A DNA stretch of 64,000 bases from assembly GCA_016278725.1 (NCBI GenBank), contig JADQBG010000006.1, positions 62,001 through 126,000 on the forward strand, given 5' to 3'. This DNA is from Actinomycetota bacterium (GTDB lineage Bacteria > Actinomycetota > Thermoleophilia > RBG-16-64-13). Shown here one piece after another: positions 1 to 64,000 of the stretch. Each line of letters begins with the position of its first letter. Positions within the stretch are counted from its first letter, which is position 1. A program made the translations under genes and the position numbers. The notes beneath the pieces were generated by a model. That model saw nothing but the letters and a program-made list of their open reading frames with translations, was not told the DNA's origin and made no database searches.

Positions 1-412
1 GGCGCGCGGTCAGCCCAGGGTCGGGAAGGAGGCCTAGGGCGAAGGTGCTGAGCGCCGCATCTGCGGATTGCTCCGGGTGGTAGCGGGTAACGTCGGACTG
101 GATCAGGGTCACATTGGTCCATCCGAATTTCTCTACCCGGCGCCGGGCCACGGCGAGCATGTCCGCGGAGAGGTCGACCCCCACGATCCTCCCCGTGGGA
201 CCCACCCGGTGCTCCAGAGCCTTGAAGTTGAGGCCCGTCCCGCAGGCCAAATCGAGAACCAAGTCTCCCCGCTTGGGCGCCAGTCTCTCCACCAGGCGGT
301 TCCGGATGTACTCCTGCAGACCGAAGGTAATCCAGGAGACGAAGGCATCGTACCGGCCGGCACCCCGGGCGTAGGTATCGAGGATCCGGCGCTCGTCTGT
401 CCCACTGATCAC
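1..412 (-). CDS. Class I SAM-dependent methyltransferase, 3' part outside the window
   Basis: The reading frame starts at a GTG (412) behind a GAGGAGG-type ribosome site and stays open to the left edge, so only about 137 N-terminal residues are seen. Motif I reads VLDLACGTGLNF (about residues 46-57), followed by a post-I acidic residue in IVGVDLSADM and by the motif LIQSDVTRY, which is the usual order for UbiE/COQ5-like small-molecule or lipid methyltransferases. The methyl acceptor cannot be told from the N-terminus. GC-rich antisense frames also run through this region but carry no motif. The family call is firm, the substrate is unknown. Confidence 0.8.
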   Translation of the reverse strand, partial: MISGTDERRILDTYARGAGRYDAFVSWITFGLQEYIRNRLVERLAPKRGDLVLDLACGTGLNFKALEHRVGPTGRIVGVDLSADMLAVARRRVEKFGWTNVTLIQSDVTRYHPEQSADAALSTFALGLLPDPGLTAR

Positions 413-599
413 AGGTCCCGCCTCCTCAGGTTGCCTTCCATTCCCATAATACTCTATACCCCCGCACCCTATGGGGAGTCGGGCGAGGAGTCCCGCCCTA
501 ACCGCAGAGGGCCGGCCGCTATCCGCGCATGCCGCGCGCCTCTCTCGGGTAGGCTAGCTACATCAAAGATAGCGACTTCCCAGATATAAGGAGAGCTTC

Positions 600-866
600 A
601 TGTCTGTATCCCTACCGCGAGCCCTGTCTGTCTTGGCTCTGGCTCTGATTCTTGTTGCGGCGATGTCCGCGGCCGCGCTGGCAGCTCCTCCGCCCGAGGG
701 CTTCGGGCAGACCGTGGCAGACAACGCCCAAGGCGTCGGCCTGGCGGACCCGGAATTCGGCAATCACGTCTCGGGTATAGCTCGGCCCGGTGGCCCGCAT
801 GACCTAGGTACCGAGCACAACCCCGGCATGCATCAAGGCATCGCGGGCTGGCACGGGGGTATGTAG
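600..866 (+). CDS. Small secreted protein of unknown function
   Basis: An 88-residue protein with an obvious signal peptide: basic start (SLPRAL), a hydrophobic core of about 20 residues and an Ala-rich cleavage zone near residue 28. The mature part is only about 60 residues, rich in Gly, His and Pro, with no cysteine and no domain I recognise. A purine-rich AAGGAGAG stretch sits just before the ATG, which supports the start, and a strong terminator follows at 942. It is a single-gene transcription unit between a divergent methyltransferase and a convergent permease. Function unknown; the signal peptide is the only secure statement. Confidence 0.6.
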   Translation: MSVSLPRALSVLALALILVAAMSAAALAAPPPEGFGQTVADNAQGVGLADPEFGNHVSGIARPGGPHDLGTEHNPGMHQGIAGWHGGM

Positions 867-941
867 CCCGAGGGACCGGTTGGTAGCCCGCGGGACCGCT
901 TGAGCTGCGGCCCAAGTCGCACCTGAAGTCGCGACGCCTTT

Positions 942-972
942 CGAGACCCCGCTCCCCGGGGTCTCGTCTTTT
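942..972 (+). terminator. Rho-independent terminator
   Basis: CGAGACCCC and GGGGTCTCG form a 9-bp stem around a 7-nt loop, followed by TCTTTT. It ends transcription of the small secreted protein gene upstream. Confidence 0.8.
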
Positions 973-997
973 CCAAAAGCGGGCGACCTCTATCCCT

Positions 998-1531
998 TCA
1001 TCGCGTTGCTCCCCGGGTCAGTCGGTGAAAGACCAGGCCGCCCGCGACTGCCAGGGCGGCGGTCCACGCGAGACCCAGGAGCAGCGCGCCGCCGGTGTCA
1101 AAAGCCGGACTGAAGGCGGAATCGACCAGCATGCGCACAGGTCCGTGCGCCGGCAGCCAGCTGCCCCAGGCCGGGGGGGAGGCGGCGAACATGACGTTCT
1201 GAGCGATTCCCACGTCGACGAAGGGGAGCAGGAACATCATGTAGAGACCCCCGACCCTCCCCAGAAGGCTGCCGACGAGCACGCCGACCAGGCCGTATTG
1301 CAGGGCGACCAGCAGGTTGGCGCCGGCGAAAGGCACCCAGGAGGCCGGCTCGAAGTCGAGGGCGGTGACGCCCAGAGACACCGCGGTGGTGAGCACGGCG
1401 GCTCCCAGGATGACTCCCAGCCGGGCGGTGAGGACCTCCCAGGTGTGGAAACCGGCCAGGGTGAGGCGGCGGTCGGCCTCCGCGGAGTTCTGCACCACGA
1501 ACATGCCGGCGAGCCCGGCGAGGAAGGCCAC
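998..1531 (-). CDS. ABC-2-type permease domain, probably N-terminally truncated
   Basis: 177 residues from a GTG start, with about five hydrophobic segments. The N-terminal part (MFVVQNSAEADRRLTLAGFH) resembles the first cytoplasmic loop of ABC-2 exporter permeases, which normally lies after the first membrane helix. The frame is still open upstream of the GTG and reads a plausible helix start (PGWPIPVAFLAG), but it soon runs into the end of the upstream gene at 1575, so the usual first helix is missing or very short. Full-length permeases of this type have about 240 residues and six helices. No ATPase gene is next to it, which leaves its substrate and activity open. It could be a decayed or split exporter component. 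Confidence 0.55.
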   Translation of the reverse strand: MAFLAGLAGMFVVQNSAEADRRLTLAGFHTWEVLTARLGVILGAAVLTTAVSLGVTALDFEPASWVPFAGANLLVALQYGLVGVLVGSLLGRVGGLYMMFLLPFVDVGIAQNVMFAASPPAWGSWLPAHGPVRMLVDSAFSPAFDTGGALLLGLAWTAALAVAGGLVFHRLTRGATR

Positions 1532-1574
1532 GGGGATCGGCCAGCCGGGGAGTGGTGCGGCCGTGCGGGCGGGG

Positions 1575-2213
1575 TCAGACCCGACTGACGGCGGCGGCGA
1601 TCGCCCGGATCTCGGACTCGTTCTCGAGACGGCCCTGCACGACGACTTCGACCGCGTCGTCGGCGTGGACCGGGATGTTCAGATAATCGCCTACGACCGT
1701 CTCCGTCTCGGCGTTCGGGGGCCGGTCCCAACTGGAGAGGCCGGTCAGCGAGGCGGGGACGCGGGCAGTCAGAGTGATCAGGTCGCCCACGTAGCCCGAG
1801 TTGCCGTGGGTATAGCCAACCCGATAGAAGACGCCAGGCCGCAGGGCGGGATTGCGGAACACCGCCTCACCCGTGCCGTCTCGGGCGGGGTCGGGTTCGT
1901 AAGGGGCCGGGGCCCAGCCTGCGGGCAGACGGGTGGGCAGAAAGACCGGAAGGGAACCGTCCAGCTCGTCGGCCAGGATCTCCCGGAGCTCCTCCTGGGA
2001 CGGCACCTCGCCTTTGTTCCCGAAGGCAGTGCGGTAAAGGGCCTTTAAGCTCCCGCTGCGGGCCAGGCCCGGGAGGGTGCCGACGGCGAGGCCGCCCAGA
2101 GCCAGAAGCAGACCGCGGCGGCTGAAGCGCGCGGGCGGGGCGATCGTCCGGCCGGCCGGGTGGGAAGCCGCCGGGTCTTCTGCTTCAGAAGGACGGGAGC
2201 TGCGCTCGTTCAA
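1575..2213 (-). CDS. Tat-type secreted or anchored protein of unknown function
   Basis: I place the start at TTG 2213 because GGAGGA lies 7 bases upstream; no such site accompanies the upstream alternatives. The 212-residue product has a twin-arginine motif (SRRGLLLALGG, about residues 31-41) followed by a hydrophobic core and then a soluble domain of about 150 residues. The domain contains FLPTRLPAGW and a C-terminal segment ending ESEIRAIAAAVSRV, a pattern common to small extracytoplasmic proteins of unknown function (DUF4367-like arrangement). The twin Arg suggests export in folded form. It is directly upstream of the permease fragment and reads into it. Function not assigned. Confidence 0.6.
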   Translation of the reverse strand: MNERSSRPSEAEDPAASHPAGRTIAPPARFSRRGLLLALGGLAVGTLPGLARSGSLKALYRTAFGNKGEVPSQEELREILADELDGSLPVFLPTRLPAGWAPAPYEPDPARDGTGEAVFRNPALRPGVFYRVGYTHGNSGYVGDLITLTARVPASLTGLSSWDRPPNAETETVVGDYLNIPVHADDAVEVVVQGRLENESEIRAIAAAVSRV

Positions 2214-2288
2214 GGCCGGTTCCTCCGCGGGGCAGACGCGTGGCTGACGGATCGAGAGCCTTACTACCCAAGCTCGCCTCGAGGTAAC

Positions 2289-2383
2289 ACACGCCGGGCG
2301 CGACACGCCCCGGGCGCGATACACGCCGGCCGCGATACGCCCGTGGCGCGACACAGGTCGGGCACGATACGCCCGTGGCGCGC
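2289..2383. repeat. Degenerate 14-18-bp tandem repeat
   Basis: About six irregular copies of an ACACGCC..GGGCGCGAT-like unit, two of them sharing GATACGCCCGTGGCGCG exactly. The array fills the gap between the Tat-type gene and the PHO box of the pst operon. It has no spacers of constant length and is not a CRISPR. Confidence 0.6.
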
Positions 2384-2448
2384 TTTAACCTCGTGTTAAC
2401 CCGGGTTTACGACTCGTTCACGCCGCCCCCAATCCCTCTTGCTAGGAT
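2384..2448 (+). promoter_or_regulatory. PHO box and promoter of the pst operon
   Basis: Four half-sites in phase: TTTAACC (2384), GTTAACC (2395), GTTTACG (2405) and GTTCACG (2416). Spacing is 11, 10 and 11 bases, the arrangement of actinobacterial PhoP direct-repeat units (consensus GTTCACC every 11 nt). A TAGGAT -10 element lies at 2443-2448, so the last repeat takes the place of the -35 box, as in activated Pho promoters. The pstS start is about 95 bases downstream. The repeats are seen directly; binding by a PhoP/RegX3-type regulator is inference from the family. Confidence 0.75.
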
Positions 2449-2542
2449 CCGGTGCAGACGGCTGGAGCTTCCCCCGCGGAGCAGCCGAAACGGGCACAGG
2501 GTGTGCCCGCTAATAAGGAATGAGAGAGAAGGAGATGACCGA

Positions 2543-3685
2543 ATGACCGACAAGAAAAGGCGGCCCGTTTTCAGCTTACTGTTGGCCGGGTTGCTCGTCT
2601 TGATGGCGCTTGCTCTCGCGGCCTGCGGCGACAGCGAGCCGAGGACGGCCGACCAGGCCTCCGGCTCGGACACGAGCGAGGCAGCCACGAGCGATACAGG
2701 CGGAGAATCCACCACCGGCGAACTGAGCGCCTCCCTGGACGGCGCGGGCGCCACCTTCCCCGAGCCCCTCTACCTCGAGTGGATCGGCGAGTACACCAAC
2801 ACCGTGCAGCCAGGCGTGAGCATCAACTACCAGGGGATCGGCTCGGGCGGCGGCATCGAGCAGTTCACTCAGCAGACCGTTGACTTCGGCGCCAGCGACG
2901 CTCCGATGAAGGACGAAGAGCTGCAGGCGGCCCAAGAGGCCTGGGGCGCGGAGATCTTCCACATTCCCACCGTGTTCGGAGCGGTATCGCTCGCCTACAA
3001 CCTCGAGGGCGTGGATAGCCTCCAGCTGACCCCCGAGGTGCTTGCCGGTATCTTCCTGGGTGAGATCACCAACTGGAATGCCCCCGCGATCGCCGCGGCC
3101 AACGAGGGCACCGAGTTGCCCGACCAGGCCATTCAGGTGGTCCACCGCTCGGATTCCTCGGGAACCACGAATATCTTCACCGGTTACATGGCCCAGATTT
3201 CCGATACCTGGGACAGCCAGGTCGGCGCGGGCAAGACGGTGGAGTGGCCGGTGGGAGTCGGCGGTCAGGGCAACGACGGCGTCGCCGCCGTGATCCAGCA
3301 GCAGTCCGGCAGCATCGGCTACGTGGAACTCTCCTACGCTCTGGAATCCGGTCTGCCCGTGGCCAGCCTGCAGAACGCGGCCGGTAACTTCATCGAGCCC
3401 ACTCTGGACTCTACCGCGGCGGCCGCAGAAGGCGTGGAGTTCCCCGCCGACCTGCGCTTCTCCGTCAGCAACAGCGACTCTCCCCAGGCCTACCCCATCG
3501 TGGGTGCCACCTGGATCTTGGTCGCGAGCAGCGGCTACGAGCCGGATGCCGCCGCGGCGCTTCGGGACTTCCTCACCTGGTCGCTGACCGAGGGCGACGC
3601 CCTCGCCCGCGACCTCAATTACGCTCCCGTGCCCCAGAACCTCGAAGACCTAGCCTTGCAGAAGGTCGATGCAATCACAGGCTAA
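2543..3685 (+). CDS. pstS: Phosphate ABC transporter substrate-binding lipoprotein PstS
   Basis: Periplasmic-type phosphate receptor of the PstSCAB importer. The start at ATG 2543 is fixed by AAGGAG at 2529-2534 and by the lipoprotein signal MTDKKRRP + hydrophobic core + LAAC with Cys28 as the lipidated residue. A Ser/Thr/Glu-rich linker (about 30-62) leads into the phosphate-binding fold: GAGATFPEPLY (about 67-77), GSGGGIEQF (about 100-108) and SDSSGTTNIF in the second lobe, the typical phosphate-contact segments. 380 residues is normal for the family. The gene overlaps pstC by 17 bases and sits behind a PHO box, so phosphate starvation control is expected. Confidence 0.96.
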   Translation: MTDKKRRPVFSLLLAGLLVLMALALAACGDSEPRTADQASGSDTSEAATSDTGGESTTGELSASLDGAGATFPEPLYLEWIGEYTNTVQPGVSINYQGIGSGGGIEQFTQQTVDFGASDAPMKDEELQAAQEAWGAEIFHIPTVFGAVSLAYNLEGVDSLQLTPEVLAGIFLGEITNWNAPAIAAANEGTELPDQAIQVVHRSDSSGTTNIFTGYMAQISDTWDSQVGAGKTVEWPVGVGGQGNDGVAAVIQQQSGSIGYVELSYALESGLPVASLQNAAGNFIEPTLDSTAAAAEGVEFPADLRFSVSNSDSPQAYPIVGATWILVASSGYEPDAAAALRDFLTWSLTEGDALARDLNYAPVPQNLEDLALQKVDAITG

Positions 3686-4640
3686 GCCTCTGGGCGACAT
3701 AGCGGGGGGGATCGCCCCCGTTCCCATCGAGAACCGCAAGGGAGTCGGCCGCAGGGCCGATTCCCTGTTCTCCGTCGTGGCGGCGCTCTCCGGTTCGCTG
3801 GTGCTGCTCATCCTGGCCTTCATGGTGTTGAGCACCACGAACACCGCCCTCCCCATCTTCCGGGCCGAGGGCATCTCCTTCGTCACCAGTTCCGACTGGC
3901 ACCCCGCGAACGGCGACTACGGCATTCTGGCCTTCATCTACGGCACTCTGGTCACCTCGGCGATCGCGCTGGTGATCGCCGTCCCCATCAGCCTGGGCAT
4001 CGCCATCTACCTGGTGGAGGTGGCGCCGCGCTGGATCAAGGGGCCGATCACCTATCTGGTCGATCTGCTCGCCGCCGTGCCCAGCGTGGTCTACGGGCTG
4101 TGGGGCGTCTTCGTCCTGCTGCCCCTCTTCCTGCAGCCGGCGGCCGAGCTTCTCTCCAGCGTTCTAGGTTTCATCCCGATCTTTGCCGGACCGCCCTCGG
4201 GCCTCTCCTACTTTGGGGCCGGGGTGGTGCTGGCCGTCATGATCGTGCCCATCATCAGCGCCCTCTCCCGGGAGATCATCCAGACCGTGCCCGACGACGA
4301 CCGCTACGCCGCCTACGCGCTGGGCGCCACCCGCTGGGAGATGATTCGCGGGGCGGTGCTGCCCCGAGGCCGCGCCGGTATCGTCGGCGCCGTGATGCTG
4401 GGCCTCGGCCGGGCCTTGGGCGAGACCATCGCCGTCGCCCTGCTGGTCGGCTCGGCCACCACCATCAACACCTCGGTGGTCCGTCCCGGCTACTCCATGG
4501 CCGCGGTCATCGCCAACCAGTTTCAGGAGGCCTCGGGCGATCACATCAAAGCGCTGGTGGCGGTGGGCGTGGTGCTCTTTGCCATCACCATCATCGTCAA
4601 CATCGGCGCCCGGCTGATCGTTTGGAGGATGGCGGATTGA
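3669..4640 (+). CDS. pstC: Phosphate ABC transporter permease PstC
   Basis: One of the two membrane subunits of the phosphate importer. 323 residues with six predicted helices; the first follows a cytoplasmic N-terminus of about 32 residues, and the EAA loop that docks the ATPase reads ALGATRWEMIRGAVLP before the last two helices. A long extracytoplasmic loop after helix 1 (ADWHP-like region) is typical of PstC. It starts inside the 3' end of pstS and its stop overlaps the pstA start, so translation is coupled through the operon. Confidence 0.95.
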   Translation: MQSQAKPLGDIAGGIAPVPIENRKGVGRRADSLFSVVAALSGSLVLLILAFMVLSTTNTALPIFRAEGISFVTSSDWHPANGDYGILAFIYGTLVTSAIALVIAVPISLGIAIYLVEVAPRWIKGPITYLVDLLAAVPSVVYGLWGVFVLLPLFLQPAAELLSSVLGFIPIFAGPPSGLSYFGAGVVLAVMIVPIISALSREIIQTVPDDDRYAAYALGATRWEMIRGAVLPRGRAGIVGAVMLGLGRALGETIAVALLVGSATTINTSVVRPGYSMAAVIANQFQEASGDHIKALVAVGVVLFAITIIVNIGARLIVWRMAD

Positions 4641-5506
4641 ACCTGGAGATCAACAGCTCCCGCCCCTCCGCGCGGCGGCTCTGGACCAATCGCGTGGCCA
4701 CCGCTGGGATGGCCGTCGCCGTGGCCCTTGCCCTCATCCCGGTGGGGTTGATTCTGTATTACATCACCAAGAACGGACTGGCCGCCATGAGCTGGGGGTT
4801 CCTGACGGAGCCCACGCCCTTCACCTTCCGCCGGCCGGGTGGAGGCTTTCTCAACGGGCTGATCGGCACGGCCATCATGGTGGCCCTCGCCACCGCCGCC
4901 TCCGTGCCCCTGGGCATCCTGGCCGCCATCTATCTGGAGGAGTACGGAAAGCGGGGCTGGCTGGCCCAACTCGTCCGCTTCTTCTCCGATGTTATGACCG
5001 GGGTGCCCTCGGTGTTCGTGGGCCTCTTCGTCTACACCGCCTTCGTGCTGCCCTTCGGCTTCGGGGCGATCATGGGCGCCGGGGCCCTCGCCATCATCAT
5101 GCTGCCCATCGTCATCCGTTCGGCGGAGGAGATGCTCAAGCTGGTGCCCCTCGAACTCAAGCATGCCAGCTTCGCCCTGGGGGCCAGCAAGTCGCAGACG
5201 GTGCTGCGGGTGGTGCTGCCCTCGGCGCTGCCGGGGATCACCACGGGGGTCCTTTTGGCGGTGGCCCGGGCCGCGGGGGAGACCGCTCCGCTCATTCTGA
5301 CCGCGCTGGGCTCGCTCAAGGTCACCACCGCGCTGATCGGCGAACCGATTTCGGCGCTCCCGCTCCTGATTTTCGACGGCGCCCGGAACCCCTTCGCCGC
5401 CGGGCAGGAGCGCGCCTGGGCGGGGGCTCTCGAGCTACTCGCCCTGGTTTTGATATTCACGCTGTTGGCCCGTATCGTGGCCGCGAGGAGTAAGATTTCG
5501 CGATGA
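4637..5506 (+). CDS. pstA: Phosphate ABC transporter permease PstA
   Basis: Second membrane subunit, 289 residues. I choose TTG 4637, which overlaps the pstC stop codon (TTGA) and has GGAGG at 4623-4627. Hydrophobic helices begin at about residue 25; the EAA loop reads [22 protein letters not shown], followed by [14 protein letters not shown], both diagnostic for PstA. The stop overlaps the pstB start by four bases (ATGA). An upstream in-frame extension to about 4100 exists but is antisense-like shadow of pstC and is not used. Confidence 0.94.
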
Positions 5507-6381
5507 ACCCTTCATCCACCTCATCCACCCGTGAGCGCGAGGAGACCGGGCTGCCGATGGTGCCCGAGGCCGCGGAGCCGGTCGAAGAGCATAAGACTTC
5601 GACCTCGGCGGTCTTCACCATCCGGGACCTCTCCGTCTACTACGGGGGCAACATCGCCCTCAAAGATGTCAGCCTGGACATCAGGCCCCGGGAGATCACC
5701 GCGATCATCGGGCCCTCCGGCTGCGGCAAGAGTACCTTCATCCGCTGCCTGAACCGCATGAACGACCTGATCCCGGGAGCCACGGTCACCGGCGAGGTGC
5801 TCTACCACGGGCAGAACATCTACGCTCCCGACGTTGACCCGGTTGCGGTGCGCCGCCGCATCGGCATGGTCTTTCAGCGCCCCAACCCCTTCCCCAAGTC
5901 GGTCTACGACAACATCGCCTTCGGTCCGCGCATCAACGGCTTCAAAGGCAACCTGGACGAGCTGGTGGAGAACTCCCTGCGCGCGGCCGCCCTCTGGGAA
6001 GAGGTCAAGGACAAGCTGAAGAAGAGCGCCCTCAACCTCTCCGGCGGTCAGCAGCAGCGGCTCTGCATCGCCCGCGCCATCGCCGTCGAGCCCGACGTCA
6101 TCCTCATGGACGAGCCCGCCTCGGCGCTCGACCCCATCGCCACCGTGCGCATCGAGGACCTGATGCAGGAACTGAAGAAGCAGTACGCCATCATCATCGT
6201 CACCCACAACATGCAGCAGGCCGCGCGGGTTTCGGAGCGCACCGCCTTCCTCTACACCGAGGTGGACGAGGAGACTTCCAACCGGTGGGGAATTCTGGTG
6301 GAGCATGGTGAAACCGGGTTGATCTTCACCCGGCCCAAAGACAAGCGGACCGAGGACTACGTCTCCGGCCGCTTCGGCTAG
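5503..6381 (+). CDS. pstB: Phosphate ABC transporter ATP-binding protein PstB
   Basis: ATPase of the phosphate importer. Walker [10 protein letters not shown] (70-78), Q-loop [11 protein letters not shown] (about 123-133), ABC signature LSGGQQQ (179-185), Walker [13 protein letters not shown] (199-210) and switch His in [10 protein letters not shown]. An N-terminal extension of about 35 Ser/Glu-rich residues precedes the first strand ([13 protein letters not shown]), longer than in most PstB proteins. The C-terminus [11 protein letters not shown] is the normal PstB ending. It overlaps pstA by four bases. Confidence 0.96.
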
Positions 6382-6390
6382 ACGTGCGCG

Positions 6391-6430
6391 GCGAGCTGAT
6401 AAGAGCTGAGAAGAGCTGAGGAGAGCTGAT
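6391..6430 (+). repeat. Four 10-bp tandem repeats at the phoU start
   Basis: Units GCGAGCTGAT, AAGAGCTGAG, AAGAGCTGAG and GAGAGCTGAT follow each other without gaps between the pstB stop and the phoU start. The ATG of phoU (6429) is formed at the end of the last unit and the only ribosome-binding sequence (GAGGAGAG, 6418-6425) lies within the third and fourth units. Change in copy number would alter translation initiation. Confidence 0.7.
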
Positions 6431-7073
6431 GCGAGAGCAGTTTCGGAAAGAGTTGGATCGGCTGGACCAGGACCTGGTGCGGATGGCGGGGCTGGTCGAG
6501 GACGCCATCGAGAACGCGCTGCTGGCTCTTTCTGAGTGCGACCTGGAGCGGGCCGAGCGGGTCAAGCAGGGCGACGACGCCATCGACGACATGTTTCTGG
6601 ACATCGAACAGCGGGCGCTTTCGCTGCTGGCTCAGCAGCAGCCGGTGGCGGGTGACCTGCGTCTGATCATGGCCATCGTGCTCAATCTGAACGATCTGGA
6701 GCGTTCGGGCGACCTCGCCTACAACGTGGCCGACTTGGTGCAGAAGGATCTACCCATCGTGCGCCACAAGGCCATCAACGCCTTGATCTACGAGTTGGGC
6801 ATCTCGGCCAAGAAGCTGCTGGGCAAATCGCTGGACGCTTGGTCGGCGAAGGACGTCAAGCTGGCGGCGGAGATCGACGAGTTGGACGACGCGGTCGACG
6901 ACCTCTACGCGCAGTTGCTCAAGGAACTCTTCCAGTTGGAGGGCGTGACCCTGGAACTTGCGCTCAATCTGGTGCTCGTCGGCCGCTATTTCGAGCGGAT
7001 CGCGGACCACGCGGTCAACATCGCTGAGCGCATCCAGTATTACGTCACCGGTGACCTGGCCCACCTGGGCTAG
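6429..7073 (+). CDS. phoU: PhoU-type phosphate signalling protein
   Basis: 214-residue all-helical protein with two PhoU repeats: REQFRKELDRLDQDLVRMAGLVEDAI (N-terminal) and a second copy beginning near residue 120 (AEIDELDDAVDDLYAQLLKEL). Conserved acidic/metal-binding type motifs are QGDDAIDDMFLDIE and the C-terminal YFERIADHAVNIAERI. PhoU couples the PstSCAB transporter to the PhoR-type sensor and represses the Pho response when phosphate is plentiful. It is last in the pst operon; no phoR/phoP pair is in the window. Confidence 0.94.
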   Translation: MREQFRKELDRLDQDLVRMAGLVEDAIENALLALSECDLERAERVKQGDDAIDDMFLDIEQRALSLLAQQQPVAGDLRLIMAIVLNLNDLERSGDLAYNVADLVQKDLPIVRHKAINALIYELGISAKKLLGKSLDAWSAKDVKLAAEIDELDDAVDDLYAQLLKELFQLEGVTLELALNLVLVGRYFERIADHAVNIAERIQYYVTGDLAHLG

Positions 7074-7118
7074 TGCTAAGATGAACCATTAACCGTTTTT
7101 AGGCGAGGATCTATCTGA

Positions 7119-7862
7119 ATGATGTCTTATCCGCGCGTCATGACAATCATCTCAGGGGCGGCTGCTTCGGCGGTCGCCTTCTACTTGATGACCCGCTCCG
7201 GCTGGGCGGGAACCGTGCTGGGCGCCGCTCTCTGGTCGGCGGTCTACACCTCCATCTCGCACTACTTCGGCCACGGCCTGGAGGGAGCGAGCAAATGGTG
7301 GCAGGTCAAGAAGGGCGGCGTGGTCGAGGACGAGGACCTCTTACCCCAGTCCGCGGCCGACTCGGAGGCTGCTCCGACGGTGGTCATGACCGCTGGGGAG
7401 GCGACTCCCGATAAAGCCGGCGGGCCGGCGATGGCGGGAGCTTCACGCGGGCTTCCCCGTCCCCTGATGCTGGCTCAGCGCTGGGCGCCGGTCGGGCTCT
7501 CCGTGGCGGCTCTGGCGGTCAGCGCCGCGCTTTTCGCCTGGCAGCAGCCGGAAGAGCGGGTGGTCGTGACCGAGCGGGTGGTCGAGCAGCCGGTGATCAA
7601 GGAACGGGTGATCGTAAAGAAAGAGACCACCACGGTCACCGTGCGGGTGCCGGGGCCGTTGGTCAACCCTGCGAATCTCGCCGCGTCGACGACCCCGACC
7701 ACGGCGGCCACGGGTCAGCAGACGGTCACCACGGAGCAGCCGCCATCGACCACGCCGACCACCGAGCCCTCGACCGCCACCACCACGCCTTCTACCACGG
7801 TGACGACCGCGCCGGCGGCGCCGCCCACCACGGCGGCCCCGGCGACTCCCCCGGCCGGGTAA
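7119..7862 (+). CDS. Two-helix membrane protein with a Thr/Pro-rich tail, unknown
   Basis: 247 residues. Hydrophobic segments at about 8-25/32-50 and 121-140, a charged middle part with VVEDEDLLPQ, then VVVTERVVEQPVIKERVIV (a short Val/Glu/Arg-rich repetitive strand) and a C-terminal tail of about 75 residues made almost only of Thr, Pro, Ala and Ser. Such tails in actinobacteria usually span or decorate the cell wall, so the tail is probably outside. Start: two adjacent ATGs (7119 and 7122) with GCGAGGAT upstream. No known domain. It follows phoU by 45 bases but may have its own promoter. Confidence 0.6.
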   Translation: MMSYPRVMTIISGAAASAVAFYLMTRSGWAGTVLGAALWSAVYTSISHYFGHGLEGASKWWQVKKGGVVEDEDLLPQSAADSEAAPTVVMTAGEATPDKAGGPAMAGASRGLPRPLMLAQRWAPVGLSVAALAVSAALFAWQQPEERVVVTERVVEQPVIKERVIVKKETTTVTVRVPGPLVNPANLAASTTPTTAATGQQTVTTEQPPSTTPTTEPSTATTTPSTTVTTAPAAPPTTAAPATPPAG

Positions 7863-7904
7863 GCTGGCGGATCGGGCCGATGGGGCCGGTCCCGTTTGCC
7901 TGCG

Positions 7905-8046
7905 AGCATCGGAAATGGGGTGCGCATCGGGAGTGGTCTCGCATCCGAGGCGGGGTAGGCATCGGAGGCGGTGCGCATCGGGAAATGGGGTGCGCGGCGG
8001 GAGTGGTCGCGCATCGGGAATGGGGTGCGAGCGGGGTGCGCATCGG
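7905..8046. repeat. Irregular GCATCGGGA/AATGGGGTGCG repeat cluster
   Basis: At least five partial copies of GCATCGG(G)A and three of AATGGGGTGCG are interleaved in 140 bases, for example CGGGAAATGGGGTGCG at about 7978 and CGGGAATGGGGTGCG at about 8014. Spacing is not constant. The cluster lies between the Thr-rich membrane protein and the NifU-like gene and carries no convincing reading frame. Confidence 0.55.
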
Positions 8047-8129
8047 TTTCCAAATGTGAGAAAATGGACAGGATTAGTATGGATTCGGACGTGGCCCGAA
8101 AGTGGGAGCGTCAGAGGAGGGAATTTTCC

Positions 8130-8354
8130 ATGAAGGAACGAGTAGAACAGGCCCTGGAACACGTACGTCCGGCGCTGCAGAACGACGGCGGCGACGTCGA
8201 GTTGGTTTCCGTCGACGAGGATTCCGGCGTGGTGCACGTTCGGCTGGTGGGCGCCTGCGGCGGCTGCCCCATGTCGCAGATGACGCTGAAGTCGGGTATC
8301 GAGCGGGTGCTCATGCAGGCCGTTCCCGAAGTCACCTCGGTGGAGTCCGTTTAG
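8130..8354 (+). CDS. NifU C-terminal domain (Nfu-type) Fe-S cluster scaffold
   Basis: A single-domain 74-residue Nfu protein, which carries and hands over Fe-S clusters in the cytoplasm. The motif GACGGCPMSQMTLK has the two cluster cysteines Cys43 and Cys46, and the N-terminal helix/strand pattern (ERVEQALEHVRPALQNDGGDVELV) is the family hallmark. The start at 8130 is set by AGAGGAGGG eight to ten bases upstream; the frame can be extended upstream into the repeat cluster but this has no motif. A strong terminator follows, so it is probably transcribed alone. Confidence 0.93.
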   Translation: MKERVEQALEHVRPALQNDGGDVELVSVDEDSGVVHVRLVGACGGCPMSQMTLKSGIERVLMQAVPEVTSVESV

Positions 8355-8397
8355 GCGGCATTAGGGCGGCCGGGCCGGACAGCACAAGGTTCTTGAA

Positions 8398-8429
8398 AGA
8401 GACTCCGCTGCGGCGGGGTCTCTTTTTTT
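8398..8429 (+). terminator. Rho-independent terminator after the Nfu gene
   Basis: AGAGACTCCGC and GCGGGGTCTCT pair around TGCG and are followed by a run of seven T. Classic intrinsic terminator. Confidence 0.9.
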
Positions 8430-8526
8430 GTGCGGTGGGGGAGGCGGAGTAGCGGCGGGCTAGTCGGAGGCGCGGCCTCGGCGGTCGGAGGCGCAACGTG
8501 CAGCCTAACCGAGACCCAGCCCCGAG

Positions 8527-8841
8527 CTAGTCGGTCAGGCTGAAGCGGGCGCGGGCGGAGGCGAGTTCCCGGCTGAGGATGCCGACTTTGGTCAGTGCCT
8601 TCTTCAGTTCTTCGATCCTCTGGTTGAGGATCACCTGGTCGGTCTGCAGCTTCTCCGCCTTCTGCATGACGAGTTCCTGCTTCGCCGTGAGCACTTGGAG
8701 TTCGGCGTCGAAGGCCGCGCTCACCTGCTTGACCCTCTTGTAGAAGCGGTAGCCGCGAAACGCAGCCACGGCCAATCCCGCGAGGGCGAATAGAACTCCG
8801 GCAATGATGAGGATGATCATTAGAGTGGTCATGGGCCCCAT
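8527..8841 (-). CDS. Small membrane-anchored coiled-coil protein
   Basis: 104 residues: one N-terminal helix (about residues 5-28, MIILIIAGVLFALAGLAV) and a charged helical remainder (about 40-95) with heptad-like Leu/Glu/Lys spacing that predicts a coiled coil. No known family. The alternative ATG three codons in (MTTLMI) is equally possible. It lies between the Nfu gene and the NlpC/P60 gene, convergent to the first and in line with the second. Function unknown. Confidence 0.5.
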   Translation of the reverse strand: MGPMTTLMIILIIAGVLFALAGLAVAAFRGYRFYKRVKQVSAAFDAELQVLTAKQELVMQKAEKLQTDQVILNQRIEELKKALTKVGILSRELASARARFSLTD

Positions 8842-8961
8842 TGTACCAGGGAGAATCAGGCCTTTAACCAGGGAAGGGGCCTGAGGTGGGCTTGTCTCGC
8901 TGGGCCGGCCGGCTGGGCGCGGGCGCGGACTGCCCCGGCGCGGGCGCCGCGGGCTTTACGG

Positions 8962-10203
8962 CTACTCCCAGCGCGGGGCGTCGACCCGCGCCACCAGCGG
9001 GAAGCGGCGCACGGCGCTCAGGTCCTTGCGCGTGGATAGCGATTGAATGCGGACCACGTCCCCGGTGCGCGGTGCGTGGATGAAGTTGCCGTCGCCAACG
9101 TAGATCCCCACGTGGTGCACGGGATTGCCGAAGGCCACCAGGTCTCCCGTCTTGATCGCGCTCGGATCGACCGGAGCGCCCATCTCGGATTGATCCCGTG
9201 ACCAGTGGGCGAGTTCCACCCCGTGCTGGGCATAGATCCACTTGGTGAGGCCGGAGCAGTCGAAGCCCGTGCTCGGGCGCTTGCCGCCCCACTGGTAGGG
9301 GATCCCCAGGTAGGCGGCGGCGGTTTCCACCAGTTGGTCGAGCACCTCTTCGGGGGAACTGGGCAGCGGGCCGATCCAGGGTCCGCGCTGGGCCGCCTGC
9401 CGGGCGGCCAACTGCCGGGCCAGCCGGGCGCGCAGTTCCGCCTCCAGGCGTAGGCGCTCCTCTTCCTGCCGGATCCGTTCCTCTTCGATCACCCGGGAAA
9501 TTTCCTCGTCCAGCCCGGCCAGCGTGGTTTGCCGCTCTGCGAGCCTTTGCTCGATCTGCTCCTGCTTCTGGGTGAGGGCCACCTGCAGGTCCAGCCCCTC
9601 GCTCTTCTTGCTGCGGATCTCTTCCTGGAGCCGGCTGATCTCGTCGGCGCTCACCTCGAACTCGGTGGCGATCTCCTGGTCGGACGTGGCCAACCGGTAG
9701 ATCAGGCGGACCCGCTTGACCAGGTCGTTGAAGTCCCGCGTTGCCAGGATGATCTGCAGGAAGTCGTCGTCCCCGTTCTTATAGGCCGCGCGGAGACGCT
9801 CTTCCACGCGGCCCATGCGGAAGGCGTGATTGGTCTCGGCCAGATCGAGGTCGCGGCGGAGCTTGGCCAACTCGCGGTTGATCTCCTCCATGCGGACCGT
9901 GAGCGCGTTGTAGTCCTCGGTCAGATGTTCGAGCTCCAGGTCGAGGCCGTCGATTTCGGCCTGCACCGCCGCCGCCCGCCCGCGCAGGTCGCCCACCTGC
10001 TCTTTGGCTTTGCCCTTGAGTACCAAGGACGTTGAGGTCGAGGCGGGGGTGGCCCCGGCAGGTTGGGCAAAGACGAGCAGAAGCCCGCCCACGAAAGCGA
10101 GAGCCACGCAAAGCGCTACCGCCCGCGCGAGCCGCGGAGCCTGGGCCCCGGACCACCACTGCGGGCGCTCTGTGAAGAAACTGGTTTTAGCGGCCTTCAT
10201 CAT
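8962..10203 (-). CDS. Secreted NlpC/P60 peptidoglycan hydrolase with coiled-coil domain
   Basis: 413 residues. N-terminal signal peptide (hydrophobic stretch about 27-48 ending AGATP), a long coiled coil (about 60-265) like that of RipA/RipC and CwlO-type D,L-endopeptidases, then a C-terminal NlpC/P60 domain. Catalytic residues are visible: Cys316 in FDCSGL, His364 in HHVGIYVG and His376 in FIHAPR. It cleaves stem peptides of peptidoglycan during growth or separation; the coiled coil normally controls it through FtsEX-like partners, none of which is nearby. Start ATG 10203 has GAGGA six bases upstream; a TTG just before is less likely. Confidence 0.92.
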   Translation of the reverse strand: MMKAAKTSFFTERPQWWSGAQAPRLARAVALCVALAFVGGLLLVFAQPAGATPASTSTSLVLKGKAKEQVGDLRGRAAAVQAEIDGLDLELEHLTEDYNALTVRMEEINRELAKLRRDLDLAETNHAFRMGRVEERLRAAYKNGDDDFLQIILATRDFNDLVKRVRLIYRLATSDQEIATEFEVSADEISRLQEEIRSKKSEGLDLQVALTQKQEQIEQRLAERQTTLAGLDEEISRVIEEERIRQEEERLRLEAELRARLARQLAARQAAQRGPWIGPLPSSPEEVLDQLVETAAAYLGIPYQWGGKRPSTGFDCSGLTKWIYAQHGVELAHWSRDQSEMGAPVDPSAIKTGDLVAFGNPVHHVGIYVGDGNFIHAPRTGDVVRIQSLSTRKDLSAVRRFPLVARVDAPRWE

Positions 10204-10466
10204 CAACTATCCTCAACCTTTGTCGGTTATCACCAACGATTCTTGAAGAACGTCGATACGAAGGCGATGGGCCCTTGGTCGGAAGTTGGCGCCGCGCGGG
10301 TCCCGAATGGTCTCCGGAGGCTCTGGGCCTTCGGCCGTCTCTCCAGGTTTGTTCGACCCGTCTGGTACGGGACAAGACCTACTGTCCCTCGAGCGTCCGC
10401 GGGCCCGCGTTGCCGGCCCAGGCTCGGGTGATGGAAGAGTAATTCTGGCCGCGGAAGGAGGATTCC

Positions 10467-11141
10467 ATGGCCATAGAGCAGATAGTAGCGAGGACGCGAG
10501 CGCACGAACGCCGAGGGGCTGCACGCGGCCGCCTGGCCCTCGTGCTCCTGCTGGCAGCCACCCTATTGCTGGTGGGCTGTGGCACCGAGAGCTCCCCCGA
10601 GACAACCGAGACCGCGGAGGCCGCCACCGAGACCACCGAGGCGGCCGTCAGCACAGACACCACCGCGGCCACCCCCACCAGCGTGGCGGGACCCAGCACC
10701 AGCGTGGGCGGGCCCCTGGTCGAGCTGCCCCAAGCGGTGGAGGCCACCCGCCAACAACTCCTCGCCCTGGCGCAGGAAAAGGACTACGCCGGCCTGGCCC
10801 AGGTGGCCGCGGAGGGACAAGCCGACTTCAACTACTCCTTCGGGGAGCCGGCGGGCGGCGATCCCACCGAGTACTGGCAGCGGCTGGAAGAGTCGGGCGA
10901 TTCGCCCGCCGAAGAGCTTGAGCGCATCCTGCGGCTGCCCTACGCCGAGCAGCAGGGCAACTTCATCTGGCCCTTCGCCCACACCCTCGTGCCGCCCTTC
11001 GACCAGGAGGAACGCCAGCGGTTGGAGGAGCACTTCAGCGCCGAGCAGATCGCGGAGTGGGAGCAGTTCGGGGCCTACTCCGGCTACCGCACCGCCATCA
11101 GCTCAGAGGGGGAGTGGCTCTACTTCGTGGCGGGAGATTAA
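10467..11141 (+). CDS. Lipoprotein of unknown function
   Basis: 224 residues with a clear lipoprotein signal: Arg-rich start, hydrophobic core about 22-37 and the lipobox LVGC. A Thr/Glu-rich linker (about 42-80) leads to a helical domain of about 145 residues with no family I recognise. AAGGAGG sits six to eight bases before the ATG. It is divergent from the NlpC/P60 gene and shares its 260-base upstream region. Probably a surface lipoprotein; role unknown. Confidence 0.7.
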   Translation: MAIEQIVARTRAHERRGAARGRLALVLLLAATLLLVGCGTESSPETTETAEAATETTEAAVSTDTTAATPTSVAGPSTSVGGPLVELPQAVEATRQQLLALAQEKDYAGLAQVAAEGQADFNYSFGEPAGGDPTEYWQRLEESGDSPAEELERILRLPYAEQQGNFIWPFAHTLVPPFDQEERQRLEEHFSAEQIAEWEQFGAYSGYRTAISSEGEWLYFVAGD

Positions 11142-11434
11142 ACGTAACGTCGAACGGGCGGGCGGCATGTCGCCGCCCCAACTCAGTCCACGGTAAGCGC
11201 CGGACTTAAGAGCAGGAAGTCCGACCGCCATGACCGCGATCGAGGTCAGCTATAAAATCCCCGACAAGGCGGTGGGAAGATCGCCCTCGACCCGCATATC
11301 AGCCACTCCCGGGTCTTCCCCTAAACAGCACATAAGGGCGATGAGCACGCCATCCTATGCAACCAGCACGAGCGCCAACCCCGCCAGAATATACATGCGG
11401 GCGGCAGGCCTGTAAGCCCCCACTGCGAAGGGCC
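11142..11434. other. Gene-free stretch
   Basis: A small open frame (11230-11415, 61 codons) has no ribosome site, no hydrophobic or domain pattern and an amino-acid make-up like translated noncoding DNA. I see no terminator or repeat here. Confidence 0.4.
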
Positions 11435-13270
11435 TTACCGGCTCAGCAACCGATGCAGCATGACCGCGACGTGGCCGCGGGTCGCTCGCCCGTATGGGTC
11501 GAATTGAGTGGCCGACCGACCGTTGACGATTCCGTTGTAGGCCGCCGCGTCGACATAGGGCCGATCGGCGGCCGGTACGTCGGCGAACTGGGTCAGCCAG
11601 TCGTTGGGGGGCTCGGCCAGGTTATCGCCTGATGCCCGCACCAGGATGCGGACCAACTGCACGCGTGAGATGTCTCCGAAGGGGTCAAAGGTACCGTCGG
11701 GGTAGCCGTATATGAAACCGCGCGAGGCGGCCTCATCGATGAAGTCGAACGGATAGCTGGCCCCGTCGGCGGGGACGTCAAGGAATGGCGAGGGACCGTC
11801 GTCCACCGCGTCGGTATGGAGGCCGAAGGAAATCGACGCCATCTTCGCCAGTTGCGCCCGCTTTACCGGATCGCTGATCCCGAAGCGGCCGTCGCTATAG
11901 CCGTCAATTACACCTTGATCAACTAGATACTCCACGGCGCCGGACCATGGATGCGAGCGGGCCAGATCCGCGAAGAGGTAACTGTCCGGTAGGCCGAGGG
12001 ACGGCAGGTCGGCCATGATTCGCAGCCCCACGCCCAACTGGTCAGGATCGACGTTATCGGGCGTTATCGGCAACGCCGCTGCCGGTTCGCCAACGATATT
12101 ATCTTCGAGGATGACGGGAGCCAGAGCCAGGTTTCCATTGTGCAAGGCCACCGAGCCGGAGCGCTGGAGTTGGTTCCCCGTGACCCTCAGACCGGCCACC
12201 GCGCCCGGTGTGGAAACCGCGGCCGCGTATGAGGCTTGCCGGAATAGGTTGTCGCGCACCGTGATGCCGCTGCTGGCCCCATAATCCGAGGCCTCCCTGA
12301 TCGCCACGCCGGCGCCTTGATCGACGAAATCGTTGCTTCTGATGTCGGTATCCAACAGGTCCGCCACTACATGGACGCCAGCGCCGCCACCCTCGATGAC
12401 GTTGCCTACCAGCTGAATTCCCCGGGCCCCCTTTAGCCAGATGGATCGGGTGCCCTCCGACTGCAGCCGGTTCCCTGCGATGGCCACATTCCAGACGAAG
12501 CTGCCGCTGGCGTGGCCGTTCAGGGCAAGGCCGCCGTCTTTGAGCCGAACACCGAGGTTACCGTACACCAAGATTCGCTCGGCTTGCGGTGCATCTTGGT
12601 TCAGTTCGGCTTTTAGAGCCCAGTCCCAGCCCTCCATGTAGTTGTGGCGGATGACCGTATCCACCGCCCCTGAAAAGTTGATCCCAATTCTCGGATCGGC
12701 GCCGGCGATCAGGGTGCAATTCTCCACGATTGCGCTTGTGCGATTGTGCAGGTAGATCCCATCCCCGGCCACGTTCTCTACTGTCACCCGGCGGATGACG
12801 GCGTTGGAAACGTTGGTAAGAAAGACTCCGTGGTTCTGTTCGTCCCAGACACCTTGCGCCGCGTCGTTCCCATCCACCCTAAGACTTTCGAGCCGCACGT
12901 TGGTGGCGTCCTTGGCCGCCACGACTCGGATTCCCGCACCCTGGGCGGGCGCAAGCCGTATAACGCTTGAGTCCCCGGCTCCGTAGAGTGTGACGCCGGA
13001 CGGGATCCTGAGCGCGTAGTTCGATCCCGACCGCGATACGCGGTATGTACCGGAAGGCAGAAAGACACTACTGTCGTCGTCCCCGGCCTTATCCAGGGCG
13101 GCCTGGATCGCGGCCGTATCGTCGTGGGATGCGTCACCGTGGGCGCCGAAATCCGCGACATCTAAAGTTTGCGAAGCCTGCGCCGCGTCCGTCCCCCACA
13201 GTGAAAATACACATGATAAACCTATGATGATTAGGGAAGTGTGAAGGCTCAAATATCTTTTGGAAATCAC
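11435..13270 (-). CDS. Secreted right-handed beta-helix protein with three C-terminal SLH repeats
   Basis: 611 residues from GTG 13270, chosen because GGAGG lies nine bases upstream; an in-frame GTG ten codons earlier lacks one. Signal peptide (hydrophobic about 10-25, ending AQA). Then VADFGAHGDASHDDTAAIQAALD, the start of the pectate-lyase-3/Pgu1-type beta helix, and many short parallel beta-helix rungs (GVFLTNVSNAVIRRVTVENV style) to about residue 415. Three SLH repeats follow, each with the FADL../GYSDGRFG or GYPDGTFDP and ..RAQLAKM pattern, which would tether it to wall polysaccharide. The helix may bind or cleave glycans; no catalytic residues can be named safely. Confidence 0.85.
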   Translation of the reverse strand: MISKRYLSLHTSLIIIGLSCVFSLWGTDAAQASQTLDVADFGAHGDASHDDTAAIQAALDKAGDDDSSVFLPSGTYRVSRSGSNYALRIPSGVTLYGAGDSSVIRLAPAQGAGIRVVAAKDATNVRLESLRVDGNDAAQGVWDEQNHGVFLTNVSNAVIRRVTVENVAGDGIYLHNRTSAIVENCTLIAGADPRIGINFSGAVDTVIRHNYMEGWDWALKAELNQDAPQAERILVYGNLGVRLKDGGLALNGHASGSFVWNVAIAGNRLQSEGTRSIWLKGARGIQLVGNVIEGGGAGVHVVADLLDTDIRSNDFVDQGAGVAIREASDYGASSGITVRDNLFRQASYAAAVSTPGAVAGLRVTGNQLQRSGSVALHNGNLALAPVILEDNIVGEPAAALPITPDNVDPDQLGVGLRIMADLPSLGLPDSYLFADLARSHPWSGAVEYLVDQGVIDGYSDGRFGISDPVKRAQLAKMASISFGLHTDAVDDGPSPFLDVPADGASYPFDFIDEAASRGFIYGYPDGTFDPFGDISRVQLVRILVRASGDNLAEPPNDWLTQFADVPAADRPYVDAAAYNGIVNGRSATQFDPYGRATRGHVAVMLHRLLSR

Positions 13271-13321
13271 TCTAAGTAACCCTCCAACGCCTCTGCCCAC
13301 TTGTCACGTATGCGGTGGGCT

Positions 13322-13349
13322 ATATTACCGGCTCGGAATTGCGATGCAA
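13322..13349 (-). promoter_or_regulatory. Probable promoter of the beta-helix/SLH gene
   Basis: Read on the minus strand: TTGCAT (13349-13344), a 16-base spacer, then TAATAT (13327-13322). Both boxes are close to the housekeeping consensus and lie about 50 bases before the GTG start. Confidence 0.55.
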
Positions 13350-13588
13350 CAAAGTTTAAAGAATCTAAGTCAGAACTAACGTAGGTCTAATGAATAGAGT
13401 ATTCCATGAGGTTGGGACGCTTTGACCCAGGCTGCCGTTATCCGCATCATCGGCAGATGCAAAGTTGGGCTGTAGGGGAAATGAGCGTGGGTAGCGGCGT
13501 CGGGACCAGCGGCGGCGATCCCACAGGCCGTCCAATAGCTCAGGACTGGACGCCTCAGGCGAATGTGCTAAAATACCCAGTCCAACGG

Positions 13589-13665
<77 letters not shown>

Positions 13666-13671
13666 TAGAGA

Positions 13672-13697
13672 AGGTCCGGAGAGATCCGGGCCTTTTT
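13672..13697 (+). terminator. Terminator after tRNA-fMet
   Basis: AGGTCCGGA and TCCGGGCCT form a nine-bp stem (one G:T pair) with a four-base loop and are followed by TTTTC. Confidence 0.8.
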
Positions 13698-14021
13698 CTT
13701 TGCCTCAATTCGCCCACTCCGGCAAAAATGGAGTTTGACCGCCATACTGACCGCCAAGGTAGGTCTCGTGCTGGTGCCAGGGGCCCTCTTTCTCGTGGCG
13801 AAAGTCGTGCGGGGATAGCTAGTCTGGGCCGCCGACCCTTACGACAGATCGTGGGGAGCGACTTTCCACCCTCGTGAAGCCTCAAGCAAGATGGTTCGCC
13901 TGGCTGTGGAGGGAGAGGTGGCCTATGAGAAGAAACGCCTCCGACCGCATGGGCCGAAGGCGCTTTTCCAGTCGACTGTCGTGGCGTGAGGACGCGGAGC
14001 TAACTCCATTGCCGCCTTTCC
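13698..14021. other. Gene-free stretch
   Basis: No supported reading frame. Open frames here run antisense through the tRNA or lack start signals. Nothing else recognisable apart from the nearby tRNA terminator. Confidence 0.4.
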
Positions 14022-16517
14022 CTACTGCACCGTGCGCGAGTTGTTGGTCCAGTCGCAGACGTCCTTGAGTGCCTCCCATTGTTCCGGCGTCAGGGTTCCA
14101 CCGTTAAAGGCCGCCCGCAGTTGCAGCATCAGCTCATGCATCGTGAGTGTGCCGTCCACATCGGAGACCACCTGCTCCCAGTCCGGAACCTTGGATAGGT
14201 CAACCGTGGTCAGGAAGCCGAGCCGCTCAGAGGCGAGGTTGAGCCACAGCACGAGGTACTGCGCTTGGGCCATGATGAAGGGATCCCCGCCCTTGGTCCC
14301 GGATACGTCCAGGATGGAGTCGACCCCCTCCGGGGTTAGCCCCACGAAGTCCTCGCTGCCCGTCTGGACCCGCTCTATCAGACGGACCATCTCCTCGTAG
14401 GAATACCGCTTGCGCCAGTGCTTCCACAACCCGAGTGTGCGCGGCTCGGCGCCGTGCCCACCGACCAGTTCGTTGGTCGCCGAAGCCGTCTGGCCCTCGC
14501 CCACCACCAACTCCTCCTGGTAGCCGTCAGCCGGATGGGGTTCCCAGCCCTCCGGTACAGCTACCTGGACGAGATAGCTTCCCGGCAGCAGCCGCTCAAA
14601 CCCGGCCTCGCCCTCGGCGTCCGTCGACTTCGCCTGGGGAAGAGCCGGCGCGTTCTCCAGAGTCCCCGGGACCTCGACCTCGCTTAGAGTCACCGCGACT
14701 CCCGGTAGGGCCTCCTTCCACCAGGAGTCCCGCACGGTCTTGAGGACAGACCCCAGCTTCACGTTGCCAAAGTCGTTTCTGTCCACCACACTGTGACTCG
14801 TGATGAGCAGCCCGGAGTGGTGCCCGAGTGCGGTGGTATCGAATGGGGGAGTGGCGATCCCCGGGGAGGGATAGGTCTGCCGCCAGTTGTCTTGTGCCCC
14901 CAAGGCTTCCCAAACCTCATAGCTGCCGAAGTCGAGTCGGGAGAAGCGGTAGGAGCCATCCTCCCCGGTGTTGGTCGTCGCCACCACCGAGCCGTCCTTG
15001 ACCAGAGCCACCGTCCAGCCGGAAAGGAGCCTTTCCTCCGGCTGACGCACTCCGTCAACGTTGGCGTCGTCCCACTTCACGCCCGCGATCTGTCCGGGAT
15101 AAAAGTTGCCGAAGTCGTTGCCGGGCAAGTCGAAGCCGTGCCCCGCCGGGATCACTATTTGCTCCGGCGTTTCCGTCGCCTCCCACGGCGGGGTGAGGTC
15201 CTCCTTCAGGCGGTAGGTTCCCGGCCGCAGGCCCACAAACCGGTAGGCCCCATCGCTGTCGGTGACATCAGAGGCGATCTCGGTCTCCCGCCCAACCTCG
15301 ACCTTGAAGAGTCGTATCGTCCACCCCTCGAGACGCTCGTCGGCGGACGGGTCGTAGTTGCCGTCCTGCTCCATATCCTCGTACTTATGCCCACTGATGG
15401 AATAGGGGTGGAAGTTGCCGAAGTCGTTGTTGGCATACTCGATTAGGTGGGTGGGGGGGATGACGACCTGCAGGGGTCCGATGGGATTGATCGGCTCATA
15501 GCCCGCTCGCGACTCCTCGCTCACCGTGTAGGTTCCCGGAGCCAGCCCCTCGAAGCGGTAGGAGCCGTTTTCGTCGGTCAAGGTGGTCGCCAGCGTCTGG
15601 CCATTTTGGGATAGCGAAATTCGCCACCCCTCTAGCGCCGGCTCGCCAAGGTCCCAGTCCCCGTCGGCATTGTAGTCTTCGTACTTGTGCCCTGAAATTG
15701 CGGCCGGGCGGCGGTTGAAGAAGTCGTTCCCCGCGTACTGGCGTCCCGCCCCGCTCGAGCCACCCACCACGTTCACGAAGCGGGAGACGCTGCCGGTGGC
15801 CGCCCATCCGGTTCGGGCCTCTTCTCTTACCTCGTACTGCCCAGGGGTAAGCCGGGGATCGACAGCGGCCGAGATCGTGAATCTATAGGACCCCTGCCCA
15901 TCCGTGCTCTTCTGGGCGAGGCGCACCCCATTCTTGTAGAGGTAGATCGTCCACCCGGGGATCGGCGGTTCTCCCGCGTCTCGCCTCCCGTTGCCGTTCA
16001 GGTCGTTCCACTTGGTGCCGGAAATGCTGGGAGGCTGCGGGTTTTCGAAGTTCCGAGAGAAATTGGCGCAAGGCCGGGCGATGAAGGAATTGCCGTACAC
16101 ATAAGCAGAGAAATACCTGTGGAAGTCGAACGAGGGCTGGATCCATACGTCCCTGATCCGCGAGAACGCAATCTGCCCGTTGCGCCAACCGGCCCACTCT
16201 CTGGTGTCGTCCGCATACATCGTCTCCACGTCGCTGTAGTAGGCGAAGTCACGGGAGATTCCGTAGTCGGAGAAGGGGGGCCGCGCGATCAATTCAGCAA
16301 GGGTTTCCCGGTCGTAGACCCCTCCCTGCACGATGTCTACGGGGTTCTCGTCCCAGTAGGGCTGGTCGTAGTTGATGTGGGGGTGGGCCTGAGCCGATGT
16401 CGGCAACAATACTGCGACCAGTGAAAACAGGGCAAGAAGGAGCGCTACTCCGAAAGGCCAGTTGTAGCCATAACTTCCTCTCCAGCAGTAAGCCGAACTT
16501 CTAGTCAGGACCCTCAT
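14022..16517 (-). CDS. Large secreted SdrD_B-repeat surface protein
   Basis: 831 residues from ATG 16517. Signal peptide ends near AQAHPHINY. A unique N-terminal domain of about 130 residues is followed by four to five SdrD_B/Cna-B-type repeats, each opening with a variant of ISGHKYEDYNADGDWDLGEP and ending with VIPPTHLIEYANNDFGNF; the DxNxDGxxD-like loops are calcium-binding in characterised relatives. The last about 140 residues form a different domain beginning TLGLWKHW. No LPXTG or SLH anchor is visible, so retention at the surface is unclear. The start overlaps the stop of a small upstream frame (ATGA), which supports this start over in-frame codons 12-30 bases earlier. Confidence 0.85.
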   Translation of the reverse strand: MRVLTRSSAYCWRGSYGYNWPFGVALLLALFSLVAVLLPTSAQAHPHINYDQPYWDENPVDIVQGGVYDRETLAELIARPPFSDYGISRDFAYYSDVETMYADDTREWAGWRNGQIAFSRIRDVWIQPSFDFHRYFSAYVYGNSFIARPCANFSRNFENPQPPSISGTKWNDLNGNGRRDAGEPPIPGWTIYLYKNGVRLAQKSTDGQGSYRFTISAAVDPRLTPGQYEVREEARTGWAATGSVSRFVNVVGGSSGAGRQYAGNDFFNRRPAAISGHKYEDYNADGDWDLGEPALEGWRISLSQNGQTLATTLTDENGSYRFEGLAPGTYTVSEESRAGYEPINPIGPLQVVIPPTHLIEYANNDFGNFHPYSISGHKYEDMEQDGNYDPSADERLEGWTIRLFKVEVGRETEIASDVTDSDGAYRFVGLRPGTYRLKEDLTPPWEATETPEQIVIPAGHGFDLPGNDFGNFYPGQIAGVKWDDANVDGVRQPEERLLSGWTVALVKDGSVVATTNTGEDGSYRFSRLDFGSYEVWEALGAQDNWRQTYPSPGIATPPFDTTALGHHSGLLITSHSVVDRNDFGNVKLGSVLKTVRDSWWKEALPGVAVTLSEVEVPGTLENAPALPQAKSTDAEGEAGFERLLPGSYLVQVAVPEGWEPHPADGYQEELVVGEGQTASATNELVGGHGAEPRTLGLWKHWRKRYSYEEMVRLIERVQTGSEDFVGLTPEGVDSILDVSGTKGGDPFIMAQAQYLVLWLNLASERLGFLTTVDLSKVPDWEQVVSDVDGTLTMHELMLQLRAAFNGGTLTPEQWEALKDVCDWTNNSRTVQ

Positions 16518-16714
16518 ACTCTCCCCCATGGTGAAGCTTTTGGACAAGTCGGAGTGAGTATCGGCAGCTGGAAATGTAACTTGAAAGGTGCGGGGTTCTT
16601 ATGTCCGCACTTGCTGCAGCGAATTACGGGAACTCCGTGCCGCAGCGACTTGGTCCGCGGAAAGACGATTTGGGCGCCGAGTCGGGCGGCGGACGCCCAC
16701 CTGATCAGCTGCAC
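16514..16714 (-). CDS. Small zinc-ribbon-like (Com-like) protein, degenerate
   Basis: A 66-residue frame from GTG 16714 whose TGA stop overlaps the ATG of the SdrD_B protein gene, giving an ATGA coupling. The second half contains VPVIRCSKCGHKNPAPF, which looks like the second CxxC knuckle of Com-type zinc ribbons (phage Mu Com family). The first knuckle would align with LIRWASAARLGAQ, where both cysteines are replaced by Trp and Ala. Either it is a decayed copy or only half of the metal site is used. The opposite strand is also open here, as the 5' extension of the SLH gene, but that extension has no sensible N-terminus. Moderate to low confidence. Confidence 0.4.
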   Translation of the reverse strand: MQLIRWASAARLGAQIVFPRTKSLRHGVPVIRCSKCGHKNPAPFKLHFQLPILTPTCPKASPWGRV

Positions 16715-16781
16715 CGCTTTTGCTCTACCTAAGAGCAGTGCCCTACCGAGTGGGTTGGGGAGTCTGTCGTTGCAGAACGTG

Positions 16782-17831
16782 GCCTTCGAGACGACGGTTC
16801 CCGCGCCGCCGCTCACTCCTACCACCACACCACCGCCAACCACCACCCCGACCGTGACACCAACCACGGCACCGCCGACCACTACCGTCCCGCCGACTAC
16901 GCCCGTAACGCCGCCTACGACGCCAACGGCGCCGACCACGAGCCCCGACGCACAACTGAGCATCTCGAGCCCCACTGACGGCAGCGAGGTCCAGGGCAGG
17001 GTCGGTGTCGGCATGAAGGTTTCGGGCGCGCAGGCAGTGGGCAAGGTCCGCCTCTACGTCGACGACCGGTTGATAGCCACCGACTACCGCGCCCCCTATG
17101 CGTTCAAGTGGAATACCAGGTCGGTTGCGCCGGGGAGCACCCACACCCTCTCCGGCCGGGCCTACAATGCAGCCGGTTCGCAGATCGGCGCATCGGCGAT
17201 CGCGGTCAAGGTCGCGAGTTCCTCCAACCTCAAAGTGAGAGAGGTCTCGTCGTCACCGGTGGCGATGGACATCTTCCCCGACCTCGTCGGGGGTTCGTCG
17301 TACGTCGATGCAGTGCTGGCGCTCGCAGAAGCGGGGGTGGTCTCGGGATTTAAGGACGGGACCTTCGGCGCGGACAGGCCGGTCAACCGGGCGCAGTTTT
17401 CCAAGATGGCCTCGGGCACGCTGGGCATAGCCGACGGGACTTCGATTCAGACGCCGTTTTTCGATCTCGGTACCGCCGATGCGGAACTCTACCCGCACAA
17501 GTTCGTCGCTTCCCTGGTATCCCTTGGGGCCGTACAGGGAACGAGCGTGGGCAATTTCTCCCCGTGGGAATCCGTCAGCCGGGCGCAACTGGTCACCGTC
17601 GCGGTGCGGGCACTGAGAACCCTGGCTCCACAGGCGCTTGATTACCCGCCGTCCGGTTACGTCTCATACCTGGGCGCCTTCGATCCGAAGCACGGCGAGG
17701 CGATGAGGATCGCCGAGTATAACGGGCTTCTCGAAGGGCTCGTCGGGTACGGGTCCGTCTGGGACCCCTGGCTCGCCGCCAGTCGAGGTGAAGTAGCGCA
17801 GATGCTCCGCAACCTCACGGTTTTGGGCTAG
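16782..17831 (+). CDS. SLH-domain protein lacking a visible signal peptide
   Basis: The recognisable protein is a Thr/Pro linker (PPLTPTTTPPPTTTPT and on), an Ig-like domain of about 90 residues (LSISSPTDGSEVQGRVGVGM.., with VRLYVDDRL and PYAFKWNT, the pattern of Big_9/FN-like carbohydrate proteins), and three SLH repeats to the C-terminus (GFKDGTFGADRPVNRAQFSKM and similar). I mark the frame from an internal GTG (16782), but the frame is open back to GTG 16554; that extension reads like antisense of the zinc-ribbon frame and contains no signal peptide. An exported SLH protein needs one, so the 5' end is probably lost through rearrangement. Could be a pseudogene. Confidence 0.6.
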   Translation, partial: AFETTVPAPPLTPTTTPPPTTTPTVTPTTAPPTTTVPPTTPVTPPTTPTAPTTSPDAQLSISSPTDGSEVQGRVGVGMKVSGAQAVGKVRLYVDDRLIATDYRAPYAFKWNTRSVAPGSTHTLSGRAYNAAGSQIGASAIAVKVASSSNLKVREVSSSPVAMDIFPDLVGGSSYVDAVLALAEAGVVSGFKDGTFGADRPVNRAQFSKMASGTLGIADGTSIQTPFFDLGTADAELYPHKFVASLVSLGAVQGTSVGNFSPWESVSRAQLVTVAVRALRTLAPQALDYPPSGYVSYLGAFDPKHGEAMRIAEYNGLLEGLVGYGSVWDPWLAASRGEVAQMLRNLTVLG

Positions 17832-17862
17832 CAGCCCGACCGCCAATTCCCGAGTTCTGAAA

Positions 17863-17885
17863 CGGCCTCGGATTCGCCGAGGCCG
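17863..17885. terminator. Hairpin between convergent genes, possible terminator
   Basis: CGGCCTCGG and CCGAGGCCG form a perfect nine-bp stem with a five-base loop between the SLH gene and the epimerase gene. On the minus strand it is followed by only TTTC, so it would be a weak bidirectional terminator. Confidence 0.45.
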
Positions 17886-17944
17886 CCGGCGCCGCAAAGC
17901 CGGCCCCAGAGACGTCGGGCGCTCAGCCAAGGGCCCGGCCGGCC

Positions 17945-18916
17945 CTAAAGCTCGATCTCCTTCGCCCACTCCCGGTTACTGCGGTACCACTCGACGGTCC
18001 TGGCCACGCCCTCCTCGAGCCGGATCTCGGGCCGCCAGCCCAGAAGCTCCTCGGCCTTCGTGATGTTGGCCCAGGTGCGGGGGACATCGGCGGCAAAGCC
18101 CTCTTCGAAACGGAGCTTCGCCTCTTTGCCCGTGGCCTCTTCGACGAGGCGCACCACCTCGAGTAACCCGATGGGGCGGTCGTTGCCCAGGTTGATCACT
18201 TCGTAGCCCAGTTCTTTGAGCCCCAGGACGGTTCCCCGGGCTATGTCGGCGACGAAGGTGAAGTCTCGTGACTGCGAGCCGTCTCCGTAGATGCTCACGG
18301 TCTCGCCTTCGGTGATCCACCTGACGAAGCGCAGCATGCTCATGTCGGGGCGCCCCGCCGGTCCGTAGACGGTGAAGTAGCGAAAGACCGTGACGTCCAG
18401 GCCATGGAGATAGTGGTAGGTGTAACAGAGCTGCTCGGCGGCGCCTTTTGAGGCCGCGTAGGGGGAGATCGGTTTGCTCGTGCGCTGCTTCTCGGAGAAG
18501 GGCTGCTCGCTGCTCGCCCCGTACATGCTCGAGGTCGAGGCCAGCACGAACTTCTGGGGCCCGGCCTCGCGGCACATCTCGAGCAGATTGAGCGTTCCTA
18601 CGGTGTTGGTGGAGTAGTAGACCCAGGGGTCGATCACGCTGGCCCGCACTCCCGCCCGGGCGGCGAGGTTGAGCACGGCGTCAAAGGGTCCGTATTCCTC
18701 CCAGAGCGTCCGCACCTGCTCGTATTCGGAGATGTCCATCCGAACGAACCGGAATCCCGGGCGTCCCTCGAGCGTCGCGAGACGGGCCAGCTTGAGCTTC
18801 ACGTCGTAGGCGTCGTTCAGGTTGTCGGCCCCGATCACCTCGTCGCCGCGGTCGAGCAGGGCTTCGGCCACGTTTGCGCCGATGAAGCCGGCGGTTCCGG
18901 TCAGAAGGATCCTCAT
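17945..18916 (-). CDS. NAD-dependent nucleotide-sugar epimerase (SDR family)
   Basis: 323 residues. The NAD site is GTAGFIGANV (about 7-16), followed by an extended SDR fold. Catalytic residues: Ser in STSSMYGAS and the YxxxK pair in SPYAASKGAAEQ. The later motifs RYFTVYGPAGRPDMSM and IYGDGSQSRDFTFVADIARG match UDP-glucuronate 4-epimerase (GalE/CapI-like) enzymes; UDP-glucose 4-epimerase is the alternative. It probably supplies an activated sugar for surface polysaccharide. Single gene, convergent with the SLH gene. Confidence 0.92.
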   Translation of the reverse strand: MRILLTGTAGFIGANVAEALLDRGDEVIGADNLNDAYDVKLKLARLATLEGRPGFRFVRMDISEYEQVRTLWEEYGPFDAVLNLAARAGVRASVIDPWVYYSTNTVGTLNLLEMCREAGPQKFVLASTSSMYGASSEQPFSEKQRTSKPISPYAASKGAAEQLCYTYHYLHGLDVTVFRYFTVYGPAGRPDMSMLRFVRWITEGETVSIYGDGSQSRDFTFVADIARGTVLGLKELGYEVINLGNDRPIGLLEVVRLVEEATGKEAKLRFEEGFAADVPRTWANITKAEELLGWRPEIRLEEGVARTVEWYRSNREWAKEIEL

Positions 18917-19085
18917 TTAGACTCCTACCTTGCGCTGCGTCCCCAGCGATTCGGCTGAAGCGCAGTCAGGTTACGCTACGGGAAACCCGTCATGCGGTGA
19001 AGGCCACTTTGCAATCGCCGCACCATCCGGCCGCGGGCCGCAGGTTCGGGCACAAGTCGCTTCCGCCCACCGCGCGGGGTGCTCC

Positions 19086-19628
19086 TCAAACTATATCCTT
19101 CTCACCCTTTGTTCTAGAGTGCGGCACCGGCAGTATGGCGATGAAGCGGGCGAGGACGACTATTGACATGAATAAGCCCGCCGCACTCTCCACCCACATC
19201 AAGGCCAGCGCCGTCTGCGTGCGCGGCGTCATCTGGCTCCAACCGGAGCCGGTGAACGTCGAGAAGCTCTCGGAAAGGAGCACAGGGGGGCTGCGCGTCA
19301 CCCCGTCCAATTGAGGCACCATGATGCCGTAGGCGGCCTCCTCGTGTCTCCCGGTATGGTCGAAGAGGAGCACGTTCACCTGGTACACGACCACCTCGAG
19401 AATGCGCAGCGTGCCGTAGATGACGAGGGCTAAAACGAAGGGACTCTGCGGCCAAGTTCCAGCCAGCCAGACACCAGCAAAGGCCAGCGCCGTGTGGCTA
19501 GCCACCCATAGTTCAACCCCGCCCGGCGTAGACAGTGAAGGAATGAAGGAGCGAAAGATCGTGAACAGCGAAAGGTACCGGAGCCCGCGGAAGAGTCGGT
19601 CTGAAGCGGGAACGACCCAACTGCGCAT
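19086..19628 (-). CDS. Hypothetical membrane protein
   Basis: 180 residues with about four hydrophobic segments (about 20-33, 43-62, 65-85 and 140-165). Between the third and fourth lies a soluble part (DHTGRHEEAAYGIMVPQLDG). The sequence ILEVVVYQVNVLLFD is reminiscent of small channel-associated membrane proteins but I cannot name a family. Ribosome site weak (GAGAAG). Codon use is less GC-biased at third positions than in neighbours. Confidence 0.5.
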   Translation of the reverse strand: MRSWVVPASDRLFRGLRYLSLFTIFRSFIPSLSTPGGVELWVASHTALAFAGVWLAGTWPQSPFVLALVIYGTLRILEVVVYQVNVLLFDHTGRHEEAAYGIMVPQLDGVTRSPPVLLSESFSTFTGSGWSQMTPRTQTALALMWVESAAGLFMSIVVLARFIAILPVPHSRTKGEKDIV

Positions 19629-20010
19629 GTTGATCGACTTCTCGTATCCGTAACTCGCTGTTGGCGAAGTACTCTATCTGGCGACGGTGCGGAATGGCCA
19701 CGTCTCTCTTGCTCCTGATGGCAGGTCTGTCTATTGCGACAGGTAGACGGGGCCAGGTACCTACATTCGGAGATCCAGGAAGAACCCACTTCGATAAAGC
19801 TTCGCATTGTGGCGAGAAGTAGCGGGGCGACCGTGCGGCCGGAATTCCTAAATCAGGGCTGGAGCTGATTTGGGGGCAGACGCGATGCTAGGGAGTGGAA
19901 CGGGGGGTGCAACAAAGGGGGACTCGCGTGAGGACCGATCCTTCTGGCAAGTCGTGGTTGGCCTCGCCTGAGAGTCGAAGCGCGGGGAGCTAGTTGCGTA
20001 AACAATAAGG
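19629..20010. other. Gene-free stretch
   Basis: About 380 bases with mixed composition and no credible frame. A marked drop in coding signal marks the start of the accessory strip. No repeats or terminators seen. Confidence 0.4.
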
Positions 20011-20047
20011 TTGCTAGATCCGCACAACTAGGTATAATTAGACAACC
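20011..20047 (+). promoter_or_regulatory. Consensus-like promoter giving a nearly leaderless mRNA
   Basis: TTGCTA (20011-20016), a 16-base spacer and a perfect TATAAT (20033-20038). The expected transcription start is about 20045, while the ATG of the AbiEi-like gene is at 20048. No ribosome-binding site fits, so the message is probably leaderless. Confidence 0.7.
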
Positions 20048-21109
20048 ATGACCGGCCCCAGCGAGAAAGCCGCTCTATCCGAACTCCCCATGCTTCTGGG
20101 CGCATTGCTTGATCTATCCCCTGCGGCATTTGCGGTGGAAGCGCTAGAAGTAAGGCCCGGGGATGCCCGCGCGGACGCCATGGTGCGGACGCCTGAGCGC
20201 AGTTTCGTTGTCGAGTATAAGTCCTCTTCCAAGATGGCAGTGGTCTCTAGGGCGATCGAGCAGCTTAGAAGGGTGGCCGGAGAGACCGGTGCTTTTCCGC
20301 TCCTCCTCGTCCCGTTTCTCGGCGAAACCGCGCGCCGCCTCTGTCGCGAGCACGGCGTTGGGTGCCTGGATCTGTCCGGAAACGCCGAGGTTAAGGCGCC
20401 TGGCCTGAGAATCATGGTGGAGGGCCGTCCGAACAGATTCAAACGGGTGGGTAGGCCGAGTTCGGCCTTCGCAACCAAGAGTTCCCGGCTCGTCCGCTGG
20501 CTGCTGCTCCATCCCAGCAGAGACTTCACGCAGGCAGAGTTGGCCGAAGCGACGGGATTGGACAAGGGCCATGTCAGTCGCCTGACTGGGCGTCTCCTCG
20601 ATGATGGGTTGATTCGCCGGACTGAGCAAAACGAGGTCTTCGTCCCCGACCCGCTTCTCCTGCTGGATGCCTGGAAGGACCAGTACGACTTCGAGAAATT
20701 GCACATAGTCAAGGGGCACCTCCCCGCTCGGAGTGGCGAAGCCCGGATGCGCCAGGTTGCCCAAGCCTTCTCGGAGCAAAGCGCCGAGTATGCCGTCACC
20801 GGACTGGCCGCCGCCTGGCTGCTAACGCATTTCGCGGGCTTCCGAACTCTCGTCCTCTACGCAAAGACTAACCCTGGCCAAATCCTCGCGCCCCTCGGCT
20901 TCCGCGAAGAAGAACGGGGGGCGAACCTCTGGGTGGCCACTCCAGAGGACGACTGGGTGTTCAAGGGGGCCTCGTTCATGGACGGGGTACGATCCGTCGG
21001 CCCGATCCAGACCTACCTGGACCTAAAGAGCGGGTTGGAGCGCTCCGAAGAGGCGGCGGAGCAGGTGAGGGAGCACTACGCTAAGGCGGTTGCGGATGCA
21101 CGAGGATGA
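20048..21109 (+). CDS. AbiEi-like winged-helix regulator/antitoxin with a nuclease-like N-terminus
   Basis: 353 residues. N-terminal region (about 20-130) has the order of a restriction-endonuclease-like fold: RADAMVRTPERSFVVEYKSS, with an acidic residue then ExK on the next strand, then GVGCLDLSGNAEVKAPG. A winged helix follows (about 150-200: DFTQAELAEATGLDKGHVSRLTGRLL, recognition helix included). The C-terminal about 150 residues (AVTGLAAAWLLTHFAG..VGPIQTYLDLKSG) match AbiEi-type antitoxin C-terminal domains. It overlaps the toxin-like frame downstream. In type IV systems such proteins bind their own promoter and block the nucleotidyltransferase toxin. Whether the ExK core is catalytic is unknown. 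Confidence 0.7.
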   Translation: MTGPSEKAALSELPMLLGALLDLSPAAFAVEALEVRPGDARADAMVRTPERSFVVEYKSSSKMAVVSRAIEQLRRVAGETGAFPLLLVPFLGETARRLCREHGVGCLDLSGNAEVKAPGLRIMVEGRPNRFKRVGRPSSAFATKSSRLVRWLLLHPSRDFTQAELAEATGLDKGHVSRLTGRLLDDGLIRRTEQNEVFVPDPLLLLDAWKDQYDFEKLHIVKGHLPARSGEARMRQVAQAFSEQSAEYAVTGLAAAWLLTHFAGFRTLVLYAKTNPGQILAPLGFREEERGANLWVATPEDDWVFKGASFMDGVRSVGPIQTYLDLKSGLERSEEAAEQVREHYAKAVADARG

Positions 21110-21706
21110 GTTTCGCTTCGCCAGCGACTACTCTCCGGAGTACCTCGAGCGTGTCCACGCGACCTGCCTCTACCTCGCCCTCAAGCTCGCCGATCTTCTC
21201 GAGGACATCGTGGTCGTCGGCGGCCTTGTGCCGTCTCTCATAGTCCCTCAAACGCCGAGCGACGACTTCGAACTCCATTCGGGGACCGCGGACCTGGACC
21301 TGGGCCTCGCCCAAGCGGTCCTGGCGGAGGAGCGCTACGAGGCAATCGCGAGGCGCCTGCGAGAGGCCGGATTCAAGCCGGACAAGAACGATCGTGGCAA
21401 TCTGACTGTCCAACGGTGGCGGTCGGTGGACTTCCCGCAGGCCCTCGTGGACTTCCTCATCGCTACCTCTACTATGTGCTGCGGAACTTCGGTAGCGGGG
21501 CGGCGGAAGTAGCTGGGGCGATCAGACCACTCCGGGGGACGGCAGAAACGGAGCGGGGGCTACGTATCCTCCGAGAGGACTTCCTCGAGCCCGATGGAGC
21601 AGGGCCAACGGGGGTGGCACTATTCCTGCAACAGAGGCCGGATGACGAGATCCAGGCGGACGTGGCCGGCTACGTCCGCCTGCTGCAGACTCTCCTTGAC
21701 GGCTAG
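21096..21706 (+). pseudogene. AbiEii-like nucleotidyltransferase toxin, internally deleted and frameshifted
   Basis: Starts at ATG 21096 inside the 3' end of the antitoxin gene. The first frame (to 21512) encodes the N-terminal nucleotidyltransferase part, with VVVGGLVPSLI and HSGTADLDLGL (the GS/D.D region), then changes to nonsense after VDFPQALVDFL. The C-terminal part continues in another frame from about 21455 to 21706: YYVLRNFGSG and RILREDFLEPDGAGPTGVALF, typical of the end of these proteins. The middle of a normal protein (roughly 100 residues) is missing, so the break is a deletion plus frame change at about 21455-21480. The toxin should be inactive while the antitoxin frame is intact. 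Confidence 0.75.
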
Positions 21707-21946
21707 ACAAAGAACCGGTCTTCAGGTCGACGCTGGCCAGCGGCGGTATAGAGCTTCGCCGCGGCCGACCCCGGTCGTAGTGAAGAAGCGCTACGGGCGT
21801 AGAGACGTTCGTCGCGGATCGCGGTCAGGAAGGCGCGCAGCCTCCGCGCCCGTCACATCGCCAGCAACGGGTCAATCCCGGCCCCCACACTCCTGTTGAG
21901 TTGATTGCTACAATGACGCCTTCGTGCGAGAAGGAAGAACGATGGA

Positions 21947-22459
21947 TTGGAGCCGACGCTGAACTTCGAAGCCGCAGGAACGAGCGAAACCACAGGATCC
22001 GCGGCCTTCCCGCGCAACGCCTCCCCGCGCAACGGTTCGGCCAGCGAGAGCTGTGCCCCGGTAGAGCCCGCTGAGATCCTCACTGCCGAGGAGATCGCGC
22101 CTGAGCCGCACAGCCGGCCCGTCGCCGCCCTCGTCGAGAAGATTCGCACCCACACCGCCACCGTCGGCATCGTCGGCCAAGGCTACGTGGGTCTGCCTCT
22201 GGCTCTCCTGTTTTCGGAAGAAGAGTTCTCCGTTCTCGGTTTCGACGTCGACTCAGACAAGATCGAGGCCCTCAACCGGGGCGAGTCCTACATCCGCCAC
22301 ATCGGTCCCGAGCGGGTGGCGGAAGCCCGGGAACGCACTAGTCGCGCCGGGAGCGCCGGCTTTGAGGCCACGGTCGACTTCGACCGGGATCGTGAGTTGC
22401 CCCCGCCGTCCTATCCTGGCAATCATGTCAGCATCTCTCCGAGTTTGCGGATGTCCTAA
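21947..22459 (+). pseudogene. N-terminal fragment of a UDP-sugar (WecC/TviB-type) dehydrogenase
   Basis: From TTG 21947, an unusual Ser/Ala/Pro-rich leader of about 60 residues is followed by an NAD-binding start: TVGIVGQGYVGLPLALLF (about 71-88), then FSVLGFDVDSDKIEALNRGESYI. This is the N-terminus of UDP-N-acetylmannosamine/glucosamine dehydrogenases, which are about 430 residues long. Homology ends near FEATVDFDRD; the rest is unrelated and stops at 22459. Catalytic Cys and the C-terminal domain are absent, so this is a non-functional stump. Confidence 0.75.
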
Positions 22460-22707
22460 ATTGTATCCGAGAGCGTAGGCTGCTGGCCGAGGGCTACTGA
22501 ATCACGAGGTCCAGCCCCGGGACAACCAATCCCCGGTCAGCGCAGCAGCCGGCCAACCACTCGCCGCGGCCCCCGGGTCGAGGGTCCGGTGAAGGTCGGC
22601 AAGCGCCTCGAGGGCGGTCTGATCGCCTGGTCCATACAACGCGGCCTTATCCTTGGGCCTATACTCTGTCCGGCGATTCAGTGAAATCTCTCTCTTGGAG
22701 ATCACAG

Positions 22708-23181
22708 GTGCGGCTAAATCCGGCACTTTTCATGCGTTATTGGCTGCCCGTGCTGATCTGGCTCGGGGTCATCGCCGTGCTCTCCACCGATGTCGCCTCC
22801 CAGGCCAACACCTCCGGCACCCTGCGTTCGGTGCTGGCCAGCCTGGCCCCGATCGTGCCGCTCAGGGTGGAGGCCTCAGTGGGCATCGACGAGGTGATCG
22901 GGGGCGTCAGACAGGTGGGGCACCTCTTGGAGTACGGCGTGCTGGGCTTCTTGCTCTGGCGGGCGCTCCAAGGAACCACGCGGCTCGCGACGAGTTCCAT
23001 TCTGGCCATCACGGTCGCGGTCGCCCTGTCGGTCTCGTTGGGGGACGAATACCACCAGTCCACGACACCCGCCCGGACTGCTTCCGGACTGGACGTTCTC
23101 ACCGATACGGTGGGCGCCGGGGCCGCTGTTCTGATTGCGGCTTGGGTCGGTCGGAGCCGGAGCCGTGGAGAGGGCGCCTAG
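22708..23181 (+). CDS. VanZ-like membrane protein
   Basis: 157 residues from GTG 22708, preferred over GTG 22681 because GGAG lies seven bases before it. Four hydrophobic segments. Motifs of the VanZ family: VRQVGHLLEYGVLGFLLWRAL and LGDEYHQSTTPARTASGLDVLTDTVGA, with the conserved DExHQ and R..S..D residues. VanZ-like proteins lower teicoplanin binding in enterococci but most members have unknown roles in the envelope. Ordinary actinobacterial gene inside a strip of remnants. Confidence 0.85.
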   Translation: MRLNPALFMRYWLPVLIWLGVIAVLSTDVASQANTSGTLRSVLASLAPIVPLRVEASVGIDEVIGGVRQVGHLLEYGVLGFLLWRALQGTTRLATSSILAITVAVALSVSLGDEYHQSTTPARTASGLDVLTDTVGAGAAVLIAAWVGRSRSRGEGA

Positions 23182-23187
23182 GCGGGG

Positions 23188-23529
23188 CTACTCGAAGCCG
23201 GCTTCGCGCAGGGCGGCCACCACCATGCTCTTGGGCGGGGCGGCGGAGAAGCCCTCGGCGGTGATGTAAGCGCGGCAGCCCAGGCCGCCCACCTGCATCT
23301 CTCGAACGGCGGGATCGACGTCCTGTCCGTTGACGTGGATGGCGGGGCCGCCGACGAAGTTGTGCTCCCGAGACTGCTCCTCGGTTTCGATCAGGACCTC
23401 CTCAACCGCGTCGCCGTAGTCGAGGCCGAAGTCGGCCAGGGCATCGGTGAGCACCGAGCGGGCCGCCCTGGTGTTCTCCGGGGCGCACTGATCGGTGTGC
23501 AGCAGGCGAATCTGGGCTTTGTCGGCCAT
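23188..23529 (-). CDS. Thioredoxin-fold protein (DUF2703-like)
   Basis: 113 residues. The start IRLLHTDQCAPENTRAARSVL and the cis-Pro region FVGGPAIHVNGQDVDP have the layout of glutaredoxin/thioredoxin-like proteins, with one Cys in TDQCAPE in place of a CxxC, and a second Cys in GGLGCRAY near the end. Similar proteins are found next to metal or mercury genes. No such genes lie nearby. Convergent with the VanZ-like gene, seven bases apart. Confidence 0.6.
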   Translation of the reverse strand: MADKAQIRLLHTDQCAPENTRAARSVLTDALADFGLDYGDAVEEVLIETEEQSREHNFVGGPAIHVNGQDVDPAVREMQVGGLGCRAYITAEGFSAAPPKSMVVAALREAGFE

Positions 23530-23552
23530 GCTTAGCCTCCGTCACAGGAAGG

Positions 23553-23588
23553 TTTCGCGTACGCGGGGAATTTCGCGCATGCGGGGCG
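23553..23588. repeat. Two 18-bp direct repeats
   Basis: TTTCGCGTACGCGGGGAA followed at once by TTTCGCGCATGCGGGGCG. They lie just upstream of the thioredoxin-fold gene (minus strand) and could be regulatory. Confidence 0.45.
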
Positions 23589-23749
23589 TGCGCGGGGATT
23601 ATACCCCGATAGGTATGGTATTGGCCGCCCGCCCGCGAGGCGAGCCGAAAGGCAGGCGGCGTTGTGGATTCTCCCTCCCTCCCTGCGGGTATTCCGGGCG
23701 CGGCGATTCAAATGCCGCCTGCTGTTCCCAACCTCGATAGGTAACTCCA

Positions 23750-24403
23750 GTGCCCAACGCCCTCAGATCGACGTCTTCCGCCACCCACACCGGTCGCCGG
23801 GGGAGCTTGGCCTTTGCCGCCCTCCTTGTGCTGGCCTTCGCCGCCGGCGCGCTACCCACCGCGCGCCTCGTGGTGCGGCGGGCCCCTCCGGAGCAGCGGG
23901 CCGCCTTCAGGCAGGCCAATCCGGGCAGCGCCACCGTCCGCCGGGTGATGGGGACGAGACCCGCCCTGGTGGTGCTGGTTTTGGAGGTCGCCAAAGCCGC
24001 TCTCCCGGTGCTTTTGGGGCAGCTCCTGGGTCTGGGTCGGGACCGCCGGGCCGCCTTGGCCTTTGCGCCCATCCTGGGAAACCAGCTAATCGTCCGAGGC
24101 AAGGGCGCCGCCGCCGCTCTGGGGGGCGGCCTGGCCCTGGATCCCAAAACCATGTTCATCCTGGGCCCGGGCATCATCGCGGGCTGGGTCGCCGGGGTCC
24201 ACGCCCCATCGATGACCGGCTTTTACGCGGCCTATCCGATAGTGAAGCGGCTCCTCGGGCGCTCCCGCATGGAGGTCGGCTGGTCAGTCGCGACCACACT
24301 CGCCCTCTTTGTGGGCCGTGCCGTCGGCCATGGGCGAAGTTCGGCCACGCTCAGTCCTCGGTTGCTGGTAGCACGGCTGCTGTTGGACCGCGACCCGGGG
24401 TAG
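23750..24403 (+). CDS. PlsY-like membrane acyltransferase family protein, divergent
   Basis: 217 residues with about five membrane segments. The three PlsY motifs are recognisable: AAGALPTARLV (for GSIPxxxL), ANPGSATVRRVMG (for NxGATN) and ILGNQLIVRGKGAAAALGG (for GHxxPxFxxFxGGKGVAT). PlsY moves acyl groups from acyl-phosphate to glycerol-3-phosphate at the membrane. Here several invariant positions differ (His to Asn in GNQ, GGKG to RGKG), so it may be an inactive or altered-specificity paralogue. ATG 23750 lacks a strong ribosome site. Confidence 0.65.
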   Translation: MPNALRSTSSATHTGRRGSLAFAALLVLAFAAGALPTARLVVRRAPPEQRAAFRQANPGSATVRRVMGTRPALVVLVLEVAKAALPVLLGQLLGLGRDRRAALAFAPILGNQLIVRGKGAAAALGGGLALDPKTMFILGPGIIAGWVAGVHAPSMTGFYAAYPIVKRLLGRSRMEVGWSVATTLALFVGRAVGHGRSSATLSPRLLVARLLLDRDPG

Positions 24404-24416
24404 GACGGCGGTTAGC

Positions 24417-24444
24417 TGACTATCTGCTAGACTAGACTTAGTCA
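24417..24444 (+). promoter_or_regulatory. Inverted repeat before vapBC, candidate autoregulatory operator
   Basis: TGACTA (24417-24422) and TAGTCA (24439-24444) are perfect inverted repeats with a 16-base centre that contains CTAGACTAG. The repeat ends 16 bases before the antitoxin start, the usual place for VapB/VapBC binding. GGAGGAG follows as the ribosome site. Confidence 0.5.
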
Positions 24445-24460
24445 AACGGCAGGAGGAGCA

Positions 24461-24703
24461 ATGGCGGAAACGGTCAACATCTACGTAGCGAAGACTCAAC
24501 TGTCGCGACTGGTGGACCGCGCCCGCGAAGGAGAAGAAATCGTCATCGCGCGAAACGGGCGGCCGGTCGCCCGCCTCTGTGCCCTGGTCCCGGAAACGAG
24601 TCGGATCACCTTCGGCCGCCTCAAAGGCGCTGTTCATCTGGCCGCGGACTTTGACGCTCCACTGCCGGCCGAGGTGCTTGGGTCGTTCGAGGGAGAGGCG
24701 TGA
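24461..24703 (+). CDS. vapB: Phd/YefM-type antitoxin of a VapBC system
   Basis: 80 residues with the Phd/YefM signature: YVAKTQLSRLVDRAREGEEIVIARNGRPVARL (N-terminal DNA-binding and dimer part), followed by FGRLKGAVHLAADFDAPLP, the peptide that wraps the toxin. GGAGGAG ribosome site, start and toxin adjacency all fit. It would neutralise the PIN-domain RNase encoded immediately downstream and repress the operon. Confidence 0.92.
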   Translation: MAETVNIYVAKTQLSRLVDRAREGEEIVIARNGRPVARLCALVPETSRITFGRLKGAVHLAADFDAPLPAEVLGSFEGEA

Positions 24704-25081
24704 GTGCGACTCCTGCTCGACACGCATATGTTTCTGTGGACCGTAACGGACAGTCCGAGGCTAAGCGCGAGGGCTCGGGATGACATCGTCGGGGCGGAGG
24801 CGGTTTGCGTCTCGGCCGCTTCGATTTGGGAGATCGCCATAAAGGCCGCTCTTGGGCGGATCGAGGGTGACGTGGCGGTCATCGCCCGTTCGATAGAAGA
24901 AAGCGGGTTTATCGAATTGCCCATCACAGCGGCCCACGCCGCGCGGGTCTCCGAATTGCCGTCGCACCACCGGGATCCATTCGATCGCCTCTTGGTCGCA
25001 CAGGCGTTGGCCGAGCCACTGGTGCTTCTCACGGCCGACAGAGAATTGGCGCAGTACAGCGAGTTGATCCGCGTTGCGTGA
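24704..25081 (+). CDS. vapC: PIN-domain RNase toxin VapC
   Basis: 125 residues from GTG 24704, directly after the antitoxin stop. The PIN active-site acids are present: Asp6 (LLLDTHMFLW), Glu43 (SAASIWEIAIK), Asp91/Asp94 (HHRDPFDRLLVAQA) and Asp112 (LLTADREL). VapC toxins cut tRNA or rRNA when antitoxin is lost. The gene appears complete. Confidence 0.92.
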   Translation: MRLLLDTHMFLWTVTDSPRLSARARDDIVGAEAVCVSAASIWEIAIKAALGRIEGDVAVIARSIEESGFIELPITAAHAARVSELPSHHRDPFDRLLVAQALAEPLVLLTADRELAQYSELIRVA

Positions 25082-25278
25082 AGCCGGCATCCGGTCTGTG
25101 CCGGCAGTTCTGCCGAACCGTCGCGGTCCTGGGGGCAAGAAGTAAGAAGCAGGCGATCGAGACCGCACTCAGAGAGAGCATTGCCCAACGCCGCCGTCAG
25201 AAACTGCTGAACGCGCTGGGCACGATCGATCTGGACCTGACCGTCGAACAACTGCACCGTGACCGAACTGCGGAATGA
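25078..25278 (+). pseudogene. Truncated VapB-type antitoxin
   Basis: 66 codons overlapping the VapC stop. From residue 19 on it reads GARSKKQAIETALRESIAQRR then KLLNALGTIDLDLTVEQL, the C-terminal two thirds of a small VapB antitoxin. The normal N-terminal beta strand (TTVxIDDELL) is replaced by MKPASGLCRQFCRTVAVL, which looks like noncoding sequence joined in frame. DNA binding is therefore likely lost. Confidence 0.6.
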
Positions 25279-25412
25279 CGGTCGGCGGCCCGGCCTCCCT
25301 CGTCATCGCGGCAAGCGCCCTGGAACACGAGGCCGCGCTCATCCACCTCGACCGCCACTTCGAGGTGATCGCCGGTGTTTCGATGCTCGAGCAACGATTT
25401 GCTGATTCCTGA
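25275..25412 (+). pseudogene. C-terminal remnant of a second VapC toxin
   Basis: A 45-codon frame starting ATG at 25275 and overlapping the antitoxin remnant (ATGA). It reads PASLVIAASALEHEAALIH then LDRHFEVIAG, the last third of a PIN domain (the LIAATALEHGxxLLTRDxHFE pattern) with one remaining acidic residue. The first two thirds of the toxin are missing. Together with the preceding stump it shows a second VapBC module reduced by deletion. Confidence 0.65.
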
Positions 25413-25452
25413 CCGGCGTCCCGTGTTTCGCCGACGTCGCGGGGGACGTCGC

Positions 25453-25715
25453 TCAATCCAGCCGCCGGAGTCCCACCGCTTTGGCCGCCTGCACTGCGGC
25501 GCTTAACTCCTCGCGCGTGGGGCGACGGTTGAGCTGAGGCTGGCGGCCCGCCTCGTGGCAGGGGCGGTACTGGGCCATCACATTAACGTAGGTGTCGGGG
25601 GAGAGTTCCTCCGCGACGAAGCGCATGACTTCAGCGGTGCCGGCCAGATCGTGGGGCAGCACCAGGTGTCTGACCAAGAGTCCCCGGGAAGCCAGACCTA
25701 CTCTGCCCGCCGCCC
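25453..25715 (-). pseudogene. C-terminal remnant of a PflA-like radical SAM protein
   Basis: The frame reads GLASRGLLVRHLVLPHDLAG, then VMRFVAEELSPDTYVNVMAQY and RRPTREELSAAVQAAKAVGLRRLD, which is the conserved C-terminus of radical SAM proteins related to pyruvate-formate-lyase activating enzymes. The CxxxCxxC cluster and the rest (about 220 residues) are absent: the frame meets the 3' end of the neighbouring gene at about 25700. A start GTG-like codon at 25677 would give 74 residues, but no function is possible without the cluster. Confidence 0.7.
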
Positions 25716-26492
25716 CCAGAACTCGATCTCGCTCAGGGCGATGTCGGGCGGGAGCACGTCGCCGCCCCCGGCCGGCACTCCGTCGCCGGGGTAGACCTCG
25801 AGGATCTCCAGGCGCACCGCAGAGGTCTCGCCGAAATCACGCTCGATGGTCTGTTGCGTCCTGCTGTCTGCGAGCACCACTTCGTGAGATGCGCCGTCGG
25901 TCACGATCCGCACCCGGCGCACGCGGTGATTCTGTCCCCAGCGCTCCTCCTTGTCGTAGCCGTTGACGAGGCTCAAGGCCACCAGTTCGATGGGCTGATC
26001 GAACTCGTATCTGAGCCAGGGAGCTTCGCTCGAGGCGAAGTTGGTCTGCGGCCGCAGGCCTGTGGGGAGGTCGCTGTTCCAAGCGGTCTCGGGGTCGCCG
26101 TCGATGGTGTTCTCGGGGCCGTAGGTGATCTCGCCGGTGTCTTCCAGTTCGCTGGAGGCGTTGGCCGAGGTGGGCTCGATCTCGATGACGGGACCCGTCG
26201 GGGTCTCGGTGGCCGTGGTGGTGCCGGCGGCCCCGCCCGAGATACCTCCGTCGCTCGTCGTGGTCGTGCCCTCGCTTGTGGCGGTGGCGCTCTCGTCCGT
26301 GGCCGCGCTGCTATCGTCGACCGCGATCGGCTCGGGTGGCTCGTAGAGGACCGTGCCCAGGATGACCCCCAGGACGCCGACGGTGATGGCGCCGAAGATG
26401 ATGACCAGGGGGAGCAGCCAGCCGGGGCGCCGACCCACCGCCGGGATCTCTCCGGTATCCTCGTCCGGATCGGAACGTCCGTTGAAGGCCAC
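25698..26492 (-). CDS. Membrane-anchored protein with a discoidin-like (NADase-type glycan-binding) domain
   Basis: 264 residues from GTG 26492, chosen because AAGGAG lies ten bases upstream. Short acidic N-terminus, one membrane helix (about 25-45, LLPLVIIFGAITVGVLGVIL), a Thr/Ser-rich linker (about 55-100), then a beta-sandwich domain: SANASSELEDTGEITYGPEN, TIDGDPETAWNSDLP and VALSLVNGYDKEERWGQNHR, ending DIALSEIEFWGR. This is the NADase-type glycan-binding/F5-8-like fold, often found at the outside of actinobacterial membrane kinases. Its partner is unknown. Confidence 0.75.
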   Translation of the reverse strand: MAFNGRSDPDEDTGEIPAVGRRPGWLLPLVIIFGAITVGVLGVILGTVLYEPPEPIAVDDSSAATDESATATSEGTTTTSDGGISGGAAGTTTATETPTGPVIEIEPTSANASSELEDTGEITYGPENTIDGDPETAWNSDLPTGLRPQTNFASSEAPWLRYEFDQPIELVALSLVNGYDKEERWGQNHRVRRVRIVTDGASHEVVLADSRTQQTIERDFGETSAVRLEILEVYPGDGVPAGGGDVLPPDIALSEIEFWGRRAE

Positions 26493-26720
26493 TATTTGGC
26501 TCTCCTTCCCTGGTTTCGTGACGCCGCGCCACCGGTTTGGGTGGGTCTGGGGAGGCGCTGCACCGTCATCCATGATCCTGAGCCATAGGCGTCCGGCGCG
26601 TCAAGGCGATGATCCTCAGTCACAGCCGTTTGCGCGCTGCTCACGTGGCTGCGCCCCGCTCACCGCCGCGGGTCTCAGTTGACTTCGTTCGCCCGATTCA
26701 CTTAACTGGAGTCCAGCATT

Positions 26721-28025
26721 ATGCGATTCACCTTTGTACATGCCGCAGATCTGCACCTCGACACCCCTTTCCAAGGGATCGGGCAGGTGTCCCCCGAGGT
26801 GGCCGAACTGCTTCGCGACGCTTCCCTGGACGCGTTCGATGCCCTGGTCGACCAGACCCTGGACGCCGGTGCCGCCTTCCTGCTCTTGGCCGGGGACATC
26901 TACGACGGGGCGGAACGCGGCCTGCGGGCTCAACTGCGCTTCGTCAAAGGGCTGGAGAGGCTGGCAGAGCAGGGCGTACCGGTCTTCATCTGTCACGGCA
27001 ACCACGATCCGTTGGGTGGTGCCCGCTCTGGCGGCGCCGCGGGGGGCGGCTGGAGCGCGGTTCGCTCCTGGCCGGAGAACGTGACCATCTTCGCGGCGGA
27101 CCAGGTGCGCCGGATCCCCGTGGAGCAGGCCGGCTCGGCCATCGCCCAGGTGTACGGCATCAGCTACGGCCGGCGCGACGTGACCGAGAACCTGGCCCTT
27201 CGCTTCTCCCGGGAGGAGGGCGAAGGCCTGCACGTGGCCATGCTTCATGCCAACGTCGGCTCGAACGCGGAGCACGCGCCCTACAGTCCCTGCTCCCTGG
27301 ACGATCTGCGCGACCGGGGCATGGACTACTGGGCGCTGGGTCACGTGCACAGCCGCCGGGTGCTCCACGAGGACGAGCCCTGGGCGGTCTATCCCGGCAA
27401 CACCCAGGGGCGCAGCTTCAAGCCGTCCGAGCAGGGCCAGAAGGGCGCCTACCTGGTCGAGGCCGACGGCAACCGCGTGCGCGGCCTGCGCTTCCTGCAG
27501 ACCGAGCGGCTGCGCTTCCGCTGGGAGGGTTTGGACGTCTCCGGGTTCGACGATCTGGCCGATCTGCGTCGGGGCCTGGCCGAGTTCGCCGCTGCAGCCC
27601 GCGCGGATTGCGGCGCGGCCGGCTTGATCCTGGACGTCCGCTTGGAGGGCACCGGTCCGGTCCACGCCGACCTGGCCTGTTCCGGCGGGGCGGAGGAAGT
27701 CCTGCGCGATCTGCGCCAAGAGTTCGCGGGGGAGCGGCCCCTGGTCTGGTGGGAGCGCCTGGAGGACCGCACCTCGCCGCCGGTGGATCTGGAAGCCGTC
27801 CGCGCCCGCGGGGACCTGGCCTCGGAGATCTGCGCCCTGGTGGACCAGAAGCTGGAGGGCCCCGAACCGGCCGAGGGTTTGCTCGGCGAACTCATCTACC
27901 CGGACAAACCCCACGGCCTCAAGCGCCATCTGCAGGAACTCACGCCCAACGAGGAGCGCGAATTGCTCGAGCGCGCCCGGCTGCGCGCCATAGAACTGCT
28001 GGACCAGGCGGACGCGTGCGAATAG
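26721..28025 (+). CDS. YhaO/SbcD-like DNA repair metallophosphoesterase
   Basis: 434 residues. The five calcineurin-type metal motifs are present: DLHLD (10-14), GDIYD (58-62), GNHD (93-96), His176 in LHANVGS and GHVH (207-210). The capping domain and C-terminal region are longer than in classic SbcD and match the YhaO type. It forms a nuclease-ATPase pair with the next gene, with which it overlaps by ten bases (GTG within GCGTGCGAATAG). The complex processes DNA ends and hairpins. Confidence 0.9.
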   Translation: MRFTFVHAADLHLDTPFQGIGQVSPEVAELLRDASLDAFDALVDQTLDAGAAFLLLAGDIYDGAERGLRAQLRFVKGLERLAEQGVPVFICHGNHDPLGGARSGGAAGGGWSAVRSWPENVTIFAADQVRRIPVEQAGSAIAQVYGISYGRRDVTENLALRFSREEGEGLHVAMLHANVGSNAEHAPYSPCSLDDLRDRGMDYWALGHVHSRRVLHEDEPWAVYPGNTQGRSFKPSEQGQKGAYLVEADGNRVRGLRFLQTERLRFRWEGLDVSGFDDLADLRRGLAEFAAAARADCGAAGLILDVRLEGTGPVHADLACSGGAEEVLRDLRQEFAGERPLVWWERLEDRTSPPVDLEAVRARGDLASEICALVDQKLEGPEPAEGLLGELIYPDKPHGLKRHLQELTPNEERELLERARLRAIELLDQADACE

Positions 28026-31000
28026 AAGGCTGGTACATCGACGGTTTTGGACTGTTCCGGGACCGGCAGCTGAGGGACCTGCCTGCCGGGCTCAACCTCT
28101 TCTTGGGGCCGAACGAGGCCGGCAAGAGCACGCTGCTCGCCTTTGTCCAGACCGTGCTCTTCGGCTTTCCCCCAGGGCAAAAGGGGAAGGCGCTCTATCC
28201 GCCGTTTAGCGGGGGCAAGCACGGGGGCCGCTTGTTCCTGCACACGGACGACGGCGCGGTCACGCTCGAACGGTTCCAGGGGGTCAAGAAGCCGACGATC
28301 ACCGCTTCCACCGGGGCGGAGCTCACCGAGTCCGATCTGCAGTCGCTGCTGCACGGGGTGGACGGGGCGCTCTTTCGCTCGGTGTTCGCCTTCAGCCTGA
28401 CCGAGCTCAGCGACCTCAAGGCGCTTTCGAACGAAGGGGTGGCCGACCGGATATTCTCGGCAGGAATCGCCGGGGCGGGGCGGTCGGCCCGGGAAGTGGT
28501 CAAGCAGCTGGAGAAGGAGCGGGAGGCGCTGCTCAAACCGCGGGCAGGCGGTCAGATCAACGAGCTGCTCGTAACCATCGACGCGCGGCGGCGGGAACTG
28601 AGCGACGCGAAGAACCGGGCGGGTGAATACGCCCTGCTGCTCGAGCGGGAAGAGGCAGCCGGTCGGGAGGTGGAAAGCGTCCACCGTGATATGGAGCGCG
28701 AGCGGGCCAAGCAGCGGCGCTTTCAGCTCCTCTGCGGGCTCTGGCCGGATTGGCGGGAGAAGCAAATGGCCGAGGAGGATCTGGCGAGGCTCGATCCGCC
28801 TGCGAGTTTTCCCGAGGATGCCGAGGAGCTTTTGGGGCGGGCTCTGGCCGCCTTCGAGACCGCGCGCCGCTCGCTGAAGGAGCGAGAGGGCGAACTCGAG
28901 GCCGAGCGGCAGTCCCTCGCCCGGCTGGGGGATTCTCTGGATGACCCCCTGGCGCACGTGAGCGCGCGGGTGCGCGAACAGGCCCTGGGACTGCCGCTCC
29001 AGCGCCAGAGGTTGGAGGATCTTCCTCGGGAAGAAGAGCGCCTGCGACGGGCCGAGGACACCTTCCGGGAGGCGCTCCAGGATTTGGGCCCGGGCTGGGA
29101 CGAGACCCGGGTGGACGGCTTCGACACCTCGCTTCCGGTGGAACAGGAGATCGAGAGCTGGGAATCCGCCTTCGCGGAAGCCGAGGTCCGGGTGGCCGAC
29201 GCGGAGCGGGAGGCGGACTCGGCGGCGCAGGCGCGCGCGTCGATGGCCCGCCGCCGCGACGAACTGCTGGCCGAGTTGGGGACGATGGACGCCCCCGATG
29301 CGGGAGAACTTGAACAGGCCAAGGCGTCGCTGCGCGCTTTGCGGGCCAATTTCCAGGAGGCGCGAGGCCTCGAAGCCGACCTGAGGGCCGACCGGGTGGC
29401 GATCGGCGAGCGCCGCCGGGGGCTGGCGGCGGCGTCAGAAGCGCCCGCGGATAATCCCTTGCTGGTTTTGCTGGGCCCGGCTCTGTTGGTCAGCCTGCTC
29501 CTGGCTCTGCTGGCGGCGGGCGGCGCGGTGTGGGCCGCATGGACCGGCTCCCTGCTGTTGGCACTGGTGGCGGGCGCCGTCTTTGTGATCTTGGTGGTTG
29601 CCGCCTACCGGCTGAAGGCGGCGGGTAGCCGGCCGGGGCGCCCGGAGAACCAGGCGGGCCGACAGGCGGAACTGGCGGCGTTGCGGAAGGAGCTGCGGGA
29701 GGCGGAAAGAGCTCTCGCCGCGGGCGAAGCCCGGTTGGCGGAACTGCATAGCGCGGTCGCGGGAGACGCCCGGAAGTTAGGTCTGGCCGAAGAGCGCCTG
29801 AGCTTTCAGGAAATCGAGGATCGGGGAGCGCGGCTGGCCGAGGAGGATCTGCGGCTGGTCCGCCGGCAGACGGCCGCGGAGGAGTGCGCCCGCGCGGAGA
29901 AGGAACTCGAACGCGCGGCCTCCACGGAAATTCGGCTGCGAGAAACGGCGGACTCGGCCGCGGCGCAGCTGGAGCAGCTGGCCGGCCGGTGGGCGGACTG
30001 GAAGAAGGAGCGCGGCTTCCCCGCGAATCTGAGCGCACCGGGTGCCCAACGCTTTCTCGTGCTGACGCGAGAGGTGCGCAAGCGGCTGAAAGAAGCCCGC
30101 GACCTGAGCGCCGAGCGCCAACGTCTGCAGAGGATGGCGGCGGAGTGGGACTCCGCCGCGCGGGGCCTCCTGCAGGAAGCCGGAGTCCCCCTGCCGGGAG
30201 GAGACACCCCGGGCGACACCGTCTCCGCGTTCATGGGCTTGGAACGCGCCTGTGCGGAAGAGTTGCAGAAACGTGAGCGTCACGCGCGGCTGACGGAGTC
30301 CGTTCGCGCCCTTTCGGTCAAGGCCAAGAGCGCGCAGCAGGAGCTGGAGGGCGCGCAGAGGAACCTCGACGAACTCTACGCCAGCGGGGGAGCGCAGGAT
30401 GAAATCACCTTCCGCCGGCAAATGGGGACGTTCGCCCAGGCCAAGAGGCTGAAGGAGAGCATCGCCACGCTCGAGCGCGGGATCGAGCAGCGGGTGGGGC
30501 AGGGCGACCAGGCGGATAAGCTCCTGGAGGAGCTTCGGGGCGGTGAGGTAACCGGTTGGCAGGCGGCGGCCGACGATGCCGCCCGCCGGCTCGAGGAGCT
30601 CGAAGCTGAGTACCAGCAGGCCATCGAGGTGCGTAAAGAGGTTCAGGATGAGCGGTCCGAGCTCGAAATCTCCGCCGATATCCCCCGCATCGAAGGCGAG
30701 TTGCAGCAGGCCGAGACGGAGCTGGACGAACTCATCGAGCGGTGGCGCTCGCTCACCGTGACTCAGGCCCTGGTCAAGCAAACCCTGGGCGAGTTCGTGA
30801 AGAACCGGCAGCCGCAGGTGCTCTTGGACGCGGGCAAGAGTTTCCGCCAAGTCACTGACGGCGCTTACGAGCGCGTGCTCCAAGCCGATGACGGCGAAAC
30901 GCTGATGGTGCGGTCCGGCAACGGGGAGACGAAGGCGCCCGAGCAGCTCAGCCGGGGGACTTTGGAGCAGCTCTATTTATGCCTGCGGCTGGGCCTGGCC

Positions 31001-31228
31001 GAGGAGTACGCCAAGCGTTCCCTGCCCGTGCCCCTGATCCTGGACGACATCCTGGTGAATTTCGACCCGCAGCGGAAGCGCCGGGTGGCTCAGATCCTGC
31101 TGGATTTCGCAGAACAGCATCAGGTGCTGATGCTTACCTGCCACCCGGACACCGCTGTTTTACTCGGCGGGCTTGGGATGAGGAATCCGGTGATCGGGAT
31201 TCCCGACTTTACGCCGCGTACTCCCTAG
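28016..31228 (+). CDS. YhaN/SbcC-like AAA ATPase with long coiled coil
   Basis: 1070 residues from GTG 28016. N-terminal half-ATPase with Walker A GPNEAGKST (31-39) and the YhaN-type start RIEGWYIDGFGLFRDRQL; C-terminal half with signature LSRGTLEQLYLCLRLGLAEEYAK and Walker B LILDDILVNFD (about 1005). Between them is about 900 residues of Glu/Arg/Ala-rich coiled coil. Near residues 480-530 the coiled coil is broken by two hydrophobic stretches (PLLVLLGPALLVSLLLALLA and LLLALVAGAVFVILVVAAY), a membrane hairpin seen in YhaN-type proteins but not in SbcC, so the complex is probably membrane-attached. A longer upstream extension of the frame overlaps the nuclease gene and is not used. Confidence 0.88.
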   Translation: MRIEGWYIDGFGLFRDRQLRDLPAGLNLFLGPNEAGKSTLLAFVQTVLFGFPPGQKGKALYPPFSGGKHGGRLFLHTDDGAVTLERFQGVKKPTITASTGAELTESDLQSLLHGVDGALFRSVFAFSLTELSDLKALSNEGVADRIFSAGIAGAGRSAREVVKQLEKEREALLKPRAGGQINELLVTIDARRRELSDAKNRAGEYALLLEREEAAGREVESVHRDMERERAKQRRFQLLCGLWPDWREKQMAEEDLARLDPPASFPEDAEELLGRALAAFETARRSLKEREGELEAERQSLARLGDSLDDPLAHVSARVREQALGLPLQRQRLEDLPREEERLRRAEDTFREALQDLGPGWDETRVDGFDTSLPVEQEIESWESAFAEAEVRVADAEREADSAAQARASMARRRDELLAELGTMDAPDAGELEQAKASLRALRANFQEARGLEADLRADRVAIGERRRGLAAASEAPADNPLLVLLGPALLVSLLLALLAAGGAVWAAWTGSLLLALVAGAVFVILVVAAYRLKAAGSRPGRPENQAGRQAELAALRKELREAERALAAGEARLAELHSAVAGDARKLGLAEERLSFQEIEDRGARLAEEDLRLVRRQTAAEECARAEKELERAASTEIRLRETADSAAAQLEQLAGRWADWKKERGFPANLSAPGAQRFLVLTREVRKRLKEARDLSAERQRLQRMAAEWDSAARGLLQEAGVPLPGGDTPGDTVSAFMGLERACAEELQKRERHARLTESVRALSVKAKSAQQELEGAQRNLDELYASGGAQDEITFRRQMGTFAQAKRLKESIATLERGIEQRVGQGDQADKLLEELRGGEVTGWQAAADDAARRLEELEAEYQQAIEVRKEVQDERSELEISADIPRIEGELQQAETELDELIERWRSLTVTQALVKQTLGEFVKNRQPQVLLDAGKSFRQVTDGAYERVLQADDGETLMVRSGNGETKAPEQLSRGTLEQLYLCLRLGLAEEYAKRSLPVPLILDDILVNFDPQRKRRVAQILLDFAEQHQVLMLTCHPDTAVLLGGLGMRNPVIGIPDFTPRTP

Positions 31229-31253
31229 TACTCCCTAGGCCGCCGCGTAGTCC

Positions 31254-31655
31254 CTAGGCCGCCTTCGAAGCCGAGCTCTTGGCTTCCTTCCATTCGGTGA
31301 CGTTGAGGACGTTGCCCTCCGGATCCTTGAACCAGACGGCGCGCATTCCGTCCATTTCGACGATGCCGTCTTTGGTCTTCAGGTCAGGCCGGTCGTACTC
31401 CTCGAAACGTACGCCCACGTTCCGGAGTTCTTCGATCGTGCTGTCGAAGTCCTCGGCGTCAAAGGACAAGACCGTGCTCTCCCCGGGGGCGGCTTTGGTT
31501 TCGTAGAGGTAGATCGAGCTGTCGCCCGCCCTGAGCAGCACGCCGTCCGGCCCCTTCCGGTCCAGGCAGAAACCGAGTTTGTCCTCGTAGAAGCTCCGAG
31601 CCCGCTTCAGGTCCTTGGCCTGGAGAACGGGCACGACCCGCACTTTGCTCTTCAT
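31254..31655 (-). CDS. VOC-family (glyoxalase/bleomycin-resistance fold) protein
   Basis: 133 residues. I start at MKSKVRVVPVLQ (31655), where GAAGGG precedes the ATG; the upstream extension is meaningless. VOC pattern: VLQAKDLKRARSFYEDKLGF (first betaalphabeta) and MRAVWFKDPEGNVLNVTEWK (second). The usual metal ligands (His/Glu) are partly replaced, though the C-terminal Glu in VTEW remains. The substrate is unknown. Confidence 0.85.
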   Translation of the reverse strand: MKSKVRVVPVLQAKDLKRARSFYEDKLGFCLDRKGPDGVLLRAGDSSIYLYETKAAPGESTVLSFDAEDFDSTIEELRNVGVRFEEYDRPDLKTKDGIVEMDGMRAVWFKDPEGNVLNVTEWKEAKSSASKAA

Positions 31656-31935
31656 GATGCGTCCCTTCGATCGCGAGAGATCCGCCACCGGGGCGTCGAC
31701 AGGGGCCGCTATGGGATGGGACGGTCCACCGCGCGCGCGGTGGCATTGTGTGTTAATTGTTACATTCCCCGCTGGCGGCGGTCCAAAAACACGACTCCGG
31801 GACATCGTCGAGGCGGAGCGGGCCCGGAAGGTAAAATGTGGGGTTGTGGCACCTTCTACCCCAACAGAACCACCCCTCGAGCTCCGCCATCCGGCCGGCC
31901 GGCCTAGGCCTGGGGCGCTGGGACGCGCGCGGCAG

Positions 31936-33432
31936 ATGGCGGGACGGGCGGCGCCCCTGACTTTGGCTCAGTGGCGCAGAATACTGCCGATACTGGCTGT
32001 GGCCGCCGTCATCGTGGCGCTTTCCTGGCAGCTGGCCGCGGATATGGGCGGCGGGGGATTCTCGCCCGATGGCCGGCAGAATCTCCGCCTGAGCTACCAT
32101 CTGTGGACCGAGCGGGCTTTCTCCGAGGACGGCAGCGAGCCTTCCTACCTGCGGGAGCCGCTGGCGATTGCAGCCACCGCGGCGCACATGGCGCTTCTGA
32201 CGGACATACCGGCGTCCGCCGGCGTCGACCAGGTGTTGGAAAACCCGGGCTACGCGGCTCAGGTGTTCCGGGTCAACCTCTTCTATCTGATCGGCCTCCT
32301 GCCGGCGGTTTGGTGGCTCGCCTGGCTCCTCACCCGGTCGCATCTTGTCGCGCTTTTGGCGATCGTGGGGAGCTGGTGGTTCTTCGCGCGGATCTCGCAC
32401 AATACGGGCAACCTGCTCACCGAGGGGCCGGCCGCGCTGTTCTTGGTGCTGGCCGCGGGGGCGATGGTTTGGCTGGTGCAGACCAAGCGTCTGCGGGCCG
32501 CCGTCTTTGCCGGCTTGATGGCGGCGGCTCTGGCTCTGACCAAGGCCGCGGCGCTCTACGTGGCGCTCGTGGCCCTTCCCCTGCTCGCGCTCAGCCTGCT
32601 CCTCTTTGGCGGCTTGCCCCGGCGCCGAGCCCTCCTCGTGTTCGCGGTAACGGCCTTGACCTTCGCCCTCACCGTGGCTCCCTGGATGACGCGTAACTAC
32701 CTGCAGTTCGGCGACTTCGCCATCGCCCAGCGCGGGGGGGAGGTGCTCTATACCCGGGCGGTCAAGGACGGCATGTCCGCCGAGGAGTACCGGGGCGCTT
32801 TCTACGCCTACGCGCCGCCGGTTCTGCGGCACGAGGTTTTCGAGGACGTCCTCGGTTTTCACGTGGAGGACCTCCAGCCCGGCGGCCGCTACGAGCGCCT
32901 CAGACGCTCGCCGCCGGGCGAGCCGGAAATCGTCAAACTGGGTGACGTCGAGGGCGCGGTCAGCTATTTCGGCAAGGCGAAGGCGATGCGGATCAGGCTC
33001 GAAAAGCAGATGGCGGCCGCCGGCCTTCCCGCGGGCGAGGCCGACCGGGTGCTTCAGGAGAAGGCCTGGGACATGATCCTGGGCGCACCGGGCAAGCACC
33101 TGGCCACCACCGTGCCCTTTGCTTGGAGAGGTCTCTGGTCCTTCCCCATCCGTTCGCTTGCGGCGGCGAGCGTCAATCTCCTCGCCTTCGCCGCCCTGCT
33201 GGCGCTCCCCTTCCTTGCTCTCTGGCGCAGGCGGCCTGACTGGTTCGCCTTCTCTTTGATGTCTGTGGGGATGTTCTGGTTCTATGCCCTGCTCACCCAC
33301 TTCATTCCGCGCTACTCCGAGCCCTTGATTCCTCTGGCCCTGCTTGCGGCTCTGGCGTTGGTGCATGCGGTCCTCGCGCCGGCGGTTCGCGGTTCGTGGA
33401 GCCGGGCGGGGCGGGAAGGGAATCCCAAGTGA
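31936..33432 (+). CDS. Multi-pass membrane glycosyltransferase-like (ArnT/PMT type) protein
   Basis: About 498 residues from ATG 31936; the frame is open upstream, and a GTG at 31846 behind a TAAAAT element is an alternative. Eight to ten hydrophobic segments, with a first loop containing RLSYHLWTERAFSED, comparable to the acidic first loop of GT39/GT83 transferases. Later loops have VAPWMTRNYLQFG. Such enzymes transfer sugars from polyprenyl phosphate. The next genes encode a polyprenyl-phosphate sugar synthase-like protein and a flippase-like protein, which supports that reading. The stop overlaps the next start (GTGA). Confidence 0.7.
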   Translation: MAGRAAPLTLAQWRRILPILAVAAVIVALSWQLAADMGGGGFSPDGRQNLRLSYHLWTERAFSEDGSEPSYLREPLAIAATAAHMALLTDIPASAGVDQVLENPGYAAQVFRVNLFYLIGLLPAVWWLAWLLTRSHLVALLAIVGSWWFFARISHNTGNLLTEGPAALFLVLAAGAMVWLVQTKRLRAAVFAGLMAAALALTKAAALYVALVALPLLALSLLLFGGLPRRRALLVFAVTALTFALTVAPWMTRNYLQFGDFAIAQRGGEVLYTRAVKDGMSAEEYRGAFYAYAPPVLRHEVFEDVLGFHVEDLQPGGRYERLRRSPPGEPEIVKLGDVEGAVSYFGKAKAMRIRLEKQMAAAGLPAGEADRVLQEKAWDMILGAPGKHLATTVPFAWRGLWSFPIRSLAAASVNLLAFAALLALPFLALWRRRPDWFAFSLMSVGMFWFYALLTHFIPRYSEPLIPLALLAALALVHAVLAPAVRGSWSRAGREGNPK

Positions 33433-34472
33433 AGCTGATCATTCAGATCCCCTGCTACAACGAGGCCGAGACTCTGGCGACGGCCCTGGCCGAGCTGCCG
33501 CGCGAGGTACCGGGCTTCGACGAGGTCGAGTGGCTGGTCATCGACGACGGCAGCGAGGATCAGACTGCGGCGGTGGCCCGAGCCGCCGGGGTCGACCATG
33601 TGGTGCGGCACACCCGCAATCTCGGTTTGGGGCGCACCTTCATGACCGGCCTCGACGCCTGCTTGAGTCTGGGCGCCGACGTCATCGTCAACACCGATGC
33701 GGACAACCAGTATCACGCCGGCGACATCCCCGCGCTGACGGCTCCCATCTTGGAGGGGCGGGCCGACGTGGTGGTGGGCGCTCGACCGATTTCCACCATC
33801 GAACACTTCTCCTGGCTGAAGAAGGTGCTGCAGGGTTTGGGCAGTTGGGCGGTGCGGGTGGCGAGCAAGACGGATATCCCCGACGCCCCCAGCGGCTTTC
33901 GCGCGATCAGCCGGCCGGCGGCGGAACGGCTCGTGGTTTTCAACAACTACACCTACACCTTGGAGACCATCATCCAGGCGGGGCGGAAGGGCATGGCCAT
34001 CACCTCGGTGCCGGTGCGGGTGAACGAGGACCTGCGGCCCTCGCGGCTGGTGAAGAGCGTTCCGAACTACATCAGGCGCAGCCTGGGCACCATCGTGCGT
34101 ATCTTCGTGATCTATCGGCCTTTCCGTTTCTTCGGAACCATCGGGGCGGTGCTGTTCGCGCTGGGTTTCTTGCTGGGCCTGCGCTTTCTCTATTACTACG
34201 CCACCGGGGATGGAGAGGGCCACGTGCAATCGCTGCTCCTCGCCGCGCTGCTCCTCGGCATGGGCTTTCAGACCCTGCTGATCGCCTTCCTGGCCGATCT
34301 GCTCGCGGCCAACCGCAGCCTGCTCGAGGAGGTGCGCTACCGGACGAGGTTCAGGTCGCGGGAAGGGGCGCTCGGCTCGGAGGCCGGCGTGCATACGGGA
34401 GGTGGCGCGTCCGCGGGCGACATGCCGGCCACCCCGGATGGCACTCCCTGCGACGCGGAACTGCGCCGATGA
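33429..34472 (+). CDS. GT2-family polyprenyl-phosphate glycosyltransferase
   Basis: 347 residues from GTG 33429. GT-A fold with IIQIPCYNEAETL, DDGSEDQTA and NTDADNQY (nucleotide and metal binding), then IPDAPSGFRAISR, as in dolichyl/undecaprenyl-phosphate mannose or glucose synthases. Two C-terminal membrane helices (about 235-260 and 275-300) anchor it. It would make the lipid-linked sugar used by the transferase upstream. Start overlaps the previous stop, stop overlaps the next start (ATGA). Confidence 0.88.
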   Translation: MKLIIQIPCYNEAETLATALAELPREVPGFDEVEWLVIDDGSEDQTAAVARAAGVDHVVRHTRNLGLGRTFMTGLDACLSLGADVIVNTDADNQYHAGDIPALTAPILEGRADVVVGARPISTIEHFSWLKKVLQGLGSWAVRVASKTDIPDAPSGFRAISRPAAERLVVFNNYTYTLETIIQAGRKGMAITSVPVRVNEDLRPSRLVKSVPNYIRRSLGTIVRIFVIYRPFRFFGTIGAVLFALGFLLGLRFLYYYATGDGEGHVQSLLLAALLLGMGFQTLLIAFLADLLAANRSLLEEVRYRTRFRSREGALGSEAGVHTGGGASAGDMPATPDGTPCDAELRR

Positions 34473-35125
34473 AAGTGCGGATCGCGGGCGGCCCCGAGGA
34501 AGGCGGCCTGGTGGTGGGCAACGCCTACGACAAGTACGGTTCGAGCAACCCCATCGTCCGGCGGATCATGGCGGGTTTCGAGTCGGCCCTCGGCGAACTG
34601 GTGTCCAGGGCGAACCCCGCGAACATCCACGAGGTCGGCTGCGGGGAAGGCTACTGGGTGCTCCGCTGGCGCAGAGAGGGCCTCGCCGCCAGAGGCACGG
34701 ACGTCTCCCCGACGGCGATCGCGCTGGCCCGCGAGAATGCCGACCGAGAGGATCTGCCGCCGACCCTTTTCGAGACCCGCAGCATCTACGAGCTCCGGCC
34801 GGGGCGGGACGCCGCCGATCTGCTCGTCTGCACCGAGGTGCTCGAGCATCTGCAGACACCGGAGGCCGGCCTGCGCGCGTTGCAGCGGGTAACGGAGGGC
34901 CACCTGATCGTAAGCGTGCCCCGCGAACCCCTGTGGCGGGCGCTCAACCTGGTGCGGGGCTCCTATCTCTCCACTCTGGGGAACACCCCAGGTCACCTTC
35001 AGCATTGGTCTGCGCGAGGCTTCGAGCGCCTCGTGTCCGATTACTTCCAGGTGGTGGCGGTCAGGCATCCCCTGCCCTGGACCATGCTCCTTTGCCGCCC
35101 CCGCCCCCGCCCGCGACGCCGTTGA
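34469..35125 (+). CDS. Class I methyltransferase
   Basis: 218 residues. Motif I IHEVGCGEGYWVLRWRREG (about 50-68), post-I GTDVSPTAIALAREN, and LLVCTEVLEHLQTPEAGL, the layout of SAM-dependent methyltransferases of type 11/12/23 that act on small molecules or glycolipids. It starts within the stop of the GT2 gene, so it probably modifies the product of this envelope cluster. Very Arg/Pro-rich C-terminus. Confidence 0.86.
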   Translation: MKVRIAGGPEEGGLVVGNAYDKYGSSNPIVRRIMAGFESALGELVSRANPANIHEVGCGEGYWVLRWRREGLAARGTDVSPTAIALARENADREDLPPTLFETRSIYELRPGRDAADLLVCTEVLEHLQTPEAGLRALQRVTEGHLIVSVPREPLWRALNLVRGSYLSTLGNTPGHLQHWSARGFERLVSDYFQVVAVRHPLPWTMLLCRPRPRPRRR

Positions 35126-35132
35126 GGCCCCG

Positions 35133-36029
35133 GTGAGGGATCCCGCCCTGCGCAGACTTCTCGTTTGGTCCGGTCGGGCACTCACGGTTCTGGGTTTGCT
35201 TTTCGTGGCGTTGCGCCTGCGCACTTATGCCGACGAGATCGACCTCGCGGGCCTCGGCTGGGGAGGATGGGCGGCCGTCGGCGGCCTGGCGCTTCTCTAC
35301 GGCGCCGCGGGAGTCATGTTGGGCCTGGCCTGGTGGCATCTGCTCGGGCATTTCGGGGCGCTCGCCTCGCGCCGCTGGGCGGTGCGCGTCTACGGCCTCT
35401 CGCAGATCAGCAAGTACGTGCCGGGCAACATCTTCCACCTGGCCGCTCGGCAGGGGCGGGGCATGGCCGCCGGTCTTCCCGGTTGGGCCGTGGCCAAGTC
35501 TGCCGCTTGGGAACTGGGACTCTTGGCGGTGGGAGGAGCGCTCTTTGGCCTGCTGGTGTTGCCTTTGCTCGTGGAAGCGGTCCCCGTCTTCGCGAGCGCG
35601 CTGCTCTTCTTGGCGGCTCTGGGGTCGACGGCGGTGCTCCTCTGGCGGCTGATCGGAGCGGGGGCGGCCCGGGCCTTTGCCTGGCAGGTGGCTTTCCTCG
35701 CCGCATCGGGCCTGCTCTTCCTCGGCCTGCTCGCGCTGCTCGGGCCGAGCGGCGCGGGGGAGGGGTCGGGAGGCGGCGGGGTTGCCGGCGGCACCTGGCT
35801 CATCGTGCTCGGCGCCTACATCCTTGCCTGGCTGGTCGGTCTGGTGACACCGGGATCCCCCGCCGGGCTCGGCGTGCGGGAGTTGGTCCTACTCCTGCTT
35901 CTGGGGGGCCTCGTTGACGAAGCCGGACTGGTGCAGGCCGTCGTGCTGGCGAGATTGGTGAGCGCGCTGGGGGACGGCGCATTCTTCCTGGGAGCCCTCG
36001 CCGTGGGGGAAGGCGGAACTGCGTCTTAG
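35133..36029 (+). CDS. Flippase-like (LPG synthase N-terminal/AglD-type, UPF0104) membrane protein
   Basis: 298 residues from GTG 35133 with about eight hydrophobic segments. The motif SQISKYVPGNIFHLAARQGRG and the C-terminal VTPGSPAGLGVRELVLLLLL are typical of the UPF0104/AglD-like family, which is linked to lipid-carrier flipping. Fits a step in lipid-linked glycan export. Seven bases after the methyltransferase gene, so in the same operon. Confidence 0.8.
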   Translation: MRDPALRRLLVWSGRALTVLGLLFVALRLRTYADEIDLAGLGWGGWAAVGGLALLYGAAGVMLGLAWWHLLGHFGALASRRWAVRVYGLSQISKYVPGNIFHLAARQGRGMAAGLPGWAVAKSAAWELGLLAVGGALFGLLVLPLLVEAVPVFASALLFLAALGSTAVLLWRLIGAGAARAFAWQVAFLAASGLLFLGLLALLGPSGAGEGSGGGGVAGGTWLIVLGAYILAWLVGLVTPGSPAGLGVRELVLLLLLGGLVDEAGLVQAVVLARLVSALGDGAFFLGALAVGEGGTAS

Positions 36030-36071
36030 TCTCGGCCTTAGCCTAAGCCTTAGCCTCGCCTCAGTCTCGCC

Positions 36072-36713
36072 TCAGTCTTCGCCCTCGACCAACTCGCCTT
36101 CCCAGGCCTCTCGGCCCTCCCGTACGGCGAAGAGGGCGATGACGAAGCCCGCCGCGGAATCCAGCCAGGTCCAACCGAACAGGGTGAAGGCCCCGAGGCC
36201 GATGAAGGTCGATACCGAGAGCCAGGCGCAGAGCCGGGTTTCGGCCGCATCCGCGAGCACTAGTCGCGAGCCCAGCCGTCCACCGGCCTGACGCTTGAGC
36301 CGAGCGAGCAGCGGCATGACCAGCACCGATAGCCCCAAGAGAACGACGCCCACGGTGCTCGTGTCGGGGGTGTCGCCGGTCAGCAGATTGCGGGTCCCTT
36401 CGAAAACCACGTAGGCCGCGAGAGCGAAGAAGGTAAGCGCGATTAGACGCAGGGCCCGCCGCTCCTTGGCTTCGCTCACCTCGCCGCCCCGGTATTCGGC
36501 GAGGAGCCTCACGAGCACCACCGTGGCCGCCGCCACTTCGATGCCCGAATCGACCCCGAAGCCGACCAGAGAGACCAGACCGGCCGCCAGTCCCGCCCCG
36601 ACGGCGACCAGCCCCTCGAGCACGTTGTAGGCGATGGTGGCCTGCTCCAGGCGGATGGCCCGCGTTGCCTGGGGCGGGGTGCCTTGGCTCCTCTCGGCGG
36701 CGATGCTGGTCAT
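36072..36713 (-). CDS. Cation-diffusion-facilitator-like membrane protein
   Basis: 213 residues from ATG 36713 with six hydrophobic segments. GFGVDSGIEVAAATVVLVR and LADAAETRLCAWLSV, plus TWLDSAAGFVIALFAVREG, correspond to the HxxxD/DxxxD-type membrane motifs of CDF transporters; the usual His is replaced (VDSGIE, ADAAET), as in TMEM163-like members. No C-terminal cytoplasmic domain. Transported ion unclear. An in-frame extension of 70 codons upstream overlaps the divergent gene region and is not used. Convergent with the flippase-like gene. Confidence 0.75.
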   Translation of the reverse strand: MTSIAAERSQGTPPQATRAIRLEQATIAYNVLEGLVAVGAGLAAGLVSLVGFGVDSGIEVAAATVVLVRLLAEYRGGEVSEAKERRALRLIALTFFALAAYVVFEGTRNLLTGDTPDTSTVGVVLLGLSVLVMPLLARLKRQAGGRLGSRLVLADAAETRLCAWLSVSTFIGLGAFTLFGWTWLDSAAGFVIALFAVREGREAWEGELVEGED

Positions 36714-36900
36714 CTTCCAGGAGTACCGCGGCGGGGCGCTGTCTATTCGCCTGGGATTACCATTGCAAACGGTAGGCTTACGAGCTGGAGCGCAAGGGCC
36801 CCGCCGACGCCGTCTTAATTCCGTTGACCGTGCGGGGTCGCTGTCAACCCCGGTTTGCGATGGCTTGCAGTCGTCCGCCCAACCCCCTATCGTTACTCGG

Positions 36901-38349
36901 ATGCGCCGCCGTATCCCGCCCATCCTCCTCGGCCTGGCCGTCTTCCTCTACTTCTTCACCTACAGCCTGAAGAGCCTCAACAACTACTGGGGCTACAACA
37001 TGCCCAGTTTCGACTTCGCCATCTACGATCAGGGGCTCTGGCTGCTCAGCCGCTTCGAGGAGCCTTTCGTCACCATCCTCGGTCTGCACCTCTTCGGCGA
37101 TCACACCAGCTTCATCCTGCTGCCCTTCGTCCCGCTCTACTGGATCTGGCCCTCGGGCGCGCTGCTCCTGATAGCGCAGGCCCTGGCGCTGGCCCTGGGT
37201 GCGGTGCCCTTGTTCCTGCTCGCCCGCCGTCTCTTGGGGAGCGAGTGGTTGGCGCTGGGGACGGCCGCCGCCTACCTGCTGACTCCGGCGCTTGGTTGGC
37301 TTAACCTGGAGAACTTTCACCCCGACTCCTTCGAAGTGCCCCTGGCGCTCCTTGCCATCTACTTCATGGTGGTCCGCCGCTGGTTCTGGTACGGGGTGGC
37401 GGTGGTCTTTCTGCTCGCGGTGAAGGAGGACGTCGCCCTGCTCACGGCGCCGCTCGGCCTGTACGTGGCCTGGCGCTACCAGCGGCGGGTGGGACTGGTC
37501 ACCTTCTTCGGATCGGTGGTCTGGATGGTGCTCGCGATCTATGTGATCCAACCCCACTTCAGCGGAGTGGAGGCGGGGGCGCTCGACAGTTGGCGCATCC
37601 CCTTCGGCGGGCCGGGCGGAGTGGTGAAGACGGCTTTCACCGACCCTGCGGCGCTGGCGGGGCACGTGTTCACGAGCGAGAAGATGCTCTACGTGCTGCA
37701 GCTGCTCTTGCCCACGGGTTTTCTAGCCTTGGCCTCGCCGCTCGCGCTGGTGGCTCTGCCGGTCCTGGGCTTCAACCTGCTCAGCACGTTCTTCTATCAG
37801 TATCACCTGGAGTATCACTACCACTCGCTGATCATCCCCGTCTTTTGGGCGGCGACGGTGTTTGCCCTGGCCGAGATCCCCTGGCGGAACTTGCGGCGCG
37901 GCGCGGTGGTGGCTGTCTTGTTGGCAACGGTGCTCTCCGCCTACCTCTGGGGGCCGCTCGGCTGGTCGCTGCACCCTTCCGGGGTGGCCGACCCCGAGTC
38001 GGAACGCGCCGCGGCGGCGCGCGAGGCCATCGCCATGATTCCCGAGGAGGCGGCGGTATCGGCCTGGTACGCCTACGCCTCGCACCTCGCCCACCGGGAA
38101 GAGATCTACGACTTTCCCAACCCCTGGTACGCCAACTACTGGGGGGACGACTCGCAAAAGGGGCAGCGCTTGGCACGGGCGGACTCGGTCGACTACGTGC
38201 TCATTCCGGCGAACCTGGGCGAAGGCCCGTCGCTGGACGTGTCGCAGCGGCTCACCGCGGAGGAGGGCTTCACCGCGATTTGGGAAGAGGCCGGGCTGGT
38301 CCTCTACGCCTCGCCGGAGGCGGCGGGCACCGATCAGGCGGAGCCATAG
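36901..38349 (+). CDS. DUF2079 family multi-pass membrane protein
   Basis: 482 residues, about ten hydrophobic segments. N-terminal motif SFDFAIYDQGLWLLSRFEEPF and the next GLHLFGDHTSFILLP are the DUF2079 hallmark, a family related to GT-C glycosyltransferases by its first-loop acid. A soluble C-terminal tail (about 365-480, AIAMIPEEAAVSAWYAYASH..) ends the protein. No ribosome site before the ATG. Divergent from the CDF-like gene. Confidence 0.88.
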   Translation: MRRRIPPILLGLAVFLYFFTYSLKSLNNYWGYNMPSFDFAIYDQGLWLLSRFEEPFVTILGLHLFGDHTSFILLPFVPLYWIWPSGALLLIAQALALALGAVPLFLLARRLLGSEWLALGTAAAYLLTPALGWLNLENFHPDSFEVPLALLAIYFMVVRRWFWYGVAVVFLLAVKEDVALLTAPLGLYVAWRYQRRVGLVTFFGSVVWMVLAIYVIQPHFSGVEAGALDSWRIPFGGPGGVVKTAFTDPAALAGHVFTSEKMLYVLQLLLPTGFLALASPLALVALPVLGFNLLSTFFYQYHLEYHYHSLIIPVFWAATVFALAEIPWRNLRRGAVVAVLLATVLSAYLWGPLGWSLHPSGVADPESERAAAAREAIAMIPEEAAVSAWYAYASHLAHREEIYDFPNPWYANYWGDDSQKGQRLARADSVDYVLIPANLGEGPSLDVSQRLTAEEGFTAIWEEAGLVLYASPEAAGTDQAEP

Positions 38350-38434
38350 CCGGCGCACTCGGCGGAGCCCAACGGACGGCGAGGCGGCGGCGGCCGACTA
38401 GGCAGAAGGCGGCGGCGGGGCGGACAACCTTGCC

Positions 38435-39832
38435 CTAGAGTTCCCGATTCTCCAGGATGCGGACGTCCCAGGGTCCGAGGTCGAGTTCGAGGGACTCCTG
38501 GCCGTCGAGTCCCCCGTGGAACCGGGCCGGTTGCGCGCTGTAGTTGACCACCGCCAGGCGCTCACGATCCTTGTGCTGGGCGTCGCCCGGGGCGCTCCAG
38601 CGGAAGGCGATCACGTCCGGGCCTGCGGGATCCGCGGGCAGCAGTTCCCACTCGCCCTGTTTGAAGAGGGGATCGCGGAGCAGGTCGAAGAGCTCCTCGT
38701 AGAGGGTGGCGGCCGCCGGGTCGGTGGGTTCCTGGGGACCGCGGCAGAGCTGCACCGGCACTCGGCGGCGGTAGCCCTCCTCCTGCTGGTTGTGGAAGAA
38801 GCGCAGGCCGGGAGAGAGATAGGCCAGGGCGGCGGCGGCTCCGTGCTGGGCTCCGGGGAACACCGTGGCGGCGCGGGGTTCGTCGTGGTTTTCCAGGAAG
38901 CGCACGAGCCCGGACTGAAATTCGACCCCCGCCTGCAGGTGTTGACGCACCGCTTGAGCCGGGCCCCGGCTCAGCCGGTCGTAGAGACGCTTGTCGTAGG
39001 CATAGTCGAAGCCCTGCCTGAGCATGGTCCACTCCAGATCCCAGTAGGCCTCCGCGATGAAGAGGAATTCCCGGCGGGCGCGCGCTTCTCCGATGGCGCG
39101 GGGCCAGAAGTTATCCGCCTCGATTCCCCAGGTGCGCTGAAAGACCTGCGGGAGGATCAGCATGGCCATGTCGCAGCGCAGCCCGTCGCAGAGCTCGGCC
39201 GCGCGCAGCAGCTGGTCGACCATGGCCGATTGCAGTTCAGGGTTGCCGTAGTCGAGCTGGAGCGTGTCCGTCCAGCCGGCGTAGTAGGGGTCGCGCCCGT
39301 GGGCGAGGATGAGCTCCTCTCCGTCCACGTGGGTGGACCACCAGTTCTCCGGGTCCCGGGCGCGGTTCTCGCGGGTTCCCCTGATGTAGTAGTCGGGGTG
39401 CTCGCCGATCCAAGGGTGGTCCAGGCCGGTGTGATTGGGGACGAAGTCCAGGATCAGCCGCAGGCCCCGCCGGTGCAGGCGGTCGCGCAGCGAGACCAGT
39501 GCCGCGTCGCCGCCCAGGTTGCGATGCACCGTGTATCCGGCCAAGGCGAAGGGAGAGCCGCAGACGTCTTTGTCCGAGAAGTCCGGCAGCGCTTTGCGGT
39601 ACTCCTGGGTCAGGCCGGGAAAGCCCGCCGCCACCCGGCGTCCGCGCTCGCCGGTTTGCCAGACTCCGAGCAGGTAGATCAGGTCGAAGCCCAGGTCGGC
39701 CAGCCGGTCGAGTTCCGCGTCGGGAATCGCCGCCAGGTCGCCTTCTCCGGGAGGCGCCCCCTGCAGGCGGTTGAGCCAGACGCGGGCGTTGATCTGATAG
39801 AGGCTAGGATGGCGGGGGAGAGGCGGTAGCAT
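38435..39832 (-). CDS. GH13-family alpha-glucan-active enzyme (alpha-amylase fold)
   Basis: 465 residues from ATG 39832; a much longer open frame upstream is a GC artefact. (beta/alpha)8 barrel with the conserved regions LILDFVPNHTGLDHP (region I, about 127-141), GLRCDMAM (Asp221 nucleophile), FIAEAYW (Glu261 acid/base) and FLENHDEPR (Asp317). C-terminal beta domain. No signal peptide, so it acts in the cytoplasm, perhaps in glycogen/trehalose or maltooligosaccharide turnover. Exact specificity not clear. Confidence 0.9.
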   Translation of the reverse strand: MLPPLPRHPSLYQINARVWLNRLQGAPPGEGDLAAIPDAELDRLADLGFDLIYLLGVWQTGERGRRVAAGFPGLTQEYRKALPDFSDKDVCGSPFALAGYTVHRNLGGDAALVSLRDRLHRRGLRLILDFVPNHTGLDHPWIGEHPDYYIRGTRENRARDPENWWSTHVDGEELILAHGRDPYYAGWTDTLQLDYGNPELQSAMVDQLLRAAELCDGLRCDMAMLILPQVFQRTWGIEADNFWPRAIGEARARREFLFIAEAYWDLEWTMLRQGFDYAYDKRLYDRLSRGPAQAVRQHLQAGVEFQSGLVRFLENHDEPRAATVFPGAQHGAAAALAYLSPGLRFFHNQQEEGYRRRVPVQLCRGPQEPTDPAAATLYEELFDLLRDPLFKQGEWELLPADPAGPDVIAFRWSAPGDAQHKDRERLAVVNYSAQPARFHGGLDGQESLELDLGPWDVRILENREL

Positions 39833-39931
39833 GGGCTCATGATAGCGCGGGTCACCCCGGCCGCGGAGGGGAAGATGTCCGGATGCGGCAGGGAATATGG
39901 CGGCGCCCAAGGCGAGAAAGCGGAGGACAGC

Positions 39932-40066
39932 GTGAGGATCCGGGAGATTACAATCACCCCTTTGCATATTCCCTGGCGGGAGCCTTACGCATGGGCGGGG
40001 CGGGTCCACGACGGGATCAGGGCGGCCCGGGCGGCGGAGGGCTTCCGCGAGCGGGGCGAGGCGTGA
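39932..40066 (+). CDS. 44-codon frame, enolase-superfamily N-terminal fragment or leader peptide
   Basis: GTG 39932 with GGAGG ten bases upstream. It reads VRIREITITPLHIPWREPYA then WAGRVHDGI, matching the N-terminal capping strand of mandelate racemase/muconate-lactonizing enzymes (about 370 residues). The barrel is absent; the frame ends at 40066, where its TGA overlaps the GTG start of the LarA-family gene. So it is a truncated gene that may now serve as a translated leader coupling the downstream gene. Confidence 0.55.
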   Translation: MRIREITITPLHIPWREPYAWAGRVHDGIRAARAAEGFRERGEA

Positions 40067-41625
40067 GCGCGGGGCGAAGCGCCGCTGGGGACCGTGGCGC
40101 GCCTTCCCGCGAGGTCCTCTTCCTGGCGGGCGATGGTCTGGTGGAGGCGCGGCTGCCCGGACCGGTGCGGGTGGTCGATCCGCCTCCCGGTCCCCCACCG
40201 CTGGCCGACTTCGCTCTTTCGGTCCGCCGCGCGCTCGAGAATCCGCTGGGGATGCCGCCTCTGGCCCGGCTGGCGGGTCGGGGCTCGCGGGTGGTGATCG
40301 CCTTCGACGACCCCTGCCTGCCGCTGCCCACGCCGCTCCACGATCCACGAAAGGTCATGATGGAGCGGGTGCTCGAGGTTCTCTCGCAAGCGGGAGTGCG
40401 CGACTCCGACATCCAACTGATCTGCGCCAACGGGCTTCACCGCAAGTGGTCTCGGCGCGAGCTGTTGCCGCTCGTGGGCAGGCGGACCATGTGGCGGCAC
40501 GGCGGGCGGCTGCGCTGCTACGACGGCGAGGACGCGGAGGCCAACCGCAAGCTGGGCTCGACCGAATCCGGACTGGTGGTGGAGGTGGACCGGGCCGTGG
40601 CCGAGGCGGACCTGGTGGTGTATCTGGCGGTGCCGTGGACCGAGATGAACGGCGGACACAAGTCCATCGCCTGCGGGCTCTCCAGCTACGCGAGCATTTC
40701 TCAGCACCACGGTCCGCGGGTGCAGGCGCAGAGCCCGCTGATGCACCCCGAGCGCTCGGAGATGCACGGGCAGCTTCGCGAAATCGGGAGGCTGGTGGGC
40801 CGGCACGTCCCCGTCTTTCAGGTGGAGGCGGTGCTGGACAGGAGGCTCTGGACGGGGCCGCTGCGCGGATTCGATCTACAGAGGCGGCGCATGCCCGGCT
40901 ACCTGCGCCCGGCGCACTCCCGCCTGCTTCCCCCGGCGGCCCGCAGCACCGTCGCCCGCGCCTTTCGCGGCTTCTACCGGCCGGCCGCGGTCTGGGCGGG
41001 CGAGGTCGAGGCGGTGCACGGCCGCACTCTCGACTTTCAGGCGGCGTACCGGGCCGGACCCGAACCTCAGGCCGACATCCTGCTCCTGGGTGTGCCCGAC
41101 CAGAGTCCCTACGCGGCCTACTCCCGGACGAATCCCCTGCTGGCGGCCAACCTGGGCCTGGGCTACATGTTCCAGTTCGCCCGCCCCGTGCCCCTGGTGC
41201 GCCGCGGCGGCCGGGTGATCCTGGTGGCTCCCTTCCGGCCCGGCTTTCACCCGCGCCATCACCTGGCCTATCAGCGCTTCTGGGACGAGGTGCTGCCGGT
41301 GACGCGGGACCCCTCCCGCATGGCGGCCGAGTTCGAACCCGCCTTCGTCGCCGACCCCGATTTGCGCGAGGCCTACCGGCAGCGCTACGCCTATCACGCG
41401 GCGCATCCCTTCTTCGCCTACTACTGGATGGCGCGGGCGCTCGAGCACCTGAGTGGCGTGACCGTGGCCGGCGCGGTGGATGCGGCGGTGGTCGAACGGC
41501 TGGGTTTCGGCGCGGCCCCCACGGTGGAGGCGGCCCTGGCCGAGGCCCGTTCCGAGTTGGGCGCCGACGCCGAAGCGGTGGTGCAAACCGTCCCCCCGGT
41601 TTTCACGGTGAACGTCGTGGTCTGA
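40063..41625 (+). CDS. LarA-family (nickel-pincer lactate-racemase-like, DUF2088) protein
   Basis: 520 residues from GTG 40063. DUF2088-type features: RVVIAFDDPCLPLPTPLHD, IQLICANGLHRKWSRREL, and DLVVYLAVPWTEMNGGHKS followed by IACGLSSYAS, corresponding to the loops with Arg, His and Lys that bind the nickel-pincer cofactor in LarA. It is longer than LarA (about 425 residues). No larB/C/E cofactor genes are in the window, so racemase activity is uncertain; family members epimerise various 2-hydroxyacids. Confidence 0.75.
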   Translation: MSAGRSAAGDRGAPSREVLFLAGDGLVEARLPGPVRVVDPPPGPPPLADFALSVRRALENPLGMPPLARLAGRGSRVVIAFDDPCLPLPTPLHDPRKVMMERVLEVLSQAGVRDSDIQLICANGLHRKWSRRELLPLVGRRTMWRHGGRLRCYDGEDAEANRKLGSTESGLVVEVDRAVAEADLVVYLAVPWTEMNGGHKSIACGLSSYASISQHHGPRVQAQSPLMHPERSEMHGQLREIGRLVGRHVPVFQVEAVLDRRLWTGPLRGFDLQRRRMPGYLRPAHSRLLPPAARSTVARAFRGFYRPAAVWAGEVEAVHGRTLDFQAAYRAGPEPQADILLLGVPDQSPYAAYSRTNPLLAANLGLGYMFQFARPVPLVRRGGRVILVAPFRPGFHPRHHLAYQRFWDEVLPVTRDPSRMAAEFEPAFVADPDLREAYRQRYAYHAAHPFFAYYWMARALEHLSGVTVAGAVDAAVVERLGFGAAPTVEAALAEARSELGADAEAVVQTVPPVFTVNVVV

Positions 41626-41850
41626 GGCCGTGTCGCCGAGTCTCGACCTTTGATTTGTCCCCTCACGGGGAAGGTTGGGGAGGGATTGAAGATCACCCGG
41701 TGGCGGCGCGCCCCGACCGCGCGAGAGTCGTGGCCGGCGATGGCGCCTCGACCGCCCCGGACGCCCGGCGGCCGCGCCCCATATCCGCCGGGGCTGCGCG
41801 CCCCGGCCGCCGCCCCGGAGCATCGTGGCCGGCGCCTTAGGAGGCCAATA
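41626..41850. other. Gene-free spacer
   Basis: 225 bases between the LarA-family gene and the DisA_N-like gene. GC-rich, open in several frames but without a domain or start signal until GGAGG at 41839. Confidence 0.35.
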
Positions 41851-43098
41851 TTGGACCAGTTGAGCACTCATCAGGAATTCGGAGAGCGGCGGCTCACCCC
41901 GCGTGAGACCTTCGTGGCCTCGACCCTGGTGAACGCCGTGCCCCACTGGTACCAGGCCGAGTGCGGACCCGAGCGCCACGAGTTGCGCTTTGCCGGGGGC
42001 GGTTCGCATGCTTTCTATTCGATCGCGGCGCTCTCCCCACGTCTGCAGGCGCTTCTCGATTTCGCCGGGGACAAAGCGGCGGAGTGGGCCTCCGCGATTC
42101 CCGAGTTCCCCTCCCGCCTGAACGAGGGCCGCATCGGCCAGGACCTGGCCCTCTTCTGGCTCGAGAGCCACACGCCGGGGGTCAACTGGAGCAAGGTGCT
42201 CGCCTACCTGCAGGAAGTCTCCTACCGCACCTACGAGGGCGACCAGGTTTCGCTCAACCTGATCATCAAGCCGGGATTCGGCCGGGTGGATCTGAGCGCA
42301 CCGGGTCTGCAGAAGGTCCTGGACCCCTTGGGTTCGAGCGAACAGGTGGCGCTGGTGGTGGACCCCGAGTTGCGTTACCTCGACTACCTGCAGATCCCCT
42401 GGCAGGACATCCCCGAGCAGGAGGCGCTTCACTTCCACCCGGACTTCGTGCAGCCCTTCTTCAGCCTACTCCAGCCGGGAGAGTTCGCCGTCATGGTCAC
42501 CAACCACCGGGACATCCTCGTGGTCGGAACCGAAGGCATTCTGGTCTCCGAGCGTTTCGGCCGCTGGTTCGTCTACGACAACTACACTTTCCGCAGCGTG
42601 CTGTCCCGGGCGAGCGCGGGCTCCTGGCTGCCGGCGAACCTATTTCAGGTGGTGTTCGATCTGAGCTATCGCAGGCGAGGTGCGCTCATCCTGCACGATC
42701 CGGAGGGGAGGCTGGGGAACCGCGTGGTCAACCAGGAGGCCTTCCTCGAGGGACCCGAGGCCCCGGCCGATTCCGTCCAGTCCCTGCTTGCGCACAAGGT
42801 CTCGACCATCGAGTTGCGCAGCCGCAGGGTGGAGCGCGGGGAACGCCGTCTCTTGGCCGAGATCGCCGGGGTGGATGGAGCGGTGATCGTCGACGACGAA
42901 AGGGTATGCGCCTTCGGCGCCATCTTGGAGCCTCATCCGGACGCGGGGGGCACCGGAGGAGCTCGGGAGACCGCAGCCCTTTCCGCCTTTCTCTGGGGAG
43001 CCAGTCCGGTGAAGATCAGCAGCGAGGGCGACATCACCACCTACTTCAAGAGCCGGGAAGGCTCCCGGGAGTGTGACGCTCAGCTCACCTTCATGTAG
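41851..43098 (+). CDS. Protein with a C-terminal DisA_N-like (diadenylate-cyclase-fold) domain
   Basis: 415 residues from TTG 41851, with GGAGG seven bases upstream. The C-terminal about 120 residues carry VDGAVIVDDERVCAFGAILE (about 340-360; the DGA motif) and GGARETAALSAFLWGASPVK, then ISSEGDITTYF, the order seen in diadenylate cyclase (DAC) domains. The catalytic RHR motif is replaced by RET, so c-di-AMP synthesis is unlikely; a nucleotide-sensing role fits better. The N-terminal about 300 residues are a domain of unknown type (VGTEGILVSERFGRWFVYDN). Stands alone. Confidence 0.65.
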   Translation: MDQLSTHQEFGERRLTPRETFVASTLVNAVPHWYQAECGPERHELRFAGGGSHAFYSIAALSPRLQALLDFAGDKAAEWASAIPEFPSRLNEGRIGQDLALFWLESHTPGVNWSKVLAYLQEVSYRTYEGDQVSLNLIIKPGFGRVDLSAPGLQKVLDPLGSSEQVALVVDPELRYLDYLQIPWQDIPEQEALHFHPDFVQPFFSLLQPGEFAVMVTNHRDILVVGTEGILVSERFGRWFVYDNYTFRSVLSRASAGSWLPANLFQVVFDLSYRRRGALILHDPEGRLGNRVVNQEAFLEGPEAPADSVQSLLAHKVSTIELRSRRVERGERRLLAEIAGVDGAVIVDDERVCAFGAILEPHPDAGGTGGARETAALSAFLWGASPVKISSEGDITTYFKSREGSRECDAQLTFM

Positions 43099-43165
43099 AG
43101 GTCCGTGGGGCTCGGGAGCGATGACCCCCAGGCTCTCCCACGAAACAGCCTGATAGGCTGGGCGC

Positions 43166-44356
43166 ATGGATAACGCGAGCATCGCCGGCGAATATGACTC
43201 GCCGCAGCTGGGTTTCTGTGGGCTGGGCCGGATGGGCGGCGCCATCGCCGAGCGCCTCCGCGGAGCCGGCTACCGCCTGCGCGCCTACGATCTCTCCGCC
43301 GAGGTCAGGGCTGAGTTCGAGCAGGCCGGTTACGAGGTGGCGGGCTCGGTAGCCGAAGCGGCGGGCGGCGCCGACACCGTTTTTCTGTGCCTGCCCAATG
43401 CCGCGGCGGTGCTCGAGGCGGTGGAAGGGGACGGTGGCCTGCTGCAGTCCGATCCTCCTCCCCGGCTGTGCGTCGACCTGACCAGCTCGGATCCGGAAAC
43501 CAGCCGGGTGCTCGCGGGGCGGCTGGCCCCGCTGGGGATCGCCTTCGTCGATGCGCCGGTCAGCGGAGGGGTGGCCGGAGCGCGCGCGGGCAGCCTGACC
43601 GTGATGGCGGGCGGAGACGAATCAGCGGTCGAGGAGGTGCGCACCCTGGCCGAGAGCTTCGCCGCCTGGGTCTTTCGCGCCGGTCCTTCGGGTTCCGGAG
43701 ACGCCGCCAAGGCGATCAACAACGCGCTGTCGGCCGCCTCGCTCGCGCTGACCGCGGAGTGCCTCAGGCTCGGGGCCGAGCGGGGCCACTCGGCTGCCGA
43801 GGTGGTGGAGGCGGTGAATGCCGGAGCCGGGCGCAGCCAGAACAGCGAAGTGAAGTTCCCGGAGCAGATCGTGCCCCGGCGCTTTGCCGCCGGCTTCTCC
43901 ATGGCTCTCATGGCCAAGGACGTGGCAACCGCCGCCCTCATGGCCGAACGTCTGGGCTACGACGCACCGCTGACGCAGCAGATGCACCGCCTGTGGAACG
44001 AGGCCGCGGAGGCCCGCGGCCCGCAGGCCGACTTCACCGAGATCGCCCTCTACCTGGAGGAGGGGAACGGGGAACGCTTTCTCCGGGCGCCGCGCGCCCA
44101 CGGTCCACACCATGCGGGCGAGCCACGCCACGCGCGCGATGACCACCCGCCGCCCGCCGCCGCCCCCGACCTGAGCGGGCTCGTCGCCTCGCTGGAGACC
44201 TCCCTGCGCTCGTTTACCACCGAAGTGCTCGGCCTGGCGCGGGCCGCCGGCCTGGAACTCGAGCGCCTGCTCGCCATCGTCAACTCAGGGAGCGGCCGTA
44301 ACGAGTTCACCCGCCGGCTGGCCGATTCAGTGCGGCCGGACCGGGCAGATGGGTAG
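43166..44356 (+). CDS. 3-hydroxyisobutyrate-dehydrogenase-like NAD(P) oxidoreductase with an extra C-terminal segment
   Basis: 396 residues. NAD(P) site GFCGLGRMGGAIAERL (17-32), substrate motif FVDAPVSGGVAGARAGSL and catalytic Lys near 181 in GDAAKAINNALS, all typical of beta-hydroxyacid dehydrogenases. After a normal C-terminal domain (to about 310) and a His/Pro-rich linker comes a partial second copy of that domain: LVASLETSLRSFTTEVLGL then ARAAGLELERLLAIVNSGSG, comparable to the first ALTAECLRLGAERGHSAAEVVEAVNAGAG. The 3' end overlaps the convergent ktrA-like gene by 30 bases. Confidence 0.85.
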   Translation: MDNASIAGEYDSPQLGFCGLGRMGGAIAERLRGAGYRLRAYDLSAEVRAEFEQAGYEVAGSVAEAAGGADTVFLCLPNAAAVLEAVEGDGGLLQSDPPPRLCVDLTSSDPETSRVLAGRLAPLGIAFVDAPVSGGVAGARAGSLTVMAGGDESAVEEVRTLAESFAAWVFRAGPSGSGDAAKAINNALSAASLALTAECLRLGAERGHSAAEVVEAVNAGAGRSQNSEVKFPEQIVPRRFAAGFSMALMAKDVATAALMAERLGYDAPLTQQMHRLWNEAAEARGPQADFTEIALYLEEGNGERFLRAPRAHGPHHAGEPRHARDDHPPPAAAPDLSGLVASLETSLRSFTTEVLGLARAAGLELERLLAIVNSGSGRNEFTRRLADSVRPDRADG

Positions 44357-45019
44357 GGTGTCGGCCTTCTCCGCCGCGGCGATGTCCGCCTCCCGGCCGA
44401 TCGCCACCATGATGTCGCCCTTCTGGACCACGTAGGTGGGGCCGGGCAGAAACAGGAAGTCCGGCTCGGTCTGCCGTCTGACGGCGAGGATCATCAGGTC
44501 GAGGCAGCGGCGCAGGTCGAGTTCCGAAAGCGTGTGCCCCTGGCAGAGCTTGGGCAGCACCATGTCCCGCACCAGGTAGTCACCCTCCAGGGGCACGAAG
44601 TCCAGCATATTGGGATTGCTGATCTTTAGGGCCATCCGGCGGGCGGTCTCTCTTTCGGGGAAGATGACTTCGGTCGCGCCTACCATACTGAGGATGGTCC
44701 CGTGGGACTCGCTCAGCGCCTTGACCCGGACCACCGGAACTCCGATCGTCTTCAGGTGCAGGACTGCGAGGATGCTCGTCTCCATATTGCCGCCGGTGCT
44801 GACCACGGCCTCGTCGAAGTCGGCGCTGACCACCGAACGCAGCGAGGGCAGGTCCACCGCGTCCAGGCAGATGGCCCTTTGCACCTGGTCCGCCAGTTCG
44901 TCCACCCTGCTCTGATCTGCGTCGAGGGCCAGAACCTCGGCGTCGACCGCCAAAACTCGGGCCAGTTCTCCCCCGAACTGCCCAAGCCCGATTACCGCTA
45001 TGTGTTTGCGCTCTGCCAT
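44327..45019 (-). CDS. ktrA: Potassium channel regulatory subunit (KtrA/TrkA, RCK protein)
   Basis: 230 residues. RCK_N Rossmann domain: IAVIGLGQFGGELARVL (7-23) and the acidic nucleotide-binding LALDADQSRVDELAD, then a TrkA_C domain (about 140-220, MVLPKLCQGHTLSELDL). It gates the membrane subunit encoded immediately upstream in response to ATP/ADP or NAD(H). Normal family length; 19 bases after the KtrB-like gene. Confidence 0.92.
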   Translation of the reverse strand: MAERKHIAVIGLGQFGGELARVLAVDAEVLALDADQSRVDELADQVQRAICLDAVDLPSLRSVVSADFDEAVVSTGGNMETSILAVLHLKTIGVPVVRVKALSESHGTILSMVGATEVIFPERETARRMALKISNPNMLDFVPLEGDYLVRDMVLPKLCQGHTLSELDLRRCLDLMILAVRRQTEPDFLFLPGPTYVVQKGDIMVAIGREADIAAAEKADTLPICPVRPH

Positions 45020-45038
45020 GGCTCCCGGACCCCTTTCC

Positions 45039-46427
45039 TTATCCGATCAGCAGGTCCCCATAGGCATGGTGGACCTTACTCTTGTGTGCGCCGAGAATCC
45101 ATGCGGCCAGCACCAGCGGCCCCAGGCGCCCCAGGAACATGGTGACAATGATCCAGATCTGCGAAACGGCGGAAAGCGTGGGGGTGGCCCCGGCCGATAG
45201 TCCCACCGTGCCAAAGGCCGAGATCTGCTCGAAAAAGAGCTCCATGAAACCGAATTCCTCGGTCCCCTCGAACCACATCAGCAGGATCACGCCGATGAAG
45301 TTCCAGGCCACCGCCAAATTGATCAGCAGCATGGAACGACGGACGATCGTGGGTTTCACCGCCCGGTCGAACAGGACCACCTCGTCGCGGCGCCTGAGCG
45401 AGGACCACAATTCGCCCACCCATAGGGCTGCCGTGGTGGTCTTCACCCCGCCGGCGGTCGAGCCCGGGGAACCTCCGATGAACATGAGAATCACGATGAT
45501 CAGCAGCGAGGCCGGGGGCAGTTCGCCGATGCCCACCGTGTTGAATCCCGCGGTGCGGCTGGTGACGGATTGAAAGAGCGCGGCCTCCAGGCTGTCGAAA
45601 GTCCCGGTCTCTTCGGGCGTCAGCCCAAAGAGGAGAAGACCGGCGGCGCCCGCAACCACGAGAACCGCCGAAGCCCAGAGCACCGTGCGGGTGTGTAGGC
45701 TCAGTTTCTTGCTGTGGAATTCGATCGCCGGACCGCGCCCCCTCGCTCGGTCCAGCAGTTCGATGAGGACGACCCCGCCGATCCCGCCGGAGACGATGAG
45801 TGCCATGACCGTCCAGACGATGAGGGGTTCGCCCTGGAAGCCGATCAGGCTGTCGGAGAAGGTCGAAAAGCCCGCGTTGCAGAAGGCGGAAACCGCCTGG
45901 AAGATGGCGGGGAAAATGGCGTCGCCGGCCCCGCCCCGCAGAGAGAAGCCCACGAAGAGCAGGACGGCGCCTATCGCCTCGATACCGAAGGTGAGGATGA
46001 GGATCATGCGGAAGAGCCGGCGAAAATCGGAAGCCACCTCCATTTGGAGAAGCGAGTCCTGAAGAGCCGCCTGTGAGCGGAGCGAAAGACGCCTGCCCAC
46101 CGCCCTGAAGATGAGAGCGGCGCCGGTCATAACCCCGAGTCCGCCGATCTGGATGAGCACCAGGATGACGGCCTGGCCAAAAGTGGTGTAGTAGTTGGGA
46201 AAGTCGACCACGATCAAGCCGGTCACGCAGACCGCGGAAGTGGCCATGAAGAGCGCGGTCAGATAGTTGGCGTCATCTCCGGTGCGGCTCCAGGGCAACA
46301 TGAGCAGGAGTGAGCCCACCAGGATGACCGCCGCGAAGCCCAGGACGAGCAGGGATTCGGGGGATAGGGCACGACGGCCGCGTCTCCCCGATCTGGGAGA
46401 GAAGAACCGCGGCAACGACCGACGCAT
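45039..46427 (-). CDS. ktrB: Potassium uptake membrane subunit (KtrB/TrkH)
   Basis: 462 residues from ATG 46427 (AGGACGGA upstream); a TTG nine codons earlier is possible. Four M1-P-M2 units with selectivity-filter sequences ATSAVCVTGL, VSAFCNAGFS, TSRTAGFN and ISAFGTVGLS, each with its central Gly. The third loop includes the flexible GGSPGSTAGGVKTTT gate region. Imports potassium (often with sodium). The Arg-rich N-terminus is cytoplasmic. Confidence 0.95.
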   Translation of the reverse strand: MRRSLPRFFSPRSGRRGRRALSPESLLVLGFAAVILVGSLLLMLPWSRTGDDANYLTALFMATSAVCVTGLIVVDFPNYYTTFGQAVILVLIQIGGLGVMTGAALIFRAVGRRLSLRSQAALQDSLLQMEVASDFRRLFRMILILTFGIEAIGAVLLFVGFSLRGGAGDAIFPAIFQAVSAFCNAGFSTFSDSLIGFQGEPLIVWTVMALIVSGGIGGVVLIELLDRARGRGPAIEFHSKKLSLHTRTVLWASAVLVVAGAAGLLLFGLTPEETGTFDSLEAALFQSVTSRTAGFNTVGIGELPPASLLIIVILMFIGGSPGSTAGGVKTTTAALWVGELWSSLRRRDEVVLFDRAVKPTIVRRSMLLINLAVAWNFIGVILLMWFEGTEEFGFMELFFEQISAFGTVGLSAGATPTLSAVSQIWIIVTMFLGRLGPLVLAAWILGAHKSKVHHAYGDLLIG

Positions 46428-46509
46428 GGTTTCCGTCCTAGACACGGCTGGCAAGTCTACTCCAGGCCGCGAGGCTCGGCAATTGCATCGTCTGCCCTAC
46501 GGCGAACCC

Positions 46510-46617
46510 ATGGTGGGCAACTGGGATTCGGTCGGGGCGCTGGCGGCGCTGGCCCTCGCGCTCGGCGGGTTGGCTCTGGGAGCCTGGGGTTTCTCTCGCC
46601 GAGATCTTCAGGGTTGA
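46510..46617 (+). CDS. 35-codon single-helix frame, possible ABC-2 permease tail
   Basis: ATG 46510 begins MVGNWDSVGALAALALALGG and continues LALGAWGFSRRDLQG. One membrane helix followed by FSRRDL is the common C-terminus of ABC-2-type permeases. It is either the last remnant of a deleted permease or a small membrane protein. No ribosome site is convincing. Confidence 0.3.
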   Translation: MVGNWDSVGALAALALALGGLALGAWGFSRRDLQG

Positions 46618-46687
46618 GCGCCAGCAGGCGGCGAGGCGGGCGGTTGGCAGGGTGCGAATCCCGCGACATTCGACTAGTATGAAGGTA

Positions 46688-46714
46688 TAGGAAGCTTCAG
46701 ATTAGGAAGCTTCC
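46688..46714 (+). promoter_or_regulatory. Paired GAAGCTTC palindromes, candidate operator
   Basis: TAGGAAGCTTC occurs twice (46688-46698 and 46703-46713), 15 bases apart. The second is part of the perfect palindrome GGAAGCTTCC (46705-46714). They lie 24-50 bases before the acetoacetate-decarboxylase-like gene and just after a TAGTAT -10-like box (46675-46680). Confidence 0.45.
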
Positions 46715-46736
46715 ATGGGTTCAGCTGGGGGATGTC

Positions 46737-47573
46737 ATGAACATTCAAGCCGAAAAACCCGCCGCCGTTTCCGCCGCCACCGTTCCCCTTGCCGAGCGAA
46801 ACGCGCTCGGAGCCATGCGGGATCTGAGCTTCTTCCGCGGGGTGCCGCAGGTGGAGGTGCGCGAAGCCGGCCACGCCTTCAGACTGCCGGTCTTCTACTA
46901 CGACGTCACCCACTTCTCCGTGGGCTTCTTGGCGCCGTTGGAGAAGCTCCGGGAGCTGCTGCCGTCGGCGGAGATCCACCCGCTGCGGGCGACGCCGCGG
47001 CATGGACTCCTTCACCTGGGGGTGTTCGAGTATCGCGACAGCGACGCGGGTCCCTACAACGAGGTGTCGCTCTCGGTGGCCGCCCTTCCCGGAGTTTCCG
47101 CACCCGTGGGCACCGGACTGCTCAAAGCGGTGCGCGAAGGGCCCACCGCCTACGTCTGGCAGCTGCCGGTTACCACCGAGATCGCCCGCTACCTGGGGGT
47201 GGAGTTCTACGGTTTTCCCAAGTTTCTCGCCCAGATCGAGGTCCAGGTGAGCGCCGGTTGGGGCCACTGCCGGCTGAGCGAGAAGGGCGCGACCATCTTC
47301 GATCTACGCCTCGAGCTGCCCCAGGCGACGAGCGACACCCGCTACCACTACCACACTCTGTCGCTTCGCGAAGGCCGGGTGGTGCGGGCGGAGGTCAGCA
47401 TGCAGGGCAGGCGCGGCTCCTCCCGGCTGAGGAACCAAGTACGGCTGGTGTGCGGGGAGCATCCTCTGGGCAGGCAGCTCGACGGACTGCGGCTGGGAAG
47501 GGCGCTCGAGGTCACCTACGCTCCGGTCATGCAGTCGATCCTGACTTCGCCGGTGGAGGGTTTCCCGGCCTGA
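46737..47573 (+). CDS. Acetoacetate-decarboxylase-like (ADC fold) protein
   Basis: 278 residues. ADC-family pattern: GLLHLGVFEYRDSDAGPYNEVSLSV and AYVWQLPVTTEIARYLGVEFYGFPKFLAQIEV. Lys162 of GFPK is in the place of the Schiff-base lysine of acetoacetate decarboxylase, but the second lysine of the KK pair is Phe, so the pKa shift of true decarboxylases may be absent. Many ADC-like proteins do other aldol/decarboxylase chemistry. GGGGGATGTC precedes the ATG. Confidence 0.75.
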   Translation: MNIQAEKPAAVSAATVPLAERNALGAMRDLSFFRGVPQVEVREAGHAFRLPVFYYDVTHFSVGFLAPLEKLRELLPSAEIHPLRATPRHGLLHLGVFEYRDSDAGPYNEVSLSVAALPGVSAPVGTGLLKAVREGPTAYVWQLPVTTEIARYLGVEFYGFPKFLAQIEVQVSAGWGHCRLSEKGATIFDLRLELPQATSDTRYHYHTLSLREGRVVRAEVSMQGRRGSSRLRNQVRLVCGEHPLGRQLDGLRLGRALEVTYAPVMQSILTSPVEGFPA

Positions 47574-47614
47574 GATGCGTTTGACGAAGCATGCGGGGAG
47601 ACAAGGAAGAAGGT

Positions 47615-48106
47615 ATGGCCACCTCCACAAAGTACGCGAGAACGAGGACTATTGAGGTGCTGGTCATCGGCACCTCTCCGCCCTGTCCCCGCTGCGATTT
47701 GCTGCTGCGGCGGGTGAAAGAGGTTGCCGCCGAGTCCAAGGCCGAGTCCAAATTGAACCTCACCATCAGCCACCGCTCCTTCGATGAACCGAAGGCTGTG
47801 GCTTTGGGGAAAAGATTCCGCCGGAGCATCGGTACCGCCAAGCAGGTGGCCGAGGTGAGCGGCATCCCCATGCAGTGGCACCAGATCACCGACCTGATTG
47901 CCCGCTCGAAGAAGGCCGCCGGGCCCAAGGCTGCGCTGGCCGATGCCTGGACGCCCGAACTGGACGCGCTGCTGGAGCCCTGCCGGGAGGCGGCAGACGC
48001 GGTCGGCTACCTGATGACGCCGGTGCTGGTGGTCGACGGCGTGGTCAGGCACCACGGCAGCGTCCCCACCAAAGAGCAGATCAGAGGCTGGCTGGCGGGT
48101 ATCTGA
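47615..48106 (+). CDS. Thioredoxin-fold protein with CPRC motif
   Basis: 163 residues from ATG 47615 (AAGGAAGAAGG upstream). VLVIGTSPPCPRCDLLLRRV has the CxxC pair Cys24/Cys27; a later cis-Pro is at LMTPVLVVDGVVRHHG and a C-terminal KEQIRGWL helix completes a thioredoxin fold with a helical insertion (about 60-125). Similar proteins accompany methanogen/anaerobe-type redox genes (MtrA-like thioredoxins). Substrate unknown. Confidence 0.75.
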   Translation: MATSTKYARTRTIEVLVIGTSPPCPRCDLLLRRVKEVAAESKAESKLNLTISHRSFDEPKAVALGKRFRRSIGTAKQVAEVSGIPMQWHQITDLIARSKKAAGPKAALADAWTPELDALLEPCREAADAVGYLMTPVLVVDGVVRHHGSVPTKEQIRGWLAGI

Positions 48107-48256
48107 GGGGCGCGGGCCGGGAGTGGAGCGGGGCGCGGCGCGGAGCGGGGAGCGTCCCTCTGGTGCAGCGGCGGCAGCGAACGCCGCGGGAGCGACGCGG
48201 GCCGGACTAGGACCTCGGTGCATAAGCCCGATACGGGGAGTATAATTGGCAGCCGC

Positions 48257-48329
<73 letters not shown>

Positions 48330-48334
48330 CCTGA

Positions 48335-48365
48335 AAGGCCTGCATACGCGGGCCTTCTGTTTTGA
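48335..48365 (+). terminator. Terminator after tRNA-Lys
   Basis: AAGGCCTGC and GCGGGCCTT form a nine-bp stem with a four-base loop, followed by CTGTTTTG. Confidence 0.75.
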
Positions 48366-48492
48366 AGTAATGGCCGAGGCGGCCGGTCGGGTTGCCAACG
48401 TGGTTGCCAACGAGCTGGACGCGGGTGGACGATTCTCGCGGTCGTGAACCGCGCTGGGCGCCGGTTGGCTCCTCCCGTGGGCCCAAGAGAAA

Positions 48493-48530
48493 GGCCCCCG
48501 GTCCGTCTAGGTGGACCGGGGGCAGAAGAA
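48493..48530 (-). terminator. Terminator of the SLH gene (minus strand)
   Basis: GCCCCCGGTCC and GGACCGGGGGC pair around an eight-base loop; on the minus strand the hairpin is followed by CTTTCTCTT. Confidence 0.7.
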
Positions 48531-48555
48531 ACTACTCGAGGGAGCTCGTCATCTG

Positions 48556-49566
48556 CTAACGCCAGGCATAGTCGGTGTAATCGTAATCGTTGCCGCCGTC
48601 GTATCTCAGAGTTTGGATGGTTACTCCGGTCGGCAGTTCCCATGCAAGCTCGGCACTGTACGCGCCTCCGGGACGTACGTCGGCTACTCCAAGCCTGTTC
48701 TCAATTGAGCCATACGCTGGAGACGTGTAGACCAAGCCGTCTGACCCCACCGCTTCGAAGTCATAGACATTTAAGTGCCAGTCGCTGGGCCCTCCATTTA
48801 CCGCCTCGAGGTGGACTGCGAGGAACTGCTTGCCCTCGTCCGCCCATTCAGTCGTGCTTGGATGGACATACGGAGCGTCGATCGTCATCAGGTACGGCCC
48901 CATGATTCGAAGGGTCTCTCCCCAGCCCGCTTCCATCCACTTAGTGGGGAGGTATTCCTGAAGGTTATAGAGCAACTGGGCGACCTCTTCTCGGGGCATC
49001 CTGTCCCAGGGGCTCAACTGCTCGTAATCGGGCAGATTCTGGTAAAGCATATTGTTATTGGCGATGGCTGCGTTTTGCCAATGATCCGGCGAGAATTGGC
49101 CCCACGGGCTGTAAAAATCATAAACAGTGGAATCGAGTTCGCCGGGGTAGAGGTTCTGCATCGCCCGGACCGACATGGTAATCGCCTGCGCCCTCGTGAT
49201 GTAGGCCCAAGGATTGTAGGTCGAGGCTGTCACGCCCTTGGTAATTCCATGTTTGTAGGCGGCCGCGACGAACTCGTGAGGGTAGAGAGTGGCGTCGTTT
49301 GATCCGAGGTCGGTGAACGGCGAGGTCATGCCCTCGGTGACTTGGATGTTCAGCATGCCCGCCGCCATCTTCGCGAACTGAGCACGCTTGACCCCATCAT
49401 CTGGTCCGAATGTACCGTCAGCGAAACCATCGACAACTCCCCATTCGCTGAGAGCGTTGATCGCCTCGTAGTTCGGGTGGCTCCCGGGCACGTCCGTGAA
49501 TGCCAGAGCCGGGGCGGTGAAGACCGCCAGGAGAATTATCGTTCCCAGAACCAGAGCTTTGGTCAT
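48556..49566 (-). CDS. Secreted SLH-domain protein with a C-terminal DUF4352-like domain
   Basis: 336 residues. Signal peptide (MTKALVLGTIILLAVFTAPA), then three SLH repeats: FTDVPGSHPNYEAINALSE then WGVVDGFADGTFGPDDGVKR, a second around ITKGVTASTYNPWAYITRAQ and a third, degenerate one to about residue 200. The C-terminal about 130 residues are a beta-sandwich with FLAVHLEAVNGGPSDWHLNV, like the DUF4352/TelA Ig-like fold. GAAAGGACG before the ATG. It would sit in the outer wall layer. It is the only one of the three SLH genes here with an unremarkable structure. Confidence 0.85.
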   Translation of the reverse strand: MTKALVLGTIILLAVFTAPALAFTDVPGSHPNYEAINALSEWGVVDGFADGTFGPDDGVKRAQFAKMAAGMLNIQVTEGMTSPFTDLGSNDATLYPHEFVAAAYKHGITKGVTASTYNPWAYITRAQAITMSVRAMQNLYPGELDSTVYDFYSPWGQFSPDHWQNAAIANNNMLYQNLPDYEQLSPWDRMPREEVAQLLYNLQEYLPTKWMEAGWGETLRIMGPYLMTIDAPYVHPSTTEWADEGKQFLAVHLEAVNGGPSDWHLNVYDFEAVGSDGLVYTSPAYGSIENRLGVADVRPGGAYSAELAWELPTGVTIQTLRYDGGNDYDYTDYAWR

Positions 49567-49699
49567 ATTCGTCCTTTCGTTGTAGAGGATAGAAACGCCT
49601 CCGGCGCCCGTGTGGATCGCCGAGGGCCGGCGGATAACCCCGGATAGGGATTGAGTACGGTTTGGGCTATGGTGATGTTCTCGATCGAATTGGGTGGTG

Positions 49700-50251
49700 T
49701 TAGAGTCCGGTCTGGCTCACGCCATACTCAGCTTGCTCGCGTGTGAAGCCCTCGAACATCAGTTGCTCAACAAGGCCCGAGTGTGAGAAGGATGTGAAAC
49801 TAAGATAGTGTTCCGCAGATTTTGCCGCTTGATCTTTCCAGTTCACATCTAGATAGCTAGCAGCGAAATTAGCATCCTCGTTGGAAAAACCTTCGAACTC
49901 TAATTGCTCAATGAGGCCTGAGCGTGAAAACGCGGCGAACGAGAGGTAGTTCTGCGCCGATCCTATGGCGTTCTCTTGACTGCGTGTGAGGGTAGGCTCA
50001 GGTGTAGCGGTCGTCGTGGTGGTCGGTGCTACTGTGGTCACTGGAGCTTCGGTAGTAGGTGCCACTTCTATGGTCGTGGTGACCCTCTCAGTGGTGGTGC
50101 CTTCTTCTACCGCAGTAGCCTCGACCTCTACCACCTCAACCTCGCTTGGTTCTTCGGCCGGCTCATTTGGGCCGCCGAGGGCTCCAGCAATCCCTCCGAG
50201 GACCATCAGCCCGACAAAAATGATGGCTCCCCATTTCAAGATGCGTCTCAT
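49700..50251 (-). CDS. Ltp-type host-surface lipoprotein-family protein, superinfection-exclusion-like
   Basis: 183 residues from ATG 50251 with AAAGGAG upstream. One N-terminal helix (about 5-25), a Thr/Glu-rich linker (about 35-90), then two Ltp repeats of about 42 residues: ENAIGSAQNYLSFAAFSRSG then LIEQLEFEGFSNEDANFAA, and AKSAEHYLSFTSFSHSG then LVEQLMFEGFTREQAEYGVS. In phage TP-J34 the Ltp lipoprotein with this repeat blocks DNA injection by other phages. No lipobox Cys is visible, so it is held by a helix. It lies about 390 bases from the integrase, on the same strand. Confidence 0.85.
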   Translation of the reverse strand: MRRILKWGAIIFVGLMVLGGIAGALGGPNEPAEEPSEVEVVEVEATAVEEGTTTERVTTTIEVAPTTEAPVTTVAPTTTTTATPEPTLTRSQENAIGSAQNYLSFAAFSRSGLIEQLEFEGFSNEDANFAASYLDVNWKDQAAKSAEHYLSFTSFSHSGLVEQLMFEGFTREQAEYGVSQTGL

Positions 50252-50305
50252 CCGTACTCCTTTGCTTCCCGAGAGCCGGGACCTTGTTTCTGCAACCCGC
50301 TCCAT

Positions 50306-50639
50306 CTATTAGATGACAGTTAGAGCGGGCCTGTCAATACTTGATTCTTGTGCGAGTGGAATTGCGGGAATAGGCTTTTGCATTTAGAGTGGTAACGACT
50401 TGCTGGCAATGCGCGATGACGCCCCGTGCCAAGTTCCGTTAGCTTTCTGTCCTATCTCTCCGCTAGGATGGATTTAGCTGGGGAAAGCTAAGGCTGCGGA
50501 CGCAGAACCAGGTGCTGAGGAACATCCGGCAACCACGGTAGGAATATCCGGTCGTTCGATAACTGTCGGCATGTGTTCGAAGAAGATAGGTTGGTCTGCC
50601 GAACTCCTGCTTGCTTCCTGAGCTCAGCCAAGCGGCCAG
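50306..50639. other. Gene-free stretch with a candidate structured RNA (50466-50530)
   Basis: Between the Ltp gene and the integrase. Within it, TTAGCT/AGCTAA (50474-50479, 50486-50491) and CTGCG/CGCAG (50494-50498, 50501-50505) are two consecutive hairpins enclosed by GGAT (50466-50469) and ATCC (50524-50527). Purine-rich loops (GGGGAA, AACCA, CGGCAACC) resemble riboswitch-type RNAs, but I cannot match it to a named class. No gene follows on the plus strand within 1.3 kb. Confidence 0.35.
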
Positions 50640-51830
50640 TTACCCCCCGAACGCCGCATCCATCGCACTAGCCGCCACCCGGTCGGCCCCGGGGAAGAGG
50701 TGCGCGTAGACCGAGAGGGTGAGGGAAACCTGGGAGTGCCCCAGGACCTCCTTCACGACCAGGGCGTCCACCTTCTGTGAGATGAGCACAGAAGCGCAGG
50801 AGTGACGTAGCTTATGCACCGGCCGTTCGGAGGGGAGGCCGGCGGCCTCGAGGATGCCTTTGAGCTCGTCGGTCACCCTCTGCGGGTCGATGGGCCCGCC
50901 GAACGGGTCCACGAACACAAGGCCCGAGTCCTCCCACTCAGGTCCCACCCGGAGCCGCTCCTCGGCCATCCGCCGGCTGTGCTCGCGCAAGGCCTGCACC
51001 GCCATGGCCGGCAGGGGGATGGTCCGCCGCGAGGAGCGCGACTTGGGCTCCACGAACACAAGCCCCTTCCCCGTCTGCCGCTGGAGCGACTGCATGACCG
51101 TGAGCGAGGCCCGATCCAGGTCCACGTCCTGCCAGCGAAGCCCGAGCGCCTCTCCCCGCCTAAGGCCGGTGAGGAGAAGGACCGTCCAGAGCGCCCGCAG
51201 GCGATCCTCGGCCACGGCCTTTAAGAGCAGCTCCCCCTGCTTCACCGTGAGAGGCACGACTGGCTGCTGCTCCTGCCGCGGCGCCTTGGTGAGCGCCGCC
51301 ACGTTCCGCGGAATGAGATCCCACTTCATCGCCTGCTGAAGCGCCATGCGTAGGGTGTTTCGGATCATGGCCACCCGCCGGGGAGAAAGCGCGGGCACCT
51401 CCCGCTTCTCCTTGCCCTTCCCCACCGTCTTCATCTGCGCGGCTTTCCGGTCGATGAGCTCCTGCACGTCCCGAATGGAGAGCTTGGTGAGGGGGATACG
51501 GCCCAGGTTGGGCTTCAGATGAACCTTGCACACCGAGGCGTAGGACTCGTAGGTGCCGGGCCGCACTGTCGCCTTCACGTGAAGGAGCCAGCGGTCGAGG
51601 AAGGCGTCCAAGCGCTCCCGGTCGTCCCCGGGCTCGATCCCGGCCTCCCGGGCCACCGCGACGGCCGCCAGTTTCTTGGCCACCTCCTGCCGCGTCTTCC
51701 CCGTGAATTTCTTGCGCTTGCGCTTTCCTTCGACGTAGCCGAGGTCGAGCATCCCCACCCAGACCCCCATCCCCTCGTGGAAGTAGATGGTGCCCTCTCC
51801 GTTTGCCCGTTTCCGCCTCCTGGTCGCCAT
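50640..51830 (-). CDS. int: Tyrosine-recombinase phage integrase
   Basis: 396 residues from ATG 51830. N-terminal AP2-like arm-binding part (NGEGTIYFHEGMGVWVGMLD), SAM-like core-binding part (about 60-165) and the catalytic domain with Arg224 (TGLRRGEALGLRW), Lys near 263, His339 and Arg342 (HKLRHS), His365 (LGHS) and Tyr375 (SVYAHLFPG). Integrates or excises the element. It reads away from the other element genes, next to the presumed attachment side; no duplicated core sequence could be found. A perfect palindromic operator sits 23 bases upstream of its start. Confidence 0.95.
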   Translation of the reverse strand: MATRRRKRANGEGTIYFHEGMGVWVGMLDLGYVEGKRKRKKFTGKTRQEVAKKLAAVAVAREAGIEPGDDRERLDAFLDRWLLHVKATVRPGTYESYASVCKVHLKPNLGRIPLTKLSIRDVQELIDRKAAQMKTVGKGKEKREVPALSPRRVAMIRNTLRMALQQAMKWDLIPRNVAALTKAPRQEQQPVVPLTVKQGELLLKAVAEDRLRALWTVLLLTGLRRGEALGLRWQDVDLDRASLTVMQSLQRQTGKGLVFVEPKSRSSRRTIPLPAMAVQALREHSRRMAEERLRVGPEWEDSGLVFVDPFGGPIDPQRVTDELKGILEAAGLPSERPVHKLRHSCASVLISQKVDALVVKEVLGHSQVSLTLSVYAHLFPGADRVAASAMDAAFGG

Positions 51831-51852
51831 AGCCAGGACCATACCACTTGCT

Positions 51853-51866
51853 TCGCAACGTTGCGA
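51853..51866. promoter_or_regulatory. Perfect 14-bp palindrome, candidate element-repressor operator
   Basis: TCGCAACGTTGCGA at the integrase promoter. The core GCAACGT recurs at 52555 and 52647 between the divergent repressor and Cro-like genes, so it is probably bound by one of them. Confidence 0.6.
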
Positions 51867-51884
51867 GTACAAAGATGCACAACC

Positions 51885-51898
51885 CGAACAAACGTTTG
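51885..51898. promoter_or_regulatory. LexA-type SOS box
   Basis: CGAACAAACGTTTG matches the Gram-positive/actinobacterial LexA consensus CGAAC-N4-GTTCG with one change, and contains the palindrome CAAACGTTTG. It lies between the integrase (minus) and the small plus-strand gene at 51958. Confidence 0.6.
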
Positions 51899-51957
51899 CT
51901 TTCTGTCCGCCGCCAGCGGTAGGCTATCGGTCCAGCAGAACCAGCAGGGAGGAAGCG

Positions 51958-52122
51958 TTGAGGGGAGCGGAAGACGAAACCAAGGAGTACGTGGAAGGTC
52001 GCGAGATCTTCCGGAACTTTGCCGACGACGTCGAAGAGAAGATGCACCCCGCCGATCCTATGGCGGAGTGGGGCGAGGCTTTGGTGCGCAAGATCAGGAT
52101 GACCCTGGAGCGGATGGGATGA
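51958..52122 (+). CDS. Small acidic protein of the integrated element
   Basis: 54 residues from TTG 51958 with GGGAGGAAG seven bases upstream. Charged and helical (REIFRNFADDVEEKMHPADP), ending VRKIRMTLERMG. No known domain. It follows the SOS box by 60 bases and ends six bases before the convergent repressor gene. Size and place fit an antirepressor or inhibitor of the repressor, but that is only suggested by position. Confidence 0.45.
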   Translation: MRGAEDETKEYVEGREIFRNFADDVEEKMHPADPMAEWGEALVRKIRMTLERMG

Positions 52123-52128
52123 GCGCCC

Positions 52129-52479
52129 TCAGGCGTTCTTCTTCGCCGCCGCCGCTGTCTGCTCCACCCGCCGGCGCGCCCGGATCTCCTCTAGGTCCTC
52201 AAGGTCGATCTCGCCGGAGGCGATCATCTCCCGGAGCATCTCCTGGGCCCGAAACTGCCGGTACTCAAGGAAGTATTCCGGCTCCGTCTCGAGGGCCTTC
52301 GCGAACTTCTCCAGCGTCTTGATGGAGCGGAAGTCCAAGGCGTGACCGCGCTTGCCGGAAAGATACGAGGAGACGGTAGAGGGGGAGACGTCCGCCTCAT
52401 ACATAAGCCGCGTGTCCGACCACTCCTTCTCGTCTAAGAGCTCCCGCAAAGATTCGTTCACCGGTTTTTGGCTCCGCAC
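52129..52479 (-). CDS. CI-like XRE-family repressor
   Basis: 116 residues from GTG 52479 (GAGGGAGAG upstream). HTH_XRE domain: NESLRELLDEKEWSDTRLMY then EADVSPSTVSSYLSGKR, with the recognition helix at SPSTVSSYLSGKR; a helical C-terminus (about 75-116) probably mediates dimers. It is divergent from the Cro-like gene, with CGCAACGT sites in between, the classical immunity switch. No LexA-like peptidase domain, so induction would have to act by another route. Confidence 0.85.
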   Translation of the reverse strand: MRSQKPVNESLRELLDEKEWSDTRLMYEADVSPSTVSSYLSGKRGHALDFRSIKTLEKFAKALETEPEYFLEYRQFRAQEMLREMIASGEIDLEDLEEIRARRRVEQTAAAAKKNA

Positions 52480-52552
52480 GGGTCTCTCCCTCGGTTAAGC
52501 CGCTCCTAGCCTAAGACTTTCCAAGAGGCAGCATACCGGTCCTGTCCGCCTT

Positions 52553-52659
52553 TTGCAACGTCGCGTTCGCATTTCCGCAAATGCAACGCAGGCGGCACAT
52601 GAATTCCCGCTCGATTCCGTCCGCACACTCTGCTAGGCTCAACTTCGCAACGTAGCAAA
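52553..52659. promoter_or_regulatory. Operator region between repressor and Cro-like genes
   Basis: Contains TTGCAACGTCGCG (52553-52565), ATGCAACGCAGG (52581-52592) and TTCGCAACGTAGCAAA (52644-52659). All share GCAACG with the integrase palindrome. The last one is 21 bases before the Cro-like start. Confidence 0.6.
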
Positions 52660-52679
52660 CACGACTATGAAAGGGAGAC

Positions 52680-52913
52680 ATGCGAAAAAGGAGAAGCGCG
52701 CTCCAGCGGGAGATCTACCGCTATAACGCGGAGCGCCTCGGAGAAGGGGAGGAGCTTATGAGCCAGCGCCGCCTCGCGGAGCTCACCGGCCTAGACAAGA
52801 CCACGGTTAACCGCCACGCCCGGCTCCCCGGAACCATCAAGGCCTCCCAGCTTCTGCTCTACGCCAAGGCGCTTCGCTGCCCGGTGGAAGACCTGGTGGA
52901 GGGTGAGTCGTGA
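52680..52913 (+). CDS. Cro-like XRE-family HTH protein
   Basis: 77 residues from ATG 52680 with AAAGGGAGA just before. EELMSQRRLAELTGLDKTTV then NRHARLPGTIKASQLLLYAK gives a complete XRE helix-turn-helix, with the recognition helix at DKTTVNRHARLPG, and the helical ending CPVEDLVEG. First gene of the rightward operon; the stop overlaps the next start (GTGA). Confidence 0.85.
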   Translation: MRKRRSALQREIYRYNAERLGEGEELMSQRRLAELTGLDKTTVNRHARLPGTIKASQLLLYAKALRCPVEDLVEGES

Positions 52914-53128
52914 GGATCGTAAACGACGAAGCGCCGAATGAGCTTCGACTTGCCCTTCGGGCAGAAGAAGCGGCCGCGGCCTTCGGCATCTCCCGGGCCA
53001 CCGTCTACGAGCTTGTGCGCTCCGGCGTCTGGCCGAGCTTTCATATCGGGCGGCTGCTTCGCATCCCGGTCTCGGGCCTTGAGGAGTTCATCGAGAAGCG
53101 CCTCACTGACGAAGAGGGCGAGCGATGA
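52910..53128 (+). CDS. Excisionase-like winged-helix DNA-binding protein
   Basis: 72 residues from GTG 52910. LRLALRAEEAAAAFGISRATVYELVRSG then VWPSFHIGRLLRIPVSGLEEFI is the excisionase/MerR-type HTH_17 domain (residues 12-65). It may act as the recombination directionality factor for the integrase, or as a transcription regulator. Overlaps both neighbours by four bases. Confidence 0.85.
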   Translation: MRIVNDEAPNELRLALRAEEAAAAFGISRATVYELVRSGVWPSFHIGRLLRIPVSGLEEFIEKRLTDEEGER

Positions 53129-54084
53129 GCGCCCTCGTGGCTGCCAAGACCAATGACCTCTCGCGCGAGGAGTGGCTCGAGGTGCGCCGCCAGGGTGTTG
53201 GAGGGAGCGATGCGGCCGCCATCGCCGGGGTCTCGCCTTTCGCCTCCAGGCTCTCGGTCTACCTCGAGAAGGTCCAGCCGGTCGAGGATGTCGAACCAAC
53301 CGAGTGCCAGCGGTTCGGCAATCTCCTTGAGGATGTCGTGGCGCGGGAGTTTGCCCGCCGCACGGGCTTTCGCGTGCGGCGGCGTAACGCCGTCCTTCGT
53401 CACCCGGAGCACCCCTGGATGCTCGCGAATCTGGACCGCCTGGTCTCAGACGGGGAGAGGGGCCCGGCCATCCTCGAGGTGAAGACTCGCTCCGCCTACG
53501 CGCGCTCGGCGTGGGAGGCCGGCGTCCCCTTAGACGTCCAGTATCAGGTGCAGCACTACCTGGCCGTCACCGGCTACTCCAGAGCCTACGTGGCGGTGCT
53601 CCTCGGGGGTTCCGACTACCGTCAGGCCCGGATTGAGCGGGACGAGGAGTTCATCGAAGAGCTCACCCGGCTCGAGCAAGCCTTCTGGTTCGAGCACGTC
53701 CTTGCCGGCGTCCCTCCCGAGCCGGATGGGAGCGAGGCCTCGAGCGTCTCCCTACGGCGCCTTTACCCAACCGCGGTTCTGGATTCCGAGGTCATCCTGC
53801 CCGACCACGCCGAGGAGCTCGTCCGAGAGCTGGCAGAAGCCAGGGCCGAGGCCAAGGCGAAAGACCAAGATGTCTCCCGCCTCGAAAACCAGGTGAAGGC
53901 GCTCATGGCAGACGCCGAGACCGCGTATCTCCCCGGCATAGAGCGCCCGGTCTGCACCTGGAAGAGCCAGACCCGCACCTCCATCGACTCAAAGGCGCTT
54001 CGCGCGGCCGAACCTGAAGTCGCCGCCCGCTTCGAGAAGACCACTGAATCGCGCACCTTCCGCTTCTCTCTAAAGGAGGACTAA
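53125..54084 (+). CDS. YqaJ/lambda-Exo-type 5'-3' exonuclease
   Basis: 319 residues. YqaJ viral recombinase domain: WLEVRRQGVGGSDAAAIAGV then SPFASRLSVYLEK (17-50), LANLDRLVSDG with the catalytic Asp (about 100), AILEVKTRSAYARSAWE with the ExK pair (about 112-128) and PLDVQYQVQHYLAVTGYSRA with the conserved Gln. The C-terminal about 100 residues are helical with a tail RTFRFSLKED. It resects double-stranded ends for phage-type recombination; the partner annealing protein would be expected nearby and the next gene is a candidate ssDNA-binding protein. Confidence 0.92.
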   Translation: MSALVAAKTNDLSREEWLEVRRQGVGGSDAAAIAGVSPFASRLSVYLEKVQPVEDVEPTECQRFGNLLEDVVAREFARRTGFRVRRRNAVLRHPEHPWMLANLDRLVSDGERGPAILEVKTRSAYARSAWEAGVPLDVQYQVQHYLAVTGYSRAYVAVLLGGSDYRQARIERDEEFIEELTRLEQAFWFEHVLAGVPPEPDGSEASSVSLRRLYPTAVLDSEVILPDHAEELVRELAEARAEAKAKDQDVSRLENQVKALMADAETAYLPGIERPVCTWKSQTRTSIDSKALRAAEPEVAARFEKTTESRTFRFSLKED

Positions 54085-54086
54085 CC

Positions 54087-54746
54087 ATGCTCTGGACCAA
54101 CAACGGCCAAACCACCTTCGAACAACCCCCGGCGGGCACCCACGTGGCCCGCTGCGTGCGCCTCGTCGATCTCGGCACGCAGAAGTCCGACTACCAGGGG
54201 GAGATCTCCTACCGCCGCCAGGTCTGGGTGGCCTGGGAGCTACCCACCGAGCGCATGACCGAGGGCGAGTACGTGGGCGAGCCCTTCCTTGTCTCGAAGT
54301 TCTACACCCAGTCCCTGCATCCCAAATCGAAGCTCCGCCAGGATCTCGCCAGCTGGCGGGGCCGGGACTTCACCGAGGAGGAGCTCCAGGGCTTTGATCC
54401 GAAGAGCATCCTCGGCAAAGGGTGCCTCCTCTCCCTCATCATCTCCGACACCGGAAGGGCCCGGGTCTCCGGCGTCATGGCGTTGCCCAAGGGCACGCCG
54501 CTTCCTGAGCAGGTCACCCCGAGCCTCTACTTCAGCCTAGACGACGACTACGACCCCGAAGCCTTCGAGGCGCTCTCCAAGGGCATCCGGGGGATCGTCG
54601 AGCGAAGCCCTGAGTATCAGGCCAAGGCGACGCCCGCGCCACGTCCTTTCGTGACGCCCGGTCAGGCCGAGCTTAAGAAGGCCACCCAGGCCGAGGCCGC
54701 TCCGCCGGCGGAGGAGCCCTGGGACGACGACAACCCCCCGTTTTAA
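54087..54746 (+). CDS. Phage NGO0469/OB-fold-like ssDNA-binding protein with SSB-type tail
   Basis: 219 residues. The body (AGTHVARCVRLVDLGTQKSD, YRRQVWVAWELPTERM, HPKSKLRQDLASWRGRDFTE) matches the phage family that includes NGO0469 and is considered replication/recombination related. A disordered linker (about 170-205, APRPFVTPGQ..) leads to the acidic C-terminal tip EEPWDDDNPPF, almost identical in type to the DDDIPF tip by which SSB recruits partners. Two bases after the exonuclease stop, so one operon. Inference: functions as the element's own SSB. Confidence 0.75.
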   Translation: MLWTNNGQTTFEQPPAGTHVARCVRLVDLGTQKSDYQGEISYRRQVWVAWELPTERMTEGEYVGEPFLVSKFYTQSLHPKSKLRQDLASWRGRDFTEEELQGFDPKSILGKGCLLSLIISDTGRARVSGVMALPKGTPLPEQVTPSLYFSLDDDYDPEAFEALSKGIRGIVERSPEYQAKATPAPRPFVTPGQAELKKATQAEAAPPAEEPWDDDNPPF

Positions 54747-54747
54747 G

Positions 54748-54963
54748 ATGCGCCGCTGTCACGGTCCTTGGACCGATCCTGAGACCGGCCTTACCGAGTG
54801 CCGCTTGGGCGGTGAGCTAGATGCTCCTTGCCCGAGTTGCGAAGGTGCGGGCCTGGTCCCGCACCTCCTGCTCGGGGTCCCCACCCGGGCCCGGCGGACT
54901 TGCCCGACCTGCGAGGGCGCAGGCGTGGTGGACGCCTGCCCCCTCTGCGAGGCTCGCGTATGA
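54748..54963 (+). CDS. Small DnaJ-type zinc-finger protein
   Basis: 71 residues with two CxxCxGxG motifs (CPSCEGAGL about 28-36 and CPTCEGAGV about 51-59) and a final CPLCEA, plus RCHG near the start, enough for one or two zinc sites. Such mini zinc ribbons are common in phage replication operons without assigned function. Start is one base after the previous stop; its TGA overlaps the next ATG. Confidence 0.7.
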   Translation: MRRCHGPWTDPETGLTECRLGGELDAPCPSCEGAGLVPHLLLGVPTRARRTCPTCEGAGVVDACPLCEARV

Positions 54964-55310
54964 GCTCTCCTGGCGCCCGCTCGCGAAACAAAGGCCAACG
55001 CGGAGAGAGGGAGGTCAGCGCGTTCCTTCGCGCCCGGGGCATCGCCGCCAAGCGGGGCTTTCAGTCCCGCGGCGGCGGGGCCGAGGAGCCGGACGTGGTC
55101 TGCGATCTCCCCAACCACCGGTTGGAAGTAAAGAGACAGGAACGCCTGAACATCTGGGCCGCCTTCGCCCAAGCAGACGACGACTGCGGTCCCGCTGATG
55201 ATGAGACCGTGCCCGCGGTGGTCTTTCGCCGCAACCGCTCTCCCTGGATGGTGTGCCTGAGGTTCGCCGATTATCTCGACCTCCTCGGCTACGAGGAGGA
55301 AGAGTCGTGA
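54960..55310 (+). CDS. Hjc-like Holliday-junction resolvase/PD-(D/E)XK nuclease
   Basis: 116 residues. KGQRGEREVSAFLRARGIAA then GFQSRGGGAEEPDVVCDLPN and HRLEVKRQERLN give Glu in helix 1, Asp in strand 2 and the ExK pair, the archaeal Hjc/phage resolvase pattern. C-terminal EE-rich end. Resolves branched DNA during replication or recombination. Overlaps both neighbours by four bases. Confidence 0.85.
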   Translation: MSSPGARSRNKGQRGEREVSAFLRARGIAAKRGFQSRGGGAEEPDVVCDLPNHRLEVKRQERLNIWAAFAQADDDCGPADDETVPAVVFRRNRSPWMVCLRFADYLDLLGYEEEES

Positions 55311-57376
55311 GCGGCGTCGTCTCTCTCGCCAAGCGCTACCGCCGCCACGGCTTTAACCTCCTGCCCATCGGCGAGGATAAGCGACCTCTGGGCCCCTGGC
55401 GCGATTGGCAGGAGCGCCCTCAGACGGCGCAAGATCTCCAGGCCATGCCCTGGCCGGAGGCCCTGGGTATCGGCGCCCTCTCCGGCGAGGTCTCCCGCCA
55501 CCGCTACTGCCTGGACTTCGACGGGGTGACCGATCCGCTGCTCCTCCAGGAGGTGGAGCAGCTTCTCGGCCTGCCTCCGGACTATGCCTGGAGTGTGACG
55601 ACCCCCGGTGGCGGTGCGCACGTCTGGATCACCGCTCCCCTTCTTGCAGAGCAGCTGAACGGCAAGGGCAAACTCACCGGCCGGCGTCCGGGCTGCGATC
55701 ACGTGGAGCTACGCGGCCGCGGCCACCAGACGCTCCTTCCCGGCTCAAAGCATCCCTCGGGCGGCACCTACGCCTTTGCCCACGCGGCGGGCCTCAGCGT
55801 GCCAGAGGAGCCGCCGGCCGAGGTGGATCCCGAGCTCGTGCTCCGGGTGGCCCGCTGGCAGGAGGAGAAGCAGGCGGCGGCACCGATCGAGCCCAGCCCT
55901 ACACCCTCCAGCGACCACCCCTGGGTGCAGGCCGCGCTTCGGGGCGAGACCGAGAAGCTCGCCTCAGCCCCCGAGGGCGACCGGAACAACCAGCTGAACC
56001 GAAGCGCCATGGCCCTCGGCTCGCTGCCGGCGCTCGAGCTCGGAGACGTCATGGCCGAGTTCCTGCCTACCGCCCTTCGGGTCGGCCTCGAGGAACGGGA
56101 GAGCCGCGCCACTATCAGAAGCGGCTTCGAGGCCGGGCGTCGACAGCCGCGCGCCATCCCGGAAAGGGAGCGGCCGCTCTCCCTCATCCGGTCGAAGGAC
56201 GATGCCCCCGACTCCGAGAGCCCCTACGAGGACTGGGCGAAGCTCTTCTCCGAGGAGAAAGAAGAGGAGGAGTGGGTCTATCCGGAGGTCCTCGCCAAGG
56301 GACGCGGTCACGCCGTCTTTGCCAAACACAAGGCCGGCAAGTCATTGCTCACCCTGTTCATGGCCGCCCAGATCGCTACCCGAGATGCCTCTTGCGTCGT
56401 CCTCTACCTCGACTACGAGATGACTAGGGACGATCTTCGGGAGCGCCTCGAGGACATGGGCTATGGGCTTCACTCAGACCTTTCCCGCCTAAGGTATGCG
56501 CTCCTCCCGTCACTGCCGCCGCTCGACACCGAAGCCGGCGGGGAGCGGCTCCTTGAGATGGTGCGCGAGCTTCAGCACGGCTTCCCCGAGCACCACCTGG
56601 TCGTCGTCATCGACACCATGAGCCGAGCGGTGGTGGGAGCGGAGAACGACGCCGATACCTTCCGCGCCTTCTACACCTACACGGGGATGAAGCTAAAGAA
56701 GGCGGGCTGCACCTGGCTTCGCCTGGATCACGCCGGCAAGGAGCTTGAGAAGGAGATGCGGGGAAGCTCCGCCAAGGGTGACGACGTCGATGTCGTCTGG
56801 CGGCTCTCGCAAACCGACACCGGCGTCGAGCTTAAGCGCATCGCCGCCCGCATGCGCTGGGTCCCGGAGAAGGTCGTTCTCAGGCGCCTCGACGACCTCG
56901 AGGGCCTCAGGTTCATCTCCGACGAGGAGTCCTGGCCTTTGGGCACCTACGAGGCGGCCCAGGAGCTCGAGGCCCTCGGCGTGCCCGCCGGTGCTTCCAA
57001 TCGCCAAGCCCGCGAGGCTCTTAAGGCGGCCGGTAGGAGCATGGCAAATAGCGTGCTGCGCTCCGCGGTCAGGTGGCGCCAGCGGAGCATTCCGCTCAAT
57101 CTCGGTGACAGGGCGAATTCCGCAAATAGCGGGTTCGGCACACCCCTCGGCACGCCGCGGCCCACCTCTAAGCCCCTTTCGGCACGCGAAGCGGCAGACG
57201 CTGAGAAACCCGCTGAAACAGCGGGACGGCACGCATTCGGCACGCCGCGGCACACCTTACCCGGCGATAGGGCGCAGGACCCCCCCTACGTAGTAGGGGG
57301 TCCCTCGCCCGCCCCAACCGACGATCCGGATGACCCCGATGAAGGAGGTGACACACCGTGGCGCGTGACCATTTAG
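55307..57376 (+). CDS. Primase-polymerase fused to a RecA-like (RepA-type) helicase/ATPase
   Basis: 689 residues from GTG 55307. N-terminal bifunctional primase/polymerase domain (about 1-195: GFNLLPIGEDKRPLGPWRDW, YCLDFDG with the first metal Asp pair, VTTPGGGAHVWITAP). A C-terminal RecA/RepA-type ATPase domain has Walker A AKHKAGKS (about 338-346), LYLDYEMTRDDLRERLE and Walker B VVVIDTMSRA (about 433-442), then LDHAGKELEKEMRGSSAKGDDVD, the arginine-finger region of RepA-like helicases. A winged-helix-like part follows and a low-complexity tail with FGTP repeats ends it. Main replication protein of the element. Confidence 0.9.
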   Translation: MSGVVSLAKRYRRHGFNLLPIGEDKRPLGPWRDWQERPQTAQDLQAMPWPEALGIGALSGEVSRHRYCLDFDGVTDPLLLQEVEQLLGLPPDYAWSVTTPGGGAHVWITAPLLAEQLNGKGKLTGRRPGCDHVELRGRGHQTLLPGSKHPSGGTYAFAHAAGLSVPEEPPAEVDPELVLRVARWQEEKQAAAPIEPSPTPSSDHPWVQAALRGETEKLASAPEGDRNNQLNRSAMALGSLPALELGDVMAEFLPTALRVGLEERESRATIRSGFEAGRRQPRAIPERERPLSLIRSKDDAPDSESPYEDWAKLFSEEKEEEEWVYPEVLAKGRGHAVFAKHKAGKSLLTLFMAAQIATRDASCVVLYLDYEMTRDDLRERLEDMGYGLHSDLSRLRYALLPSLPPLDTEAGGERLLEMVRELQHGFPEHHLVVVIDTMSRAVVGAENDADTFRAFYTYTGMKLKKAGCTWLRLDHAGKELEKEMRGSSAKGDDVDVVWRLSQTDTGVELKRIAARMRWVPEKVVLRRLDDLEGLRFISDEESWPLGTYEAAQELEALGVPAGASNRQAREALKAAGRSMANSVLRSAVRWRQRSIPLNLGDRANSANSGFGTPLGTPRPTSKPLSAREAADAEKPAETAGRHAFGTPRHTLPGDRAQDPPYVVGGPSPAPTDDPDDPDEGGDTPWRVTI
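57277..57303 (+). other. Strong hairpin within the 3' end of the helicase gene
   Basis: GGACCCCC..CTAC and GTAGGGGGTCC can pair over about 11 bp (one bulged C). It precedes the very good AAGGAGGTGA ribosome site (57341-57350) of the next gene, so it may modulate expression across the boundary. Confidence 0.4.
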
Positions 57377-57792
57377 CGCTGGTTCGAGAGCAGCTCCTCG
57401 CACACCACTGCCACGCCCACCTGGTGGAGGGTGAGCTCGTCGTCGAGCAGGTCTTCGGCGAGCCCGTCCCCGGCGAGCTCGCCGCTCTGGTTCGTTCGGT
57501 GAAGCCTGAGCTCACCGAGTGGCTCACCTGGGAGAACGACGCCGACGTCCTCTGGCGGGCGGTCCTACGCCGGCACGCCCACCGCGTGGATCTCGCCGAA
57601 GACGACGCCTTCCAAGCGTTCGTCCGCCGAGCGGAGCGGGCCCACGCTCGCCACGACCGCGCAGAGCTTGTGCGCTGGCTCCTCGCCATGGAGCGCCATG
57701 CCAACCAGACGGCCGACCGTGGCGAGGCTGGGAGCCGCTCCTTTGCCGGCCTCGACCGCTTCATGCGCGAGCCCTCGGGGAGGATGCTGTGA
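57358..57792 (+). CDS. Element protein of unknown function
   Basis: 144 residues from GTG 57358; AAGGAGGTGA, a full-length Shine-Dalgarno sequence, ends eight bases upstream. Helical, His- and Glu-rich: VREQLLAHHCHAHLVEGELV, PGELAALVRSVKPELTEWLT. The segment with WL..W before a charged helix resembles small phage proteins next to helicases but I cannot name a family. Overlaps the helicase gene by 19 bases and the next gene by four. Confidence 0.65.
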   Translation: MARDHLALVREQLLAHHCHAHLVEGELVVEQVFGEPVPGELAALVRSVKPELTEWLTWENDADVLWRAVLRRHAHRVDLAEDDAFQAFVRRAERAHARHDRAELVRWLLAMERHANQTADRGEAGSRSFAGLDRFMREPSGRML

Positions 57793-58328
57793 GAGGGCTC
57801 CGGGAGGTGGAGGAGCGGCACCAGGCCCTGGAGAGCCTGCTGCCCCTCCTTCACGTCCATCACGCCTACCTCGACCAGGTGCGCTCCGGCCTGGGTGGCC
57901 TGGCCCCCTCGGCTCCCGACGGTCCCCCGCCGCCGGCGCGAGAGGACCAGGACGAGCCCTGGGTGACGCAGGAGCGGCTTCTTGCCCGCGCCTACCGCCT
58001 GGACGAGGTGCGCCGGCTCTTTGCCCTCCTCGAGCACGTCCGCCCCTTGTGGTCTCTCGCCGTCTACTACGAGTTCGTCGAGCCCTGGCCGGTCTGGGAG
58101 CCCGAGCGCCGCGTCCTGCTCGCCCGTCTCGGCGTGCGCCTGATGGCGGCGAGCTGCCGGGGACCGCTTCCCACCTTCGCCCCGGCGCTGCCCAGGCGCC
58201 GCCCGGTGCGGGGGAGGGAGGAGGAGGTGCAGGCTCTCAGGGAGCAAGGCTGGCAGCGAGACCGGATCGCAAGGCACCTGAGGATGAGCGCGCGGGACGT
58301 CTCCCGGCTGCTCCGTGAGGCGAGCTAG
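57789..58328 (+). CDS. Element protein with C-terminal helix-turn-helix, possible late regulator
   Basis: 179 residues from GTG 57789. N-terminal helical part with REVEERHQALESLLPLLHVH, a Pro-rich linker (about 45-60), and a C-terminal HTH: REEEVQALREQGWQRDRIAR then HLRMSARDVSRLLREAS (about 143-179), of the sigma-70 region 4/ArpU style. Its place at the end of the early operon and just before a second SOS-box promoter fits a regulator of late genes, but this is inference. Confidence 0.65.
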   Translation: MRGLREVEERHQALESLLPLLHVHHAYLDQVRSGLGGLAPSAPDGPPPPAREDQDEPWVTQERLLARAYRLDEVRRLFALLEHVRPLWSLAVYYEFVEPWPVWEPERRVLLARLGVRLMAASCRGPLPTFAPALPRRRPVRGREEEVQALREQGWQRDRIARHLRMSARDVSRLLREAS

Positions 58329-58335
58329 GAGCACC

Positions 58336-58376
58336 CGAACAAGCGTTCGTACCATCGAGGGCCGATTTGATAGAAT
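58336..58376 (+). promoter_or_regulatory. Perfect LexA-type SOS box with downstream -10 element
   Basis: CGAACAAGCGTTCG (58336-58349) is an exact match to CGAAC-N4-GTTCG. TAGAAT at 58371-58376 is a good -10 box, and the SOS box covers the expected -35 region. The HNH gene starts about 70 bases downstream. Confidence 0.7.
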
Positions 58377-58444
58377 GAATTTAGAAGCTTACGAGAGAGG
58401 CGTTCCAACCGGGGCGCCTTTTCTTTTGCCCGAAGGGAGAGGCA

Positions 58445-58789
58445 GTGCCCACCCACCCGCCGCGCGCCTGCCCCGTCTGCCGCCGCCTCTCTTGCTCTGA
58501 CGCTGCCCACCAGAAGCGCGTCGACGACTGGCGTGCCCGCCGCGCCCGCCGCCCCTACAACCACCCCGAGCGCACCTACAAGGCCGAGCAGGTGAAGGCC
58601 TGGGTGCTTGAGCACGGCTGGGTCTGCCCGGGGGACGAGTACCATGCCGCTCACTCCTCGGGCGATCTCACCTTCGACCATGAGGTGCCGGTGAGCCTGG
58701 GTGGCGATCCCTTGGGGCCGGGCCGCGTGGTTTGCCGAAGCGCGAACAGCCGCCGCGGGAACGGTCGCCGGCGCCGCGGGAGCGCCTAG
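58445..58789 (+). CDS. Phage-type HNH endonuclease
   Basis: 114 residues from GTG 58445 (GAAGGGAGAGG upstream). CPVCRR at the start, FDHEVPVSLGG with the first active-site His, and VVCRSANSRRGNGRRR with the conserved Asn and Arg-rich tail. Small HNH proteins of this type normally sit beside the terminase and help package DNA at cos ends. Here no terminase follows: it is the last element gene seen. Confidence 0.85.
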   Translation: MPTHPPRACPVCRRLSCSDAAHQKRVDDWRARRARRPYNHPERTYKAEQVKAWVLEHGWVCPGDEYHAAHSSGDLTFDHEVPVSLGGDPLGPGRVVCRSANSRRGNGRRRRGSA

Positions 58790-58906
58790 AAAAGTCTACG
58801 ATCCACGGCTCCCGCCCCGCGTCCTTAGCCTTCCTCACACGCCCGCGAAATAGGCCGGTTTTGTGGGGGCCTCTCTACTGTATCGATTGACGGGCGGCGC
58901 GGCGCG

Positions 58907-59773
58907 TCAGTCAGTGTGCGCCGGGCTGGAGGCGCTGAGCTCTTGAAGCACTCGGGCGCTCGCGAGGAGTTCGTTCAGTCGAGAGACGAAGCGCGCGGCG
59001 GGCGCCCCGTCGATGAGATCGTGGTTGAAAGACAGCGTAAGGCAGAGATGCTCGCGCTCTTCCAGCCGGCCTTCAACGAGTACGGGGCGGGGGGCGATCC
59101 CACCAACAGCCACGGTCACCGTGGCACTCGTAAGCGGCAAGAGCCAGAGAGACCCCGAGGCGAACATGCCCACTGCCGTCACCGCGACGACCCCGAACCT
59201 TCTCTGCATGGAGATGCTCTGTGAGGCAAGTCGCATGAAGGAGCGCATGAGGACCTTCGGCACCAGCCTGACCCAGGAGGTTCCCGTGACGGCGCCCATG
59301 CGCTCGTCCTGCCGCGCCTGTACCTGTCTGATCTCCTCGTGGATCTCCCGGTAGGACTTGCGCTGGGCATGTTGGACGCCCATGGGCTCCGGTACGCTCT
59401 CGCCTCCCATCTCGCGCTCGACGAGAACGCTGATGGTCACGTCTTCGAGGATGACGGTGCGTCTGCCTCGGCGGAAGGCGTTGAACTCCGGGAAGTCCTC
59501 TAGGGTGCGAGCAAGGCAGGCGACGACGTAAGCGGTGAGCGATAGTCGCTCGCCCGTCTTAGCTAGGTGTTCGGCCAGCACCCGCCTCGGCGCGGAGATG
59601 TCGGCCTCGGTCAGCATGTGGATGGTGTTCTTTTCGCGACCCACTGCTGAGCTTGCGGCCACCATGCGGCGGTTCGCGCTTGTCGGAAGACTTCGGTAGC
59701 TAGAGTTCACGACTCTCAAGTTCTCCACTGGCCGGGGCAGCTCCTCTAGCCCTCGTTCTCTCACCCCGATCAT
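58907..59773 (-). CDS. Catalytic-domain-only E2 acyltransferase (2-oxoacid dehydrogenase family)
   Basis: 288 residues from ATG 59773. Chloramphenicol-acetyltransferase-like fold with LTAYVVACLARTLEDFPEFNAF and the catalytic motif SFNHDLIDGAPAARF (His251 within HxxxDG). Lipoyl and E1/E3-binding domains, normally in the first about 200 residues, are missing; the N-terminal part (RRMVAASSAVGREKNTIHML) enters the catalytic domain almost at once. Its acyl donor would thus need to come from another protein. A long upstream extension overlaps the MBL gene and is not used. Confidence 0.82.
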   Translation of the reverse strand: MIGVRERGLEELPRPVENLRVVNSSYRSLPTSANRRMVAASSAVGREKNTIHMLTEADISAPRRVLAEHLAKTGERLSLTAYVVACLARTLEDFPEFNAFRRGRRTVILEDVTISVLVEREMGGESVPEPMGVQHAQRKSYREIHEEIRQVQARQDERMGAVTGTSWVRLVPKVLMRSFMRLASQSISMQRRFGVVAVTAVGMFASGSLWLLPLTSATVTVAVGGIAPRPVLVEGRLEEREHLCLTLSFNHDLIDGAPAARFVSRLNELLASARVLQELSASSPAHTD

Positions 59774-59859
59774 GGAGACGTGATGCCCACCATTGATCTC
59801 GTTCCCTTGGAGGCACCTCGACCCGGCTCCGTATAACCCTCGCAAGATGGTCCTCTTCC

Positions 59860-60696
59860 TCACCTGGTGAGCCCCCGGGAATCGCGCTCCGTGGCCCGGG
59901 TCTTTGCCATCCGGCTGCCGGCGGCCAGAGCGCGCAGCCCGGCGGCGGCCTCCTCGCCCGCGACGGGAACCCCGTGTCCACCGGCAATGACCTGGGGGTC
60001 TAGCGCCGCCACAGAGGCGATCGACTTCTCGGCCACGCGACGGCTCCATGTGGCGACCCACGGTGGGCCTGAGACGCACTGCCTCCGCTTCGCCAGACCG
60101 CGGAGCGAGTTCAGGTCCAGGGTCACGACTGCGTCTCCTGTGATCAGCACTCCGTCGGCCGGCCGAGAGAAGGCCACATGGCCCGGTGTGTGACCGGGCG
60201 TTGGCACCAATTCCCAGTCGGGAAGCCCTGGGATCTTCCCCCGCGGATCCAAAGCGTGGACCATCCCTCGAAGACTCGCGCGGGTCACCGTGGCCTGCTG
60301 TCGCCGCTCGCCGGAAAGACCCAGCAGGGGCAGGATGAGCCAACGGTCGAGTGGATTGGCGTAGTCGGCGAACACTCGCATACCGCCGATGGCCAGAGGG
60401 AGTTCATCCGGGTGCACCCATATCTGCACGCCCCAGCGTTCGGCGAGAGCGCGGGCCGAGCCGGCATGATCGGGATGATCGTGGGTGAGCAGAACGGCTG
60501 CGGGATGGCAGGCCTTTCCAAAGAGCTCTTGCGCGGCGCGCGCGATCACCTCGGCCTGGCCTGCGGTAGCCGCGTCGACCAGAACCCAATCATCTCCGGA
60601 CTCGACAAGGTAGACGTTGGCCCTCATGAGTCCGCGCCCGACCGGCAGCCAGTGCACCCCAGGCGCAATCTCTCGCGCTAGAGTCCCTGCCTTCAT
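59860..60696 (-). CDS. MBL-fold metallohydrolase
   Basis: 278 residues from ATG 60696. Metal motif THDHPDH (71-77; HxHxDH), a later His in PTPGHTPGH and Asp in LITGDAV, followed by the last His in VIAGGHGVPV. Broad family (glyoxalase II, lactonase, beta-lactamase-like). The N-terminus GVHWLPVGRGLMRANVYLVE is like actinobacterial members of unknown substrate. Start overlaps the stop of the flavodoxin gene by four bases. Confidence 0.92.
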   Translation of the reverse strand: MKAGTLAREIAPGVHWLPVGRGLMRANVYLVESGDDWVLVDAATAGQAEVIARAAQELFGKACHPAAVLLTHDHPDHAGSARALAERWGVQIWVHPDELPLAIGGMRVFADYANPLDRWLILPLLGLSGERRQQATVTRASLRGMVHALDPRGKIPGLPDWELVPTPGHTPGHVAFSRPADGVLITGDAVVTLDLNSLRGLAKRRQCVSGPPWVATWSRRVAEKSIASVAALDPQVIAGGHGVPVAGEEAAAGLRALAAGSRMAKTRATERDSRGLTR

Positions 60697-61226
60697 CGTT
60701 CGCCCTCGGCCGGCGACTCTGACAATTCCCTTCCCACGGCCATCGCCCACTCCTCGACCGCCGGCCAGTCCCGAAAATCTCCCTCCGGTAGTGTGGCGCG
60801 GGCGGCCGGCAGCAGGGTGAGCGCCCGGTGCGCTAGGCCCAATCGGCGGTGTTCGAGCCGACCGTAGAAGACGGCGTGGTTTCGGGGATGGAGGGAAGCG
60901 TCGAGTTCGGCGGCCTCCTCGGGGGCGGCCTCCTCCAGCTTACCTCCTGGCAAAGTACTGGGGCCGAGAGGGCCACTGCTAAATAGCCAGACCGGGCGGT
61001 CCTTCAGCCCCTCCTCCCGGCGGGCGAACTTCAGCGCCGCCTTCATCCAGTGTCCGAAGTAGACCGCGCTACCCAGCAGGACCGCATCATACGAGGAGAC
61101 GTCCCCCACTTTTTCCACGGGCAGGACCTCTGCCTGGCGGCCTGCGCCGCGCACAAAGCCCGCCACATGCTCCGCCAACTCTGCGGTCGACCCGTACTTG
61201 CTTGCGTACGTCACAAGGACAGACAT
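60693..61226 (-). CDS. Flavodoxin-domain protein (HemG/menaquinone-dependent type)
   Basis: 177 residues from ATG 61226, with GGAGG eight bases upstream. Phosphate-binding loop TYASKYGSTAELAEHV (5-20), FMN-isoalloxazine loop GSAVYFGHWMKAAL and PVWLFSSGPLGPS, the pattern of HemG-like flavodoxins (protoporphyrinogen oxidase or other redox). Overlaps and is co-transcribed with the MBL-fold gene. Confidence 0.88.
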   Translation of the reverse strand: MSVLVTYASKYGSTAELAEHVAGFVRGAGRQAEVLPVEKVGDVSSYDAVLLGSAVYFGHWMKAALKFARREEGLKDRPVWLFSSGPLGPSTLPGGKLEEAAPEEAAELDASLHPRNHAVFYGRLEHRRLGLAHRALTLLPAARATLPEGDFRDWPAVEEWAMAVGRELSESPAEGER

Positions 61227-61367
61227 TCCACACCTCCGGGCGCTGGCTCCTGTCTTCAGTGTAGTCCCCGCTCCGACCATCCGCCCCGGTCGACTGGCCG
61301 GTTGGGCCGATACGCCGGGTGGCTGTCGAGGGTACGACGTAGACGCCCGGGCGGTGATCACGGGAGC

Positions 61368-61541
61368 CTAGGCTGAACTTGGCAAAGAGCCCCTGGCCGT
61401 TGTGGGGTTAAGCGGAGTAGTCGCTGCTCTTTTTGCGTACCGGTCCTGCGGCATGAACGCGATGACTTGTCGGCGGTCGTCTCGCTCCGGTTCGATCTTG
61501 GCCACCCAATCGAACCCGACACCGGCGAAGTCTCGCCGCAC
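61368..61541 (-). CDS. Possible small protein, 57 codons
   Basis: GTG 61541 with GGAGGGG eight bases upstream. Reads VRRDFAGVGFDWVAKIEPER then DDRRQVIAFMPQDRYAKRAA, charged and without domain match. The only support is the ribosome site and an isolated position. Treat as tentative. Confidence 0.3.
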   Translation of the reverse strand: MRRDFAGVGFDWVAKIEPERDDRRQVIAFMPQDRYAKRAATTPLNPTTARGSLPSSA

Positions 61542-61695
61542 TGATTACCCCTCCGTTGTCGAGGGAGCTCAGACCGAAGTCTGAATCATCGTATCGCTGC
61601 ACACCCAGCGGTGAAAGCACCCTTGCTGCTCGTTCCCATTCACGCTTGCGCCGAGCTGCATCCTCGATTCATCGCACAAGATCCTCATCAGTTAT

Positions 61696-61727
61696 GGCGG
61701 CGGGCCTTCGGGCTCGCCGCCCTTTTT
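61696..61727 (+). terminator. Strong Rho-independent terminator without an obvious gene
   Basis: GGCGGCGGGCC and GGCTCGCCGCC pair over about 11 bp with TTCG in the loop, and are followed by CTTTTTCG. It points to a plus-strand transcript ending here, yet no protein gene precedes it on that strand. Could end a small RNA or a lost gene. Confidence 0.75.
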
Positions 61728-62107
61728 CGTCGTTCGATCGCGACGCTGCTCAGTCTTCGTGAGGAGCCTACGTACGTAGTCTCGCGCGACGGTAATAGAA
61801 ACCGTTGATGGGGGCTTGCGAGCGTCCTAACAGCTTCCGGGAGTTCCTTGCGTAGTCTGGGCAGCGACGAACGGTCGCCAGTCTTCCTTCGAGCGACGCC
61901 TCAGTCCACAAATCCTGAGCCAACCCTTTCCCCACTGGCTCGTGAGCCTCCGGCTTCCGCTAGTGCGGCCGGTCTCACTTTCTCTCTGTCACCCCGGACG
62001 CAGTCACATCCGCCGGGGGACTTCCTGCGAGCCCTTGTCTTGGCCCGCTGTACCGCCCTGAAGGACGAATGACGGTCTTTCAGTGGATACCTATTGCGCT
62101 CCTAGAA
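61728..62107. other. Gene-free stretch
   Basis: About 380 bases with no supported gene, terminator or repeat. It ends at the operator cluster of the GntR-type gene. Confidence 0.4.
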
Positions 62108-62154
62108 GTAATACAGTATTACTGTAATATCCGAATACAGGATGACGGTATTAC
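62108..62154 (+). promoter_or_regulatory. Palindromic operator cluster before the GntR/FCD gene
   Basis: GTAATACAGTATTAC (62108-62122) is an odd-centred perfect palindrome; CTGTAATATCCGAATACAG (62122-62140) is a second inverted repeat, and GTATTAC (62148-62154) repeats the half-site. They are 77-123 bases before the regulator start and probably bind it. Confidence 0.65.
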
Positions 62155-62230
62155 GATGTGGAACTACTCCTTAGCCTAGTTACGTTCGCTAGAAGCGAAG
62201 GGTTTCCGGGGGCCTGAAGGAAGGTGTGCT

Positions 62231-62944
62231 TTGGCCAGAGTTATTGGGAGCGGGGAGCAGTCGGCGCGAACTCCCGCACCTCTTCGACAAGAGATAAGTG
62301 AGCTACTGCGGGAGGAGATCGCGCTGGGGGAGTTCGCGCCCGGGGATCGACTGATCGAGCGGGAACTATGCGAGCGCTACCAGGTAAGCCGGACTATCGT
62401 GCGGGAGACGTTGCGCTTGCTCGAGGCAGAGGGCCTAGTAGCCATGGTGGCTAATCGTGGCCCAGAAGTGGCTCGGGCAACGAGAGAAGACATCGTCGGC
62501 CTGTATGAAGTCCGGGGGGCGTTGGAGGGGCTGGCGGCGAAGTTGTTCGCCGAGCGGGCAGGTATCGAAGACCGTCGCGAACTCGAACAGGCCGTCGACC
62601 GCGCCGAGGAGGCGATGGAACTTGGCGATCGGCGAGCCGTTCTTGCCGCGAAAGACGCTTTCTACTCGATACTTCTTCGAGGTTCTGAGAACGAGACCCT
62701 CTCGTCGGTACTGCGAACGCTCTATGTCCGAACCCAGATGTTGCGAGGGATATCCCTCAGTTCTGCTGGGCGGGGACCTCATACCATTCGGGAACTGCGT
62801 CGAGTACTGGCGGCTATTGCGGCGTCTGATTCCGAGGAGGCCGGTAGGGCGTGCGAGGAGCACGTAAGGGCTGCGGCAGCAGTGGCGCTTCAGCAATTGG
62901 ACCGCGTGGACGGGGATATCCGCAAGCTTTTCACCGATACATAA
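62231..62944 (+). CDS. GntR-family (FCD subfamily) transcriptional regulator
   Basis: 237 residues from TTG 62231, with GAAGGAAGG seven to nine bases upstream. N-terminal winged helix ISELLREEIALGEFAPGDR then LIERELCERYQVSRTIVRET (22-62), with the recognition helix at SRTIVRETLRLLE; the FCD effector domain follows (about 90-225, VGLYEVRGALEGLAAKLFAE..). FCD regulators usually sense small carboxylates. Adjacent downstream gene (hydrolase) is the likely target. Confidence 0.92.
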   Translation: MARVIGSGEQSARTPAPLRQEISELLREEIALGEFAPGDRLIERELCERYQVSRTIVRETLRLLEAEGLVAMVANRGPEVARATREDIVGLYEVRGALEGLAAKLFAERAGIEDRRELEQAVDRAEEAMELGDRRAVLAAKDAFYSILLRGSENETLSSVLRTLYVRTQMLRGISLSSAGRGPHTIRELRRVLAAIAASDSEEAGRACEEHVRAAAAVALQQLDRVDGDIRKLFTDT

Positions 62945-62983
62945 GTTGCTTCTGGCGAAGCAGGGATGAAGGGGGGAGTCAGG

Positions 62984-64000
62984 ATGGGGGGGCTAGCGAA
63001 GGCGATTGAAGGGCTATCCGAAGCACTGTCTTTGGCTGGGTTGCCTGCAACTGGTTCTTGTTCGATCGGATTTGAGGTTGGCGAGGACGCATTTCGGCTT
63101 TCCATTTCCGATGAGTCCCACGAAGTCCAGACCGCAAGCGAACAGCTTAGTGAAGTGGATTTTGTTTTTACTTTGAGCGGATCTTCTTGGGCCAAGTATT
63201 GCTCTGATCCCCCTCCCAGGGGCTACACAACGGCTCAAGCGATGTGTGCCACTCATAATGGTGCCAGTGTGCGCGGAAACCGTACCGCTTGGGCCACCTA
63301 CGCGCTTGTAGTAGATCGCGTCATGGCGGCTCTTAAGGATTTGGTTTGCGGTCATGGACCGGTCAAGAATCCCGATCCTCCACCTGCCGGCATCCGCAGC
63401 CCAATTACAGGCGGGTATCTGAATACTGAAATTCGAGGAGTCGGTCAGCGAATCTACTACGAGGTATCTGGCAAGGGCCAGCCCGTGCTCTGTTTGCACA
63501 CTGCAGGAGCCGACTCACGACAGTTTCGATACCTGCTCGAAGACCATGAACTGATCACACAGTACCGCTTTGTCGCTTTCGACATGCCTTGGCACGGTCG
63601 CTCAGATCCGCCCGACGATTGGGCGGACAGGGACTATCGGCTTGATACTGAAACCTACTCGCAGACAATTCTAGCCGTGATGGGTGGGCTCGCGCTTCAG
63701 AACCCCATCCTAGTTGGGTGCTCTATGGGCGGGGCAATTGCCCTCTACATGGCTGCAATGCATGGTGAGCTCTTCAAGGGAGTGTGCGCCCTTGAGGGTG
63801 GACTAGGCAACCCAGGGCGTTTCGTTCCATGGACTAATCACTTAGAGGTGGATCATTCCCATTTCCTAACGAGCTGGGTTGGCGGGCTTATCTCTCCCAC
63901 GAGCCCATGGGGGCCGCGCAGCCAAACGCTCTGGGGCTACGCTCAATCAGGGCCGGGAGTTTACCAAGGCGACACCTACTTCTACTCCAACGATTTTCCT
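62984..64000 (+). CDS. SCP2-like domain + alpha/beta hydrolase, 3' end outside the window
   Basis: From ATG 62984 (GGGGAG seven bases upstream; an ATG six codons earlier is possible) the frame is open to the right edge, at least 339 codons. Residues about 1-125 resemble an SCP2/sterol-carrier-type domain (FTLSGSSWAKYCSDPPPRGY; ASVRGNRTAWATYALVVDRV), residues about 150 on form an alpha/beta hydrolase: PVLCLHTAGADSRQFRYLL (oxyanion region), FVAFDMPWHGRSDPP and the nucleophile elbow GCSMGG with Ser247. Asp/His of the triad lie beyond or near the edge. Codons are less G/C-rich at third positions than elsewhere in the window. Confidence 0.8.
   Translation, partial: MGGLAKAIEGLSEALSLAGLPATGSCSIGFEVGEDAFRLSISDESHEVQTASEQLSEVDFVFTLSGSSWAKYCSDPPPRGYTTAQAMCATHNGASVRGNRTAWATYALVVDRVMAALKDLVCGHGPVKNPDPPPAGIRSPITGGYLNTEIRGVGQRIYYEVSGKGQPVLCLHTAGADSRQFRYLLEDHELITQYRFVAFDMPWHGRSDPPDDWADRDYRLDTETYSQTILAVMGGLALQNPILVGCSMGGAIALYMAAMHGELFKGVCALEGGLGNPGRFVPWTNHLEVDHSHFLTSWVGGLISPTSPWGPRSQTLWGYAQSGPGVYQGDTYFYSNDFP

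Follow-up and report, generated by a model that had tools for sequence, protein, structure and literature searches.

A probable phage-derived island at tRNA-Lys, bearing cargo but no recognised particle genes, in an actinobacterium of the Thermoleophilia

A cassette of 13 genes, from an integrase to an HNH endonuclease (50640-58789), lies in the window, which is the whole stretch of 64,000 nucleotides analysed here. It raises the question of what kind of element carries these genes and how far that element extends. A sequence-only reading had taken the cassette for a compact integrated element resembling a phage satellite. The present analysis makes it likely that the cassette belongs to something larger, a phage-derived island at a tRNA-Lys gene with cargo and without particle genes, comprising at least 34 kb together with a stretch missing from the assembly (X) that we infer between the contig bearing the window (C25, ending at window position 68438) and another contig (C16) of the host genome, G000. 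Such an island may work like a phage-derived satellite or a cargo island.

The cassette and its sister copy

Every ORF in the earlier gene list is present at its position, with the domain matches given in Table 1 and with starts corrected for the PDDEXK nuclease (54960), the PrimPol (55307) and the HTH protein (57789). The four-base overlaps described for almost all rightward genes are there (GTGA/ATGA), but some neighbours nearly abut instead.

Table 1. Features of the island in the window, with their support
Position	Strand	Feature	Support
48257..48331	+	tRNA-Lys(CTT), integration target	ARAGORN
48390..48412	+	P' arm with GGTTGCCAACG twice as arm-type repeat (48390/48402)	0 expected in shuffles
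48556..49566	-	Secreted protein with SLH domain, in variable cargo slot 1	PF00395 8.5e-24
49700..50305	-	Ltp-type superinfection-exclusion lipoprotein, cargo slot 1	PF07553 1.1e-26; phrog_15667 'superinfection exclusion' 1.2e-36
50640..51872	-	Tyrosine integrase	PF00589 Phage_integrase 8e-26; 96% aa to sister; dN/dS 0.04
51853..51866	.	Candidate CI operator, int 5' end, palindrome CGCAACGTTGCG	GCAACGTNGC occurrence
51958..52122	+	Small acidic protein, 54 aa, no assigned function	Intact in sister, dN/dS 0.04
52129..52479	-	CI-like repressor	HTH_26 5e-7; phrog_8 2e-8
52553..52657	.	CI-Cro intergenic region, two candidate operators (52555, 52647)	GCAACGTNGC occurrences
52680..52913	+	Cro-like regulator	HTH_26 2e-6
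52910..53128	+	Excisionase-like HTH_17 protein	PF12728 7e-13; phrog_66 1.3e-7
53125..54084	+	YqaJ/RecE-like exonuclease	PF09588 5.8e-35; phrog_434 (RecE-like) 2.4e-101
54087..54746	+	Putative single-strand DNA-binding protein	phrog_862/6599 (function-unassigned) 2e-8/1e-6; SSB-like acidic C-terminal tip
54748..54963	+	Small zinc-finger (CXXCXGXG-like) protein	PF00684 3e-6, below cut-off
54960..55310	+	PDDEXK nuclease / Holliday junction resolvase-like	PF24608 (PDDEXK_15) 1e-7; phrog_244 3.9e-19
55307..57376	+	Primase-polymerase fused to AAA_25 helicase	PF09250 Prim-Pol 4e-18; PF13481 AAA_25 5e-22
57358..57792	+	144-aa protein, no assigned function	Intact in sister, dN/dS 0.27
57789..58328	+	Protein with C-terminal HTH, candidate activator of late genes	phrog_836 'late transcriptional activator' E 0.0015, weak
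58445..58789	+	HNH endonuclease	phrog_144 E 0.001, weak; dN/dS 0.13
58790..58869	.	80-bp non-coding block closing homologous cassette	95% identical to sister, abrupt divergence beyond
58870..62207	.	Copy-specific insert, variable cargo slot 2: acyltransferase, MBL-fold protein, flavodoxin	Domain matches
62231..64000	+	GntR regulator, alpha/beta hydrolase; first genes of the conserved cargo	Domain matches; 87% nt to sister

A sister copy is found on contig JADQCE010000021.1, which is misbinned in a Soudan mine MAG and apparently derives from the same metagenome as the host contigs. Assignment of this contig to Halothiobacillus was rejected: contigs of G000 match its flanks at about 87%, and the 55-mers at its ends recur at the ends of G000 contigs. 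The cassette is more than a series of chance ORFs because all 13 genes are intact in this diverged copy (77-96% amino acid identity, dS about 0.24-0.56, dN/dS 0.04-0.38, the latter being 0.04 for the integrase and 0.08 for the excisionase). The motif GCAACGTNGC has three sites in 68 kb, all of them within the cassette and all kept in the sister. A search in viral contigs with part of the 80-bp block rendered no hits.

The SSB-like protein lacks a Pfam match, and neither it nor the PrimPol has a relative among solved structures. Its C-terminus reads ...WDDDNPPF here and ...WDDDDLPF in the sister, with DDD..PF in both copies. Structure predictions for this protein and the HTH protein were of low confidence; the SSB-like fold was not resolved, and the HTH protein, for which a search in phages gave no match, was modelled with a helical C-terminal HTH. 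Relatives of the PrimPol-helicase occur in viral contigs and phages. A first scan of viral contigs with the PrimPol alone as query found none, and a plasmid collection yielded short PrimPol matches only.

Integration site and extent of the island

The attL core is the 3' part of the tRNA-Lys gene (about 48287-48331; longest shared form 48285-48331). The sole other copy of the exact 20-mer core in the host genome is C16:22042-22061, adjoining a P arm, and the GGTTGCCAACG repeats also stand beside the core in C16 and in the sister contig, and to the right of attR in G001, the one same-genus genome compared. The sister contig matches the C16 end with its left part and the C25 end with its right part, and at its two termini exactly 55 bp each are identical to the termini of C25 and C16. 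This exact length is an assembly-graph signature linking C25 to C16 through X. From it, and not by direct reading, we infer the C25-X-C16 join, by which the tRNA end on C25 and the displaced 3' fragment on C16 would become the two ends of a tRNA-anchored island. Assembly-graph signatures can thus recover the real ends of an element when the second att site is on another contig.

The element starts in the tRNA-Lys gene and runs past 58789, beyond both limits first proposed. Nor is it compact: with the left end about 2.3 kb left of the integrase gene and the right end apparently on C16, the unit measures at least 34 kb and holds metabolic and restriction cargo. A circular form or att junction had been suggested as a check. 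The sister contig has an attP-like junction in which P arm, core and P' arm are joined, so that this copy is either circular or in tandem; both readings fit the contig.

The cargo differs between the copies. In slot 1 the sister has an IS481-type transposase and lipoprotein-like genes in place of the SLH-domain protein, and the slot 2 insert is missing from it except for a 47-bp patch (61689-61735). The conserved cargo continues past the window with a branched-chain amino-acid-type ABC transporter up to the end of C25, and its 87% nucleotide identity to the sister extends to the last base of both contigs. On the C16 side the cargo includes an aldehyde oxidoreductase C-terminus and FrhB, and a swappable restriction system adjoins the P arm and attR. 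This system is HsdRSM on C16, and its counterpart in the sister is of the XamI type. The missing 3' part of livM and 5' part of AOR were found at no contig end of the host genome, and a 36-mer from the livM end was found in no viral contig searched. Divergence is similar in the cassette and the flanking cargo, which does not demonstrate recent movement.

A self-contained compact satellite of about 8-10 kb, from the integrase to HNH, could lie inside or beside the larger island. Its gene content and size would suit satellites, sister homology stops abruptly just past HNH (58869) and both flanks are variable. However, no convincing direct repeats flank 50640-58870 and a degenerate core search to the right of HNH found no copy, so that the idea of a separate 8-kb unit in the window, bounded by att sites of its own, was rejected. 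The integrase arm sites and core are instead at the tRNA-Lys gene, 2.3 kb away, the GntR-ABC cargo is also common to the sister, and the joined ends of the sister enclose cargo. We regard this arrangement as improbable.

G001 lacks the island. The part of C25 tested to the right of the cassette (58790-68438) left no trace in that genome, and C16:22100-36009 gave nothing there beyond short repeats and a scatter of weak matches. The same tRNA-Lys gene, with the same core, holds a different, unrelated, capsid-bearing element of 8.6 kb with perfect 47-bp repeats, which may itself be a PICI type or a reduced prophage. The locus is not conserved in all relatives. The earlier view of an integrated element whose integration, immunity, recombination and replication genes are of phage type is borne out. 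Relics of integrases from older elements at this tRNA-Lys hot spot (C16, G001) would suit a cryptic prophage remnant, stripped of its late genes and in decay where it stands, as would a gene order that ends where TerL begins in complete phages. Against decay speak 13 genes that are intact in both copies and constrained over a dS of about 0.5, the joined-end junction of the sister and the retained candidate operators, and a remnant of this kind seems unlikely.

Particle genes and known systems

The absence of terminase, portal, capsid and tail genes, first noted for the cassette, extends further: none was recognised from 48331 to the end of C25 or on the sister contig, and no terminase or capsid module was found beyond the displaced boundary. 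Neither the island's own 34 kb nor 29 kb of the sister showed recognisable phage structural or lytic genes, and the assembled host genome has no HK97-type capsid gene. As far as read, selection maintains a phage-type lysis/lysogeny switch with replication and recombination modules in an element whose other genes serve transport, redox and restriction and do not encode particles.

The gene order resembles that of temperate tailed phages. The IMG/VR viral contig 3300042337_000195 (L110) has int-CI-Xis-...-RusA-PrimPol-...-HNH followed by TerL-portal-protease-capsid, and Streptomyces phage mu1/6 has int-repressor-Cro-Xis-exonuclease-...-helicase-...-TerL, its gp21 being homologous to the AAA_25 helicase (34%). 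Judged by this order, the cassette is the putative control and replication half, with the order seen in the early arm of temperate tailed phages up to HNH, where the terminase would come. The phages go on to TerL, portal, protease and capsid, whereas cargo follows HNH here, and the genes of a complete temperate prophage (terminase, head, tail) are seen neither up to the contig end nor in the sister contig. Late genes within the unread X would turn this complete and constrained early arm into a full prophage, but X is entered via livM and left via the gene for aldehyde oxidoreductase, a distance of at least 10 kb from HNH, terminase follows HNH directly in L110 and the assembled genome lacks an HK97 capsid. 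This explanation seems very unlikely.

TerS is optional in PICIs, and to our knowledge their att sites are unique to the family and never held by prophages. The att site here is common to another element type, and TerS, phage-interference and capsid-size genes gave no Pfam or PHROG match, so that no gene exclusive to PICIs was recognised in the sequence read. The capsid, portal and terminase of capsid-forming PICIs are likewise not seen, and HNH alone is present. The island also differs from PICIs and SaPIs in reaching at least 34 kb, in its metabolic cargo and in the RecE/SSB/PDDEXK set with HNH. It is like them in the leftward integrase, the repressor, the rightward xis and primase module, the accessory genes near the integrase and the lack of visible structural or lytic genes; integrase, repressor, Xis and primase/replication module stand in the PICI order (PMC6092414).

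AICEs combine a tyrosine or serine integrase with replication proteins (RepSA, RepAM or Prim-Pol; PMC3218068), a pairing present here as PF00589 and PF09250, and the Xis-like HTH protein and actinobacterial host add to the likeness. An AICE or mobilizable element moving by conjugation is nevertheless a poor candidate: none of the scanned C25, C16 and sister-contig proteins was recognised as an FtsK/SpoIIIE-type Tra, a relaxase or a T4SS component, the immunity and recombination genes (CI/Cro/RecE/HNH) are phage-type, and the AICE survey found such elements in Actinomycetales only (PMC3218068). On the available sequence, the island would be neither a typical PICI nor a typical AICE.

Tycheposons are tRNA-anchored tyrosine-recombinase elements with replication genes and metabolic cargo, which the island resembles as far as seen, by description and not by homology; they have other hosts. 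They are listed as a proposed satellite family (PMC11389934).

Possible transfer of the island

For the phage-derived cargo island preferred here, CI would bind the GCAACGTNGC sites and silence int and the rightward operon. Induction would lead to excision by Int/Xis, replication by PrimPol and recombination by RecE/SSB. For transfer the island would need a helper, the likeliest route being packaging by a phage that is co-resident or infects the cell; HNH, the candidate activator and the 80-bp block may have been retained for that purpose. That a helper phage packages the island is a possibility to which we give somewhat less than even weight. If true, it would provide a route for the spread of metabolic operons in uncultivated subsurface actinobacteria. 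More speculative still, the island may represent a new family of phage satellites with cargo that inhabit Thermoleophilia-like actinobacteria. In these the early arm would be kept under selection as a chassis, the late arm would be replaced by swappable metabolic and restriction cargo, and the whole would be moved in helper capsids via its own HNH/cos region.

Compact elements in the Thermoleophilia MAGs UBA2241 and UBA6103 (L059/L046, L058) share the integrase (33-35%), the regulators and the AAA_25 helicase (49-51% identical). They differ in encoding TerL and an HTH protein that resembles TerS, and in lacking matches to RecE or Prim-Pol domains. The UBA2241 element lies beside a tRNA-Met gene.

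A probable phage-derived island with cargo

All open reading frames of the cassette listed in the sequence-only reading were found and domain matches back most of them, with the starts of three genes corrected, each with a 4-bp overlap. The PHROG matches behind the assignment of the HNH gene (E 0.001) and of the HTH protein as a candidate late activator (E 0.0015) are weak, and the putative SSB is named for an acidic C-terminal tip present in both copies of the cassette. GCAACGTNGC occurs three times in the 68 kb read, at the 5' end of int and in the CI-Cro gap and nowhere else, and all three sites are conserved in the second copy, JADQCE010000021.1 (the sister). By simple base counting we estimate that about 0.5 exact sites would occur by chance; a slightly longer pattern with one mismatch allowed gave 5 matches versus 1.8 expected.

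The early gene order of phage mu1/6 matches that of the cassette. In the viral contig L110, int(-), CI(-), Xis, RusA, PrimPol and HNH are followed by TerL, portal, protease and capsid genes, all with PHROG support except the protease. The cassette keeps this order through HNH but stops where the terminase would start, and has instead an 80-bp block, 95% identical between the copies, and then cargo. No HK97-type capsid gene was found in the assembled host genome. The sequence from 58790 to the contig end (68438) has no match in the same-genus genome G001, and C16:22100-36009, on another host contig, gave short repeats and weak matches only.

The best reading is a phage-derived integrative island with cargo, satellite-like in that it provides for its own integration, immunity and replication, with no particle genes in the sequence read. 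The gene order fits PICIs, but neither TerS nor interference genes nor any others exclusive to PICIs were recognised, and a different type of element uses the att site too (PMC6092414); PICI membership is not established. For AICE membership a Tra gene is lacking in the readable sequence (PMC3218068).

Positions of the features in the window, on other contigs of the host genome (C6, C16) and at related loci
Feature	Position	Remark
tRNA-Lys(CTT)	48257-48331	
GGTTGCCAACG, two copies	48390, 48402	3' of tRNA-Lys
Ltp-type superinfection-exclusion lipoprotein	49700-50305	between attL and int
PDDEXK, corrected start	54960	
PrimPol, corrected start	55307	
HTH protein, corrected start	57789	
Cargo of C25 (contig of the window)		acyltransferase, MBL-fold protein, flavodoxin, GntR, alpha/beta hydrolase, branched-chain amino-acid-type ABC transporter
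Cargo of C16		aldehyde oxidoreductase C-terminal part, FrhB, HTH_17 protein, Mrr-type nuclease, type I restriction genes
Copy of tRNA-Lys 20-mer	C16:22042-22061	exact
Integrase relics	C16, L008 18096-18809; L009 2038-2401	truncated
Sister JADQCE010000021.1	L055 1-20867; L183 1-9200	
Element in G001:C7	L038 10331-18985	same tRNA-Lys
Compact element, UBA2241	L046 7764-15555	DDYF01000006.1
Compact element, UBA6103	L058 7451-14171	
Integrase element near tRNA-Phe	C6, L010 7020-16000	

The sister copy and the joined ends

The sister, discovered by scanning genome contigs with a helicase alignment, has 29,066 bp and is binned as Halothiobacillus sp. Soudan_12_1. It matches contigs of the actinobacterial host at about 87% though filed under a gammaproteobacterial MAG, and is therefore probably misbinned. 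All 13 cassette genes are present in the same order, 77-96% identical and without internal stops. A Nei-Gojobori-type codon comparison (our own script) gave dN/dS values of 0.04-0.38, which are pairwise estimates from the only two intact copies known. The dS values, 0.24-0.56 in the cassette versus 0.26-1.19 in the flanking cargo, are similar and give no sign of recent movement.

The left end of the sister matches the C16 end (AOR, FrhB) and continues with a XamI-type restriction system, a HEPN gene, P arm, core, P' arms, a transposase and lipoprotein-like genes before the cassette, which is followed by GntR, hydrolase and ABC genes up to the point matching the C25 end. The layout is tRNA-core-P' arm (attL) on C25, P arm-core (attR) on C16 and P arm-core-P' arm in the sister, the last as would be expected of a circle after excision or of a tandem array. 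Both are compatible with the layout, and the genome of the window itself could even hold a tandem array.

The sister shares its first 55 bp with the C16 end and its last 55 bp with the C25 end, without mismatch, and identity stops at exactly 55 both times. Two paths into one shared edge of a k = 55 de Bruijn graph yield such identity. Exactly 55 identical bp at both ends would thus imply that the three contigs come from one assembly, with paths that enter a stretch, X, which they share and which was left unassembled. The name of the assembler was not found in the main text of the source paper. No other contig end of the host genome carries the missing parts of livM and of the aldehyde oxidoreductase gene. 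C25 and C16 together give about 34.0 kb plus X and the sister 29.1 kb plus X.

The tRNA-Lys site and other elements

The GGTTGCCAACG repeat did not occur in shuffled sequences. A 20-mer of the 3' part of tRNA-Lys has exact copies only here and on C16, and a one-mismatch copy at one place on C8. The left flank in G001 is the same as that of the window up to tRNA-Lys. Beyond it lie an 8.6-kb element of another kind, which has a perfect 47-bp repeat, and then a C16-like stretch including an integrase relic. tRNA-Lys is thus a hot spot for integration, and the two genomes show at least three different insertions there. Three observations read from sequence support mobility of the element: the junction of joined ends in the sister, this hot spot and the slot swaps.

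Besides a tyrosine integrase, the G001 element encodes a replication initiator, an ATPase, HNH and just one HK97 capsid gene (PF05065, 3e-34). It resembles a minimal capsid-bearing satellite, and neither a terminase nor a portal or tail gene was seen in it. The C16 relics of related integrases, one with 90% nucleotide identity, lie beside a displaced tRNA-Lys fragment and are older insertions at the hot spot. Between tRNA-Lys and int, the window has an SLH protein and the Ltp-type lipoprotein, the latter possibly serving to exclude other phages.

In the two compact elements in UBA2241 and UBA6103, a TerL ATPase (phrog_7579, about 1e-55) accompanies an integrase, regulators, an AAA_25 helicase and a TerS-like HTH protein, and no portal or capsid was seen after these genes; that in UBA6103 adjoins an apparent prophage with its own TerL. 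A same-class relative of the host carries the label Thermoleophilia. The C6 element has an integrase 38-41% identical, an HTH gene, a primase of the P4 type and ParB-methylase-like genes, and is followed by ubiquitin-like/JAB/ThiF-type genes, recognised by eye only.
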